Assembly: GCF_910596095.1 (NCBI RefSeq)
Contig: NC_056550.1
Coordinates: 29,051,699 to 29,115,698, forward strand
DNA from: Thunnus maccoyii
Lineage: Eukaryota > Chordata > Actinopteri > Scombriformes > Scombridae
Direction: 5' to 3'
DNA length: 64,000 bases
The notes under the pieces are model-generated. The model saw only the letters and a program-made list of their open reading frames with translations, did not search any database and was not told the DNA's origin. Of the stretch, positions 1 to 64,000 are shown in pieces. Within the stretch, counting starts at the first letter, position 1; each line of letters starts with the position of its first letter. A program made the position numbers and the translations under genes.

Positions 1-113
1 TTACTCAGATCCTTCTTTCTGTCTGTTGGCAGAAACACAACAAGTTAAAAAGCTGTTTTTTATTTCATGAAGTTTAAACGTTCAGCGGACGGCGTTGAGC
101 GAGCGGCACCGAC

Positions 114-248
114 CTTCGTTCTTGTCGATCTTGTTGATCATCCTGCGCAGAGGCTCGATGTACTTGGACAGCTGTTTGAGCTTCTCCATGTACTGCTGGT
201 CCTCCAGAGACGTGGCGCCCGCCGGACTCATCACCGAGCTGGGGTTAC
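114..248 (-). CDS. med15: MED15 exon 12 (conserved core)
   Basis: It encodes [20 protein letters not shown] followed by [20 protein letters not shown] and DKNE, the strongly conserved segment of vertebrate MED15. The donor is GTCGGT. It is the last exon of the gene inside this window. Confidence 0.95.
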
Positions 249-3200
249 CTGCAGGACAGGTGAGGACGGTTACCGGGACACTCCTCACTTAAAGTCACCT
301 GACTTCAACACAAAGCTTTCTGTTCTGTGATTGGTCAGAAACGGTCAAAGTCAAAACTACGAGCCTGAACTTTGATCTTCTTACTTGCTGTTCTTGTTGT
401 CGAGGACGCCGTCGTCATCTTTGAATAAACTTTATTGAGTTTCAGATTGTCTGGAAGCTTCATTATGATCACAGTTTCTATTTCTACTGTTTTTATGTTT
501 CTATGAAGATGTTTCAGTTGTTTTTGAAGCTTTTCGGCTGTTAACTCTTCATCAGAGAGTTTAAATGTGTCGACGGCGGCGTCACACTGAATATATCAAC
601 GTGTTTAACGTCTGCGTTCATATTTGACTCCCAGAAGGATTCTGGACTCTTCTTCGTCTTTACTTCACTGTCAGTAAGTCAAACCTGGAGTGTTGAGCGG
701 GCCGGGGGACGGGACGCCGTAGTTCTGGGGGGTTCTGGCGTTGGCGGGACTCTGTGAGGGCTGAGGGGACGGGCTGGGCTGGAATCCCCCCGGAGACGGA
801 GTGGGACCGGAGCTGCGGACAGGAAGTAGGTAGGAGACGTTTTTTAAAACATACCGGCGTCACATGATCGGGAGGGCGGTACCCGCTGAACGCCTGGCGT
901 ACCTGGCTGAGTTGGGCTGTGAGGTCGGGGGCTGCGGGGACGGCTGGGGAGGGGGAGGCATCGACTGCGGCGTCTGGACCTGCACCGGAGAGGGCGATGA
1001 CATCATCGTATGCTGCTGTACCTGTGGAGGAAGGTGATTGGACAGAGGAGAAGGAGAGTGAACCAATCAGAGGAAGAGAAGCTACAACTGTTTAGACTTT
1101 GTGTGTATTTCAGTTTATATCTGCTGATATTTTTACTGATTAAATGTTTTATAATGAACAAAACTAAAGAAATGTATCTGAAAAACAATAAAACTATAAA
1201 AGACATTTTCAGTTCTGACTCAAAGTTCTCTCATGAGCAGCTGTTACATCTGAACCGACTCTTTCTTTCTAACGAAACCAGAACTCCTGATAGAAAATGT
1301 TCCTTCTGTTATTATCAGTAATGATAAATAACCAGATATATGAATGTTTTGGCTTTAAAGGACGAGTTCCCAGTGTTCCCAGTGTGTTAAACCAGCAGTC
1401 AGGTGACCATATGAACAGTGAAAGAGCTTTTCCTCGCTGTAATCATTCCTCCTGTTCTCCAGCAGGGAGGTGAGCTGACAGTACACACTCTGGGGGGAGA
1501 GGTCAGAGGTCAGAGGTCAGGCTGGGGGAGGAATACCTGCTGTGTCATGTTCTGTCCTCCCACCGCAGCAGCCGCTGCAGCCGCGGCGGCGGCAGCTGCA
1601 GCAGCGTTTGGAGGAGGGATGGACGGGTTCAGGGCAGCTCGGGGCAGCCGGGCCTGAATCTGAATCCCAGGACGGACCAACTTCAGAGGAGGAGACACAG
1701 CAGAGACAACAGGACAGATGAGCAGAGAGGAAGCACTGCAGCAGTGGTGGAAGAAGTATTCAGATCATTTACTGCAGTAAAAGTACATAAGTATTATGAG
1801 CTTGATGTAGTTAAAGTATTGCAGTAAAAGTACATAAGTATTATGAGCTTGATGTAGTTAAAGTATTGCAGTAAAAGTACATAAGTATTATGAGCTTGAT
1901 GTAGTTAAAGTATTGCAGTAAAAGTACATAAGTATTATGAGCTTGATGTAGTTAAAGTATTGCAGTAAAAGTACATAAGTATTATGAGCTTGATGTAGTT
2001 AAAGTATTGCAGTAAAAGTACATAAGTATTATGAGCTTGATGTAGTTAAAGTATTGCAGTAAAAGTACATAAGTATTATGAGCTTGATGTAGTTAAAGTA
2101 TTGCAGTAAAAGTACATAAGTATTATGAGCTTGATGTAGTTAAAGTATTGCAGTAAAAGTACATAAGTATTATGAGCTTGACGTAGTTAAAGTATTGCAG
2201 TAAAAGTACATAAGTATTATGAGCTTGATGTAGTTAAAGTATTGCAGTAAAAGTAGTGGTTTGGTCCCTCTGACTGATATATTATTATATATGACATCAT
2301 TAGATTATTAATAGTGAAGCATCAGTGTTAGAGCAGCATGTTACTGTTGTAGCTGCTGGAGGTGGAGCTAGTTTACACTACTTTATATACAGTTAGCTAG
2401 TTTAGTCCAGTGGTTCCCAACCTAGGGGTCGGGCCCCTCCAAAGGGTCAGCAGATAAATCTGAGGGGTGGTGAGATGATTAATGGGAGAGGAAAGAAGAA
2501 AAAACAAAGTTCTGATACACAAATCTGTTTTCAGTTTTTGGACTTTTTCTCTAATCTTTGATTTTTGCTGAAATATTGGATCATTTGAACATTTATTGAA
2601 ATGAAAGCATGTGAGAAGTTTAGAGGGAAAAATCACTATTTGGTGGAGCTGTTAACAACTCATAGACATGTGAAATGTGACCCCGACTACACACTGCTTT
2701 TTGTAAGACGTCAAAAGACAAAAAGGTTGGAAACCACTGGTTTCATCTTTAACAATGTGTTGTATTTTAAAAGCTTGTTATATTATCCATTGTGTCAAAT
2801 CTTCATCTGAAAAGTAACTAAAGCTGTCAAATAAGTGTAGTGGAGTAGAAAGTACAATATTTACTAATATTTAATACTCAAGTAAAGTACAAGTACCTCA
2901 AAACTGTACTTAAGTACACTTGAGTAAATTGAGTACTTAAGTAAATGAACTTCATTATTTTCCACCACTGCACTGCAGTCAGGTTATTAATTAGTCAATC
3001 AAACAATCGATCTTTATTGAGCACATTTCATACGGTGGCTGTAGGCTGATGTGCTGCACGAGACTGAAAGACAAAAACAAAAGCAAACAGAGCAAAGGCA
3101 CAAAAGAGCAAAACAACAAATAAAAAATGAAGCAACAATAGATAAATAAAAAACAATAAATGACGAGACACCTGAAGTCACAGCCAGGCTAAAAACAATC

Positions 3201-6200
3201 AGCAGACTGTCCAGAGACCAGCTGTGATTGGTTGACTTTACAACAGGTGGTTTATGAGCTCTGTGCTCGTCTTCAGTGTTTCAGGCTGTGAAAACGAGAG
3301 CGCTGCGATATTCAGGCCTGGAGGTTATAAAAGCATGCATTAGTGTTTCTGTGTCAGCCTGAGAGAGAGAGAAAGAAAAGGTTACCATGACGACAGTGAT
3401 GGGGATGTTTCAGGGGTTGGAGATGGAATATCAGCGCTGGGTGAACTGTGGTTGAGCGAGCTGCATGATGTCCTGTAACGTTCACTGACTCAAGTGTTTC
3501 TCAGATGATCTGAGCTTTAATGTGAAGGACGTGATATCGTGATATATATCAGGAAACATGTAACATATAGACGCTGAAAGCTCCCCGTGGTCTCGCTTAT
3601 ATTGGAAAAACAATCCTCAGAACTAGGATCACCGAGCACAGACGAGCTATTCGTTAGCAGGATGTAACGAGACCAGCTGCCGTCCTTCTTAACGAAGCCC
3701 AGCAGGACTCATCCTCATCCTCATCCTCTCTCAGATATATCGACGCTATTAAACTCTCCGTTAAACAAGGCGACAGCGACTTTATTCACTGGATACTCTC
3801 ACAGCAAGACGTCTGAATGAGGACTTTAATATGAGACTCTTCCTGTGATTGATTGTTTATTGTTGCCATGTTCTCTGCAGGTATGAATTTATTCCTTATT
3901 TCCCATATTTGGATAAAGTGGCGTCTCTATTTGAATCTAGAGTATGACGGCTACTGGCCTGATGTATTTCTAGTGTGCTCTTTCTATATTTCTATGTATT
4001 ATATGTATATGCACCTGTGACTGTATATATAATATGTTGATATGAGTGATATAATAGGTTTTTGTACGTATATCATGCGAGTGTCATGTGACCAGAGTCT
4101 ATAATCTATTTAAGTAAGTAAACTACATCTATTGAGCTCCAGGATGCAAAGACTCGTCTCACTGGTGCAGCATCTGTGTGCAGCTACAACACTTCTGGAT
4201 GTCAGTAACTACAAAACAACTAAAAACCGAGCATCAACCTCCGGGGCTGTAAAACGAAGCCAAAAACTGCAGTTCCTTGAACGACCACTTGAGGCTCTAA
4301 AAGCGAGTCAATCCCCATAGACCCCCATGTTAAACTTTACAGCAGAAATAAACATGTTTACAGCCTGGTACAAACAACGGTTTAGGTCTCTGTAGCTGAT
4401 TTCCTCTTTCATGACAACTGTACGGGGGGTGAATTTTTTTATAACTCACCTGTTTAAATTTTATTAAGCCGTAAAGTTCTGCATAATGAAGGACATGGCT
4501 GCTTTGAGTGACAGGTCCGCCAGCCGCTAGGTGGCTTGTTTCAGCCGTTCAGCCCCGCCTCTTTGCCCATTTTTGATTGGCTGGGAGTTAGGCAGCGTCA
4601 CGCACTGCCAAGATGGCGACGGCCGGAGCGGCTCACTTTGAGCTTCAAAACCGCTCTTCAGAAACCAACGAGTGACGTCACGGTAACGACGTCCATGTTT
4701 TCATAAAGTCTATGATAAAAACCAAACAGCAGAAACGGCACTAAACTCCTGTTTACATTACATTACATTTAGCAGACGCTTTTATCTAAAGCGACATACA
4801 TATGAGACTGATACAACACAAGCAGGGATCCAGTCAGGAGACGACAACACCAGTAAAGTGCCATAAAGCTTAAGTTTGGGCCTGATAGGACGTAGATGCC
4901 AACAGGCAGTGCAACAAGGCAACGATTAGAGTGCATAGAAGTATGTTTTTTGTTTTTTGGGGTTTTTTTTCACCCTACAGTTCATCAAGTGCAGAGATGT
5001 TCCTGAAAGAGCTGGTCTTTAGTCTTTTCTTAAAGATCGAGAGGGACTCTGCAGATCGAACAGAGTTTGGTAACTCGTTCCACCACCGGGGAACTACAGA
5101 GGAGAAGAGTCTAGCTGGTGACTCAGGGTCCTGTTGTGGTACCAGGCGCCTTTCGTTGGCAGAGCGTAGTGGGGGGGGAGGGAGTGTAGACCTGAAGGAG
5201 GGAGTTCAGGTAGGCGGGAGCAACTGGGAGCCAGTGGAGGGATATCAACAGCGGGGTGATATGTGCTGTTTTGGGGCTGGTTGAACACGCTGTCGTGTTC
5301 TGGATCATCTGCAGAGGTTTAAGTTTACATGCAGGGAGGCCTGTAAGGAGTTGCAGTAGTCGATGCGTGATATAACGAGAGCCTGAACCAGGAGTCGTGC
5401 TGCATGCTCAGACAGGAAGGATCTGATCTTCCTGATGTTGTACAGGGCGAATCGACATGATCGAGCAGTCGAGGCCACATGAGCCTTAAAGGTTAGCTGG
5501 TCATTTCGGGCAGACTTTGTGGGCATGAGTTGGGTTGATTCCAGCTGGATGCTGGTGTTTTGTTGTATGGAAGGACTGGCTGGGATGACAAGGAGCTCGG
5601 TTTTAGAGAGGTTAAGCTGAAGGTGTTTAGACTTTCTGTACATTACAATTTATATCTGCTGTTATTTTAACTGTTTTGTTGGGAGTAATTGCTTTTGTTT
5701 TTGTTTTATGGGATTAAATTTGCTTTTTAATAAACAAAATCTCCAGAGAATCAAACAAAAAAAAGTGAAATCTACTGCACAGATAAAACTACAGATCTAC
5801 ATCAAGTAGAAGCTAGCTGCTGATAGCGACAGCTAGCGTTAGCTAAAAATAAACTTAATGTATAGATTGATTTTTCACCAGCTGTCGACATCTCAGTTAT
5901 TCCACAAAACTAAACGAGGCAGCAGCTAAATCCAATCATGATGCAGAGTTAAAACACAGCTGAACTCGAGTGGAATTCAACCTTTAAAATCACATATTTA
6001 AATTGTTAAATTATTCATTATCAATATATTATACTGATTTCAATAAAAATATTATTAGACGACAGACAGACAGACAGAGATACAAATAATTCCTAAAATG
6101 TCTGAACTCTAAATGATCAAATTAAAGGTTATTTAGTTAGTAGAAGTGGACGGATGACTGAACAGATACTAAATATTCTCAGTGAAGATTATCTGAAGTC

Positions 6201-9159
6201 TGCAGGTTTTGGGTTTTATGTGGCGCTACAGTGATTATTTTTTGTGGTAAAATAATCTTCCTAAACAGAAAAATTTTATTTTTATTGTGTTAACTCTATT
6301 ATATTTATAACTGTCACTGTGTCTTGCTGATGTCGTCGTTGTTTGTCTCTCTTTGGTTATTTGTATTTTCACGAAGGGAAAAGAGAGAGAAGAGTTCTTG
6401 TAAGAGAAAGATGTAAAACTGTTTACATTTCTTGATTAATTCTCTCAATAAAAAGCACAAAAGAAACGACATAAAATTTCTATCTTTAAACCCTTTTTTG
6501 TTACTTCACTGCTTTCGGTTAATTAGTCACATTTGTGTGTTTCAGGTATAAAGATTTTAAAACATTTCCCCAAAGATAAAAGTGACAGATTTGTAAAGTG
6601 AAGGACCAGCAGTCCCAGTGAAAATCTGCTCAGTGTTGTTTGCAGCAGCGTGTGGTGTTATTCAGACGTGTTAAAAGCACCTGAGCTTGCGGCGACTGCA
6701 GTCTCACCTGTCCTGGCACGCCGGCGGCAGCTGCAGCGGCAGCGTTGAGCTGTGCCTGTGCTGCGGCCTGCTGGGCTTGCTGCGCTGCTTGCTGCGCCTG
6801 CTGGACCTGCTGCTGCTGCTGCTGCTGCTGCATGGCCCGGGCCTGCTTACATACACACACGCACACAATGCAAAGCATGCAAGCAGAGGGATGGGTAAGC
6901 AAGACTACTGAACCCTGCATCTGTGTAGAAAAGGTTTCTGGGGTAAACTGGACACAACGGCAGATAGTCTGGATAAACAGATTCAGTGAAAAGAGACTCT
7001 GAACTTTTTCCAACCGTGTGCAGCTGAATTAGATGTTTCTGAGATGAAAGACAGCAAACTTCAGAGGGAAACCACGACTGAAGCTCACGGACTCATTTAA
7101 TCTTTAAAAGTGTAAAACCACGAACTGCTGTACTACAGTTTGAAGAAGTACAGTTTAATTTAAATGCAGGTTTTCCAAGTTTGCACCTGTACCTTTTTAC
7201 ATTTATATACTTATGTTTGTACCTGTAATCTTATTTTTTACATTTATATATTTAAATTTGTACCTGTAATCTTAGTTTTTACATTTATATACTTATGTTT
7301 GTACCTGTAATCTTATTTTTTACATTTATATATTTAAATTTGTACCTGTAATCTTAGTTTTTACATTTATATACTTAAGTTTGCACCTGTAATCTTAGTT
7401 TTTACATTTATATACTTTAATTTGTACCTGTAATCTTAGTTTTTACATTTATATACTTATGTTTGTACCTCTAATCTTAGTTTTTTACATTTATATACTT
7501 AAGTTTGCACCTGTAATCTTAGTTTTTACATTTATATACTTTAATTTGTACCTGTAATCTTAGTTTTTACATTTATATACTTATGTTTGCACCTGTAATC
7601 TTAGTTTTTTACATTTATATACTTATGTTTGTACCTCTAATCTTAGTTTTTTACATTTATATACTTAAGTTTGCACCTGTAATCTTAGTTTTTACATTTA
7701 TATACTTTAATTTGTACCTGTAATCTTAGTTTTTACATTTATATACTTATGTTTGCACCTGTAATCTTAGTTTTTACATTTATATACTTTAATTTGTACC
7801 TGTAATCTTAGTTTTTACATTTATATACTTATGTTTGCACCTGTAATCTTAGTTTTTTTACATTTATATACTTATGTTTGTACCTGTAATCTTAGTTTTT
7901 ACATTTATATACTTAAGTTTATACCTGTAATCTTAGTTTTGTAAAATTATATACATAAATTTGTACCTGTAATCTTAGTTTTTACATTTATATACTTAAG
8001 TTTATACCTGTAATCTTAGTTTTTACATTTATATACTTAAATTTGCACCTGTAATCTTATTTTTGTAAAATTATATACATAAATTTGTACCTGTAATCTT
8101 AGTTTTTACATTTATATACTTAAGTTTGTACCTGTAATCTTAGTTTTTTTACATTTATATACTTAAGTTTGTACCTGTAATCTTAGTTTTTTACATTTAT
8201 ATACTTAAATTTGTACCTGTAATCTTAGTTTTTACATTTATATACTTAAATTTGTACCTGTAATCTTAGTTTTTACATTTATATACTGAAATTTGTACCT
8301 GTAATCTTAGTTTTTACATTTATATACTGAAATTTGTACCTGTAATCTTAGTTTTTACATTTATATACTTAAATTTGTACCTGTAATCTTAGTTTTTTAC
8401 ATTTATATACTTAAATTTGTACCTGTAATCTTAGTTTTTACATTTATATACTTATGTTTGTACCTGTAATCTTAGTTTTTACATTTATATACTTAAGTTT
8501 GTACCTGTAATCTTAGTTTTTTACATTTATATACTTAAATTTGTACCTGTAATCTTTGTTTTGTAAACTTGTACATTTAAGTTTGCACCTGTAATGTACA
8601 TTTTGAGAATTTGTACATTTAAGTTGTTTCTCAGATGAAGGACAGGGGAAAGTGAAACAAGGACTGAAGCTCATGGACTCATTTGCAGCCTTTAATAGTG
8701 TAAAATCAGTAACTGCTTGTACTACAGTTTAAACAGGACGTTAATTTAAACAGAGGTTTTGCAGTTTTTCTGCTTTTCTTTAGAGGCCATTTTGTTTGTC
8801 CAACTTACACCTTGGTTGAGTTTTTCTCTGAAGTGTAAATTTTAACAACCTGTACAGCTGCAGGTGATATGAACAAGATTCTTACAAAAGGTTGTGAACA
8901 TGCTGCAGATATGCAAACAGTGAACACATCAGCAGTGAGTCCGCAGTCTCACCTGGAAGGCCTGGATCTTCATCTGGTGCTGCTGCTGTTGCTGCTGCTG
9001 ACTCAGCGAGTTGATGGGAACGTGCTGAGCAGCCAGAGACTGAGGCACCATGCCGGCCTGCTGCTGCTGCTGCTGCTGGGTATGTTGAGGCATCTGACCC
9101 GGCTGAGCCTGAGCCTGGGCCTGCTGCTGCTGCTGCTGCTGAACCATGTGCTGAATGGA

Positions 9160-9195
<36 letters not shown>

Positions 9196-12100
9196 TTGAG
9201 CTTGAGCCTGGGCCTGAGCTTGAGCCTGAGCATGCTGCTGCTGCTGGAGCTGAAGCTGCACCATCTGCTGTTGCTGCTGAATCCTCGACTGGTGCATCTG
9301 CAAGCACAGGAAGCAAACAGTGAGGGAATAAAACGTGTTTGGGGACGTCTTCATTTTAAGAGGAAGGGAACTAAAACAAATATGGAACACTATTTAGTTC
9401 ATAAAACAGTCCTTCAACACAGGTTTTGATTTTGTACCTGTAACAGTTTTGTGAACTTCTATGTTTACATTTGTACCTGTAATTTGTAAATTTAAGTTTA
9501 TACCTGTAAACTTGGTTTTGTAAATTTGTACATTTAAATTTGTACCTGTTTTTTGTAAATGTGTATACTAATGTTTGTGCCAGTAATCTTGGTTTTGTAA
9601 ACTTGTATGTTTAAAGGTACAAGAATGGTGTAAGAATCGCACACCTGTCTAATTCATACTAGACACTTTGGGGCAGCTTATTACCAGAAAGGCAGGTCTT
9701 TGGTCTGCATCGGTCTGCTATGTAGACACTTTCTACGCGTGCACATTAGGAAAGAAGATGGTGAGCTCATGATAGCAAGAAGAGCTCCTGTGTTTGTTGT
9801 TTTTGGCTGAACAACAAGAAAAAGCCAAACAAGAAAATGTAGTGTGTAAGCGCTTAATGAGAATAGGACCAGGGACGGGTAACACAGTACAGAGATATGA
9901 GAAGCATCACCAGTACTTCAGCATTTCCACTCATATTGAGCACAGAAAAACAGACAGGGCTCCTGTGGATGTAACTGAAAGGCCGGCTGTGACTTTGCCC
10001 TTTTTAGCAACAGAATCTTCACAGCAAAGTACAGCAGCTAGTTACAGATTGGGCCGTAGCACCGTGTCAAAGATTATTCCTGAGGTGAGCCAAGCTCTAT
10101 GGAGTAGCCTGCAGCCAGTTTGTTGCCTTCCCATCCCAAGCACAGTGGGAAGACATTGCACAACATTTCTGGATGATTTGGAACTTTTCACTGTGTTTGG
10201 GCACCATTGCATGTGCAAATCAAAGCACCTCCGAAGTCCAGCAGCAACTACTTCAACTACAAACGGACCCACTCCATTGGGAAATCATGGTGTCATATTC
10301 AAGGAGAGAGGTTTCCATTTGAAGCTCATCAATGGAACCACCACCAACCACCCTGCCAGGCACAGATGTCATCAATCCACACACCTCTGTGGGAGATGCG
10401 GCTTTCCCAGTTGGATCAAAATCTGATGATTCCATATCCAGGTAATTATTCTTCATCATAATTACTTGATCACCGCAATAAATCACGTGTTTGCACATCA
10501 TAGTATAGTACTGCATTAATATATGTAACATTCATTAGCTTATCGTTTTTGTGTTTACTGTCATCTTTACTATCATATGCGATATTTGTTATACTGTTAC
10601 TTCCAAGCAGGTAGCTCCAGGTCTTAAAAGTGAAGCCAATGTGGAAGTGCCTTAAACCTGCATTCTCTCTAATGGCCAGCAGGGGGCGACTCCACTGGTT
10701 CCTAAAAGAGTTTGGATTGTATGGAAGTCTATGAGAAAATGACCCTACTTCTCACTTGATTTATTACCGCATTAAACACTTTCCTAATGAGTTTATGGTC
10801 TCGATCGCTAGTTTTAAGTCTTCTTCAATACAGCATGGTTTTATAAATTATGGTCCCATTTAGAGTAAAATAGACGATAAAGCAGGTTATGCTTTAGGGC
10901 GTGGCTACCTTGTGATTGACAAGTCGCAACCATGGCGACAACGTTGGTAAGGTAATGTAACCATGGTGTAACCCTAGATTCACAGAGTATAGGTGTAGCC
11001 GTCACTATTTCAGTTTGTTTTCAGCTCATAAAAGTTAATTGTAACATTTGGTTTCTCATACCACTGCTATACTGATGACTCCCAGCTCTTCCTGTCATTC
11101 TCGCTGAAAGACCACACAGTCTCAGCTCGGATCTTGTCATGCTTTGCCAATATATCGGCATGGTGAAAAGAACGCCACCTTCAGCTTAACCTCTCTAAGA
11201 CTGAGCTCCTTGTCATCCCTGTCAGTCCCTTTATACAACAAAACATCAGCATCCAGCTTGAATCAACCAAACTCACACCTACAACGTCTGCCCGGAACTT
11301 GGGTGTCATGAACGATGACCAACTAACCTTTAAGGTTCACGTGGCCTCGATTGCTCGGTCATGTTGATTTGTCCTGTACAACATCGGGAAGATCAGACCC
11401 TACCCGTCCGAGCATGCAGCACAACTCCTGGTGCAGGATCTCATAATGTCAAGCATTGACTACAGCAACTCCTTACTGGCAGGCCTCCCCGCATGTATGT
11501 TCAAACCTCTGCAGATGATCCAGAACACGGTGGTACGTCTGGTCTTCAACCAGCCCAAAACAGCACGTCATCCCGCTGTTCATATCCCTCCACTGGCTCA
11601 CAGTTGCTGCCCGCATCAAATTCAAAAACTTGACACTTGCTTACAAAACAGCAACTAAAACAGTTCCTGCCTACCTGAACTCCCTCATTCAGGTCTACTC
11701 TCCCTCCCGCTCACTACACTCCAATGAAAGGCGCCTGATACCACCACCACAACAGGGCCCTAAGGCGCTAGCTAGACTCTTCTCTTCTGCAGTTCCCCGG
11801 TAGTGGAACGGTGGTGCACCATGCTAAACAAGCTAGCAGCTAGCATTAGGGTCAGCTCCACGCTCTCATCCAAATATGGTCCTTTTGGGCTCCAAAAATC
11901 CAAACTGGTGACGGTCAAAATGCAAACTTGAGGCTTCAAAACAGGAGTCCACAAACCAATGGGTGACATCACGGCTACATCTACTTTTTTTTTTTTACTG
12001 TCTATGGCAACAGATAACAGACCTACAACTACCGCAGTTGTTAGACGCAAAGGATAATGTTTAGTGTCCAACTGAGCGCAGCCCAGATAACAGTGTGAAT

Positions 12101-15100
12101 ATAGTGAAGGCTTGTGTTGCTCTATGCAACTTCCTAACATGTACTGACACAGCAAATTCAGTAACCACAAGATACATCCCAGCCACCTACACGGACACTA
12201 CAACCCCATCATCAGCCAGGGGAGTGGAGGCAACGTGGAGGGAAACAGCAACCTTCTGGATCCAAGGCAGCTGTCTACAACAAGAGCAACAAAGGCTGCA
12301 CTCAGCAAAACCTCCAAACGTTTTCAGGTACCTGTCAGATGTGTACCATGGCAGAAGAGGTCTACCGAACTAAAGAACTGTACTGTGTACAAGTTGTCGA
12401 TTTTGATTTCTGTAACATGCTGTGATACTTTGTGACGTGCATAATAAAAGTTGAAAGCTTAAAACCTCGAAGAGTCATCTTTGAAAAATGAAATACTTTT
12501 AAAAGTTACTGTTAAACAAACTCTTGAGAGACTTGTCAGATTCTTGAAATGTATTTATTGGGTGACAACCTTTGTAATAAAAAAAAGAAACAAGCCACAG
12601 ATATGGAGGTCTATAAATGTGTCTATACAGATAGATATAAAATATATAAAGAATACTGTGTAAATATTCAGTATAGATATATAAAATAAGAGTTTAACCT
12701 ATAATACAATAAAGCTTTTATATAGTAAATTCTCAATCACTACACAGATATAGAAATTTATATATAAACATGTATAAAATATTGGTGAAAATATATTTAT
12801 AAAAAGTAAAAGTATAAAATATAAATGTCCCTTTCAGAGACTAAAGACATCAGACCACAAATCTACTGGTCTGCTTCATCCTGACAGAACTCTTTCTGCA
12901 TGCGGTCAAGTATCTGCTGGATTTCAGATTTGGCCTCCATCCTTTTTTGTGGTGGAAGCTTCATCAGCATCCCTGCTACCATCTGACCAAACGGTGCCTC
13001 TTCGTCTTCATCTTCATCCTCTCCGTCTCTGTTCGGTCTCTTCGTCCTGTCCAACGTAGCCTCCTGCAGAGGTGTCGGATGCTCCTTCCTCTTTTTTGAC
13101 TTGGTAGGAGTCACAGGTGAGGTTGGTGGTGGGGATGAAGGTGCGGTAGACACACAGGGTGCTGACGAGGAAGAGGACGGTGCCGTTTCTGGGGATGCTG
13201 AGGGCAGCGATGGTTCCGATGGACCGGGCGGAGGAACGTTCCCTTCTGAACAGACAGGGACTTGTTCAGCAGGGGAACCAGCAGCGATGCTCTTGGACTG
13301 CAACACCACAGGTTCACTAGATCCTTCACACTGAAACACATCATAGTAACATATCTTAATTATACGAAGAACAATTAGTCAGCATTAATAACACTTATAA
13401 TACATATGCAGTAGCAACTCAAAAATGCAGGATTATTTCATGCCATACTAGTCATGCGTGCACACTCGCCAGCCACACTCAACACAATAGCCTGTAGCTA
13501 CGTTGCTAAGTAGAGGCTAGCTTGCATTGACTGTGGCCACTCGTCTGTCATACGTTTAATGATTTAATAGTTCACATTACCTCCGCTGGGAAGTTCGATT
13601 CCGTGGCACGATGTTTTATGAAGCCAGAGAGTCAATCCAGCATTGAAATAATGGGAGGTATGTCGGCACTGCCGCCTGCATCGCCGCTCCTTCCTTTCAG
13701 CTTTCTCTTGGCCTTGACAAATCTGCCTCGACTTTTACCTGCAGGCATTATCATCTCTCCAAAGGGTTCGAGCGATTTCTCGCCAGGAGTTTAACCCCGT
13801 TTGAAATGTCTTTGTATTCCTTTAAAGATGAACTGAATTAACGTGGGTAACGGCACATCTCCTCGCACAACCGCTCTTCAAAACAAGCATCCATGTTGTT
13901 TTTTTCTGGCACAGTCGGCGCCTGTTGTCGTACAGTCTGCGCGGTCACAAATTTTGGGCTGCACGCAGGCAGATGACGAAGTTTATCTCACGCGGACCCT
14001 CGCGGCCAACGCCGATGCAGAAAGCATGAATTGACCTTAAAGGGAAACTTCAGTATTTTTCAACCTGGACCCTGTTTTCTCATCATTTTGTGTCTAAGTG
14101 ATTGATGGGGGAAAGTTTTGAAACTGGTCCAGTACTGAGTGAGAGTAATGTAAACCTTTGGAGCATTAGCGCTCCATCAATGTCTCCATTCAGTCCACTA
14201 CAGTGCTTGTTTTCACCACTGACAGGCACAACATTATAGAAAGAACCACACAGACAAATACAATTTTTTCTTTAAATTTCACTTGATCCGGTTAATATAA
14301 AGCCATTTTTTTCATAATACATAAAATCACTTGTGTGGGATATCACATATGTAGAATATGTGGGTTTATATTGCACCATATATGTTAAAAACATAATTCT
14401 AAACACACGTATGCCTACATAAAACATAATATTTTTGCTTAGTACTTAATACAAAGTATTGATTTCCAGACATAACAGCAACATCCTTACAATCATTCAC
14501 ACATGGAAATACATTATTTCCATGTATTTTTCATTTTACCAACAGAACACAGAAACAAGAACCGCCTCAATTCTCCCTTTTCATTATTATATATATAAAT
14601 ATACATATATATATATATATATATATATGTATATTTATATATATGTATATTTACTGAACCCAAAGAGTTCAGAGAGAAGAATACGACCTGATTTTAATAC
14701 GACTTAAAGTCAAGAAACTAAAATATAAAAAGTTGAATATTTCAGTTTCCTGTGTGTGGAGACGCTTCCGCTGAGCGCCGCATGTGGTATCTAGACAAAT
14801 GCATTTAAATATATTTAATCAACAACTTTATCGCTTTAAACCAGAGACCTAAACATCTGCCGCCATGACACCAGGCATCAAGCCCTTTCATGCCTGGTGT
14901 CCACTACAGAGGACAGATGTTTGGAAGCCGTTTTGATACCGTTTAAAGGTGTAGTACGTCTACATTTCCATCTGAATATCATTTTTGACTCTCTTGGAGA
15001 GAGGGTGGAGGAAATGCACCAAGTAGCTCAGGAATATCTGTTAAATATCTTTATTCTCAAAGCAAAAAAAAAAAAAAAAAAACAGGTAAAAAAATATATT

Positions 15101-17378
15101 TAATATTCAAATTTTTAATAATATTTTTCTTGTACATTTTTTTCTGTGACTGAAAATACACCTGTCCTCTCTGTTGTTGTTGTTATTTAATGTTTCTATG
15201 TGTATTCACACTATTTGCTCTTAGTAACATATTGACTCCGTTGCTGCGTGGTGTCCACTACACTAAATACGATATATTAAAAAAAAAAAAGTTGCTGGCA
15301 TGATTTTTTTGTTTAAGAGTAAAAGATAAACAATAAAAACAATGATTACTCTGTGATTTGATCATTCATGCATGACAGTATCTAGTTAGCAGAGCTTGAT
15401 GTTCACTGTTTGGACTAACGGGGGCAGATTCGAAGCGAACGCCGTCTTGCTTTATTTTCACCTTTTCTCTAACTGGGAATGTTGGTATTGGCAGTGGTAG
15501 AAGAAGTACTCAACTATTAATACTGCACAGTAAAAATACTGTAAAAGTCCTGCGTTCATTTTTACTTAAAAGTGACGTGTGAGAGAAATATTATATTATA
15601 GCACTATGTACTGAAATTTACACGACATCCGTTCAAGGAGGAGATTTGAACTGTTTTATATAGTGCTGGATTGTTTAATGAATCATAATGCATCATATTT
15701 GAATTGTTATATTTAAAGTATAGTAACATTTATCTGTCAGGTAAATGTGTGTTTTCCTCTGAACAACAAGTTAGAGAAGTAACATGATTTAATATTTTTC
15801 ATATCTGAACATCATAATAAATCTACAGCCTTGCCGCCTGTGGACTAAAGTGCTCTTACGTGGTCTCTGAGTGGAGGAACTCTTGTGTACCTGGTTCTGC
15901 TGCTGCTGGTTCTGGGCCTGCTGCTGCTGCTGGTTCTGGTGCTGCTGCTGCAGCTGCTGGTTCTGGTGGTGCTGCTGCTGCAGCTGCTGCTGCACCCTCA
16001 GCTGCTGCTGCACCTGGAACTGCTGCTGCTGCATGGCGTTCTGCTGCTGCTGCACCTGCTGGAACTGCTGGAACTGGATGGACTGCTGCTGCTGCTGTTG
16101 CTGCTGCGCCTGCACCATCTGCTGCATGGGCATCTGGCCTGGACCCCCTACTGCAGAGGAGACGGAGGTGAAAGGACAGAAACCGTTGGTGCCGCGGCGG
16201 CAGTCTGAGGAGATGTCTGGAGTCTCAAACACACACACACACACACAACGTGCCAAAGCAGAGACTGAAAGTAAGACCGGCTCTGATGCCAAAATATGCC
16301 GTTTAGACGCAGCCAGCATCCACTGAACGCTCTGCAGATGTGCATCAAACACACACCACATGGAGGAAACACACTCACTGGCTTGTGGGTTTCCAGCCAC
16401 CCCTGCCATGGCATGCTGGCCTATCTGCATCTGCCCCATGGCCCCCATGCCACCCACTGAAGCACCGGTGGGGCGAGGCCCCATGCCGATGGCGCCCGGG
16501 CCCCCTCCAACCCCTGTCAGGTTAGTCAGGGCATTCATGGGATCTAGCAGAAGGGTAGACAACAGACAATATTACGCAGCTCCAACATGCACAGCAGAAA
16601 TCATGAACACCATGAGTCTGGAAGTGACAGCAGAGGACAGAACACAGCAAAGAAAACTCAACCAAACAGATCCAAACAAAAAGTCCACCTACCTGGACCT
16701 CCGAGTGTCTTCTTGTCTGTAAACGAGACACAAGTCCAAGTCAGACATTCACCTCACAAACATGCCAACACATCAAACAAACAGCCGCTGCAGTGAACAG
16801 ATACTCACGGATGTCTCTGAAGTGTATGATCAGCCTCGCCACCAGAGATAAATACTCCTCCTGCAGGGAAAAAAGAGCCGTCAGTCATGACAAGGTTTAG
16901 CAGACTCTGCAGGTGTGTGTGTGTGTGTGTGTAGACGTCGTCCTGCAGTGTGTCTCTCTCTCTACTCACTCTGGATTTGGCTTTGACGTAAACGTGGTTC
17001 TCCATGTCGTTGCCAGACTTGGTGTGAGCGGTTCCTGCCTTCCTCATCGCCTCCTCGCTGGGAGGGAAGACACAGGAGTCACACAAGAGCTGCGACTAAC
17101 ACATTTATTTATTCAATCTGATCATCGTTTTTCATTCATTTTGTCCATAAAACATCAGAAAACTGTTTCCTGCAGCGCGACGTAACGTCTCCAGATGTTT
17201 ATTCATTTACTATCATGTAAGGAAGCAGAGCAGGATCAATGAACAATTCATCAATGAGCTAAATAGTTGCAGATTTCATTTTCTTTCAAATTAATAATCT
17301 AATAGTTGCAGCTCTGAATCACACATATTGATTGTCTGTTTTATGATTTATGGTCGCGCTGCTTCTCTGACCTCTGCT

Positions 17379-17423
<45 letters not shown>

Positions 17424-17500
17424 GCACGCACGCACGCACGCACGCACGCACACACGCACACACACGCTCACACGCACACACGCACACACACACGCACACG

Positions 17501-17537
<37 letters not shown>

Positions 17538-17580
17538 TCACACACACACAAGCGCGCACACACACACGCACACACACACG

Positions 17581-17618
<38 letters not shown>

Positions 17619-20001
17619 CACACGCGCGCGCGCACACACACACACACGTGCGCGTGCGCACACACACACACACTCACTCTCACACACACACTCACACACA
17701 CACGTGCGCACACACACACACACACACACACTCACTCTCACACACACACTCACACACACACGTGCGCACACACACACACACACACACACTCACTCTCACA
17801 CACACGCGCACACACACAGTGAACCAGGTGAAGTGAAAACAACTCGTAGTTTACCTCAGTTGACGACGACTACGTTCGTTACTGGAAGTGCAATAAAAAG
17901 CCAATAAATACTTCATCAAAGCAACAAACACGAAGAACAATACTGAACCCTTCAGCTGCAGAGGGAGGAAGAGGAGGAGGAGGAGGAGGAGGAGGAGGAA
18001 GGACATGCACCACACAGACGTTTACAGACTTAATGAATGAATCTTTATCTTTGCTGCTTGGTGTGACAGAGTGAATGTTCATCCTTTAATCACAGCTGCT
18101 AACAGCCTGCAGGTGTATCAGTAGAGGAGCTGCAGTGTAGAAACAGATTAACTGAATGAATATATATCTGATGCCACGTTAACTAGAAATGTGTAATATC
18201 ATCAATTATTAAACTGCTGCTGTGTGTGATTTAGTTTCATATCCCTGATAATTTACTACATGTGTTTGTGTTTTATAGATGAATGTTTCTAGTAAAACAT
18301 ATATAATCATCGCTGTGGCATCCCTTGATAAACCTCACAGTGAAAGTGTCAATAAATAAAAAATAATAATAAATAAAGATGACTAATCAATGTTCAAATG
18401 TTACCAGACACTCAATAGATTACTGTTGTTTTCTTTGACTGGTGAAATCGATCAACCAGCGTTTGGCTTGTGGATGGTGCTGATGTGCCCTGGTCAGGAA
18501 TACATATGTTTCTAATCATTAATAACTATTTACAGACTGTGTGGGTTAAAATGCACAAGATGCCTGATTCTCCTCCACAACAATTCACTATGTTGACAAT
18601 CTCTCTGACCCCCCCAGCAGGGGGGGAATGTACTGAAGTACAGTTTTGAGGTACTTGTACTTTACTTGAGTATTTCCATGTGATGCTACTTTCTACATTT
18701 CAGAGGGAAATATTGTACTTTCTACTCCACTACATTTATTTGACAGCTTTAGTTACTTTTCAGATGAAGATTTGACACAATGGATAATATAACAAGCTTT
18801 TAAAATACAACACATTGTTAAAGATGAAACCAGTGGTTTCCAACCTTTTTGGCTTTTGACGTCTTACAAAAAGCAGTGTGTAGTCGGGGTCACATTTCAC
18901 ATGTCTATGAGTTGTTAACAGCTCCACCAAATAGTGATTTTTCCCTCTAAACTTCTCACATGCTTTCATTTCAATAAATGTTCAAATGATCCAATATTTC
19001 AGCAAAAATCAAAGATTAGAGAAAAAGTCCAAAAACTGAAAACAGATTTGTGTATCAGAACTTTGTTTTTCTTCTTTCCTCTCCCATTAATCATCTCACC
19101 ACCCCTCACATTTATCTGCTGACCCTTTGGAGGGGCCCGACCCCTAGGTTGGGAACCACTGGACTAAACTAGCTAACTGTATATAAAGTAGTGTAAACTA
19201 GCTCCACCTCCAGCAGCTACAACAGTAACATGCTGCTCTAACACTGATGCTTCACTATTAATAATCTAATGATGTCATATATAATAATATATCAGTCAGA
19301 GGGACCAAACCACTACTTTTACTGCAATACTTTAACTACATCAAGCTCATAATACTTATGTACTTTTACTTCAATACTTTTACTTGTAATGGAGTATTTT
19401 TACATTGCTGTGTTGGTATTTTTACTGCAGTAAAGGATCTCAGTACTTCTTCCATCTCTGCTAAATGTATTTATCGGTTATTATTTAATATTTACTGTAT
19501 GATCTTGGCCATTTATCAGATCAGATTTTTGCCCGTTTTATTCTGGTTGACATTAAATCATTAACAATTACAAAACATGTTCGGTAGATAATTAACAGGA
19601 AACAAGTGAGAACTACAACTGTGTAACTGACTAACTTTAGCTGCTAATAATGAAATATGACAGAAAATTACATTAAATATTGTTTTAGTTCATTTTTATG
19701 TACGCCGAATGAAAGAGTGAAGCTAAACAATTCTTAGCAGGTTTTCTGTCATGTTTGAAAACCTCTGTTATGTTTGTGTTTTTACATTTCGGTGTTAATT
19801 TGCGGGTTTTTAATACGTGTTTCCAGCAGCGCTAACGCTAGCCGAGCTAGCATTAGCTCAGCTAGCTCACGAGGCTAACAGAAACAGAAACAGTGATTTA
19901 GCCGCAAAACAACAACAATAAAACAACTATTCTCACATCTGAGCGACGACTTTCTGTCGGAACTGCGGGCTCCTCCAGTCGCTGTCCGGTCCTGGGTCCA
20001 T
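114..20001 (-). CDS. med15: MED15, Mediator complex subunit 15 (5' two thirds, 12 coding exons)
   Basis: MED15 is a tail-module subunit of the Mediator complex in the nucleus. Its KIX-type N-terminus binds activation domains such as those of SREBP and SMADs (family knowledge). I assembled the exons by eye: 19937-20001, 16970-17057, 16809-16860, 16693-16716, 16379-16543, 15891-16150, 8953-9297, 6708-6842, 1537-1653, 903-1021, 685-812 and 114-248. All have GT/AG borders and consistent phases, giving about 544 codons. Exons 1-4 encode the KIX-like region ([17 protein letters not shown], then [20 protein letters not shown], then [17 protein letters not shown]). Exons 6-8 are Gln/Ala rich, exon 9 has 14 alanines, and exons 10-11 are Pro/Ser rich. 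Exon 12 carries the hallmark [20 protein letters not shown]. The C-terminal exons lie left of position 1. The start codon is chosen because the residues after it match the family N-terminus. No disabling change is seen. Confidence 0.95.
685..812 (-). CDS. med15: MED15 exon 11 (Ser/Pro rich)
   Basis: It encodes [20 protein letters not shown], then [23 protein letters not shown]. This [10 protein letters not shown]...ARTPQN...PSPGPLNTP pattern is specific to MED15. Confidence 0.93.
903..1021 (-). CDS. med15: MED15 exon 10 (Pro/Ser/Gln rich)
   Basis: It encodes [20 protein letters not shown] and then a proline-rich stretch ending QPNSA. The acceptor is CCACAG and the donor GTACGC, leaving two bases of the next codon. 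Confidence 0.92.
1537..1653 (-). CDS. med15: MED15 exon 9 (poly-Ala)
   Basis: It encodes [16 protein letters not shown], 14 alanines, and VGGQNMTQQ. It is 39 codons between acceptor TTCAG and donor GTATTC. The alanine run uses mixed GCN codons, so it is not a recent pure expansion. Confidence 0.85.
1782..2251 (+). repeat. 47-bp minisatellite, about 10 copies
   Basis: The unit AGTACATAAGTATTATGAGC... recurs every 47 bp (1782, 1829, 1876 ... 2205) with almost no differences; one copy has GACGTAG for GATGTAG. It lies entirely inside the hAT-type element near its left end. The related copy at 19.3 kb carries essentially one unit. Confidence 0.95.
2408..2739. mobile_element. Nested short hAT-like element
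   Basis: It starts CAGTGGTTCCCAACCTAGG and ends with the inverted match AGGTTGGAAACCACTG. The flanking octamers GTTTAGTC and GTTTCATC agree at 6 of 8 positions, consistent with an old hAT target duplication. The same nested block sits in the 18.6-19.4 kb copy, so the composite amplified as one unit. Confidence 0.7.
3570..3835 (+). pseudogene. Penelope-like element fragment (GIY-YIG endonuclease remnant)
   Basis: Translation gives [20 protein letters not shown], then RRAIR, a stop, and [13 protein letters not shown] ... [20 protein letters not shown]. The order (YIGKT ... R..EH ... I ... GD ... ) resembles the C-terminal GIY-YIG domain of fish Penelope/Neptune retroelements. At least one stop codon interrupts it. 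No reverse transcriptase is nearby. Confidence 0.6.
4130..4750. repeat. Fragment of a dispersed fish repeat
   Basis: The stretch holds GAGTGACGTCACGGTAACGA near 4670 and a CCGCC-poor, GCTAGGTGG-containing body. The ACGTCAC segment matches the end of the elements at 22.2 kb and 58.4 kb. No gene is seen here. Confidence 0.4.
4752..5643 (-). pseudogene. L2-like LINE, 5'-truncated copy (RT C-terminus and 3' tail)
   Basis: On the minus strand the reading begins [20 protein letters not shown], continues [11 protein letters not shown]...[33 protein letters not shown], then [20 protein letters not shown] in another frame. This is the C-terminal part of an L2/CR1-type reverse transcriptase ORF. The 3' end at about 4752 carries AAAAGCGTCTGCTAAATG, the usual fish L2 tail, followed by a TGTAA-type repeat. 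It is disabled by frameshifts. Confidence 0.8.
5650..6700. other. MED15 intron, no recognisable feature
   Basis: The stretch is AT rich. Apart from a CAGACAGACAGACAGA run at about 6060, I see no coding potential or repeat ends. Confidence 0.5.
6708..6842 (-). CDS. med15: MED15 exon 8 (Gln/Ala rich)
   Basis: It encodes [12 protein letters not shown], then [18 protein letters not shown], a short alanine run and GVPGQ. It is 45 codons in phase 0 on both sides, with acceptor GTAAGCAG and donor GTGAGA. Confidence 0.92.
7165..8640 (+). repeat. 41-bp minisatellite array, about 35 copies, MED15 intron 7
   Basis: The consensus is TTTTTACATTTATATACTTA followed by AGTTTGTACCTGTAATCTTAG. Variants (AAATTTG, ATGTTTG, TTTAATTTG) recur in higher-order order, for example alternating ACTTATG and ACTTTAA units. 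The array is bounded by a direct duplication: GATGAAAGACAG...CTGTACTACAGTTT (about 7040-7142) and GATGAAGGACAG...TTGTACTACAGTTT (about 8632-8730). Confidence 0.95.
8953..9297 (-). CDS. med15: MED15 exon 7 (poly-Gln and QA repeats)
   Basis: It starts [20 protein letters not shown], continues through about 15 Gln-Ala dipeptides and ends MKIQAFQ at donor GTGAGA. The exon is 345 nt, exactly 115 codons. The QA dipeptide run (GCTCAG/GCCCAG) is a coding microsatellite. Confidence 0.92.
9425..9620 (+). repeat. Diverged copies of the 41-bp motif in intron 6
   Basis: TTTGTACCTGTAA and TTTATACCTGTAAACTTGG recur several times with irregular spacing. This is the same motif family as the array on the other side of exon 7, but older. 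Confidence 0.7.
9880..10440 (+). pseudogene. PIF/Harbinger (HARBI1-like) transposase remnant
   Basis: The translation contains [20 protein letters not shown], then [18 protein letters not shown], the helix-turn-helix-like RLG.STVS.I block typical of HARBI1-type transposases. Further on, another frame reads [20 protein letters not shown], matching the conserved SG..YFNYKG.HS block next to the catalytic DDE core. Frame changes between these blocks and loss of the acidic residues show it is inactive. A likely C-terminal piece, with [12 protein letters not shown], lies near 12.33 kb, followed by an AATAAA-type signal (12441). Confidence 0.8.
10690..12010 (-). mobile_element. Non-autonomous element interrupted by an L2 LINE fragment
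   Basis: Its two halves, 10690-11056 and 11813-12010, match in reverse complement the uninterrupted copy at 22195-22840: TAAATTATGGTCCCATTTAG on one side, and GGGTGACATCACGG with GCTAGCAGCTAGC on the other. About 155 bp of that copy is replaced here by LINE sequence. Confidence 0.75.
11057..11812 (+). pseudogene. L2-like LINE fragment (reverse transcriptase C-terminus)
   Basis: It reads [20 protein letters not shown], then [38 protein letters not shown] and [20 protein letters not shown]. The first block is the A/YxDD-like end of an RT palm domain. The copy has in-frame stops (for example after RHGK region and PR*W) and lacks the LINE 3' tail. Confidence 0.85.
12863..13339 (-). CDS. BESS-motif protein of the Harbinger element (C-terminal exon)
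   Basis: The open frame covers about 155 codons. It is Ser/Pro rich with a basic SKKRKE stretch (possible nuclear localisation), then an acidic [11 protein letters not shown], and ends with a BESS-like helix pair: [20 protein letters not shown] then [17 protein letters not shown] motifs mediate protein contacts in MADF-type DNA-binding proteins, the usual partners of Harbinger transposases. An acceptor-like site lies near 13330. A possible first exon near 13635-13752 ([20 protein letters not shown] on the minus strand) also looks like the start of such a protein. I see no MADF/Myb domain, so it may be incomplete. Confidence 0.65.
   Translation of the reverse strand: MFQCEGSSEPVVLQSKSIAAGSPAEQVPVCSEGNVPPPGPSEPSLPSASPETAPSSSSSAPCVSTAPSSPPPTSPVTPTKSKKRKEHPTPLQEATLDRTKRPNRDGEDEDEDEEAPFGQMVAGMLMKLPPQKRMEAKSEIQQILDRMQKEFCQDEADQ
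14040..15480. other. Intronic repeats; imperfect inverted repeat and AT microsatellite
   Basis: AAACTTCAGTATTTTTCAAC at about 14046 resembles the start of a common fish repeat. (AT)n occupies 14590-14655. An inverted repeat with arms AAACATCTG...GACACCAGGCAT (from 14851) and its mirror up to about 14922 has an 11-nt loop. An A-tract is at 15064-15082. No gene is seen. Confidence 0.55.
15492..15780 (+). mobile_element. Fragment related to the hAT-type element
   Basis: It begins GCAGTGGTAGAAGAAGTACT and continues with AGTAAAAATACTGTAAAAG, like the left end of the element at 1742. The right end was not found. Confidence 0.5.
15891..16150 (-). CDS. med15: MED15 exon 6 (poly-Gln)
   Basis: It encodes [15 protein letters not shown] followed by a Gln-dominated stretch with V, F, H and N interruptions, ending in QNQ at donor GTACAC. 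On the plus strand this appears as long CTG tracts. Length in this exon is likely polymorphic. Confidence 0.9.
16379..16543 (-). CDS. med15: MED15 exon 5 (Gly/Met-rich linker)
   Basis: It encodes [20 protein letters not shown] and continues Gly/Met rich to [11 protein letters not shown]. The DPMNAL start is characteristic of MED15. The donor is GTGAGT. Confidence 0.93.
16693..16716 (-). CDS. med15: MED15 exon 4 (24-nt microexon)
   Basis: This very short exon encodes (H)KKTLGGP between acceptor TTTACAG and donor GTAGGT. Its phase is compatible with both neighbours, and its KK residues match the KIX-flanking linker of the family. Confidence 0.85.
16809..16860 (-). CDS. med15: MED15 exon 3 (KIX domain)
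   Basis: It encodes [17 protein letters not shown], the last KIX helix. Flanks are acceptor CTGCAG and donor GTGAGT. Confidence 0.95.
16970..17057 (-). CDS. med15: MED15 exon 2 (KIX domain)
   Basis: It encodes [20 protein letters not shown] and then HVYVKAKSR, the central KIX helix region. Acceptor CAG and donor GTGAGT are present, and the phase joins exons 1 and 3. Confidence 0.95.
17380..17820. repeat. CA microsatellite with CG interruptions, about 440 bp
   Basis: Alternating (CA)n with CGCA, CGCG, TGCG and CTCA interruptions, in MED15 intron 1. A block with CACGTGCGCACACACAC...CACTCACTCTCAC repeats three times at its right end. Long frames on both strands are artefacts of the repeat. Confidence 0.97.
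17967..18002 (+). repeat. GGA microsatellite
   Basis: (AGG)n purine run of about 36 bp in MED15 intron 1. Confidence 0.85.
18628..19460 (-). mobile_element. Second copy of the hAT-type composite element, inverted
   Basis: It matches 1742-2970 in reverse complement: TACAGTTTTGAGGTACTTGT at the left, the nested GGTTTCCAACC...GGTTGGGAACCACTGG block, and CTTCTTCCATCTCTG at 19446-19460 in place of CTTCTTCCACCACTG. The other end is lost beside a C/G-run near 18610. Only about one 47-bp unit is present. Confidence 0.85.
19937..20001 (-). CDS. med15: MED15 exon 1 (start codon, KIX N-terminus)
   Basis: The start ATG is followed by [20 protein letters not shown]. The DWRS..FRQK string is typical of MED15 N-termini. 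The donor GTGAGA follows after two bases of the next codon, and exon 2 supplies the third. Confidence 0.93.
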
Positions 20002-20064
20002 GGCAGAAAAAGTGATTTTTGGAGGATTATCCAGCAGAAACGTTTAATGTTTTCCCCTCACTGC

Positions 20065-20165
20065 TCTTCCTTCTTCCGCTCTGAGGAAAATGGCGGATCT
20101 GCTGTGCAGTGTGTTGATGGACGCTGCCGCCGCCTGCTGGCCGGAGCGGCGAAGCGTTCACTGCA
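20065..20165 (-). promoter_or_regulatory. Probable MED15 promoter/TSS region (ETS and YY1-like sites)
   Basis: Just upstream of the start codon the plus strand reads AAAATGGCGG (20087-20096), a YY1-like site (CCGCCATTTT on the gene strand). Next to it is CTTCCGC, an ETS core. Both are common at TATA-less housekeeping start sites. The stretch is locally GC rich. The exact TSS cannot be placed. Confidence 0.6.
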
Positions 20166-20802
20166 GAATCAGCTGGGTTTATGCTTCTTAAGACACTAAA
20201 GCAAGTTTTAAAGTTCTTTATATTGTATTTAACTTTAATTTGGACACACAGCCAGAACAAACATAAACATATAATTATGTACATATTACATTCAGCTCAA
20301 ACTGTTTTCTGTGTGGTAAGAACAAATAACAATATAATTGGATATAACTTAGTGATGTTACCTGTTCACTGTATATTGGCAGCTGACGTGGACGGTACTA
20401 AACATAGACATAATGCTAAAATGAAAATAATATTACTGTATATAACAAGGAAGGTGATTCTTAAACACTGAATCTTTTCTTCTTTTTTTATTTAACCTTT
20501 ACTTAACTAGGAGGTCCCTTGAGATTAGAATCTCTTTTTCGGGGGAGACCTGTCCAAGATAGCAACAAGGTCTTTGTCATGGCCTTATGAACCAGGTTGC
20601 GACACTTTGTGTAAAAATCAAACCATAAAATACTTTATAAAACTTTATTTTTTAAAAATGTGCAAACAAACAAATAAAATAAACTAATCCATTCCATCAA
20701 ATCAGTGGAGTCAAACTGTGATGTCATGATTCTACACATCAGTGTGAAGCTTTGCAGCTTTTATGGTTTCTGCCAATAAACACAAAGATAATGAAGATAA
20801 AG

Positions 20803-20848
20803 TGGAGGAGGAGGAGGAGGAGGAGGAGGAGGAGGAGGAGGAGGAGGA
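20803..20848 (+). repeat. GGA microsatellite upstream of the first MGN-gene promoter
   Basis: Pure (GGA)n of about 45 bp. A shorter related purine run (GGAGGAGGAGGAAGAGGAGG) stands at the same place upstream of the second promoter near 25996, so it belongs to the duplicated block. Confidence 0.9.
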
Positions 20849-20884
20849 CACAGCTGACCAGCAGTCTGTTTATGTGACTCTGGT

Positions 20885-20968
20885 TTAACTTTCACTTTTG
20901 ATGAGAGAGAGACCAGACAGGAAGTCTTCAGCTTGTAATGTGAGATCATCTGGAGAAATCTCTCTGAG
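20885..20968 (+). promoter_or_regulatory. ISRE-like site and 5' noncoding exon of MGN gene 1
   Basis: TTAACTTTCACTTTTG (20885-20900) fits an interferon-stimulated response element read in reverse (GAAANNGAAA-type, one mismatch). It is followed by an exon-like stretch, GACCAGACAGGAAGT...CTCTCTGAG, ending at donor GTAAAT (20969). The same block, with the same motif order, recurs at 26064-26166. Exon start is not determinable. Confidence 0.6.
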
Positions 20969-20999
20969 GTAAATCTTTTAAAATCTTTCTGACTTAATG

Positions 21000-22190
21000 T
21001 TTACTCACTAAAGGTATCAATAATCAGATTATTAATAATCAGATTATCAATACCTCCTTATTAACACACCTCCAGTGTGTGGATTTATTAAGATTTAATG
21101 ATTAATACCTCCAGGGTGCGATTTGCATTTTAATCCCTGGTGGAGACGAGAACGTATCCTCCTCGTAGTGATTATGCTGCTTCACCCGCAGACCATATAA
21201 AATATCTAAAATAAAAAAAGGCTATTTAAAAAAATCTGAGTGAAGGCTGCAACATGAGAACAATCATTACTGCAAACAATAATTAAAATCAGAAATGGAC
21301 TTTCACTGTCAGCGCTCGTGTGACAGTAGAGATGAAACGGCGGTCAGGCTCTGTGATGAGTCAGTAAATGGACCGGGGGTCGCCTCCTTCTCTGCTCGGA
21401 GCTTTACAGAGATGTATGTAAAAGAGGGGCGACACACTGCGGATGACTCCTCCAGAGGAAAGCTTTAAAAAAAGACATAAGTCTGTCATCAGCAGACTGT
21501 TTTCTTAGTCTGACACGTAGGCATCTACTGTAGCCTGTTTATTTTTATGATAACAGCACGTTGTAGTGTTGCATTTTGTGATTATTTTCTATTCAGTATT
21601 GAAGTTTGCTGCACTTACAGCTGAATCAAACAGTGACTTGCAGGATTGCATTAAACCTGCAGTGCAGAACTTTTGTCTCCCCCTCCTGGCAGTGAGAGAT
21701 AATGCGTTCTCATGACGTCATAAATGGCTCGTTTGAGATGAACTGCGCCTCACCTGGACAGCGTACGGGATCAGGTGGCCGCAGTCAGTTTCCAGCAGCC
21801 TGCAAAGAATATACAGGAAGTCACAGAAATACTTACGTCCTGTTAGATCTGATCTCGAGTTAATAAAATGTTAGCAGATCAATCTACTCAAGCTTAGCTA
21901 CTCAATCACTGACATCGTTTTAATGATGTTCTGTATGATAGAATACAGCCTATTAATATGACCTGGTAGCTTGTAATCATCAAAGCAGCGTTCATTCTGT
22001 AATCTCCAATATCAGACTATTAAATTATTCTACATAGAAACTCCACTGCTGTTGCAGGCAGACCACTACCTGCTGGTCAACATGAACCATCTGCCATCAG
22101 ACTAATCAAACTCATTCACATCTCATTCCTGAAATAAAGAAATTCAATACTTACTTTAAATTAATGTATACCTGAGCAGATGCAGTTCTA
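21000..22190. other. Intron of MGN gene 1, no recognisable feature
   Basis: Mixed unique-looking sequence with no long open frame, tandem array or clear transposon ends. Confidence 0.5.
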
Positions 22191-22194
22191 AAAC

Positions 22195-22840
22195 ATAGAC
22201 TGTAAAAAATATGGACGTTGTCACCGTGACGTCACCCATTGGTTTGTGAACTGCCGTTTTGAGGCCTCGAGTGAAGCAATTTGACCATCGCCATGTTTGA
22301 TTTGATCCTTGCCATGTTTGATTTTTGGAGCCAGAAGTGACCATATATGGACAAATAGGTGGAGCTGACCATAGCGCTAGCTGCTAGCTTGGTTAGCACA
22401 GTGCATTTACAATGCTAATGCTGATGCTAATTTTTGCTAGCAAAAAACAGGCCTAAAACCATTAAAACAAAATGTGCTTATCGGGAAAATTGAACAGCCG
22501 ACTCCTTAGAGGGTCTTTTAGTGCAACCGAACACTGAACAAGACTTTTTTTGGCAACCAAAATGTTACAATCAACTTATAATGAACTGAAAACACACTGA
22601 AATAGCGACAGCTACACCTGTTCTCTGTGAATCTGGGGTTATGCCATGGTTATGTTACATAATCAATGCTGTCGCCATGGTAGCTACTTGTCAATCACAA
22701 TGTAGCCACACCCTAAAGAATATGCTGCTTTATCATCCATTTTACTCTAAATGGGACCATAATTTACAAAATGAACATAATGCTGTGTTGAGGAAGACTT
22801 AAAACTAGTGATTGAGACCATGAACTCATCAGGAAATTAG
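22195..22840 (+). mobile_element. Non-autonomous dispersed element, uninterrupted copy
   Basis: It runs from GACTGTAAAAAATATGGACG with GTGACGTCACCCATTGGTTT to TTGAGACCATGAACTCATCA. It shares GCTAGCTGCTAGCTTG and TCTAAATGGGACCATAATTT with the interrupted copy at 10.7-12.0 kb. Its first 190 bp recur at 58435-58615. No coding capacity. The superfamily is unclear because terminal repeats are not obvious. Confidence 0.7.
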
Positions 22841-22844
22841 TTTA

Positions 22845-23640
22845 TGGTTGGAAGAGAACTGTGGCCTGTGTGAAACAGCCCCGTTAAATCTCCACCACAT
22901 CCTTTGTGGCTGCAAGACCGCTTTGGCCCAGGGTCATTACAGGTGGCAGCATGACCAGATGCTAAGGAAGCTGACAGAACTCATAGACAGTATGAGAGTC
23001 TTGACAAACAAGAAGCCCCGATGTCACCAGGAAGCAGCTTGTCCAGTTTGTACCAGCTGGACAATCAGTGCAGAACCCACACAGGACAGGACAGCAGCCT
23101 TGGCCCCAAGAAATGACTGGTCAATGAGAGCAGACCTCAACAAGCAGCTAAGGTTCCCCATGGACATCACCACCATCACACTGAGACCTGACATCGTCCT
23201 GTGATGTCTTGATAGTCGAGCTGACAGTTCCATGGGAAAAGGGCATGCAGGAAGCATATGAAAGGAAAAAGCTGCGGTATGCCAAACTATTGGTGGAATG
23301 CCAAGAGGAAGCCTGGAGAGCAACAACCTATCCAGTAGAAGACAGCTGCCACAGCTTTGGAAACCTCTCAACTAAGCGCTTCCTGAGAAATGTTCGCTTC
23401 ACGTCAGAGAAGGTCAAAAAAGTCCGACAAGATCTCTCCAAAGAAGCAGAGAAGGGAAGTTTCTGGCTCTGGCTGCGAAGAAAAGACAAGAGCTGTAGTG
23501 GAAGCACCTGACCATCTAAATCCAGCTGCAGAGAGCAGCAAGGAGACGTCCCTGATGGCTACCCCACCATCCTGAGATGTTCTGGGGTTAAGTGGTGAAG
23601 ACCCTGCAGCTGGTACTCAGGCACTGGTGGAGGTGCAACA
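22845..23640 (+). pseudogene. LINE C-terminus with restriction-like endonuclease (RLE) domain
   Basis: It reads CGLCETAPLNLHHILCGCKT (a C-x2-C...H...C zinc knuckle), then RADLNKQLRFPMDITTITLR and PDIVL. After a frame change at about 23203 come VELTVPWEKGMQEAYERKKL and RYAKLLVECQEEAW. The knuckle followed by RPD...ELTVPWE...K is the order found in R2/R4-type LINEs with a PD-(D/E)XK-like nuclease. The frameshift between PD and E makes it inactive. The clade was not resolved. Confidence 0.75.
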
Positions 23641-23644
23641 AGCA

Positions 23645-23900
23645 GAATGTCATGCCCCAGCTGGACAGCTGAGTTATTTTTTTTGTTTTACCCAGTGTTC
23701 CTTGTCTTGTACTTCCTGTTTTATTTTGATACTCACCTCTTGTCTCGTTCCAGGTCCTTCACTTCCTGCCCTCGTGTGTCTCCCTCCTGTGTGATTACCT
23801 GCCCTGCCCTGATGTGTTGCACCTGTGTCTTGTTGTCTTATATAGTCTCAGTGTTCCCTTCCTTCTGTGCCAGTTCGTCTTGTTCCTTAATTAAAATGTT
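23645..23900 (+). repeat. Likely 3' UTR/tail of the RLE LINE
   Basis: The pyrimidine-rich CCTGTGTCTTGTTGTCTTAT-ATAG segment and CCAGTTCGTCTTGTTCC follow the RLE frame directly. They resemble dispersed fish repeat tails. Confidence 0.45.
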
Positions 23901-24022
23901 GCCAATTAATCTTCTGTCAATCAAGTGCGCTACGATTAACTGTGTTTATTTTGTGTTTCAGTGTTCCACAGATCACTACATCTTCATCATCATCATCATC
24001 ATCAGACCCTGACAACCACACG

Positions 24023-24943
24023 ATGGGTAACGGGCTGAGTGAGGAGAGGAAGGAGAGGGAGCAGCGAGAACTCGACAGGTTTGTGGGTGAAATCAGTGAC
24101 GGTCCAGATGTGAAAGTCAATCAGAACATTGTGAAGTTCTGCAGTCTGGATTCTTCAGACATGCTGAGACAACACTATGAGAGGAGGATGGGGGTGTCTG
24201 ACTGCGCTCCAGACTGGATCAAGAACCTGGCGGAGAAGCTGGGCGCCTTCATGTCAGCTCCTGAGCTGGCGGGTCTCGGAGCGCTCGCCGTTGCCATCTT
24301 CATCGACATCGTGTCGTTCAGTCCACCGGAGGAGAGCATGAAGGACGCTCTGCGCTGCGTGTTTGCTGAGGAGAAAGCCTCCGAGGTCTGGGATCAGATC
24401 GATGAGTGTCTGAAGAGATGCATGATGCACATTAACGATGACCAAAAGCTGAGCAGCGACCTGCAGCGGATCGAGTGCCAGTTGAGCGCCGCGCTCACCA
24501 AGCTGAAGAACTCCATGTTGAGGGACGGCCACATGACGAACGAAGCTCTGAAGGCCTGGGTGAACGGGGCGGCCTTCCACATCCAGATGTTGATTCACCT
24601 GGTGAGACTGGGAGGGACAGTTACCTGCAACACCGTGAAGACTCTCATCTCTGTTTACCAGACTGAGCTGGACCAGCTGTTCAAAGAGCATGAGAAGATG
24701 ACTGAAAAGAAGTGCACAGTGTTGTTTAAGGTGGGTGAAATGTTTCAGTCAGTATTCGTTCTAGTGGATGAAGATGCAAAACGGCACACTCTTAATTTTC
24801 ACAACTTCCGCCGTGCAGAATTTCAGAAGCTGTATTACGATCACAGGTATGGCCAACAAAAGCGTGAGACTGAGAACCACTTCAATTACATGAGAGAGAA
24901 TCTGCAGAGTCTGGTTAGTCAGAGAGACTCCTTTAACTTCTAA
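24023..24943 (+). CDS. MGN gene 1: unrecognised N-myristoylated-type protein, 306 aa
   Basis: I do not recognise the family. The frame is intact from ATG at 24023, chosen because MGNGLSEERK fits an N-myristoylation signal (Gly2, Ser6) and because the upstream sequence is a spliced leader: acceptor TTTCAG at 23961, then a Ser-coding TCATCA run. Residues about 75-100 (ELAGLGALAVAIFIDIVSF) form one strongly hydrophobic segment; another amphipathic stretch is AAFHIQMLIHLVRLGG (about 195-210). Several conserved cysteines occur. The C-terminus ends SLVSQRDSFNF. A paralogue lies at 29033. A 5' noncoding exon with an ISRE-like site stands about 3 kb upstream. A membrane-associated, interferon-induced effector is a reasonable guess, not shown. 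Confidence 0.8.
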   Translation: MGNGLSEERKEREQRELDRFVGEISDGPDVKVNQNIVKFCSLDSSDMLRQHYERRMGVSDCAPDWIKNLAEKLGAFMSAPELAGLGALAVAIFIDIVSFSPPEESMKDALRCVFAEEKASEVWDQIDECLKRCMMHINDDQKLSSDLQRIECQLSAALTKLKNSMLRDGHMTNEALKAWVNGAAFHIQMLIHLVRLGGTVTCNTVKTLISVYQTELDQLFKEHEKMTEKKCTVLFKVGEMFQSVFVLVDEDAKRHTLNFHNFRRAEFQKLYYDHRYGQQKRETENHFNYMRENLQSLVSQRDSFNF

Positions 24944-25279
24944 TGAGAGAGACAAAAGTATGAGGACACTCAAACATAGCAGACATTTGTGACAGCTGTA
25001 CCATGACTTTGTACACATTGTCATCAGGACAGTTATCATTATCTGGACTTTTCTCGACCTCATGTGGGTGATTTGAATTAAACTTGTCTGTCTTCTAGTT
25101 GTTTTGACTTGTTGAACAGGGCTGTCCACATACTTTTGGTCACATACTGTTTCTATTGTTTGGTGTAAACTGATGCAGTGAAGTAAATATGATCAATGAC
25201 TGAAGGATTTACTATAAAGTCACTCTCGACTACGTTATGAATAGTTACAGTAATGCAGTATATTTAATAAATAATCATT

Positions 25280-25560
25280 TCAGTGGATTACGATGGATTG
25301 TCAACCAGACATCCCAAATCATAGGCAACCCACTCACCTCAGCTGAATCTTTACATACTCAGCCAACTGTAAACAAACAAAGATCATGTCCGACTCCTCA
25401 CATCCTGCTCATCACCTCCTCCAGCTCCGTCCCTCAGGGAGGCGCTACAGCTCACTGTCCGCTAGGACTAAAGGCTGCACAGCTTTTTGACTCTGACCTC
25501 CTCCCTCTAGCCCCTCCTCACACACTACTTACACGCATTACCGTGCACCTGCTGTATATG
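25280..25560 (+). pseudogene. LINE reverse transcriptase C-terminal remnant
   Basis: The translation reads KIMSDSSHPAHHLLQLRPSG and then RRYSSLSARTKGCTAF, matching the A..I..D..HP.H..F..LPSGRRYR....RT pattern at the end of many fish LINE ORF2 proteins. It is only a fragment between the two MGN genes. Confidence 0.65.
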
Positions 25561-26063
25561 GTTGTGTGTACTATGTTTCTGGGATGATATGTTGACTGTA
25601 TCCCTGTACTGTGTTGTAATGATATGTTGATTGTCTGCTGTTGTCCATTAATGTGTTTGTGCTGCAGAATATAAAATACTGTACCCAAAACATGTGGCTG
25701 ATAAACTATCTATCTATTAAATTTCAATTCAATGCAATTTCAGTTTTGTATTTTATCATCAAAGTCTAACAAAAACTACAGTATGTTGTTTCATGCTGTC
25801 CAATCAGAGCACTGCAGATTTAGATTTAGGTTAATATAAACTGCTGAGTCATTGCAGACATTACATTTAAATAAATAAATGCTGACTGATCACAGTTTAA
25901 AATAAATGATGCACATTGTCATCTGTAAAGTGTCTCTAATATATATTTCTATCCTCCACGGTCTGGTCTGTCAGTGTGTAATATGTTGGTCGTGGAGGAG
26001 GAGGAAGAGGAGGACACAGCTGACCAGCAGGAGGCGACAGCAGTCTGTGTATGAGGCTCTGAT

Positions 26064-26166
26064 TTAACTTTCACTTTTGAAGCCATAAACAGAAATCAGA
26101 CAGGAAGTGTTCAGCAGAGTCTACATGTGATGTGAGCTCGTCTGCAGAAATCTCTCTGAGAGGAAG
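26064..26166 (+). promoter_or_regulatory. ISRE-like site and 5' noncoding exon of MGN gene 2
   Basis: TTTAACTTTCACTTTTGAAG (26063-26082) repeats the ISRE-like motif of the first promoter. The exon-like stretch CAGACAGGAAGTGTTCAGCA...CTCTCTGAGAGGAAG ends at donor GTAAGG (26167). The upstream AGGACACAGCTGACCAGCAG is also shared with the 20.85 kb block. Confidence 0.6.
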
Positions 26167-26604
26167 GTAAGGATGCCGCGGTGAGGAAATTTTCCCACCG
26201 CCTAATAAACTCGTGACAACACCGGTGTTACCGGATACACCGGACATTTTACAAAATAGACGCTGACCGACACCTGGAGACATGAGAGCAGCTGCCCGCT
26301 GACAGCTGGTGTTCCGGTTGTTTACTGCAGCAGGACGGAGAACAGACGTCTCGCGACTCTGCAGACAGTCAGTTTATAATTGTAATGTCCGCCGTACTAA
26401 GTATTAATAACACGCTTGATGCTTTACAAATTTGCGTTTTTTTATTTGGTGAACGTGGGCGCTGATACGCGAAAATGAAATAATTGGATTTGTTTCTGTA
26501 GAAAACAGCAAAACTACGCTGCAGGTATTTAATACACTCAAAAACAGATTTTCGAGCACCCCAAACTGAAATCATGTTCCCGCGGCTATGCTATCCATTC
26601 CTCC

Positions 26605-26605
<1 letters not shown>

Positions 26606-26647
<42 letters not shown>
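26606..26647 (+). repeat. TATC microsatellite
   Basis: (CTAT)n, about 10 units. Confidence 0.95.
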
Positions 26648-26654
26648 AGTGCAG

Positions 26655-27430
26655 TAAGGGCAGATGATCTCTATATAAAACAAGGAATCTCTGTCAGTCT
26701 GTCTGTATATATGGATGTGTGTTTGTCCTTCACGTATCTTGAGAACCGTTCATCTGATCTACTTCATAGCTGACAGGTGAGTTGCTGGGAAAACAAGGAA
26801 GTGCAGTGTCGATGTGTTAAGTTATTTCGATGAGCGATTCTTGAGAATATAAAATACTTCATAAATAATATTGATAATGTTGATTTGCTTCTTCTGCCCG
26901 TGGAGTCAACGAGCAGAAATACAGACAGCGCCACTCTGCCATTGCAATTCACCCCTAGTGACGAGAACTACCATAGAAAATTAATTGAAAAAGTTTAGAG
27001 AGTTAAGCTTTATTCCTGTTCCTCACATGTGGGAACTTTCTATGTATGTTTAAGGCATAGTGCAGGATGTCTCAGCCACGTTTTGAACGGGCACTACAAT
27101 TCATCCGATCAACTGCAGCTCAACTCAAAATTATAGTTTTCAGATATTCTGCGTGAGGCGTTTAGGGAGCATCGGTAAATTGTAGTGTCTGCTGATAGTC
27201 ATCATGAGAGGCGTTTAGGGGACGGGCACAACTCTCTCTAGGTATTGAGAAATCGACCCGTTTTGAATGGGCACTGCACTAGTCTCTATATAAAGCAAGG
27301 AATCTCTGTCTGTCTGTATGTTTGTCCTTCGCATATCTCGAGAACTGTTCATCTGATCTACTTCACATTTGGTAGGTGTATTGTTGGGGACACAAGGGAG
27401 TGCAATCTGGTGCAATTAGGACACACAACA
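26655..27430 (+). repeat. Two diverged direct copies of a dispersed repeat
   Basis: Both 26665-26810 and 27280-27425 read CTCTATATAAA(A/G)CAAGG, then AATCTCTGTC(A/T)GTCTG, GAACCGTTCATCTGATCTAC (or GAACTGTTC...) and an ACAAG(G/GG)AAGTGCA-type ending. The family is unknown to me. Confidence 0.6.
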
Positions 27431-27439
27431 CATTCAGTA

Positions 27440-28870
27440 TTATAAATTGAGAATAAACAAGCGATCAGGGATTAGGGTCCTTTGGGCTCTGTGACTTCAT
27501 GTTATAGTCAGAGCTGTACAACCCTGCCATGAGAGATAGGAGAGGAAGACATCTGTCTTCATTTGATAACATTAAAAGTTAGGCTCGGTTGACTCATTTT
27601 TAAGAAGACCAGAAAAAGAGAGCGAGAGGATGAGCGACAGAGAGACAGCGGTGGAAAGCTTTCTCTGAGAGAGAAAGGCCATGAATGACAGAAATAAGTT
27701 ATTTTCTGATTGTTTCACTGCAGTTATGTTCTAAAGCACAAATAAACAACCATCAAACTCTCAACAGGTGATTTACCGTGGAGACGCTCTTTTGGTGAAA
27801 TTTGGACACATGACACGTTTAATATGAATAAACTTTGAATAGACACTCGAACAACGAGCCTCTCAGCTCCGTGTCTGAGAGCAGCGGGGTCTGTTTGATA
27901 TAAACACTGTTACATCACAGTGGGGCGGGGCTTCTGGGCTCTGACTTGCTAAGCAGGACAAAGGTGCGTGCCCCGCTCAGTTAAACTGCTCGAGAGGAAA
28001 GAACGAGCGCACACAGGAGAAGGTCCAGGTATCATCGGATAATTCGTAATTTCTTTGTAATTCAAAAACCCAAGAACGGTAAATCTGTTATTTGTTGGTT
28101 TTTGCCGATTTGTTTTATCTTTATTCCTTTTTGGACTGAATATTGCACAGGTCTGCGGACATCAAGCCAATTTGTTTTTTTCATTTTAAACCAAAAACAG
28201 AAGTCATATGTTTTTTTCCTTTTTTCATTTTAAACCAAAAACGAAAAACTAAATCACGTGATCTATTCCTTTTTTGTTTCCCAACGAAAATCCAGAAAAC
28301 CAAATTCAAAAGACCGTGCAATTTTGGTTTAGACATCAAGTATTTTTGTCAGTTTTGTATGTGTTAGTATGACTTTTATCTGACCCTATGTATTTTACTG
28401 ATTTTGGATGTTGGACAGATGACCTAAATATTCCATAATCTGCATTTTAGGTAATATGATATAGCCCTTCTTGGGGGGACCTTTAAATACAAATAATGGG
28501 TTTATGGTCAAGTTTGGAACAGTTCCAGATGTGGTATGTAATGATACATAATATGTGGTGAGGTAGCTGTCAACCACTTGATTGGAGGGCTCCCAACTGA
28601 CCTAGTGCCCATGGAAAACCTATGTTATTCAGGTGATAAGATACAGATGTGTAACCCCATATAAGCTATGCACCGACAGGGGTACGTTGCCCAGACCATC
28701 TTTGTACATGGAATGGACCCGATGGCCATCGTCTAATAAACGTCTTCAAAATAAGAACTTCGTCAGCTCTTCCTTTGAACGATATCATCACACATCCTTC
28801 CTTTCAGTATGATAGCCGAAGCGGCTACATTAGCCTACCCATGATCCTCAGTGACTGTTGCTATGGTGGA
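27440..28870. other. Intron of MGN gene 2, no recognisable gene
   Basis: It includes a GC/CCAAT-poor stretch near 27.9 kb (GTGGGGCGGGGCTTCTGG) and low-complexity T-rich sequence at 28.1-28.3 kb with CATTTTAAACCAAAAAC repeated twice. A second GC-box start for this gene is possible but not supported further. Confidence 0.4.
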
Positions 28871-29032
28871 GACATGATTAAATTGTTGCCAATTAATCTT
28901 CTGCCAATCATCTAATCGTTTCAGCTCTAGAGCGCTACGATTAACTGTGTTCATTTTGTGTGTTTCAGTGTTCCACAGATCACTACTTCATCATCATCAT
29001 CATCATCATTACCTAACCCTGACAACCACACG

Positions 29033-29935
29033 ATGGGTAACGGGCTGAGTGAGGAGGAACGAATCGACAAGTCTGTGCGTGAACTCGGCGACGGTCCAGA
29101 TGTGAAAGTCAATCAGAGAATCGTGGATTTCTGCAGTCTGGATTCTTCAGACATGCTGAGACGACACTATGAGAGGAGGATGGAGGCGTCTGACTGCGCT
29201 CCAGACTGGATCAAGAACCTGGCGGAGAAGCTGGGCGCCTTCACGTCAGCTCCTGAGCTGGCGGGCCTTGGAGCGCTCGCCATCGCCATCTTCATTGACA
29301 TTGTGTCGTTCAGTCCGGCGGAGGAGAGCATGAAGGACGCTCTGCGCTGCGTGTTTGCTGAGGAGAAAGCCTCCGAGGTCTGGGATCAGATCGATGAGTG
29401 TCTGAAGAGATGCAGGATGAACTTCACCAATAGACATGAGCTGAGCAGCGACCTGAAGCAGATTGAGGGCAAGCTTAGCGCGGCGCTCACCAAGCTGAAG
29501 AACTCCATGTTGAGGGACGGCCACATGACGAACGAGGCTCTGAAGGCCTGGGTGAACGGGGCGGCCTTCCACATCCAGATGCTGATTCACCTGGTGAGAC
29601 TGGGAGGGACGGTTACCTGCAACACCGTGGAGACTCTCATCTCTGATTACCAGAACGACCTGATCCAGCTGTTCAAAGAGCACAAGGAGATGATCAGAAA
29701 GAAGTGCAAGATGTCATTTACGGTGGAGACAGTCACTCCTTTTAGAAATACCGTTCTAGTGGATGAAAATTCAAAAGGGCACACCCTTGATTTTTTCAGC
29801 AACCCTGACAAATTTTTAGAGGCATATTATGATCACAGGTATGGTGGACAGAAGCATGAGATTCAGCAGCACTTCAGTTCCGTGAGAGAGAATCTGCAGA
29901 GTCTGGTTAGTCAGAGAGGCTCCTTTAACTTCTAA
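29033..29935 (+). CDS. MGN gene 2: paralogue of the 24.0 kb gene, 300 aa
   Basis: The frame is intact and starts MGNGLSEEER, again with the myristoylation-type N-terminus. The acceptor TTTCAG is at 28967, and the same Ser-coding leader precedes the ATG. It aligns with gene 1 over its full length. It is nearly identical from KNLAEKLGAF through ERSMKDALRC-like and FHIQMLIHLVRLGG. It differs most in residues about 8-20 (six fewer) and about 230-270 (KCKMSFTVETVTPFRNTVLV against KCTVLFKVGEMFQSVFVLV), and converges again on YYDHRYG and RENLQSLVSQR. Flanking intron and 3' sequence are also duplicated, so the copy arose by segmental tandem duplication. Function unknown. Confidence 0.8.
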   Translation: MGNGLSEEERIDKSVRELGDGPDVKVNQRIVDFCSLDSSDMLRRHYERRMEASDCAPDWIKNLAEKLGAFTSAPELAGLGALAIAIFIDIVSFSPAEESMKDALRCVFAEEKASEVWDQIDECLKRCRMNFTNRHELSSDLKQIEGKLSAALTKLKNSMLRDGHMTNEALKAWVNGAAFHIQMLIHLVRLGGTVTCNTVETLISDYQNDLIQLFKEHKEMIRKKCKMSFTVETVTPFRNTVLVDENSKGHTLDFFSNPDKFLEAYYDHRYGGQKHEIQQHFSSVRENLQSLVSQRGSFNF

Positions 29936-31164
29936 TGAGAGAGAAACTGATTCATCTGAAGAGACGCTACATGGCCAAAAATATGAGGACACTCAAACAT
30001 AGCAGACATATGTAACAGCTGAACCATGACTTTGTACACGTTGTCATCACGACAGTTATCGTTATCGACCTCATGTTCGTTTTGACTCAGACTTCTTTCA
30101 TGTTTTTTTACTTGGACTGGACCTGGTCCTGATCTCAAGGCTTTTTTCAGTCTTGTGTCCGTCTTGCAGGTCTTTAGACTCTGACTTGTCTCTTGGTTGT
30201 TTTGATTTAAGACTTGTTGAACAGGGCTGTCCACATACTTTTGGTCACATGATGTTTCTGATGTTTGTGTCTTTAAATAAAAACACTACCTTTCATGGCA
30301 GATACTTAATAGAAGAAGTAAACTGATGCAGTGAAGTAAAAGCTAATCAATGACTGTAAAGTCACTCTCGACTACATTATCAATATTTACAGTGAGATTA
30401 ATTGTATTTGTAACACATATAATCAAGTTTGAATCTCTATGTAACCATGTTAAGTTATTGTGAATCTTCAGCATGTAATCTTTAACTGAGGAGCTTCAGC
30501 CTGAGAGATGTCTCTAGTCTCTGAGAGTGAACAGAAGTGTTTAGAAAGGTCGAGGCTAAAGTTCAGACGAAGACGATGTTCAGCTCGCTGCATCAAAGGA
30601 GGCTCCTCAGGAAAGAAACATAACTAACAATTACAATGCTGTTGTATTTAATTACTTCTGACTATGACGTCAATGTTTTGTAGCCTTCGTGTTCGACAGC
30701 TATTTAATCTGTTTCACTCTGACTTCTGCTCTTTGTCTGGTCCAGACGTTGAGACCATAAACATATCTGAGCTCTATTTTATTAAATGTGTGACAATATT
30801 TTAAGAGAGTTTGTTCCACTTTGTCAGAATGGAATTGCAACAATAATGCAGTATAATAAATATCATTTCAAATGCTTCTGTGTAAGTTTCACATTTTTTC
30901 TTGTTCATATTCTGTCATTTATGGTATTTCATGGTGTTATTGTGGCTCATCAGAGTGCTGCAGACAAGGGCTTCAGGTAAATATGAACAGTTGAGTCATT
31001 GCAGACTTTACATTTGAATAAAGTATCTCTGATCACAGTTTAAATTAAAGAATGCACAATATCACCTTTAAAAGGTTTATGACTGTAGTCTCCACTCCTG
31101 ACTAGACTGAACTAAACCGTTCCAGGCAGAACAAAGAGAGAACACGTGGAGTTTCATCCTGTGT

Positions 31165-31700
31165 TAAGGACAAAATAATGAGCAAAAGTTTGAGGCGCTT
31201 TAGATGTTTAAATTCTTATCCATCATGAAATGCCGTCAGAGAGGCGTCTGATCACTTCTGAATTTATTCTGCAGCGTGACATCAACCACAAACATACAGC
31301 CAAAGTCAGAAAGAACTATTTGCAGCGACAAGAACAGCAAGGAGTCCTGCAACAGATGGTATGCCCCCTGATCTCAACATCATCGAGTCTGTCTGGGATT
31401 ACATGAAGATAGAACCGACTGAGTCACCTGAATCAACAGAAGAACAGAAACTTGTTCTCCAAGATGTTTGGAACAGCCGACCTGCCAAGGACCTTGAAAT
31501 ACTGTGCACAAGCATACTGAGGAGAACTGGTACCATTTTTAAAGGCAAAGTGTGATCACACCAAATACTGATTTGATTTTGTTATTTTCTCTTTACTGAA
31601 CTTTGTTTGAAGCTAAGTGATAAATAAGAACTATACATAGCATTATTTTGAAAGGATCCTCACTTTAATTTTGGTGCCTAAAACTTTTGCGCAGTACTGT
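31165..31700 (+). pseudogene. Tc1/mariner transposon remnant (transposase C-terminus and right TIR)
   Basis: Near 31280 the reading is HKHTAKVRKNYLQRQEQQGV, then LQQMVCPPDLNIIESVWDYM and DVWNSRPAKDLEILCTSILR. PPDLNIIE..WDY holds the last catalytic acidic residue of the DD34E Tc1 family. The right terminal repeat ends ACTTTTGCGCAGTACTGTA at about 31700. A matching but truncated left repeat (AGCAAAAGTTTGAGGC) is near 31173. Most of the transposase is deleted. Confidence 0.85.
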
Positions 31701-31994
31701 AAGTCAGAACTTTTGAGGAACAACAAGAAAAGCTCTTAACTTACTGTGCTCACGATATATTCTTTCAACACAGTACACGTACCAGTAAGCACAGACTTAA
31801 CATAACCTACATATTTCTACAGTAAAACAATATTTTACTCTGGTGGAACTAACCTGAAGACGATGCTACGGTTAGCAGAAAGAACAGCTGGCTAGCTTTG
31901 TCACGCCATTATGTAAACAACTTTATTACTTTATGAAACAAAACCAAATTAAAATACAAACAGTGTCGTTATCAAGTACATAAACCAAGTACAA

Positions 31995-32125
31995 CAAACA
32001 TTCTGGGGCTCTACTGGAATATCTTTGCATGATTTCCAGTTAAAAACTTCTTATTTATCTTCTACTGGTCCTTTATGCAGCCCCTCAGTTCAGCCTCTGT
32101 CTGAAACAGGCTCCTGTCTCTTTAA
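31995..32125 (-). repeat. Repeat copy A flanking the CHAT-like gene
   Basis: TGGGGCTCTACTGGAATATC through TTTATGCAGCCCCTCAGTTC and CTGAAACAGGC matches 36185-36315 in reverse complement. The two copies flank the gene at 33.3-34.8 kb as an inverted pair. Confidence 0.75.
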
Positions 32126-32290
32126 GGCCCCGCCTCCTGATGAGCCCACTCTGTTCTGATTGGTCAGCTTCAGGAAGCTTCCTCCGGCTCCAGAGGCTAC
32201 GTAAACAAACTATAGTAGCAGGATTTCACTTCTTTTTCTCCTTCTTTACTCCAAATGTCAACTTCTCAGATCCACCTGTAAAAAGGTGAG
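32120..32290 (+). promoter_or_regulatory. Possible promoter and noncoding exon, plus strand
   Basis: GGCCCCGCCTCC (GC box) and CTGATTGGTCAG (CCAAT box in reverse) are followed by an exon-like stretch ending AAAAAG with donor GTGAGT at 32286. No coding exon could be attached, so this is weak. Confidence 0.3.
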
Positions 32291-33291
32291 TGTGAAGCTC
32301 GATAAATATACAATTTTAAAAAACATATTGAGACTCTATTTTCTGTGTTTAAAAAAATCATCATTGTAGCCATTTTGCCATGTAATAAGTAAACAGAATA
32401 TACTTAAAAATAATTAAAACAGGAAGGCTCAACTTTGATTTGTTGTATCAGTTATACCTGTACCTGTTAACACCTGTTATTACACCTGTAGACCATGAGA
32501 GGGCCTTACTGTTCGCACATTCCCAGTCACAAGAAGAAAGTGATGAATCAGACTGTTGATAAATGAGGCTCTGGGTGTGTATATACATGTATATAAATGC
32601 CTGTTTTTATTGGCAGATGACTTACTATAAATTTTAGTGATTCATTTCAAATGTCACTGACTTTGTCTTCACACATATGCAGCAAATGTTTTTTTATGTT
32701 TGTAATGAGAGTGTTCAGTCTGTTTTAACGTAGCTGAATTCATTATAAAATTGTTCTTATTTACATATTTTTGGTCTCTATTGTCAAACGTCAGAAATGT
32801 GAAATGTGATCATAAATACTTTCTGTTAACCAGCTGCTGCTGCAGATAAAATCATTACGTTATGATCATGACATCGTCTGATAAAACAAATATAAATGCA
32901 GGTTAATGACAGCTGCCGAGCTGTGAGATCAACTGTACTGACATTTAAAATGATCACAGAGAAAGTTAGAGGCACAAAGCATCTGTTAGCATCTGAACCA
33001 GCTGCTAAACTGCTGGATTTAATCTGTTGTAAAACAAGACAAAAGACTTTAAAATAGCTCTAAACTTAATAAGAAATGTGTCCACTGAAGAACTGAAGAA
33101 CACCTCTGAAATGTTTCCAGTCAACATTAAAACACCGATGCAGAAGGATCACAGCCTCCTTATAATTTACATCCAGCAGGGTTGAAGGCATAAAGTTGAA
33201 TCCACCGTCACACTTTGTTCCCACAGTTCATGAATCTGTGGATGAATTTCCACATCAAAGCTTCTTTTCTACCACATGACAGAGAAGATGT

Positions 33292-34386
33292 TTAACCAAA
33301 GAAAAAACGTTCAAATCTCTCAAACAGTGTCACACTGAACATGTCTGGTGAACATGTCATTGAAGTGTTGTTGATGGTGTAGGCGTACTGCTGCTTCAGA
33401 TAGTCCTGGTCAAACTTCCTCTCTGCAGATCTGTCACTCAGACAGGCTGTGAGATGGACGGTGGCTTTAAACCTGGAGGAGAGGAGAACCAGAGACAGAG
33501 CCAAAGTGACAACAGAGAACGGGACACTATCTAAAAAAACACTCTTTCCTGGGAGGATGAACGGGATGACGATGTGGTTTCTTCCTGGTGGACCATGTTG
33601 TTTTGACAGAGACTGAAACTCTTTCCACACGTTGTCCCTTGATGGTTCGAGAGGGCTGAGTGTGATGTTGGGAATCTTTTGGTCTCCAGCTTTCTTCATT
33701 GAGTTCCAGTGGTCGGGCAGGTTGGTGGGTCGATGGAGTTCCCCGGCAACAGAGCAAGCTGTGTCACCACAGTAAAACTCTCTGTGCTGAGGCTTCATGC
33801 GTCCTGTAGCGACACCGTAGACTGCCTTAACACTAAGATAACAGTTCCAGGGAGAATACAGGATCACGTCTGTGATGGAGGGCAGAGGCAGCAGACAGCT
33901 GGCCGGGATCATGGAGTCTCTGATGGATCCATGTGCAACAAAGGTGATATTAATGTTATTACTGTGATCCTTCTTTTCTTCCTCATCGATGTGTTCCTTC
34001 AGGAAATTAAACATGTCCACCAGTCGTAAAAAGTCCAATGACTCTGAGTTTTCTCTCAGCCATCGCAGAGTGGTTTCATTCTGGCAGTTTTCTATCACAC
34101 GCTTTATTAATGTTTTCTTTTCCATTGTCATCATCATCATATAGTCTGTAATTGTGGCTAATCTAAGAAAAAAAGAGGCATGTTAGGAACATCATTTCAA
34201 CAACTTAAAACAATGAGGTCTGATGTTACTCTCCAGTAAAATTGCTACTTAACATGTTGCAGATGTTTATGATATTTTTTTATTTTCAGAGACTCACAGA
34301 ATTGCATTGAGATGTTTTTCCATCTCTTCCAAAGCATCAGCCTGCTCTCTCTGACTCTGATCAGAGTCTGATTTACAGTCGTTCAT
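33292..34386 (-). CDS. CHAT/caspase-like family gene 1 (unrecognised fish family), 319 aa
   Basis: There are two coding exons. Exon 34298-34386 starts MNDCKSDSDQSQREQADALE; exon 33292-34162 holds the rest. Donor GTGAGT and acceptor TTCTTAG join in phase. A noncoding first exon ends at 34715. I cannot name the family. Residues NINITFVAHG, then ASCLLPLPSITDVILYSPWN and C, then YGVATGRM follow the order strand-HG, loop, strand-C that caspase-like and CHAT peptidases use for their His-Cys dyad. Both residues are also kept in the paralogue at 55573. The second half has IPFILPG and a hydrophobic SVVTLALSLVLL segment before conserved HLTACLSDRSA. Peptidase activity is inference only. An ISRE, CCAAT and TATA-like box upstream suggest interferon control. 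Confidence 0.75.
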
Positions 34387-34714
34387 ATTTATGAAGTTAA
34401 TAATCAGGTCAGGAACCAAAACAAAGGTCCAGCTGCTCCTCCTCCAACCTGAAAATAAAGTTCAACAAAACTTATCATTAATAAAAAGACAGATAAGGAA
34501 ATAAATCTGAAATATTAAATTGTTGACACAGAAAGGATGATTCCACTCTGTGGTCATTTTTTGTTAATCTGCTGTTTCCGAAGTTCAGAATGAAATTTCA
34601 AGCTCACTAAAATATTGTTTGTAATAAACTGAATTACTGTCAATATTGTTGAAGAAACAAAGTACAAAAGAAAGAAAAGTCGTATTTAATAAGATCCTGA
34701 AACTGTCATCTTAC

Positions 34715-34910
34715 CTGCTTCAGAGTTTCACAGGTTTTGTTGATAAAATATTCTCGTCTGTCTCTCAACATTCAGCTTCGCCTTTTATTAAGTTGGTAGA
34801 AGAAGAGGAGGAACAGACTCCTGTTGCCTGATTCTGTTTTTCTATTGGCTGATTCACAGTCAGGTGGTACAAAAGGTAATCCCCTTACAAGTGAAAGTGA
34901 AAATGTCCTC
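34715..34910 (-). promoter_or_regulatory. ISRE, CCAAT, TATA-like box and 5' exon of CHAT-like gene 1
   Basis: The plus strand reads GTGAAAGTGAAAATG (34891-34905), a consensus interferon-stimulated response element (GAAANNGAAA at 34893-34902). About 50 bp closer to the gene is AGCCAATAG on the gene strand, then TAATAAAAGG (34781-34790) as a TATA-like box. The exon ends GAAACTCTGAAGCAG at donor GTAAGA (34709-34714). Confidence 0.7.
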
Positions 34911-34919
34911 CGGCACTGG

Positions 34920-36180
34920 GATTTCCAAAATACAGCGTCATGAGGGAAACACTCAAACAGATTTTATCTCAACACAAACATTAACTCCAGAACATTTTCA
35001 CAGGGATTAGTGGAAATATTATTTTTTTAAGCAGGTAAAGTCTCATTAGAGGCAAACAAATAAAAAATACTGATGTTTCCCAGATATAATGTTTACCGTG
35101 TTCACCATGTTAGTTTAGCATGTTAGCATTCTAACATTAGCTAATTAACAGTAAACACAAAGTAAAGCCGTGGCTGATGGGAATGTCATTAGTTTTGCAG
35201 ATATGTGGTCAGAAACCAGATGATGGCGCTAGAGGTAAAGTCAGAGGATCAAAAGGTATTCCAATTTACAATTATCCAACGGTTGTTGAGGTATTTCAAC
35301 CTGCATGATGATTAAACTTTATTAAACTCTGCTTGCGTTTAGAGGGTTAGGGTCAGCTGCTGGATCAGTTTAAGACAGATGGAGGTCTTTATGGTTCAGA
35401 ATTGAAAAATCAAAATGTTCAGTCTCCTGCTTCAAGCCAGCATTGAGTTTTTTCAATACTGAACAAAAAGCATCATATTTCCTGAACCTGAAACACTAAC
35501 TGAACCTGCTCTCTGCTTTCCAAACATCCATCCACTGGGTCACTGTTAAAGAGACATCAACATAAAGACATTTTGAAGTGTTTGAACACATGACTGATGT
35601 TCACCAGAGAGACAATTATGTGTTAACAGGAACGATGAAGTATCACTGATAATAAAACAGATATACCTTGTTGAACAAGTTGTTCTTCAGGTCATAACAA
35701 AAATCCCCACAGACTTTTGTAATGTTATAAAGTATTTGTGAGTTCCTGTAAATCACCTGATTCAGTGTCACATAGCGGGCGTGGCACACATCCGCTTTAT
35801 TTAACTGTTTCCTGATTGCTTTCAGCCTTATCAGAGCTGTGTTAAGTTACTGCTGATGAAAACACATTTCTTGCTTCTGCTGCTTCATATTAAAAGCTTT
35901 TCACTAACAAACTAACAGGGGGAATTTTATTGTGAAGAAATTATAGTAAATGAAATGTGTTTATCCACTGTTTTACAACCACCACTTTGACCAATAGTCA
36001 CAGCCATAATGTATACAGCACGTTGCTTTTGTTAAAGACATACCTTCAAACAGGTAGCCCTGTTGTAATGGAGATGCAAAACCCTGCTGTGCTGGGCTGA
36101 TGCACTGAGTCAAACTGAGTCAAACAGAGTTTAGCCAAACCAGCACGTGTTTGAAAAAGGCCTATAATGTTGTCCCTGAG
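34920..36180. other. Intergenic, no recognisable feature
   Basis: No long frame, tandem repeat or transposon end is seen. The sequence is moderately AT rich. Confidence 0.5.
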
Positions 36181-36184
36181 GTTT

Positions 36185-36315
36185 AAAGAGACAGGAGTTA
36201 AAATGGCCTGTTTCAGACAGGCTGAACTGAGGGGCTGCATAAAGGACCAGTAGAAGATAAATAAAGAGTTTTTAACTGGAAATCACACAAAGATATTCCA
36301 GTAGAGCCCCAGAAT
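36185..36315 (+). repeat. Repeat copy B, inverted relative to 31995-32125
   Basis: AGACAGGAGTT...GCCTGTTTCAGACAGGCTGA then ACTGAGGGGCTGCATAAAGG mirrors copy A with about 90% identity by eye. Confidence 0.75.
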
Positions 36316-36839
36316 ATACATATAGAGCTGGAAATGTGAGAATATGTGTCCTTCAAGTCATGATCATAACAATCTGTACATTTTATTTTCAACATATGCT
36401 CTGAAATTTCGAGTCCACCTCTTTAGCTCATCAGCTGCTTTCTCCAGTTCTTCAATCGGTCCAGTTACGTTTAATAGCACTCTTGTAGTCGCCAGTGGTA
36501 TCCGGGAGTGTCAGTGCCACAGTGAAAATTTTCTAAAAATCTAGTTTGACTTTATGCTAATAAAAATCTAAAGGTGTTGAGGTGGTGTATTTTTCAGCCC
36601 AATATCAAGATGTAAATCTGGGTCCTCTAACAGGGTAACAATATATATTCTTACTGCTTCACTTATTACCACCCAGCGAGCATTGGTTGTGTTTCTATCC
36701 ACCTGTTTTTATTCACATTCCAATCTGCACGTAAAAAAAACCCTGTGTGGAAACATTGTAAATTTGAAAAAAATCTACTAACTAACAGAAATATCTGACT
36801 GCCACTCTTTTAATGACATCACCTTGTTATGTCTTTTTC

Positions 36840-36995
36840 TTCTGCAGTGGTCTAATGGCCAGCTCTCCACAGAACATCTATACTTTCCTGTCTGGCGAAC
36901 CCTGCAGCCTGATTCCTGAATAAAGTTTCCAGATTGGATAACTTCTGTTGGGATTTGGCGCTATATAAATAAAATTGAAGTGAATTGAATGAATT
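36840..36995 (+). repeat. LINE/SINE 3' tail fragment
   Basis: It ends GGCGCTATATAAATAAAATT-GAAGTGAATTGAATGAATT, the tail common to many fish L2-related elements. Confidence 0.5.
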
Positions 36996-37399
36996 CATTC
37001 AAGAATAAAATGGTTTATAAAACAATTTTAGGGTTGTATCTGAGGGCAGACGTCATAAGGAAGGGAGGACTGACGGAGTGACAGCAGCTGATGTTAATAC
37101 TCATCTGGTAAAACATGACTCATAAATACATATCCTCTGTGTTACACTACAAGACTAAAAATGTAACCGATCATTTATCCACTCACAACAAACAGAGGGC
37201 CCAAAGTACTGTTACTGACACAAATCTGTTCCACTCAACTCAACCAAATTATCATTGATCTGGTAAGTTTATAAGATGTTATGAGTTATATTTATTGGGA
37301 TTAACAGGTGTTTAGATAGTTATCTACTACTCCTACATGGTGTCGTAGAGAGGAGACTGAGTCATTGATGGTTTGGATCCAAACATGGAGACAAATATA

Positions 37400-37760
37400 G
37401 AAAATCACATGATACAAGAGCCTGAACCAGGAGTTGTGCTGCATGTTCAGACAGGTAGGGTCTAATCTTCCTGATGTTGTACAGGGCTAACCAATGCGAC
37501 GGAGCGACTGAGGCCACGTGAACCTTAAAGGTTAGTTGGTCATCATCATGACACTCAAGTTCCGGGCAGACTTTTTGCACATGAGTTGGGTTGATTTGAG
37601 CTGGAAGCGGATGTTTTGTTGTATGGAAGGACTGGCTGTGTTGACAGGGAGCTCGGTCTTATAGAGGTTGAGCTGAGGGTGGCGTTCTTTCATCCATGCT
37701 GATATATCAGCAAGGCATGACGAGATCCTAGCCGAGACTGTGTGGTCTTCCGGTGGGAAT
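37400..37760 (-). pseudogene. L2-like LINE fragment (RT C-terminus)
   Basis: The minus strand reads HPQLNLYKTELPVNTASPSI, then [20 protein letters not shown] and [20 protein letters not shown]. It is the same region as the copies at 5.3 and 11.3 kb, with internal changes and no tail. Confidence 0.75.
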
Positions 37761-38344
37761 GTAGAGTGTGAACAGATTGTTTGTCCCTGAAATGACTAAT
37801 ACATGTACACACACAATCACATGCAGTCAGATACGCTGACTTTGACAAACATTCAGGGTGTTTCCATTCTGCTAATTCTGCTTCCTTCTGTCTCCGCTCC
37901 TCCATCCTCCAGCCTGTGACCAAGAAATCGATCAGAGTCTGCCATCATGGAGGATGTACCAATCACTTAAATGTGTCAGAGACGAGGAGACACAGGTCTG
38001 TCCTATGTGGAAGTTGATTTTACCTGATGTCCTCACCCTGTTGATCATCTATTTATTGACTGGTCAGCTGATCAGACGGGAGAGTAAAAGGATTAGACGT
38101 GAAAAAAGCCCAACTGTAATGTTTGTAATGTTATGTGATTGTTAAACTATAGATTAGGCAAACTGTCTGTGGAAAGCGCCAATGGTTTCTCTAACATCAT
38201 TCATATTTATTCATAAAATACAGTATCACATATGTAGAATGTCTGGCAGCCTTTTGTCCTTTTGCTACATCAGCCAAAATTATTTGTTTATAATTGTAAT
38301 TCTAATTAGAATTATAAATTATTATTATTTCTTATTTAATTATA

Positions 38345-40600
38345 ATTATTAACTAGAAAATGCAATTTCTGTAGAAATTGCGTGTGATTGGTGAAAGTGA
38401 ATTTAGATTGCATAACTGGAAGCAGAAGAGTATTGAAAAATCTACCAAGATTAAAATTAGCAATGGTTGGAATTGAATTTACACCCTCATGTTTGTAAGA
38501 TAGACATGCTATGCATTGAGCTAACATGTCACACAGTAACACCTGGCCAGATTTGGGTATTTAGCCTGTCAATTGCATAAAATTGACAAAAAAGCAGTTC
38601 AGTTCAGCTCAGCTCATTAAGCAGATTGACATCAGCTGTGCACTCCTGCATCCTTCGACTACTGAGTTCTGCCCTAAGTAGGACTCGAACTCACAACCTT
38701 TGGATCTAAAAGGAGTTGAAAGGTGACATGAACTTAAACCACTGGACTACTCAGACTGGATCTGTAGAATTGGAAAAGATGTATGTAACAAGAATAGCAA
38801 TCCACACTTTAGGTAATAATGTTAAAGTAAGCTAGAGAGGAATTGACTTATGGTACATGATAGAGATGGAAAGCATCTTTGCACATGACAGCAATATTAT
38901 GAGGAGCACTGCAGTGAGCAAGTATCAAACACACAACCTTGTCATCTAAGGGGTAGCTGATCATGAGAGCAGTGTTCTAAACCACTGTGCCAACAGACAT
39001 TCCCAGTAATGAGAGGAAAAAATCTCCATTTTGATGAGGAAAATGTATTTGTCTCAAACCAGAGCTTGAAGCCCAGAGATTTGTACATCATTAGTGAAAG
39101 CAAGACTAGTTTAATATGAGAATGAATGATATGTGTAAAAAGTGTTTGAAGGAAGAGAGAATCTGTAAGTTTAAGAAACTGCAGTGAAAGGAGACACACA
39201 TCCTGCAGACTGTATTGCAGTCAATGAGAACATGACAGGGACTCTCTATCAATTAAGGTTCAGATCTCAAAAACTATAAGTCCTATGTGAAATGTATTTA
39301 CATTTTGAGAGAGAGGAGGCTTGTGGCAACATACTGAGGCAAGATATGTGCTTGAGGAGTTAAAATTTCGAGAGTGACAGCAGTTTAGAAAAACATTTCT
39401 GGTCTAAAATTATCTGTGCTCTCCACTGTGCCTGATCACATGACACACTGGTGAGACCTGAAAAAGTCTGAAAACCCCCTGACTTTGGGCTTAAATTGCT
39501 GAAAAACTACATGAACTTAAACCACTGGACTACTCAGACTGGATCTGTAGAATTGGAAAAGATGTATGTAACAAGAATAGCAATCCACACTTTAGGTAAT
39601 AATGTTAAAGTAAGCTAGAGAGGAATTGACTTATGGTACATGATAGAGATGTCAAGCATCTTTGCACATGACAGCAATATTATGAGGAGCACTGCAGTGA
39701 GCAAGTATCAAACACACAACCTTGTCATCTAAGGGGTAGCTGATCATGAGAGCAGTGTTCTAAACCACTGTGCCAACAGACATTCCCAGTAATGAGAGGA
39801 AAAAATCTCCATTTTGATGAGGAAAATGTATTTGTCTCAAACCAGAGCTTGAAGCCCAGAGATTTGTACATCATTAGTGAAAGCAAGACTAGTTTAACAT
39901 GAGAATGAATGATACGTGTAAAAAGTGTTTGAAGGAAGAGAGAATCTGTAAGTTTAAGAAACTGCAGTGAAAGGAGACACACATCCTGCAGACTGTATTG
40001 CAGTCAATGAGAACATGACAGGGACTCTATCAATTAAGGTTCAGATCTCAAAAACTATAAGTCCTATGTGAAATGTATTTACATTTTGAGAGAGAGGAGG
40101 CTTGTGGCAACATACTGAGGCAAGATATGTGCTTGAGGAGTTAAAATTGTGAGAGTGACAGCAGTTTAGAAAAACATTTCTGGTCTAAAATTATCTGTGC
40201 TCTCCACTGTGCCTGATCACATGACACACTGGTGAGACCTGAAAAAGTCTGAAAACCCCCTGACTTTGGGCTTAAATTGCTGAAAAACTACAAAAGAGAG
40301 TGTCTGTAGGATAAGGGACTTCCAAACAGTTGAGTGTCAAAGTGACCAAGGTTTCAACTCAGTCCGACGGTTGGTCCCATAGACTGCCATTATAAACATT
40401 AATGTTTTAAAAAATTATATAAAATCACTGAAACATGTTACATTTCAGAAAAATACAAGCACACATCTGCTGAATGAGTTGCACAGATTGACAGTTGAAT
40501 GGTTTTTATAGCACAAAGTATGCAGCAGTTGAAACACGGCAAAAAACGTACGGAAGACGGAATAAGAATAAAGAGTGAGAAGAACAATGTGTGATTATTT
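38345..40600. repeat. Large dispersed-repeat block with tRNA-like pol III boxes
   Basis: It starts AACTAGAAAATGC with a tight palindrome GCAATTTCTGTAGAAATTGC (38362-38381). On the minus strand are three tRNA-like A/B-box pairs: TTAGCTCAATGCATAG (38509-38524) with AAATTCAATTCC (38469-38480); TAGTCCAGTGG (38739-38749) with GTTCGAGTCC (38681-38690); and TGGCACAGTGG (38982-38992) with GTTTGATACT (38921-38930). The third is present again in the duplicated unit. The class of element is unknown to me. Confidence 0.55.
38728..40291 (+). repeat. Tandem duplication of a 783-bp unit
   Basis: Unit 1 (38728-39509) and unit 2 (39510-40291) both run from ATGAACTTAAACCACTGGAC to TTAAATTGCTGAAAAACTAC. They differ at only a few positions, for example GGAAAGC/GTCAAGC, and a CTCT deletion at about 40026. 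The duplication is therefore recent or homogenised. Confidence 0.95.
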
Positions 40601-41367
40601 TCAGCAATCACACAGTAATGTAATTATTTCTGTTCCAAGTGCATTTGAGCTCCACTGGGAAAAATATACAGCTGCAGTCTCAGTTATTATTTCACTAACT
40701 GAGCAGATGATTTATACCAGTTTGTATTGCTACATCATGTCTGTTCTGTCCCTTCAGTAATAAATATTTACATTTTCTATTTGTGTTATTTCTATCAGAC
40801 ACATTCTGTCAAACCGTATTAGATATATAATCAGTATTAGATTACAGTGCATCACAGAGGTCATGTCCTCACAGTGCAGTACAGAGTATGTGTGACCTCG
40901 TCTCCTGTAAATTAGTCCCAAACACAAAATCACAATGCAGTTTTACTGGTTTTTTAAATTTGATTATTATTATATTATAGAAGTGACATACATTATATGA
41001 CTTTATAACTGTTGTTTAGTCTGTGATGGTCTGTGGTTGACAGACTGACCTCTGCTGCCATCTGGTGTTTGAGCAGTAGACGACACTCACTGATGAAGTG
41101 ATTATTACACACAGTATGAAGAACCAAAACTCATAAAACATAAGAGTTGCATTTATTTATTTATTTTAAAGAAATGATCACAGTGAGTAAAGAAAGTGAG
41201 TAACGAAATGATCAGTTACTAAATACTTAAACACCAGTGACAAATTTCTGTGTGAACAGCATCAAAATCAAATCTCAGAATTTAAACTGGTTTACACATT
41301 CAAGAACATTAATATAAGTGATAAATTACAGAAAACATCATTTTCACTCATCAGTGTTTGCAATGAC

Positions 41368-41740
41368 CGCGTTTACATGCACAAAATATTCCTACTAAGC
41401 TGTTTACATGTCTAATGAAAGCAGTGGTGCATACTTCAGTTTTCCCTATTCCTGAATCCCACATATCCCACAGAGCTGAACATAAACAGGTAAAACTACA
41501 GTAAAACCCCAGTTATGATGCACATTCTGAATGTGCTGTATACATGTCCAAAGAATGCTCCTAAAACCTGATTAACGAGTATATCACACATTTATTAATC
41601 GGAAAATGCGACATTTGGAATAAGGCCTAATTCAGAACATCCAAACAGAATATGCTGTTTACATGACCCGTATCAAATTCTGAACACTGTCATATTCGGA
41701 ATAATAGTGGAATATTAGTGTGCATGTGAACGTAGTCACT
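41368..41740. mobile_element. MITE with 19-bp imperfect terminal inverted repeats
   Basis: The left end TGACCGCGTTTACATGCAC and right end GTGCATGTGAACGTAGTCA match inversely with about three mismatches. The interior has repeated ATTCGGAATA/ATTCTGAA motifs and no coding frame. Confidence 0.75.
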
Positions 41741-41892
41741 GACAGTAAGATAGTGCATATACAAATATAACCAAATACAAAAATACATGTTTGGATTTTC
41801 TTGATAATTACGTACATTTTTTAAATTTAACTCCACCTTCAAAACTGTTAAAACAAAAAACAAAGTATCTGTTTATGCCTTGATGTTTACAA

Positions 41893-41903
41893 TATATAAA
41901 AAA

Positions 41904-41951
<48 letters not shown>
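41893..41951 (+). repeat. AT microsatellite
   Basis: (AT)n of about 50 bp. Confidence 0.95.
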
Positions 41952-41953
<2 letters not shown>

Positions 41954-41959
41954 TAAGTG

Positions 41960-43210
41960 AGTAAGGTCACTTAAATAATTCAGTGGACAAGTTAAAACAT
42001 ATAATTTAAAGTTGGAAAGGTAAAAAGGGAAAACTACTGTGTGACTTGTGAAACAAAAGCAGTGAACACTCCTGGTATTTAATGTTATTTTCATTTAATT
42101 TTGCTTTAGAATTAAAAGGAGGAAATTATTACTTCTAATTTTAAATGGTTTCTGAGTGTGTTTATTATTTCAGAGATTAAAAGCTATATAGCCTTCATAC
42201 TATATACCAACTTATATTAGAGTGTGGTCTTGTACTGTGTTAAAGGGATAGTACACTCAATTGTTTGTTACACTGTGGTCTCACAATAAGTTATATTCAA
42301 GAGGTATAGGATTTCCAAAGTGACCCAAGCTAAAAACATTAAATTAATCAGAGATAATATAACAAAGGAAATTAGGATGAAGAACTCAGGGTCCCATCTA
42401 CATAATATAGAGTGTAGACAGGCTACACATCTAAAACTCTTGTACAGTTCTGTACTTTTTTTTGGTCAAAATTTACTATATACATATGTGAAGTGTTGTT
42501 GCTTTCAAAAATGTTAAAGTTATTTACTTCTGTAAAGTTGTTTAATTCTATTATTTGTCTTTTGTTAAACAATAACTTTAGACACCATTTGAACATGCAC
42601 ATCTAATCTGTACATTTAATTCTTGGCTAGTGTTCATATGAATCTGGTGGCTGCTGTTCAGGATTTTATTAGTCTTACTGCAGTGACTCCAAACATTTTT
42701 ACATTGCATGTTTTAGAGTTTGGGTTTCTGGCCAAACTTCACCTGCTTCCAAACTGCAGAGACGGAAAAAAGTCTGAAGTTTGTTTATTTAATCGGAGAC
42801 AAAACATGTTGGTTTCACAATAAAGATGTTTGTTACACTGAAGCGTTGGTGGAGTTTTGACCTTTTTATGTTGCATTTCTAATTTTTACTTTTTCAAATA
42901 TTTCAGGGTTTCCTTTTTTCTTACTCATTTGAATACATTTTCTTCTTTTAGAAACATGTTTCAGTTTATTTTTAGCTCAATTTGAAAGAATAAAGATAAA
43001 TATTTGTTTGTCCTGTTTCCGTTTTGGCCTTTCAAACTGCACTATTTTAAGTTGCAGTTGGTTAATGATTGTAAAGATCTGTCATAGCTACATAAGGAAA
43101 TATATGACTTTCACTTAACATTTTGAACTGTTTGTTCATGAATTGAAATTAATAGATGTAATTCTGTTGAGTCAAATTATGCAGTTGAATCTGCACCATC
43201 TTTTATAACA
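41960..43210. other. Intergenic, no recognisable gene
   Basis: AT-rich sequence. AATAAA-type signals near 42822 and 42990 lie on the plus strand. The 3' UTR of the minus-strand gene starting at 44.9 kb probably occupies its right end. Confidence 0.4.
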
Positions 43211-43219
43211 CAACATTTT

Positions 43220-44899
43220 CTATTCCTCTTTCCTCTTGTATCGTTTTGTGCTCTCTTCGTCATCTGTTTCTTCTGACACCGGCTCTGCATTGAAAATGAC
43301 GGTGTAATGATCTGATATCCCGTCATCCTGGACAGTGAGATCAGAGATTTCAACATTCCTGGTGATGACCAGATCCAGAAAGTGATCACTCCGGTGTGTC
43401 GGCTCCTCTACATGCTGAACAAGATTATACCATTCCAAAAGCTGTCGAAACTCAGTAGTTGAGCTCATCATTTCATTCTCAACATGGATATTGAAGTCGC
43501 CAGTAATGATGATGCTGTTGTAACGTGCAGAAGCTTCATCCAAAAGACTTTGAAACTCTTCCAGGAATCGGTAGAACTGGGTCAAGCTGTTCAAGTTACC
43601 CGGTGGGCGATACACATTGATGAGCAGGACAGGTTGGCCCCACTCACAATGTTGCAGCTCTGCAGCAACATATTCAAAGGTTTCTGGGGCTTTTTTTGTT
43701 AGTTTTCTTTTTTCACCCTGTAACACCTGTGAATACTGAATCGCTACCCCTCCCCCTCGAGATTTCCTCACCTGGTTGACATTGAAAGTGTCTCGAGTTG
43801 CCCTCACCTGATGAAAGGAACTGAAATTTTCCGGTGAAGCTGCCCCGAGAACGTGATCTCCACCTTTCCTTTTTAACCATGTCTCAGTTGGGAGAAAGAC
43901 GTCCAAGCTGTTTTGTGTTATGAGCTCTTTGATTTCTTCTGTTTTTGCTGTCAGTGACTGAACATTTAGCAGCCCCATCCTTATTGATCCAGGAGGACTT
44001 GGGTTGGTCTCAAACTTGTGATTGTTTTCTTCATTACTGTCACTTTTTCTGGTTTTGATCAACACAACCAGCTTTTTCTTTTGCTTTCCGCCACTCTGCT
44101 TGTTTTCCTCTTCCTCTGTCTCTTCCTCACTATCACTCTCCTCATCCCCTCGATCACTCTCTTCCTCCTCACGATCTCTCTCTTTATCCCCTCGATCACT
44201 CTCTTCCTCCTCACGATCTCTCTCTTCATCCCCCCGATCACTCTCTTCCTCCTCACGATCTCTCTCTTCATCCCCCCGATCACTCTCTTCCTCCTCACGA
44301 TCTCTCTCTTCATCCCCCCGATCACTCTCTTCCTCCTCACGATCTCTCTCTTCATCCCCACTATCTCGTTTTTCGTTCATTTCTCTGGAAAGAGAATAAG
44401 AAATCACAGCAGCATATCTACGAAGCTGTTCCTCTTCTTGTTTTCTGGCGATCTCTCTGCGAAGCTGTTCCTCTTGCTGTCTTCTGGCGATCTCTCTGCG
44501 AAGCTGTTCCTCTTGCTGTCTTCTGGCGACCTCTCTGCGAAGCTGTTCCTCTTGCTGTCTTCTGGCGACCTCTCTGCGAAGCTGTTCCTCTTGCTGTCTT
44601 CTGGCAAACTCTCTGCGATGCTGTTCCTCTTCTTGTTTTCTGGCGAACTCTCTGCGAAGCTGTTCCTCTTGCTGTCTTCTGGCAAACTCTCTGCGATGCT
44701 GTTCCTCTTGCTGTCTTCTGGCGAACTCTCTGCGAAGCTGTTCCTCTTGCTGTCTTCTGGCGACCTCTCTGCGAAGCTGTTCCTCTTCTTGTTTTCTGGC
44801 GAACTCTCTGCGAAGCTGTTCCTCTTCTTGTTTTCTGGCGAACTCTCTGCGAAGCTGTTCCTCTTGTTCTCGTTGATGTTTCTCCATCTCTTCAAGCAT
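43220..44899 (-). CDS. Coiled-coil repeat protein fused to a LINE-type endonuclease domain, 559 codons
   Basis: A single open exon. The acceptor TTCACAG is just upstream of ATG in GAGGATGCTTGAAGAG. Residues about 1-155 hold eleven 13-residue repeats (QLRREFARRQQEE type). Residues 185-265 hold about five 14-residue repeats (ESDRGDEERDREEE type). Both are highly charged and helix-forming. From about residue 320 comes a complete exonuclease-endonuclease-phosphatase domain of the LINE (APE) type: LLNVQSL, TETWL, GGGVAIQYS, INVYRPPG, IIITGDFNIH, SDHFLDLVITR and DDGISDHYTVIF, retaining the Asn, Glu, Asp-Asn and Asp-His motif residues. It stops about 25 residues later with no reverse transcriptase. 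Earlier exons were not found, so a noncoding or further coding 5' exon is possible. An exapted nuclease is my reading; a transposon-gene artefact cannot be excluded. Confidence 0.75.
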   Translation of the reverse strand: MLEEMEKHQREQEEQLRREFARKQEEEQLRREFARKQEEEQLRREVARRQQEEQLRREFARRQQEEQHRREFARRQQEEQLRREFARKQEEEQHRREFARRQQEEQLRREVARRQQEEQLRREVARRQQEEQLRREIARRQQEEQLRREIARKQEEEQLRRYAAVISYSLSREMNEKRDSGDEERDREEEESDRGDEERDREEEESDRGDEERDREEEESDRGDEERDREEEESDRGDKERDREEEESDRGDEESDSEEETEEEENKQSGGKQKKKLVVLIKTRKSDSNEENNHKFETNPSPPGSIRMGLLNVQSLTAKTEEIKELITQNSLDVFLPTETWLKRKGGDHVLGAASPENFSSFHQVRATRDTFNVNQVRKSRGGGVAIQYSQVLQGEKRKLTKKAPETFEYVAAELQHCEWGQPVLLINVYRPPGNLNSLTQFYRFLEEFQSLLDEASARYNSIIITGDFNIHVENEMMSSTTEFRQLLEWYNLVQHVEEPTHRSDHFLDLVITRNVEISDLTVQDDGISDHYTVIFNAEPVSEETDDEESTKRYKRKEE

Positions 44900-45433
44900 C
44901 CTCCTGTGAACAACGACAGTGAAGATACAGTCAGAATAATTTAAAAACACCAACATCGATGGTAGCAATGTTGAAACACCAAAGCCAACTAGATTTACTT
45001 TGAAATTAGATTTCAGAAGAAATAATTGTGAACTGAATCATTTTTAAAAAGTCTTAGGCTAAGCAGTTTTGAGGACTATTTGTAGATCACAGCTACAACT
45101 TGCTGGGAGCTACTGTATGTGGTTGCTAAGGTTTGTTGGTTGCTGTGATGTTTTGAGTCATTACTACAGTATGTTTCTCTGCTTTTGCTAAAGTCATCTG
45201 GCTGGTGTTTTGTGCACTGCTAGGTGATGTCTGTGGTGTTCAGTTTAGGGTTCTGGTAGGGTGATAATTGGTCAACTGCTGAGTTGTAAGAGTTGCAGGA
45301 GGGTTTGGAGTTGCTGCTACTTCAACATGTTGCTCTGCAGATGCAAGAGTCACTTTGTTGTTAGATGGTTACTATGATGTGTGGTTTAGTGACCAAGGAG
45401 TATGGAAGGGTGCCATGACTGATTGCTAATGCT

Positions 45434-46015
45434 AGGTTCAGACCGCACGATATTTTTGACTGATAAGATGTCACTGTGTCAAATAAGACAATTATAGAGC
45501 GAAAAGTCAGACTGCATGTTGGTACCCGACCGATCTGACAGATGGAGGTGCCAGTGTTGAAGTAAATTAAAATGAAACATTAAAATTTATCATTTATTAC
45601 TCATTTCTGTACTTATCTCTTGGCTGGTGTATGTCTGTGCTGTCTCAGAGGGGACTGTCTTACTATATGTTAGATTTATAGCACATTCCTAGGTGAGTAG
45701 TGAGTCTCCTCTTTCCATCCGCTCGTGTTTCCATAGAAGCTAATATCTGTGCTGAACTCTGCCTGAAAGCTTTCCTCTGTTTCACAGTTCCACCTCCCAG
45801 CATGAGCAGTACCAGCAACAAGTTGCTCAACAAGGTGACAGATAGTGAAGAAATTCGGACTTGTCTTTTTGTTGGGACGTTCCAGATGTGGCATCAATTG
45901 TCGTCCACTATGATACACTACTTATATTGTCCTCCCTGATGCCCTTTTTCAGTCCTGATGCCCGATGTCTGTTGGGTGGAGTTGGCATTGAGCTGATATC
46001 GTGTAGTCTGAACCT
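45434..46015. mobile_element. MITE with about 19-bp terminal inverted repeats
   Basis: The left end AGGTTCAGACCGCACGATAT is mirrored by ATATCGTGTAGTCTGAACCT at the right, with two mismatches. There is no transposase. It lies between the endonuclease fusion and the first APOL-like gene. Confidence 0.8.
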
Positions 46016-46405
46016 GGCAGGAGGTTTCTAAGACATTCTTACTGGGGTGGTGATTGGTTGCTGGAGTGTTTGGTGCTGTTCTCTGATTCTAATGTCTCTT
46101 TTTCATGATGATTCGGCTTCAAGCTGCTGTGACATAACCTGCTTCAACCCTGTCATCTGCATGATCAGTATGTTCCTAACAGTTCACTGTTGGCAAACAC
46201 TTGGAGCATCATGGATGGAGATGATATAGAGGATTATAGATTATATAGTGAAGAGAATTATACTGCAGTTGTGGTTTACACATGTTTCTGTTTTGGTCTG
46301 GAGTTTTTTATCTAACATGAATCCAAACTTACTGCAGCTGCTGTTCTTTCTAAATGAGGAAATTACAAACTGTTTACTGACACCTTTCAAACCTACAGAA
46401 TCACT

Positions 46406-47548
46406 TTAATGTATTTCACAGAAAACATCATACTTCATGTCGTCAAGCTGTTTCCTCAGTGTCCTGGTCATCTCTAAGATTGCGTCAGCTGTGTCTCTCA
46501 GTGATTGGCTCGCCTCAGTCACATGATTCTTCTCGATCATGTCTTTCCAGTTGTCAATGGCCTCTGAAAGTGCAAACGCCAGTCCAACAGCTCCTCCCAC
46601 AGCCTGATGGTCAATGGGAAGAGATCAATACATTCATTTTCAGTCTTATGAGATGAAGCAAATGCACATTTATCAAACATATATTGAATAAAAACATTAA
46701 GTCAATAATTATCAATCTATTAATAACAACATTTTGACATGTTATTATAAAAGATAATTATGTATGATTGTCTGTGTCATATGTGTATAGTTAAATAATC
46801 TTACCAGGCCGCCTCCTTTAAGAAATGTTTTAAATCCAGCCGATGACACTTTTTTGATGAGTTGTTCAGCTCCTTTAGCAAACAAAAGTTTGGATGCTTT
46901 CCCTTCAGCTTGAAATGAGAAACATATTAAAACACCGGCGACTGCAGTCATGACTTCAGGCATGATTAAGTTTGGGTTGAGCTGTGGTGAATCCAGGCCA
47001 GTAAACCCTCTCGCCCCCCCCCAACCATCTCCAAATGAGCTGATGTTGATTGGCCACTTCAGTCCACTTCTTCTCGCCATGGCTCCCAGAATTTCAGTCA
47101 TGACATGTCGGTCCAGTTCATCTGGGTCTGTGAAGGAGTTCACTCCCTTCTTCTCCGCCTTCAGTTTCTTCAACAGTCGCTGGATTGTTTCTCCAATGTC
47201 GTTGCTCTTCTGTTCTATCTTCTGCGCATCTTTCATGGTGTCGCTGGATATAAGGTGCTCAGTGAGTTTAGTAGCCAGAGAGACAGTGACACCGACACCT
47301 GTATACACTCCTCCTACCAAAGCTAAAGCTGGAGCCGCAGCTCCGCCGGTGAACAAAGTGGCCACGCCGGCCCCGATCAGACATGCAGCTCCCGCCACTG
47401 ACACTGAACTGCCAATACATTCACTGCCGTTACATTTCTCCCTGAGTGACTCCAGCTCTCTGGCCAGTTTCCGTAGCTTCTCTGCACAGCGCTCCCTCTG
47501 CTCGATCCAGGAGAAAATCCGCTCCAGCAGCTGGTCAGCTGTGGCCAT
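46406..47548 (-). CDS. Apolipoprotein L-like gene 1, 313 aa
   Basis: Two coding exons, 46805-47548 and 46406-46603, are joined in phase 0 (donor GTAAGA, acceptor CATCAG). A noncoding exon at about 49865-49985 splices to TTTCAG near 47607. The protein starts MATADQLLERIFSWIEQRER with a helical ELESLREKC. Then comes the APOL-type Gly/Ala-rich membrane hairpin (SVSVAGAACLIGAGVATLFT then GGAAAPALALVGGVYTGVGV and SLATKLTEHL), and a C-terminal AVGLAFALSEAIDNWKDMIE with a heptad-like TRTLRKQLDD end, as in mammalian APOLs. APOL proteins bind lipid and can form membrane pores; human family members are interferon-induced and act against pathogens (family knowledge). Intact here. Length is close to the usual 330 residues. 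Confidence 0.85.
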
Positions 47549-47643
47549 GATGGAGGTCCTCCAACCAGAGAGCAGAAAACCTCAGCAGTGTGATCAACAG
47601 GAAGCTGAAAGAAGAAAGTTGGAGGATGCATTAGAGCAGTGGT

Positions 47644-47805
47644 TCCCAACCTTTTACCCTCAGAGACCCCTATTTTACCTTTAAACTGACGACCCCTGAG
47701 GAACTGACATATTATGGACCTTTCAAATTATATTCAGTTCAGAACAGTACAGGCTTGGTGACCCCTAGTGGGGGTCGGGACCCCCAGGTTGGGAACCAGC
47801 GGAGT
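47644..47805. mobile_element. Short hAT-like element upstream of APOL gene 1
   Basis: It begins GTGGTTCCCAACCTTTTACC and ends CCAGGTTGGGAACCAGC in inverted form. The same insertion is at 57921-58078, so it predates the APOL duplication. Confidence 0.65.
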
Positions 47806-48486
47806 AGAGGACACTTTGAATTATTTGTTGCAACCATCCATCTTCATGACAACTGAACAATATCTGCTGATGAAGACCAGGAAACACAGTTGGAAGCTCT
47901 GAAATGGACCTTGAAGTAAATTGTTACGTCTCTGGTCACAAATGAACTCTTACACAGGTCTAAAAATGCTGTAAAGCACTTCTTCTGTAACATAAGAGAT
48001 TTAAAAATTACATTTGTTTTAATGTTGACAAATAACAGACTTTTTACAAATAAGTACAAATTAAAAGGGAAAGAAAAAGTAGAGATACAAACACAAAAGA
48101 AGAAATAAAAGCTGTACAGTTAAATATATATGATAATGAATATATATGTAAAATATTTTAAATCATTTGTTAAATAAATAGACAAAGCATAAAAAGGAAT
48201 CATAAAAGTAAAACAAATACAGTACAACCCAAACCACATTATATCATCTCCTCACCCTCCCAAACTCCTTTAAGGAAAACAAAACAAAATACTGGTAACA
48301 AATAGTCGTTACAAAGCTGGTCTTCATAATCTGCATTTGGTTTAAAGTGTTTGAAAAGTTCGACTCTGTTGTTTCTACACTTTGGTTAAAGCCAAGCTGC
48401 AGCACGTACAGCTGATCTCATGGGTGTGTACAGGAAGGATTACATAAACGAGACTGTTACATATGTGATTACTGTACGTAAGTAAG

Positions 48487-48530
48487 AACCCCAGTAAGAG
48501 GTGAACGCTGGTTCACCTCTTACTGGGGTT
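48487..48530. repeat. Perfect 20-bp inverted repeat with 4-nt loop
   Basis: The arm AACCCCAGTAAGAGGTGAAC is followed by GCTG and then its exact reverse complement. It lies in the first intron of APOL-like gene 1. No flanking transposon structure is seen. Confidence 0.95.
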
Positions 48531-49864
48531 CATCACCATGGTAACATGGTGGATCAACACCGCCACCATGGACCAATCAGATCACTAGAAATAAAGAGTC
48601 ATCATTCCTACAAGATCACGACATGGACAGTCCTGAGTTATAATAAAGTGTTAAAGTAAAAATGATCAATATATATTTTTACAGGTCAGTTGTTCCATGT
48701 TTCTGGTTTTAAAACAGAGCTTCGTTCAAAACGGTCAGATCGTTTACGACACTAAACACATATTTTAATAGTTTAATAGTGATTTTACTCTCTGATTCAT
48801 CGCTGCAGTCAGAATAACATCAGACAACTGTGTGATGAAAACTGCAAATAAAAACATTAATACTGTTAATTGGCTCCATGATTATAACTCATCAGTCATT
48901 AACTACTTATACACTCTTTGCTTCAGCAACAGAAACAGTCTGACGTTACTTTAAGTTTGTAATGTGACATATTCAGATGGTTTCTAAACAGTAAAAATAC
49001 TCCCTCTATACTTCAGTCATATAGAATAATTCCTACATGTATTTTATTGATTTATGATTTCTAGTGTTTGTTGTATGATTACAGGCTCGTTTACATCTCA
49101 CTTGGTTGGATATGACTTTTTGCTTTCTGCAGGTTCTTGGTTTCACTGTTTCATCTCATATCATATGAAGAACAGCTCTGATTTATCAGCTTATAGCTGT
49201 TCAACCAGAGTTACTGAGCTGCTTGATAAAAGCTTCATAGTTCTGGTTCTGGACAGACAAAGTTGGGCTCAGTGAAGCCAGAACATCCTGGATATGTTGA
49301 ACTTGACTTATAGTTCAGGCCTCTGTTCTCAGTTCAGTTTTTGTCGTGTTGTTGTTGTTGTTTGTTAGTGAAACAAGACACAGGTGAAACACATAAGGCA
49401 ATCAACAAAGGCAGGAAAACACATGAAATAAAAGGTAACAACATATAAGGAGAGAACATTTCAAAATAAAACAGGAACTAAATTAATCAGACATCAACGA
49501 ACAAGTGACACAACACAAGGGCAGGCTGGGGGCTGAAAGACTGTGGAAGACACTGGGAGCAGGGCAGGTGAGAAGAGAAAGTGGGGAGGGAAAGGCTCAC
49601 CCACCAGACACAGAGAGTAGGAGGCAGAGGCAACACTAGGAAGACAGAGAACAGACCAGCCACTAAAAGGCAACCAAAGTAACACCAAGTCAGAAAGTCC
49701 CAGAATAAACACACAAAAGATCTTCAAAACCAACCAGCAGAATCACAATCTACGTGATCCAAGTGTGCTCAGAGAGCTGTTCACACTTTTTTATTGTATA
49801 GATTAAGAAATTTACATTTAGACCTGCAGCTGGATGAAAAAATAGAAAAATAAGCGTTTCTTAC

Positions 49865-49988
49865 CTGTTTGGTGAGAATCTAAGTCCAAAAGCTTTTCCT
49901 GTTGTGTTTAAGTAAAGTTTTAAACAAAGCAGAGACTGAGACTGTGAATCTCGGCTCTGAGTTTGTTCCTTCGACTGTCTGTTGTTGT
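49865..49988 (-). other. Noncoding first exon of APOL-like gene 1
   Basis: On the minus strand GTCGAAGGAACAAACTCAGA...TTCTCACCAAACAG is followed by donor GTAAGA (49859-49864). The same exon, diverged, stands at 62203-62330 ahead of APOL-like gene 2. Upstream of it here (from about 50000) is unrelated repeat sequence. Confidence 0.6.
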
Positions 49989-50559
49989 TCTTCTTCTTTT
50001 TTCCGCTTTATTGCGGGTGGCAACCAGCGTAAAGGCGCATTACCACCACCCCTATGTTGGCGTGTGAACCAGAGTTATCTACCCCTATGTTACCCTTTCC
50101 TGCTTCAGCGTCCAGACCGTGGTCAGGAAGCACAGGGGAGACTTTATTTACTACTCCAGAGCCGAAGTCACCGCTAACTTCGGGGTTAACTCCCTCCACT
50201 TTTATCAACAGGTAGCAAAGCAAGAAACGGGAGCAGTTCAGTCAGAACAGCTCAAACTGTACATACGCTGTACTATAACTGTCACAGCTAAACTGCTAAC
50301 TTAACTTTCTCTGTGCTCCGGTCACCGCCATCACAATCACACATGCTCGCTCCCTCTGACCACCCACTTGCATCACGCGCACTTCCTAGGCACTGAGCTA
50401 TTTCTTAAAGGAACCACGCCACTTGTATAACACCTATGAACAAGTCAGAAAAGAGAAAAAAAGGAAAATGTCCTAAATGCTAAATTCTGTTGATCAATCC
50501 AGTTTCTCTCAAGTACTGGAATAGACTCCCTAACCCAGTTGTAAATTGTGGAGATGATC

Positions 50560-52100
50560 GTGCTACATGCTAACATGCTATGGTAAGCGTATTGTGTCAT
50601 TTTCGGTTGCCAACTGTTTACTGATAGCGTTGTTGCTGCTCTCAACTCATTTGATTTTGCTATATTTCTTAATACTGTGGATAAATACCCGCTGTATATT
50701 TAAACTTTTGCTAGTTCTACACAAGCACTCTCAGCGCTGTCTCTCTTAGCGACTTTTCTCGCTAATCGCACAGTTGTTAGTTACTTTAGCTCAGCAGCTA
50801 GCATTAGCAGCTAACTTAATGATGGCTTCTCTCTCTCGCTCTCCTGCTCTCTCTTGCTCGGTGTGTCTTATGTTAAGTTATTCCTCTGCCTCCTTTAGTG
50901 ATAATGGTACGTTTAATAAGTGTAGTTTATTTGCAGTACTGGAGGCGAGGCTCAGTGAATTGGAAGCGTGGCTCCACACCATTCAAAAACACTCAGTAAC
51001 TAATGTAGTTAGCCAGCCCCCAGTATCCGGTGTGGGCCGACCTAGCGTAGCTCCCACTCCCCCGGTAGTTCCCGAGCAGCCGGGAAGCCAGGGCGGCTGG
51101 GTGACTGTCCGAAGGAAGCATAGCCCTAAGCAGAAGCCCACGGTTCACCACCAACCAGTTCATGTTTCTAACTGGTTCTCCCCCCTCAGCGACACACCTG
51201 CTGAGAAACAAACTTTGATTATTGGCAGCTCCATAGTCAGAAACGTGAAGTTAGCGACACCAGCAGCCATTGTTAAATGTGTTCCTGGGGCCAGAGCGGG
51301 CGACATTGAGTCAAATTTAAAACTGGTACGTAAATATGGTACAATTGTTATTCATGTCGGCGGTAACGATTCCCGATTACGCCAATCGGAGGTCACTAAA
51401 ATCAATGTTGAGTCAGTGTGCACATATGCAAATACAATGTTGGACTCTGTCATTTTCTCTGGACCGCTGCCTAATCTGACCAGTGATGTCATGTATAGCC
51501 ACATGTCATCATTCAACCGCTGGCTGTCGAGGTGGCGTCCAGCAAACGATGTGGGCTTCATAGATAACTGGCAGACTTTCTGGGGAAGACCTGGTCTGAT
51601 TAGGAGAGACGGCATACATCCCACTCTGGATGGAGCTGCTCTCATATCCAGAAATATGCCTGAGTTTATTAGCAGACCAAAACCATGACAACCCAGAGTT
51701 GAGACCAGGAGGCAGAGCTGCAGTCCTACACGCTTCTCTGCGCTTCCATTAGAGCAGTTACCCACCCAAAACCACATAGAGACTGTGTCTGTCCCCAAAA
51801 CCACATAGAGACTGCATCTGTCCCCAAAACCACATAGAGACTGTGTCTGTCCCCCAAACCACATAGAGACTGTGTCTGTCCCCAAAACCACATAGAAACT
51901 GTGTCTGATCCCAAAGTAAACAAAAGGGGATTCATTCATAAAAATCTAATAAAAATTAGAACCACGTCTGCAATAGTACAACAAAACAAGAGAATTAAAT
52001 GCGGACTCTTAAACATTAGATCTCTATCATCTAAAGCTGTATTAGTAAACGATTTAATCTCAGCCAGTTTACAGCCAGTTCTATTTGTTATAGTGTACTA
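50560..52100 (+). mobile_element. 5' part of an L2-like LINE (ORF1 plus start of ORF2), 3'-truncated
   Basis: A 5' UTR-like stretch (50560-50820) precedes ORF1. A 29-bp minisatellite (51765-51905, about five copies of AACCACATAGAGACTGTGTC...) follows. Then comes the beginning of ORF2: RIKCGLLNIRSLSSKAVLVN and DLIS, after which a deletion joins it to QPVLFVIVY. Having the 5' but not the 3' end is unusual for a LINE copy. Confidence 0.75.
50821..51688 (+). CDS. LINE ORF1 protein with SGNH/GDSL esterase-like domain
   Basis: The frame is open for about 288 codons from [21 protein letters not shown] short heptad-like [16 protein letters not shown] segment is followed by a linker and then an SGNH hydrolase-like domain: [15 protein letters not shown] (Ser block), [13 protein letters not shown] (Gly block), [20 protein letters not shown] (Asn block) and [19 protein letters not shown] (Asp-His block). 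This is the ORF1 type known from L2/CR1 clade elements. It is intact here although the element is truncated. Confidence 0.8.
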
Positions 52101-52104
52101 TACT

Positions 52105-52665
52105 ATGTAATACACTTTGAAAATAATATATTTAATCAGATTAAATGTAATTTAAATAAGTATACTAAAGCATAGCTTAAGTTAAATGACAGTTTCAGTA
52201 AACTTTTTCAGACTTATACTATAAAAGCACATACACTAAAGAAAAATGTACTTTTATGATGTAGTACTTAAATACAACTTAAATGCAATACAGGCATTCT
52301 TATAAAAAATATACATGGACATTTTAAAAAATAATTTTGAAATGTATGCTCTTAAAAAGTATAATAAAATGTATCTTAGATTAAGTGCATGGTAGAGTGA
52401 ACTTGCTATAAATATACTGTTAAAGCACATTAAATACAATAATTAAAAATAGATATTTAAAAAATATTACTTAAGTTAAACCTTAAAAAAACATGATATT
52501 TATACACTTTTACTAATTACGTATTTTGGAGACACCTGAAATGCACCGTTACTATACTTCAACACAAGTAGAAATGTACTTGTTTAAACTTTTAACACAT
52601 ACGTTTATGCTAAAAGTATACTTTAAGGATAGAAAAATTATTAATACTTATTTTTCACTTGGGTC
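52105..52665. repeat. AT-rich palindromic repeat block
   Basis: AGTATACT, AAGTATAATAAAATG and TTTTTCACTTGGG are dispersed in mirrored order, suggesting a decayed MITE. No coding sequence. Confidence 0.35.
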
Positions 52666-53689
52666 AAAGCTGGGTCCATGGGCAGAGTTAACGTCCAGGT
52701 GTGACGTACCCAGGGAATTCTGGGAGACTGAAGGACTCCCTTTGCATGACAAACATGTGGTCTGGCCTGTGAGGCCTCAACAATATAATATTGTGATATT
52801 TTATATGAATATAAAATAAGGATTATAAAATGGATAGTTCTGGCCTTTGATGATGATTGTCTGAGTCTCGGTCAAAGCAGTTATTAAATACTCTATAAAC
52901 ACACACCTGTGACCACATCACAGTATTACTGCGCCAATTAATCACCTACACAAACTGTTTCAAAATGTCAGATTTCATTGTGAATTTAGGTTTACTGGGT
53001 GGGCTAAGTGTGGATGAGTGGTGAAAAGAGATGGACAGGATGGAGGAGGAAGATAAAAAAAAAAGAAAGGAGACACACTGAAATTAATGAAAGTAGAAAA
53101 TAAAGAGCTGGAAGAGTCAAGAAAGGAAGCCGGGACCCTGTAAGAGATCCAGACCCACCATGCATTGTGGAAAGCGACAAAGACTGTCAGTAAACAGCGA
53201 AACCTCCCTGGCTCTCCCTGCTGGAGACGGACGCTGTTTTCTCAGGTGGCGGTGCACCGAAGAGTCAGTAGTGAGGACTGACCGTGAAACGAAACTGAGT
53301 TCCCCATACATGAAAACCCACTGGTCATATCAACAGATTAAAGGTATGAAACAGATATTTAACTAGTTAGTAATGTAGAATTTTCTTTTATAACTTTGTC
53401 TTGTTATGTGATGTGTCAGCTAACTTATCCTAAATGTGCGCCAGGTGGCAAATTTAGTTTGTAAAGTCACTTCTATTGTCATTAATTAATGTTTATTAGC
53501 ATGCTAATCGCTAATCGTGAGTTAAGCTAATCGCTAATGAGCCACCATGCTGGGTGGACTTTGTCAAGAAGTTTGTACAAGTTACCTCTGTGTCCAGAAT
53601 GTAAACTCACATAGTTTATGCTGTAAATATATATATATAATATATATAATACGCATATATATATAATATAAGTTACAGTGTATTGTGTA

Positions 53690-54130
53690 TTAAAGCTAGA
53701 ACACAGTCATCAAAGTAGCCTCCTTTTGCAGATATAACAGGCGAACACACTGGTGAAATTCTTTCTACAATGGAAATCAAATATTGTTCAGAAAGTTCTT
53801 CCCAACATTGTTTGAAGTTCCTACAAATGTGTTGCACTTGCAGGTTGTTTTGCTTTCACCCTTCAGTCCAGTTCATCCCAAACCAGCTCAGTGGGGTTTA
53901 GCTCTGGAGACAGCGCTGGCCATCGACATAATTTGAAGCCTACCATCTTGATCTTTTCCTCTGAGGTAACTGTGACAGTGTGCAGGTATGTTTGCTGTAT
54001 GATGAACCTCTGAGCCAAAATCTGCAAAATGCTATTTTAGTCCCTTTGGTCCAGAGTTCCAGTCGATCTGGATCCAGCTAAAGAGCCTCAGATCATCACG
54101 CTTCCTCCTCCAAGCTTTCATACAGACAAA
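53690..54130. mobile_element. Tc1-like transposon-derived fragment
   Basis: AACCAGCTCAGTGGGGTTTA-GCTCTGGAGACAG-GCTGGCC and CAAAGTAGCCTCCTTTTGCA are phrases common in fish Tc1-family remnants on this strand. No frame remains. Confidence 0.45.
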
Positions 54131-54139
54131 GAGGTTTGT

Positions 54140-55560
54140 AAGTAATCAGCAAAAGTTGGGAAACATGTAGGAATTGTTTCCATCAACTTTCAAGACTTAA
54201 TTTACTTCCATTGCTGCAGAAAAGATAATTTGTTCTGTTTTTTGTTAACCCGAGTTATAACTGTGAAATTTGCATTATTTTTCAGTTTTTGGTAATTAAA
54301 CTCTTTGTTACCTCTGGCAGTTTACTGCTTACCCTTGTATCATTTAAGGTTTATTCACTGGACCTCAACTGCTTTAATTTAGATAAAAACTGGAAAAATG
54401 AGAGTTTTCTTTTGACCAGTTTTCATTACTGTAATACTTTTCTTCCAGACTCATGATAACTTAGCAAAGTCTGTCTGCAGATGAAGGCCAACGGATGCAG
54501 CTGAGAGTCTGCAGGTCTAGTAAGTGGACCTTGAGTAAAGAATTTTCTTTTTTCCAAAGTCCATAATGAACCTTGAAGTTACACATGTCTTCATGAATAA
54601 TGAACAGTTTTAAACCCACCTGTGGATGATTTGTACATGTGTATTAACAGTTAATTCATGTTTTAAGCATATTTTATAGTATATATTTGACTGTTATCAA
54701 TCATTAATTAACTGTTTATTCACTGGTTATTGATGCCTCACAGGAGGAGTTTTAGTTGTTGACAAATACAATAATAAAACGTTTACATACTGCTTATGAA
54801 TGCTAAATGTGGGTTATGTGGGTTAAATGTGCGTATTTTCATTGAGTACTGATTGAAGATTTAAGTGCATCTTACATCTTAAGAGGAAATCTCATTGATA
54901 TAAAAGCTGAAGGAGCCAAATGGATCCCTGCAGTTTCATCCTGAAGTAAACAGACAGCCAGCAAGTCCAGTAATCATTTATTTCAACTTATACGATCATT
55001 AGTGGGGATAAAACATACACACAGTTTATTATCAGCATCCACAATAAAACACAGGTTTTACAAACTATATATGAATAAATCAGTTCTGTTTACAGACTTT
55101 ATTCCACTGATTACAGGCTGCAGTATGGAGACAGTTTTCAGATTGTAATGATGATTAAAATGATAATGATTTTCTAAAGTCAAGTATTTATTCATAGAAA
55201 AATAATAACAAATAAACAAATATTAGAAAATAAAGATCCAACAACAGTTTTCATGGTTCTCTGAATGATTTTAACAATGAGTGCGGAGTTTTTATGTGAG
55301 TATTTGCCCAAAAGCTGATATTTTGCTGCTGAAATATTTGTCAACAATCCAAACATGTTTCCTTATGAGTCAATGTGAACGCAAAGTTTATTAATATGAG
55401 GAATTATTCCATAAACCATCATGTAGAAGAAACTAGATCTCATGAATGAACACATTGTTCTAAAACTAAAACTAAACTGATGAAAAATAAAATAAAAACT
55501 TCTTCACTGAATCTACAGTTTGATGTTCTCTCACTCAGCTTTTTACAGTTTGATCACAAA
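54140..55560. other. Intergenic, no recognisable gene
   Basis: AT-rich, without long frames or tandem arrays. The right end probably contains the 3' UTR of the minus-strand gene at 55.6 kb. Confidence 0.45.
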
Positions 55561-55572
55561 CAGAGAAGATGT

Positions 55573-56470
55573 CTAACCAAACATAGCTTTAAAAGCTCTG
55601 TAGAGGTCCGGGTTCAGGTGCACATCATGGAGTGAAGAGTGCATTAAAGTGTTGTCGATGGTGCAGGCGTACTGCCACTCCAGATACTCCTGGTAAAACT
55701 TCTGTCCAGCAGATCTGTCACCCAGACAGGCAGCGAGATGGACGGTGGCTTTAAACTTGGTGAAAAGCAGCACCAGAGACAGAGCCAAAGTGACGACAAA
55801 GAATGGGACACTTACTGAAGAAGCTTTCTCTGCTGGGAGGATGAACGGGACAATGACGCGGTTTCTTCCTGGTGGACCATATGTTTTATGGAGAAACACA
55901 AACCTTTCCCATGCTCCGTCCTTTGGTGGATACACAGGGCTGAGCATGATGTTGGGAATCCTTTGGCCGCCAGCATTCTTCATTGAGTTCCAGTGGTTGG
56001 GCGGGTTTTTGAGCTGATGACCTTTATTACGAACCGGGCAATATCGATTAGCACAGTAAAACGCTCTGTGTTGAGGCATCATGCGTCCTGTAGCAACACC
56101 GTACGCTGCATCACCATTGATGACACAGTTCCAGGGAGAATACAGGATCACGTCTGTGATGGAGGGCAGAGGCAGCAGACAGCTGGCCGGGATCATGAAG
56201 TCTCTGATGCATCCGTGTGCAACAAAGATGATGTCAATGTTGTCACTGTGGTTCTTCTTTTCTTCCTCATCAATGTATTCCTTCAGGTAACGAAACATGT
56301 CCAGCAGATAGAAGAAAGCTTCAGACTCTGAATTTTCTATCAGCCATCGCTTCATAGTTTCATCCTTACAATGTTCTATCGCAAACTCAATCAGTGTCCT
56401 CTTGTCATAAAAGCTCCTGTTGCTGTTTTCAACTGCTTGTTGAACTCTGGCCAACCTCTCATACACCTTT
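55573..56470 (-). CDS. CHAT/caspase-like family gene 2, 3' coding exon (298 codons)
   Basis: One open exon. The acceptor CCTACAG precedes AAAGGTGTATGAG, and the frame starts in the same splice phase as exon 3 of the copy at 33292. It reads KVYERLARVQQAVENSNRSF, then NIDIIFVAHG, ASCLLPLPSITDVILYSPWN and C, and YGVATGRM, so the putative His-Gly and Cys positions are kept. Then come NPPNHWNSMKNAG, GPPGRNRVIVPFILP, a hydrophobic FFVVTLALSLVLL, and HLAACLGDRSA near the end. Compared with gene 1 the N-terminal 25 residues are unrelated, while the middle is very similar. No upstream coding exon with a start codon was found. It may use a distant exon or be a partial gene. Confidence 0.7.
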
Positions 56471-56683
56471 CTGTAGGAGGAATTGAATGGAAAAAAAAAA
56501 TCAATTCTACTAATGCATTTTAAATTAATTTATTTAATAATAATAATGATAATAATGGTTCAGCAGTAGATCCTCATTTATCTGAGAATATGGACAGAAA
56601 ACTTTAGCAGCATGATTCAGATTTTCAGAAAAAAAGAAACAATTAATGATTTAATTTTTTAGTGTCAAACCTACAGAATCACT

Positions 56684-57825
56684 TTAATGTATTTCACAGA
56701 AAACATCATACTTGATGTCGTCAAGCTGTTCCCTCAGTGTCCTGGTCATCTCTAAGATTGCGTCAGCTGTGTCTCTCAGTGATTGGCTCGCCTCAGTCAC
56801 ATGATTCTTCTCGATCAGGTCTTTCCAGTTGTCAATGGCCTCTGAAAGTGCAAACGCCAGTCCAACAGCTCCTCCCACAGCCTGATGGTCAATGGGAAGA
56901 GATCAATACATTCATTTTCAGTCTTATGAGATGAAGCAAATGCACATTTATCAAAAATCTAATGAATAAAAACATTAAATCAATAATTATCAATCTATTA
57001 ATAACAACATTTTGACATGTTATTATAAAGGATAATTATGTATGATTGTCTGTGTCATATGTGTATAGTTAAATAATCTTACCAGGCCGCCTCCTTTAAG
57101 AAATGTTTTAAATCCAGCCGATGACACTTTTTTGATGAGTTGTTCAGCTCCTTTAGCAAACAAAAGTTTGGATGCTTTCCCTTCAGCTTTAAATGAGAAA
57201 CATATTAAAACACCGGCGACTGCAGTCATGACTTCAGGCATGATTAAGTTTGGGTTGAGCTGTGGTGAATCCTGGCCAGTAAACCCTCTCGCCCCCCCCA
57301 ACCATCTCCAAATGAGTTGATGTTGATCGGCCACTTCAGTCCACTTCTTCTCGCCATGGCTCCCAGAATTTCAGTCATGACATGTCGGTCCAGTTCATCT
57401 GGGTCTGCAAAGGAGTTCACTCCCTTCTTCTCCGCCTTCAGTTTCTTCAACAGTCGCTGGATTGTTTTTACAATGTCGTTGCTCTTCTGTTCTATCTTCT
57501 GCGCATCTTTCATGGTGTCGCTGGATTTAAGGTGCTCAGTGAGTTTAGTAGCCAGAGAGACGGTGAGACCGACACCTGTATACACTCCTCCTACCAAAGC
57601 TAAAGCTGGAGCCGCAGCTCCGCCGGTGAACAAAGTGGCCACGCCGGCCCCGATCAGACATGCAGCTCCCGCCACTGACACTGAACTGCCAATACATTCA
57701 CTGCCGTTACATTTCTCCCTGAGTGACTCCAGCTCTCTGGCCAGTTTCCGTAGCTTCTCCGCACAGCGCTCCCTCTGCTCGATCCAGGAGAAAATCCGCT
57801 CCAGCAGCTGGTCAGCGGTGGCCAT
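56684..57825 (-). pseudogene. Apolipoprotein L-like gene 2, frameshifted copy
   Basis: Exons 57083-57825 and 56684-56881 match APOL-like gene 1 at nearly every base, introns included. Exon 57083-57825 is 743 nt against 744 in gene 1, because a run of nine C on the plus strand (about 47014 in gene 1) is eight C here (57292-57299). The frame shifts after SFGDGWGG and stops soon after, at about residue 193 of 313. Substitutions elsewhere are mild (for example LISSD to LKSSD, GETIQ to VKTIQ). A noncoding first exon remains at 62203. It could be a pseudogene, an allele, or a homopolymer sequencing error. Confidence 0.75.
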
Positions 57826-57920
57826 GATGGAGGTCCTCCAACCAGAGAGCAGAAAACCTCAGCAGTGTGATCAACAGGAAGCTGAAAGAAGAAAGTTAGA
57901 GGATGCATTAGAGCAGTGGT

Positions 57921-58078
57921 TCCCAACCTTTTACCCTCAGAGACCCCTATTTTACCTTTAAACTGACGACCCCTGAGGAACTGACATATTATGGACCTTT
58001 CAAATTATATTCAGTTCAGAACAGTACAGGCTTGGTGACCCCTAGTGGGGGTCGGGACCCCCGGGTTGGGAACCAGCG
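57921..58078. mobile_element. Short hAT-like element upstream of APOL gene 2
   Basis: Same as the element at 47644-47805, with one visible change (CCCCCGGG for CCCCCAGG). Confidence 0.65.
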
Positions 58079-58434
58079 GAGTAGAGGACACTTTGAATTA
58101 TTATTAATCATCCATCTTCATGACAACTGAACAATATTTGCTGATGAAGACCAGGATTCATAAAAGTAAAACAAATACAGTACAACCCAAACCACATTAT
58201 ATCATCTCCTTACCCTCCCAAACTCCTTTAAAGGAAAATAAAACAAAAAACTGGTAACAAGTAGTAATGATTCATAACACATTAACAATTCATACTGAGA
58301 ATTCAAAGTGATCAACTAATACAGAAACACAACATTAGCAAATAAATAAGACAGTAACAAAACAACAACAATGAAACAAATAAGAATCCATATGTATGTA
58401 TGTGTATATGTGGGGTACATTCAGAGACTAAAAA

Positions 58435-58615
58435 AATATGAACGTAGTCACCGTGACGTCACCCATTGGTTTGTGAACTGTCGTTTTGAATCCTTGAGTT
58501 TAGCGATTTGGCCGTCGCCATTTTTGATTTTTGAGCCAGAAGTGACCATATTTGGACGAGAGGGTGGAGCCGACCATTGCGCTAGCTGCTAGCTTGGTTA
58601 GCACGCAGTATGCAG
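58435..58615 (+). repeat. Partial copy of the 22.2 kb dispersed element
   Basis: GTGACGTCACCCATTGGTTT-GTGAACTG and GCGCTAGCTGCTAGCTTGGT match the first part of the 22195 copy. The remainder is absent. Confidence 0.75.
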
Positions 58616-58619
58616 TTTA

Positions 58620-60370
58620 CATATGTGGTGGGAGCAGGAGCCTAGGTCTCAGATTTCAGGATATAGCCTGACTACACCACAATAGTAGACATACACTAAT
58701 CCAATAAAGGACGCAAAGGTTCATTCACAAATGAAAGTCAAACGTGTTGTTCCTGATATCAAAACTACGTTTATTTGAATGTTCACAAGTTAAAAGGCAA
58801 TAACAAGGGTTAACACACACACTCACACAGCCAAATATGTACATCAGTGTTTTTCACTATTTTTTTCATGGGTGCCGCACTAACCATGAAGTAAATCTGT
58901 CTACTAATTTGTCATATCATTACAATATCTAATGCAGCCAATACAATCTGAATTAAAAATAGGCTCACCTTAAAGCTAGGGTATCTAATGTATTTTAGAA
59001 GCATTTTTATTATATTTGTTGGAATTCTCTGTCCATCCCGACAGCCATCAATAAATCAAATGAAAATCCAGTATCTGTGACCGTTGCAGGCCTGTAATAA
59101 TCCCGTCCAATCACTGCATTCAGCCCGACTGAAATGTCATTTAATAGCAGGTTTCAATCTTTGACTTTAGTTAGTGCGATGTCTTTATATTTGGATAACA
59201 GATTCTGCATTTAAAAATATTTACCAGAACAGTAATTCATCTAGATACAGCTGTAATTTCCTCACCAGTTTTCCTGCTTTGAATGTGTTCATGTCTCTCT
59301 ATCAGATGACTCCTGGGCTGCTTCTATGTGTTTCTCTTCCCTCTTTAAACTTTTTATGTCAATCTTGAATCAGTTCTTTACTTTCTCCTTGTTTTCCTTT
59401 CAACACTATTACATCCTGCAATTCTTCCTTACTTCCGTCTCCTCTCTCCTGATTCCTTCACTCACTGAAAATATAAAAAGCCTTCCTTTGAAGATCTGAG
59501 TGAGCATCAAGCAGAACTTTAACTTGTATGGTTTTAATTACAGAAATTGTGGACAAAACACACAGTGGGGATGCATCAGCAGTCAAGCAGCAGCAGATAA
59601 ACTGGACGGTTAAAACAATAATGTCAATTTAAAAAACTTTAGCTCCACTTTTTGCTGAAGAGTTTTACTTTGTGCTCCCTTTTCTGACATTATTATTTGA
59701 TGCTGCACGTCAGTTGCAGTCAGTCATACACGATGCTCTGAACTCTGATTCATTCGTCTGTCCCATGAAAGCGGCTCCAGTCTGCTTCAGCGCGGAGGGT
59801 TTGTTTGATTAAAACACCAGCGCAGCAGGAGTGGGCGGTGGATTGTCGGTCTCTGTGTCTCATACAAGGATACAAAGTTAAATCGGAAAACAAAACGAGT
59901 GCTCCTGGAAGATAAAACAGAAGCTGCGGTAGGAAGAAGGTCTGAGCCTTTAACAGCTGTAAAGGGATGTCTGCTTGAACGCTTTCCAGAATTTGAGAGG
60001 TGGCTAATTGGCGTTTAGCCTCCATTACAGCCCTGTGTATAACTAAAAAATTTTTTTGCTTAGTTTAACCATCACTCTACACAAACTATTATATATATTC
60101 TGACTGTTCATCTCTGTTGTTGTCGCAGTGTTTTGGTGTGAGAATTGTTTGGGCAGCGTGAGAACATAATCAAAAAGTAAATTTATTTAACACAAAGTAC
60201 TCAAAAACAAACAAAAGATAACAATAGGTAGGGTTAGTCTGTAAAATCAGTCATGTAGGGAGTGGATGAGTGAATGTATGCTGTGTGGGTGTTGTATAGT
60301 GAAACAAAAGAAACAGAACCAAAAGCAACACAGGAATGTGTGGAGGAGAGAAGAGAGGAGCTGAACCGGC
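58620..60370. other. Intron 1 of APOL-like gene 2, no recognisable feature
   Basis: No coding frame of interest and no tandem array seen. Confidence 0.4.
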
Positions 60371-60379
60371 TGCTTCTGA

Positions 60380-60426
60380 CTTTATATATGGGACACACCT
60401 GGGCCAGGTGTGTCCCATATATAAAG
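60380..60426. repeat. Perfect 23-bp inverted repeat with 1-nt centre
   Basis: The left arm CTTTATATATGGGACACACC-TGG, a central G, and the exact reverse complement make a 47-bp palindrome. No transposon ends are visible around it. Confidence 0.95.
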
Positions 60427-60904
60427 TTATCAACACTTTTCCCGCTCTGACTCAGGCTCTTTTTTTAAAGATAAATGTGCAGCGTCCTCATACACATGTA
60501 TTCATATCTCTACATCCACTGGATTAAAATGGAGACTCTGCCTTTTATTTACCTGTTGCCATGGTGACTCGTAGTATCAGAGCTCCATTGATGATGGCTT
60601 TTTTTATTCATCATACATGAGCTCAACTCAGAGTGAACATACTCAGAGTTGATTGAACAAACTTTGATCAGCTGTTCTGAAACTGAAAACTCTGAGTTTC
60701 TCATCAGGGTTCATCAACTCAGAGTTCAGGGTTAGACTCAGAGTTTGCTGAACCTGCTTTCTGAAACAGGCCCCAGGCAACACAAGTGTAACACAGAAAA
60801 CCCAAACGAACAAAAAACAAAGAGTCCAAACACAACAGAAAGTCCTGGCAGGATGTGACACAGAGAGGACAAATGAATGTAGTAGAGCTGCAGTGTTCCT
60901 GTAC

Positions 60905-62040
60905 TAGAGATATCGGGCCCTATTTTAACGATCTAAAGTGCATGGTCTGAATTGCATTGAGGGTGTGTATTTTAACGGCGGAAAAATGGTCGCTGCGCCA
61001 GGCGCACGGTTCAAAGGGGTTGTCCTTAGTCTCCTAATTAATCATGGGTGTGTTTTCGGCGTAACATGCAATAAACCAATCAGAGTGTCATCTCCCATTC
61101 CCTTTAGGAGCCAGGTGTGCTTACACCTTGGCGGATTGCTATTATGACGGCGCATTTGCCGAGTAGTACGAAGGAAGCTTCTCTGTGGAGGAAACGGATC
61201 CATAACGAGCACACTGCTGCTCCTGGACCCTCCCGTGGCCGCAGACCACCAGTTTAAGGTCCTGTTCATTAATTTGTTAATTAGTTTTGTTTGGTTTCTT
61301 TAAAATCGTTTTGTTCAGTCATGGAGTATCAGGTCAAATCAGCAGGGTTTTAATTGCTGAAAGTATATAAACCTGATCACTGTACTCTCAAAAATGTTAA
61401 AGAATATTTGTTAAATATTGTTCAAAAATTAAATCATTAATTTTAATCATGTGAAGAATCATTAACACAGTTATCTGCTAGAAGCTGTGAAGATTTATTT
61501 CCTTCGTTAGTTGAATCATTGTTTTCACCTCATTTATTTCCTCATGTGTTCCTCATGTCATCATGTATTAATGTAGCAGGAAAATTGATCTGTGTTTGAT
61601 CCGTTGTTTAAATACCTCCGTGTTTTGCAATGATTCGGTCAAATTATTAAACAATTTAATCCGTCATTACTGCAATTAGTAAATTCTGATAAATATTATG
61701 ACTAAGCATCATGACATGTATTTTTAAAAAATACCTTAATAAACACAATAATTTAACCTTTCACATTGTAATCCTTTTATTTGTTACCTTTTGCATGTTT
61801 GTGCGCTGCTGCGCGTCCTGTGTGTGTAACAGGCAGAGTGGATGTTGTGCAGCCGCATCTTGATAATGCTCCTTAAAATAACATAGAAACACTGCGACAT
61901 TGACTGTAGACCAGGTTTTTGTTGGTCAATCGCTCTCTGCTACCTCAAGATAGAAATGCGCACCAGTGCGCCTGACCACACCTTACTTTTAAACCAACAC
62001 GATGGGCGCAAGTGCCTCTGCTATTTTATCAACGTTTAAA
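60905..62040. mobile_element. Probable non-autonomous DNA element
   Basis: GGGCCCTATTTTAACGATCT at 60916 and GGCGCAAGTGCCTCTGCTAT-TTTATCAACG near 62030 are end-like sequences of a common fish family, with internal GCGCCAGGCGCA motifs. Terminal repeats are imperfect, and the interior has no intact frame. Confidence 0.45.
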
Positions 62041-62202
62041 TGCACAAAAGATCTTCAAAACCAACCTGCAGAATCACAATCCATGTGGTCCGAGTGTGCA
62101 CAGAGAGCTGTTCACACTTTTTCATAGTATAGATTAGGATATTTACATCAAGATCTGCAGCTGGATGAAAAAATAGAAAATAGAAGAATAAACGTTTCTG
62201 AC

Positions 62203-62335
62203 CTGTTTGGAGAGAATCTGAGTCCAAAAACTTTTCCTGTTGTGTTTAAGTAAAGTTTCTTTTTTAAAACCAGAGACTGAGACTGAGTTCAGGCTCTGAG
62301 TTTGTTCCTTCGTCTCACTGCTGAAGAGTTTTTCC
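62203..62335 (-). other. Noncoding first exon of APOL-like gene 2
   Basis: On the minus strand, GACGAAGGAACAAACTCAGA...GATTCTCTCCAAACAG ends at donor GTCAGA (62197-62202). It is the counterpart of 49865-49988. The flanks (CAGAATCACAATC, GAGAGCTGTTCACACTTTTT) are duplicated too. A CACGTGAC E-box is upstream at 62373. Confidence 0.55.
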
Positions 62336-62399
62336 TGCATCAGACTCTACTGTTGCTCAGTTTCTGTAAGTCACGTGACTTCTTGTAAAGATGCAGAGC

Positions 62400-64000
62400 A
62401 ACGTCCTGCACAGGTTCAGAGGATCTACTGTTTGCTGATGAAACCATATGAAGGATATAAAGGAGTTTTCACCAAAAATAAAAAACCCTTTTTTGCTGCT
62501 GTACATCATTAAAAAAGTGATTTACACTTATTTGTGAGGGCTGACGACTTCATTTGTTTTTTTTTGAGATGCTGCCAAGACAGTTTTTTGTTACCATGCA
62601 TATGGACATGTGCAACACATGATAGGGATTTAATCACGTTATTTTATATATAATGTGTATATTTGTTGTTTGTTTTTTATTTTAAACTGCATATTCTGCA
62701 TAATTCAAACATTATATTGCAAGTCAAAAACTGAAAATCACTCTCTTGCCTGAAGCTTGTGCAAAATACTGCACCAGAGTTTTAACTGGTTCCAAATGTA
62801 GACACTACTACATCACTCCAAATTAAGCATCCCAACACAGGATATCAGTCAGTTTTACAAATGGTTTTAAGATTTTGTTGATCACATTTAAAGGACAGCT
62901 TGCTCTGGCAGTTTTTATTTAGCTGAATGGCCTATTTGCATTATTGTAGATGTTGAGCATGAACAGTTAATGTTTTGAGACATGAAAGGATGTCTTCTAG
63001 TGAAGTGTGTGCAACCCAGGCTTTGAAGACAGTGTCTAGCAAGACCTAGAAAACAATGCAAGACAGGATTGAGCTCAAAGCTTGTTGAAAGCATTTTCTC
63101 ATACCTGCGCTGATTTTCTCTCAAGCTTAATATTACCAGACCGTTTCTGATTCAGACAAGACAGCTTATGAATTGACAGCTTTTCATGACAGAGCTTCAC
63201 TGTTCTGTTCGCAGTCCCTCACTAGTTCAAAGTCAATGTAACTCAACCACAGCAGAATGGTCTCTTTCTCTTTAATCAACCGTGTGACAAATGCAATCCT
63301 TCAAGATCATGCAAATAAGATGGTATTTTTCCTTGATGATGCTTGATGTTTGAACAATTTCAGTGTTCTAAATTAAGTGTAATTTAAGTGTTCTACTGCA
63401 ACTGGAGGAAGTTCCTCTTCTTCTACTACTTCTGCTTCAAAACTCTCACCTTACTCAAAGGCACAACTGTGTGGCAGAATGGCAGAAGTCATACAACATA
63501 TCCACACACATTAATACTGCATAAAATACAAAATTATGAACCCTAGATCCTGGAAAACATGTTAGATCAGATTATTTATTTTTGCTCAAACAGTTAATTA
63601 ATGTGAAGTTAATTTATAAAGTTAAATCAGTAAATTAAATCAACCTGCATGATGTTCTTTAGTTTTATGTTGACATAAATTGTCAACAAATTGTAGTTGA
63701 TTTAATCCTCCCCCTCTTCAAAAAACAACAATAACAACAAAAAACAAGGTATGAACTGATCCATAAATAGCTGTATTTATGAATCCTAACCATAGTCATC
63801 CCTAGTTGTAGAGACTAACTAACATGTGTAGTTCTCTCATGACATGGCTTGCCATTGTACCCTTTTTTCTCGTGTTTTACGTGCTTCTTTCATGGTGACT
63901 GACTTGTGACTTAATTGACTTTTCTTGCTTGACGTTTAGCAGTGACTTGACTCGGCTTACTTGAGTCTAAGTCACAGTGAGAGTCACAGTGATTTAAGAC
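62400..64000. other. No recognisable feature
   Basis: AT-rich sequence with short unremarkable frames only. An AACAACAATAACAACAAAAAAC run is near 63725. Confidence 0.5.

Follow-up and report, generated by a model that had tools for sequence, protein, structure and literature searches.

The closest described relatives of the exon reported here are the APE-type endonucleases of LINE ORF2 proteins in the Jockey superfamily (L2, CR1, Rex1, and kin), with which it shares PF14529 as best Pfam family and the blocks LLNVQSL, TETWL, YRPPG, GDFN(IH), LDLVIT, and SDHY. Unlike in these ORF2 proteins, the endonuclease domain of the exon ends at a stop codon without a reverse transcriptase (RT), and the same frame upstream holds two charged minisatellite tracts; the exon lacks the order of an autonomous LINE ORF2, in which the RT comes after the endonuclease. 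Host genes derived from transposons, such as the SETMAR transposase fusion and the exonised LINE L2 in CD274-L2A, likewise show transposon and host sequence meeting at a splice site; however, the cases of this type in the consulted portion of PMC8616336 are transposase domains or a LINE-derived exon, and not an RT-less LINE endonuclease domain. The transposon-derived host proteins described in the portions of the literature consulted come mostly from DNA transposases. After target-primed insertion, a defective LINE copy has usually been truncated at the 5' end and retains its 3' end, according to the consulted portion of PMC2881922.

The exon lies in a window of 64,000 nucleotides from Thunnus maccoyii (contig NC_056550.1), which is the whole stretch of DNA analysed and to which all coordinates refer. 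It occupies 43220-44903 on the minus strand; the first ATG at 44899 opens a frame of 559 amino acids, which is closed by a TAG at 43220-43222. The stop-to-stop frame (43220-45037, minus strand) has 605 codons, and the extra 46 codons fall in T-rich intron-like sequence. From the N- to the C-terminus, the exon consists of E/R/Q-rich repeats, a short non-repetitive piece, an acidic tract, a basic-leaning linker of 45 residues, the endonuclease, and a charged tail. The original prediction of an uninterrupted 559-codon exon at 43220-44899, in which two in-frame minisatellites are joined to an endonuclease domain, is thus borne out by the minus-strand frame with its TAG, the tandem-repeat arrays, and the Pfam matches. 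The feature is real and unusual.

The LINE-type APE endonuclease domain is encoded at 43289-43975 (minus strand; residues 309-537). It matches PF14529 (Endonuclease-reverse transcriptase) over residues 425-534 with an E-value of 6.7e-11 and 42.5 bits (cut-off 27.4), and PF03372 (endonuclease-exonuclease-phosphatase) over residues 311-531 with 1.1e-6 and 29.1 bits (cut-off 24.5). Since the PF14529 match exceeds its cut-off, the domain belongs to this family by sequence. N312, E339, Y430, D468, N470, D509, S529, D530, and H531 are all present, and we take these residues to be the catalytic set of known endonucleases. All five LINE/APE signature blocks that had been claimed (LLNVQSL, TETWL, YRPPG, GDFN, and SDHY) were found in the translation, and the frame does end cleanly as predicted, with the TAG 27 residues past SDHY. 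The charged C-terminal tail (43223-43288, minus strand) is 22 residues long, with a basic end containing KRYKRK, followed by the stop codon. The domain is presumably on the L2/CR1 side of the superfamily, a placement based on motif spellings and not on a tree. The R1Bm endonuclease (2ei9) and an exodeoxyribonuclease (2jc5) can be aligned with the exon around the GDxN and SDH motifs, although sequence matches to solved endonucleases of the exonuclease-endonuclease-phosphatase fold are not significant (best E 0.06-0.07; R1Bm E 1.2-1.5). The single-sequence structure model is poor (pLDDT 36.5, pTM 0.35) and too weak for a test of the fold; Foldseek with this model gave no match at E 0.001 or better, and an AP endonuclease (6lpm) appeared at E 0.28. 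By tblastn, the window contains one copy of the endonuclease; the other three matches have E 0.12 or worse.

The endonuclease stretch (43223-44095, 291 codons) contains no in-frame stop, versus 15 and 19 in the other two sense frames and 11, 13, and 18 in the antisense frames. Among 2000 first-order Markov sequences of equal length, in which the longest open stretch over six frames was taken, none reached 291 codons and the longest was 265 codons. The openness of this stretch is therefore beyond chance, as would be expected of a domesticated transposon gene, although 312 codons are also open in a neighbouring LINE ORF1. The G+C content by codon position (0.535/0.347/0.458) has a coding-like pattern, and it separates nothing decisively.

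That the endonuclease stands without an RT, as originally predicted, agrees with the sequence downstream of the stop at 43220, where no RT signal was detected. The RT motif [FYA]xDD is absent from the three sense frames of 41500-43222, each of which has 35-43 stops. The minus strand at 40044-42885 has 16 ORFs of 45 amino acids or more; the six that were scanned match no Pfam family at E 1. An ordinary 5'-truncated LINE insertion would look different from this exon, in which the endonuclease side is present and the RT side undetected. The retention of the 5' (endonuclease) side with loss of the RT side is the reverse of ordinary 5' truncation. Such a copy is out of the ordinary because target-primed insertion usually leaves 5'-truncated copies, as stated in the consulted part of PMC2881922. 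A target duplication had been named as a sign of a young LINE insertion; the longest direct repeat flanking the endonuclease is 9 nt, compared with a shuffle mean of 8.5 and a maximum of 11, so that flanking repeats are not above chance, although short duplications would escape this comparison.

The N-terminal half of the exon is dominated by the two minisatellites. The 39-nt array (44417-44866, minus strand; 11.5 copies, 93% matches, 0% indels) codes for 13-residue E/R/Q-rich units, and residues 1-161, which are made mostly of these units, have fractions of E 0.27, R 0.27, and Q 0.20 and likely form a long charged helix. The 42-nt array (44124-44359, minus strand; 5.6 copies, 96% matches, 0% indels) codes for the strongly acidic tract, with a net charge of -36 across 87 residues. 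Both periods are divisible by three, and neither array has indels. However open this part of the frame may be, its openness says little because the repeat stretch (44107-44905) lacks stops in three of the six frames; the open repeat stretch is a by-product of repeat composition. Among 11 units of the 39-nt array there are six variable columns, of which four change the residue and two are silent as read by eye. Since these columns are evenly spread, two per codon position, purifying selection is not visible in the 39-nt units. A GIMAP-type GTPase exon was considered as a source of the N-terminal repeats, and visual inspection of the minus-strand ORFs with 45 or more amino acids showed none. Elsewhere in the window, a 1.4-kb minisatellite with a period of 41 and about 34 copies is located at 7194-8595.

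A splice acceptor-like region precedes the exon at 44904-44950 (minus strand), with a branch-like CTGAC (A at -27), a pyrimidine-rich stretch (70% pyrimidine), no AG between the branch motif and the border, and a CAG|G border that places the exon start at 44903. When a branch motif, no intervening AG, and at least 70% pyrimidine were demanded, two sites were found on the minus strand and three on the plus strand, where 0.6 per strand are expected from five simulated strands; this threshold is the value of the 44903 site itself, and the rule is thus partly post hoc. Without the pyrimidine threshold, four minus-strand and six plus-strand sites were found versus 5.4 expected, which is no excess. 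By eye, the acceptor is good, as originally predicted. The second acceptor-like site on the minus strand, at 16860, falls within a polyQ-rich gene in the left part of the window and could belong to a true exon. No donor scoring at least 5.5 is present on the minus strand at 44905-49000, about 4 kb upstream, and no upstream exon was found; the scoring uses approximate frequencies, and the donor of the ApoL-like gene itself scores only 5.0. Since no such donor lies between 44905 and 49000, we infer that the frame opens either in a more distant upstream exon or, if the first exon is non-coding, at one of the two ATGs directly following the acceptor. Downstream of the stop, the first AATAAA (42965-42970, minus strand) is about 250 nt away and is a weak signal, being one of nine ATTAAA/AATAAA sites in 1500 nt. 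No Rfam match was found in the window.

In the neighbourhood, about 1.5 kb separates the exon from the end of an upstream ApoL-like gene on its strand; the match of this gene to PF05461 (8e-4, 19.4 bits) is below the cut-off of 25.9, and the APOL locus named in the original prediction is putative. The ApoL-like genes form a minus-strand pair (46400-47882 and 56678-58156) with 98.0% identity over 1483 nt, and the duplication stops just past the ApoL stop codon, so that the endonuclease exon is not duplicated. Besides this pair, two more gene pairs are duplicated in the window. The plus-strand ORFs at 24023-24940 and about 29030-29932 are related and both begin with MGNGLSEE, a possible N-myristoylation start; that at 24023-24940 has no Pfam match. 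The minus-strand ORFs at 33295-34182 and 55576-56529 are also related (82% DNA identity along a portion of the ORFs); their sole match, to the Stv domain (PF21527, E 0.01), is weak and falls below the threshold. Two near-identical 92-codon minus-strand ORFs (38945-39220 and 39728-40003), 783 nt apart, suggest a recent tandem duplication. A DDE transposase fragment at 53866-54036 (PF13358, 1.8e-5, below cut-off) is probably a Tc1/mariner-type relic.

The 5' part of another LINE is present on the plus strand at 50750-52107, 6 kb from the exon. Its esterase-type ORF1 (50750-51688) has 312 open codons and matches PF13472 with 7.8e-7 and 30.2 bits, short of the cut-off at 32.9; the original claim that every LINE copy nearby is broken therefore needs a slight correction. 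Following ORF1, the start of an ORF2 reads LLNIRSL and soon breaks off by eye; neither Pfam nor blastp gave a match for it. The original prediction had taken the preservation of the exon as a sign of selection. The endonuclease is indeed open beyond chance, but preservation is weak evidence of selection because this ORF1 is equally preserved and carries no claim of domestication.

Relatives of the exon were searched for in viral, phage, plasmid, and prokaryotic collections, in which fish DNA is scarce or absent, so that misses there say little about fish. With that scope, the search for relative loci in the viral contigs found none, and tblastn of the plasmid and phage collections gave no relative. 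A degenerate GDFNIHV pattern returned ten loci in the viral contigs, of which tblastn identified none as an endonuclease relative (best E 0.082), and a two-block pattern returned two loci in prokaryote genome contigs, neither matching at E 1 or better. No domesticated LINE endonuclease gene is named in the titles or abstract openings covered by the literature search, although such a gene may still be in print.

Taken together, the exon may provide all or most of the coding sequence of a chimeric host-type gene in which a LINE endonuclease has been captured, a reading to which we assign a probability of about 0.45. This is the best-supported account, and the next is an accidental fossil, which is tentatively entertained as somewhat less probable. 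According to the latter, a LINE fragment lies beside two minisatellites and is open through youth or luck, the charged-repeat frame is accidental, and no functional protein is made; the 5' part of an L2/CR1-like ORF2 would have been inserted or rearranged and its 3' half deleted, a history that shares the same tentative standing. Joining the repeats to the endonuclease in frame would cost only about one chance in three, given the three stop-free frames of the six, and the LINE part at 50750-52107 also seems to be without its 3' side, so such fragments do arise in the window. The failure to find either a donor of at least 5.5 at 44905-49000 (minus strand) or an upstream exon is likewise as a fossil would have it. 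However, the usual LINE defect keeps the 3' end (consulted part of PMC2881922), opposite to what the exon keeps, and the acceptor and a stop near the domain end require separate coincidences. The flanking direct repeats, 9 nt at longest, also give a fossil insertion no signal above chance, though short duplications would be missed. As for the domestication originally proposed, the anatomy is as claimed, the endonuclease side is kept without an RT, and acceptor, frame, and domain end agree; the missing upstream exon and the repeats without purifying selection count against it, as do the early stop on splicing from the ApoL-like donor, the open ORF1 of the LINE 6 kb away, and the number of acceptor-like sites, which is no higher than expected when the pyrimidine threshold is dropped.

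It is improbable that the frame belongs to an unusual or non-autonomous LINE family with charged repeats before the endonuclease in one ORF. The region 5' to the endonuclease does vary widely in this superfamily, as far as the consulted portion of PMC4120745 describes it, and a weak alignment suggests that the R1Bm endonuclease also has a short acidic tail after it. However, if the frame were the element's own, many copies would be expected, and the endonuclease is single copy in the window (other three tblastn matches at E 0.12 or worse), with neither an RT nor a LINE 3' end detected downstream. Still less credible, and in our estimate very improbable, is a reading in which the upstream ApoL-like gene uses the exon as an alternative last one and yields an ApoL-endonuclease fusion. 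The shared strand and the distance of about 1.5 kb would allow it, but the ApoL intron is in phase 0 (exon end 46805, next start 46603) whereas the endonuclease exon needs an incoming phase of 2, and no such exon follows the second, 98% identical ApoL copy at 56.7-58.2 kb. Because a phase 0 donor would meet a phase 2 acceptor, a direct fusion would stop after three codons; the junction of the ApoL donor with the exon reads GAG GAT GCT TGA by eye, and this candidate was rejected.

If the exon is part of a chimeric host-type gene, the captured part would be the 5' end of an ORF2 from an L2/CR1-like LINE (Jockey superfamily), with only the endonuclease retained. The transcript may start at an upstream exon, be spliced at 44903, and be translated from one of the first two ATGs, at 44899 and 44887. 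The predicted product would have a long charged helical arm, an acidic tract, a nuclease domain, and a basic tail; the nuclease domain may have Mg-dependent nicking or phosphodiesterase activity of the exonuclease-endonuclease-phosphatase kind, and the basic tail could serve nuclear import. Given such a gene, its product is likely nuclear and combines a charged helical arm with a nicking domain; the steps from transcript to function are all inferred. Without an RT, this protein would be unable to copy itself into DNA, and its likeliest use would be DNA binding or nicking for the host, perhaps in competition with the LINE machinery at target sites. In the fullest form of this proposal, which we consider unlikely, a vertebrate host gene has a catalytically competent LINE endonuclease as its sole enzymatic domain, carried on a charged helical arm and an acidic tract, and acts as a nuclear DNA-nicking protein or a competitor of LINE target-site cleavage in a rapidly duplicating gene cluster that may be immune-type, as originally suggested.

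If the exon is only a fossil, it would be a useful example of how minisatellites can link transposon frames into exons that resemble those of genes and so mislead annotation. If the host gene is true, the nicking half of a retrotransposon would be recruitable alone, and the locus would offer a handle on the host use or blocking of target-primed insertion.
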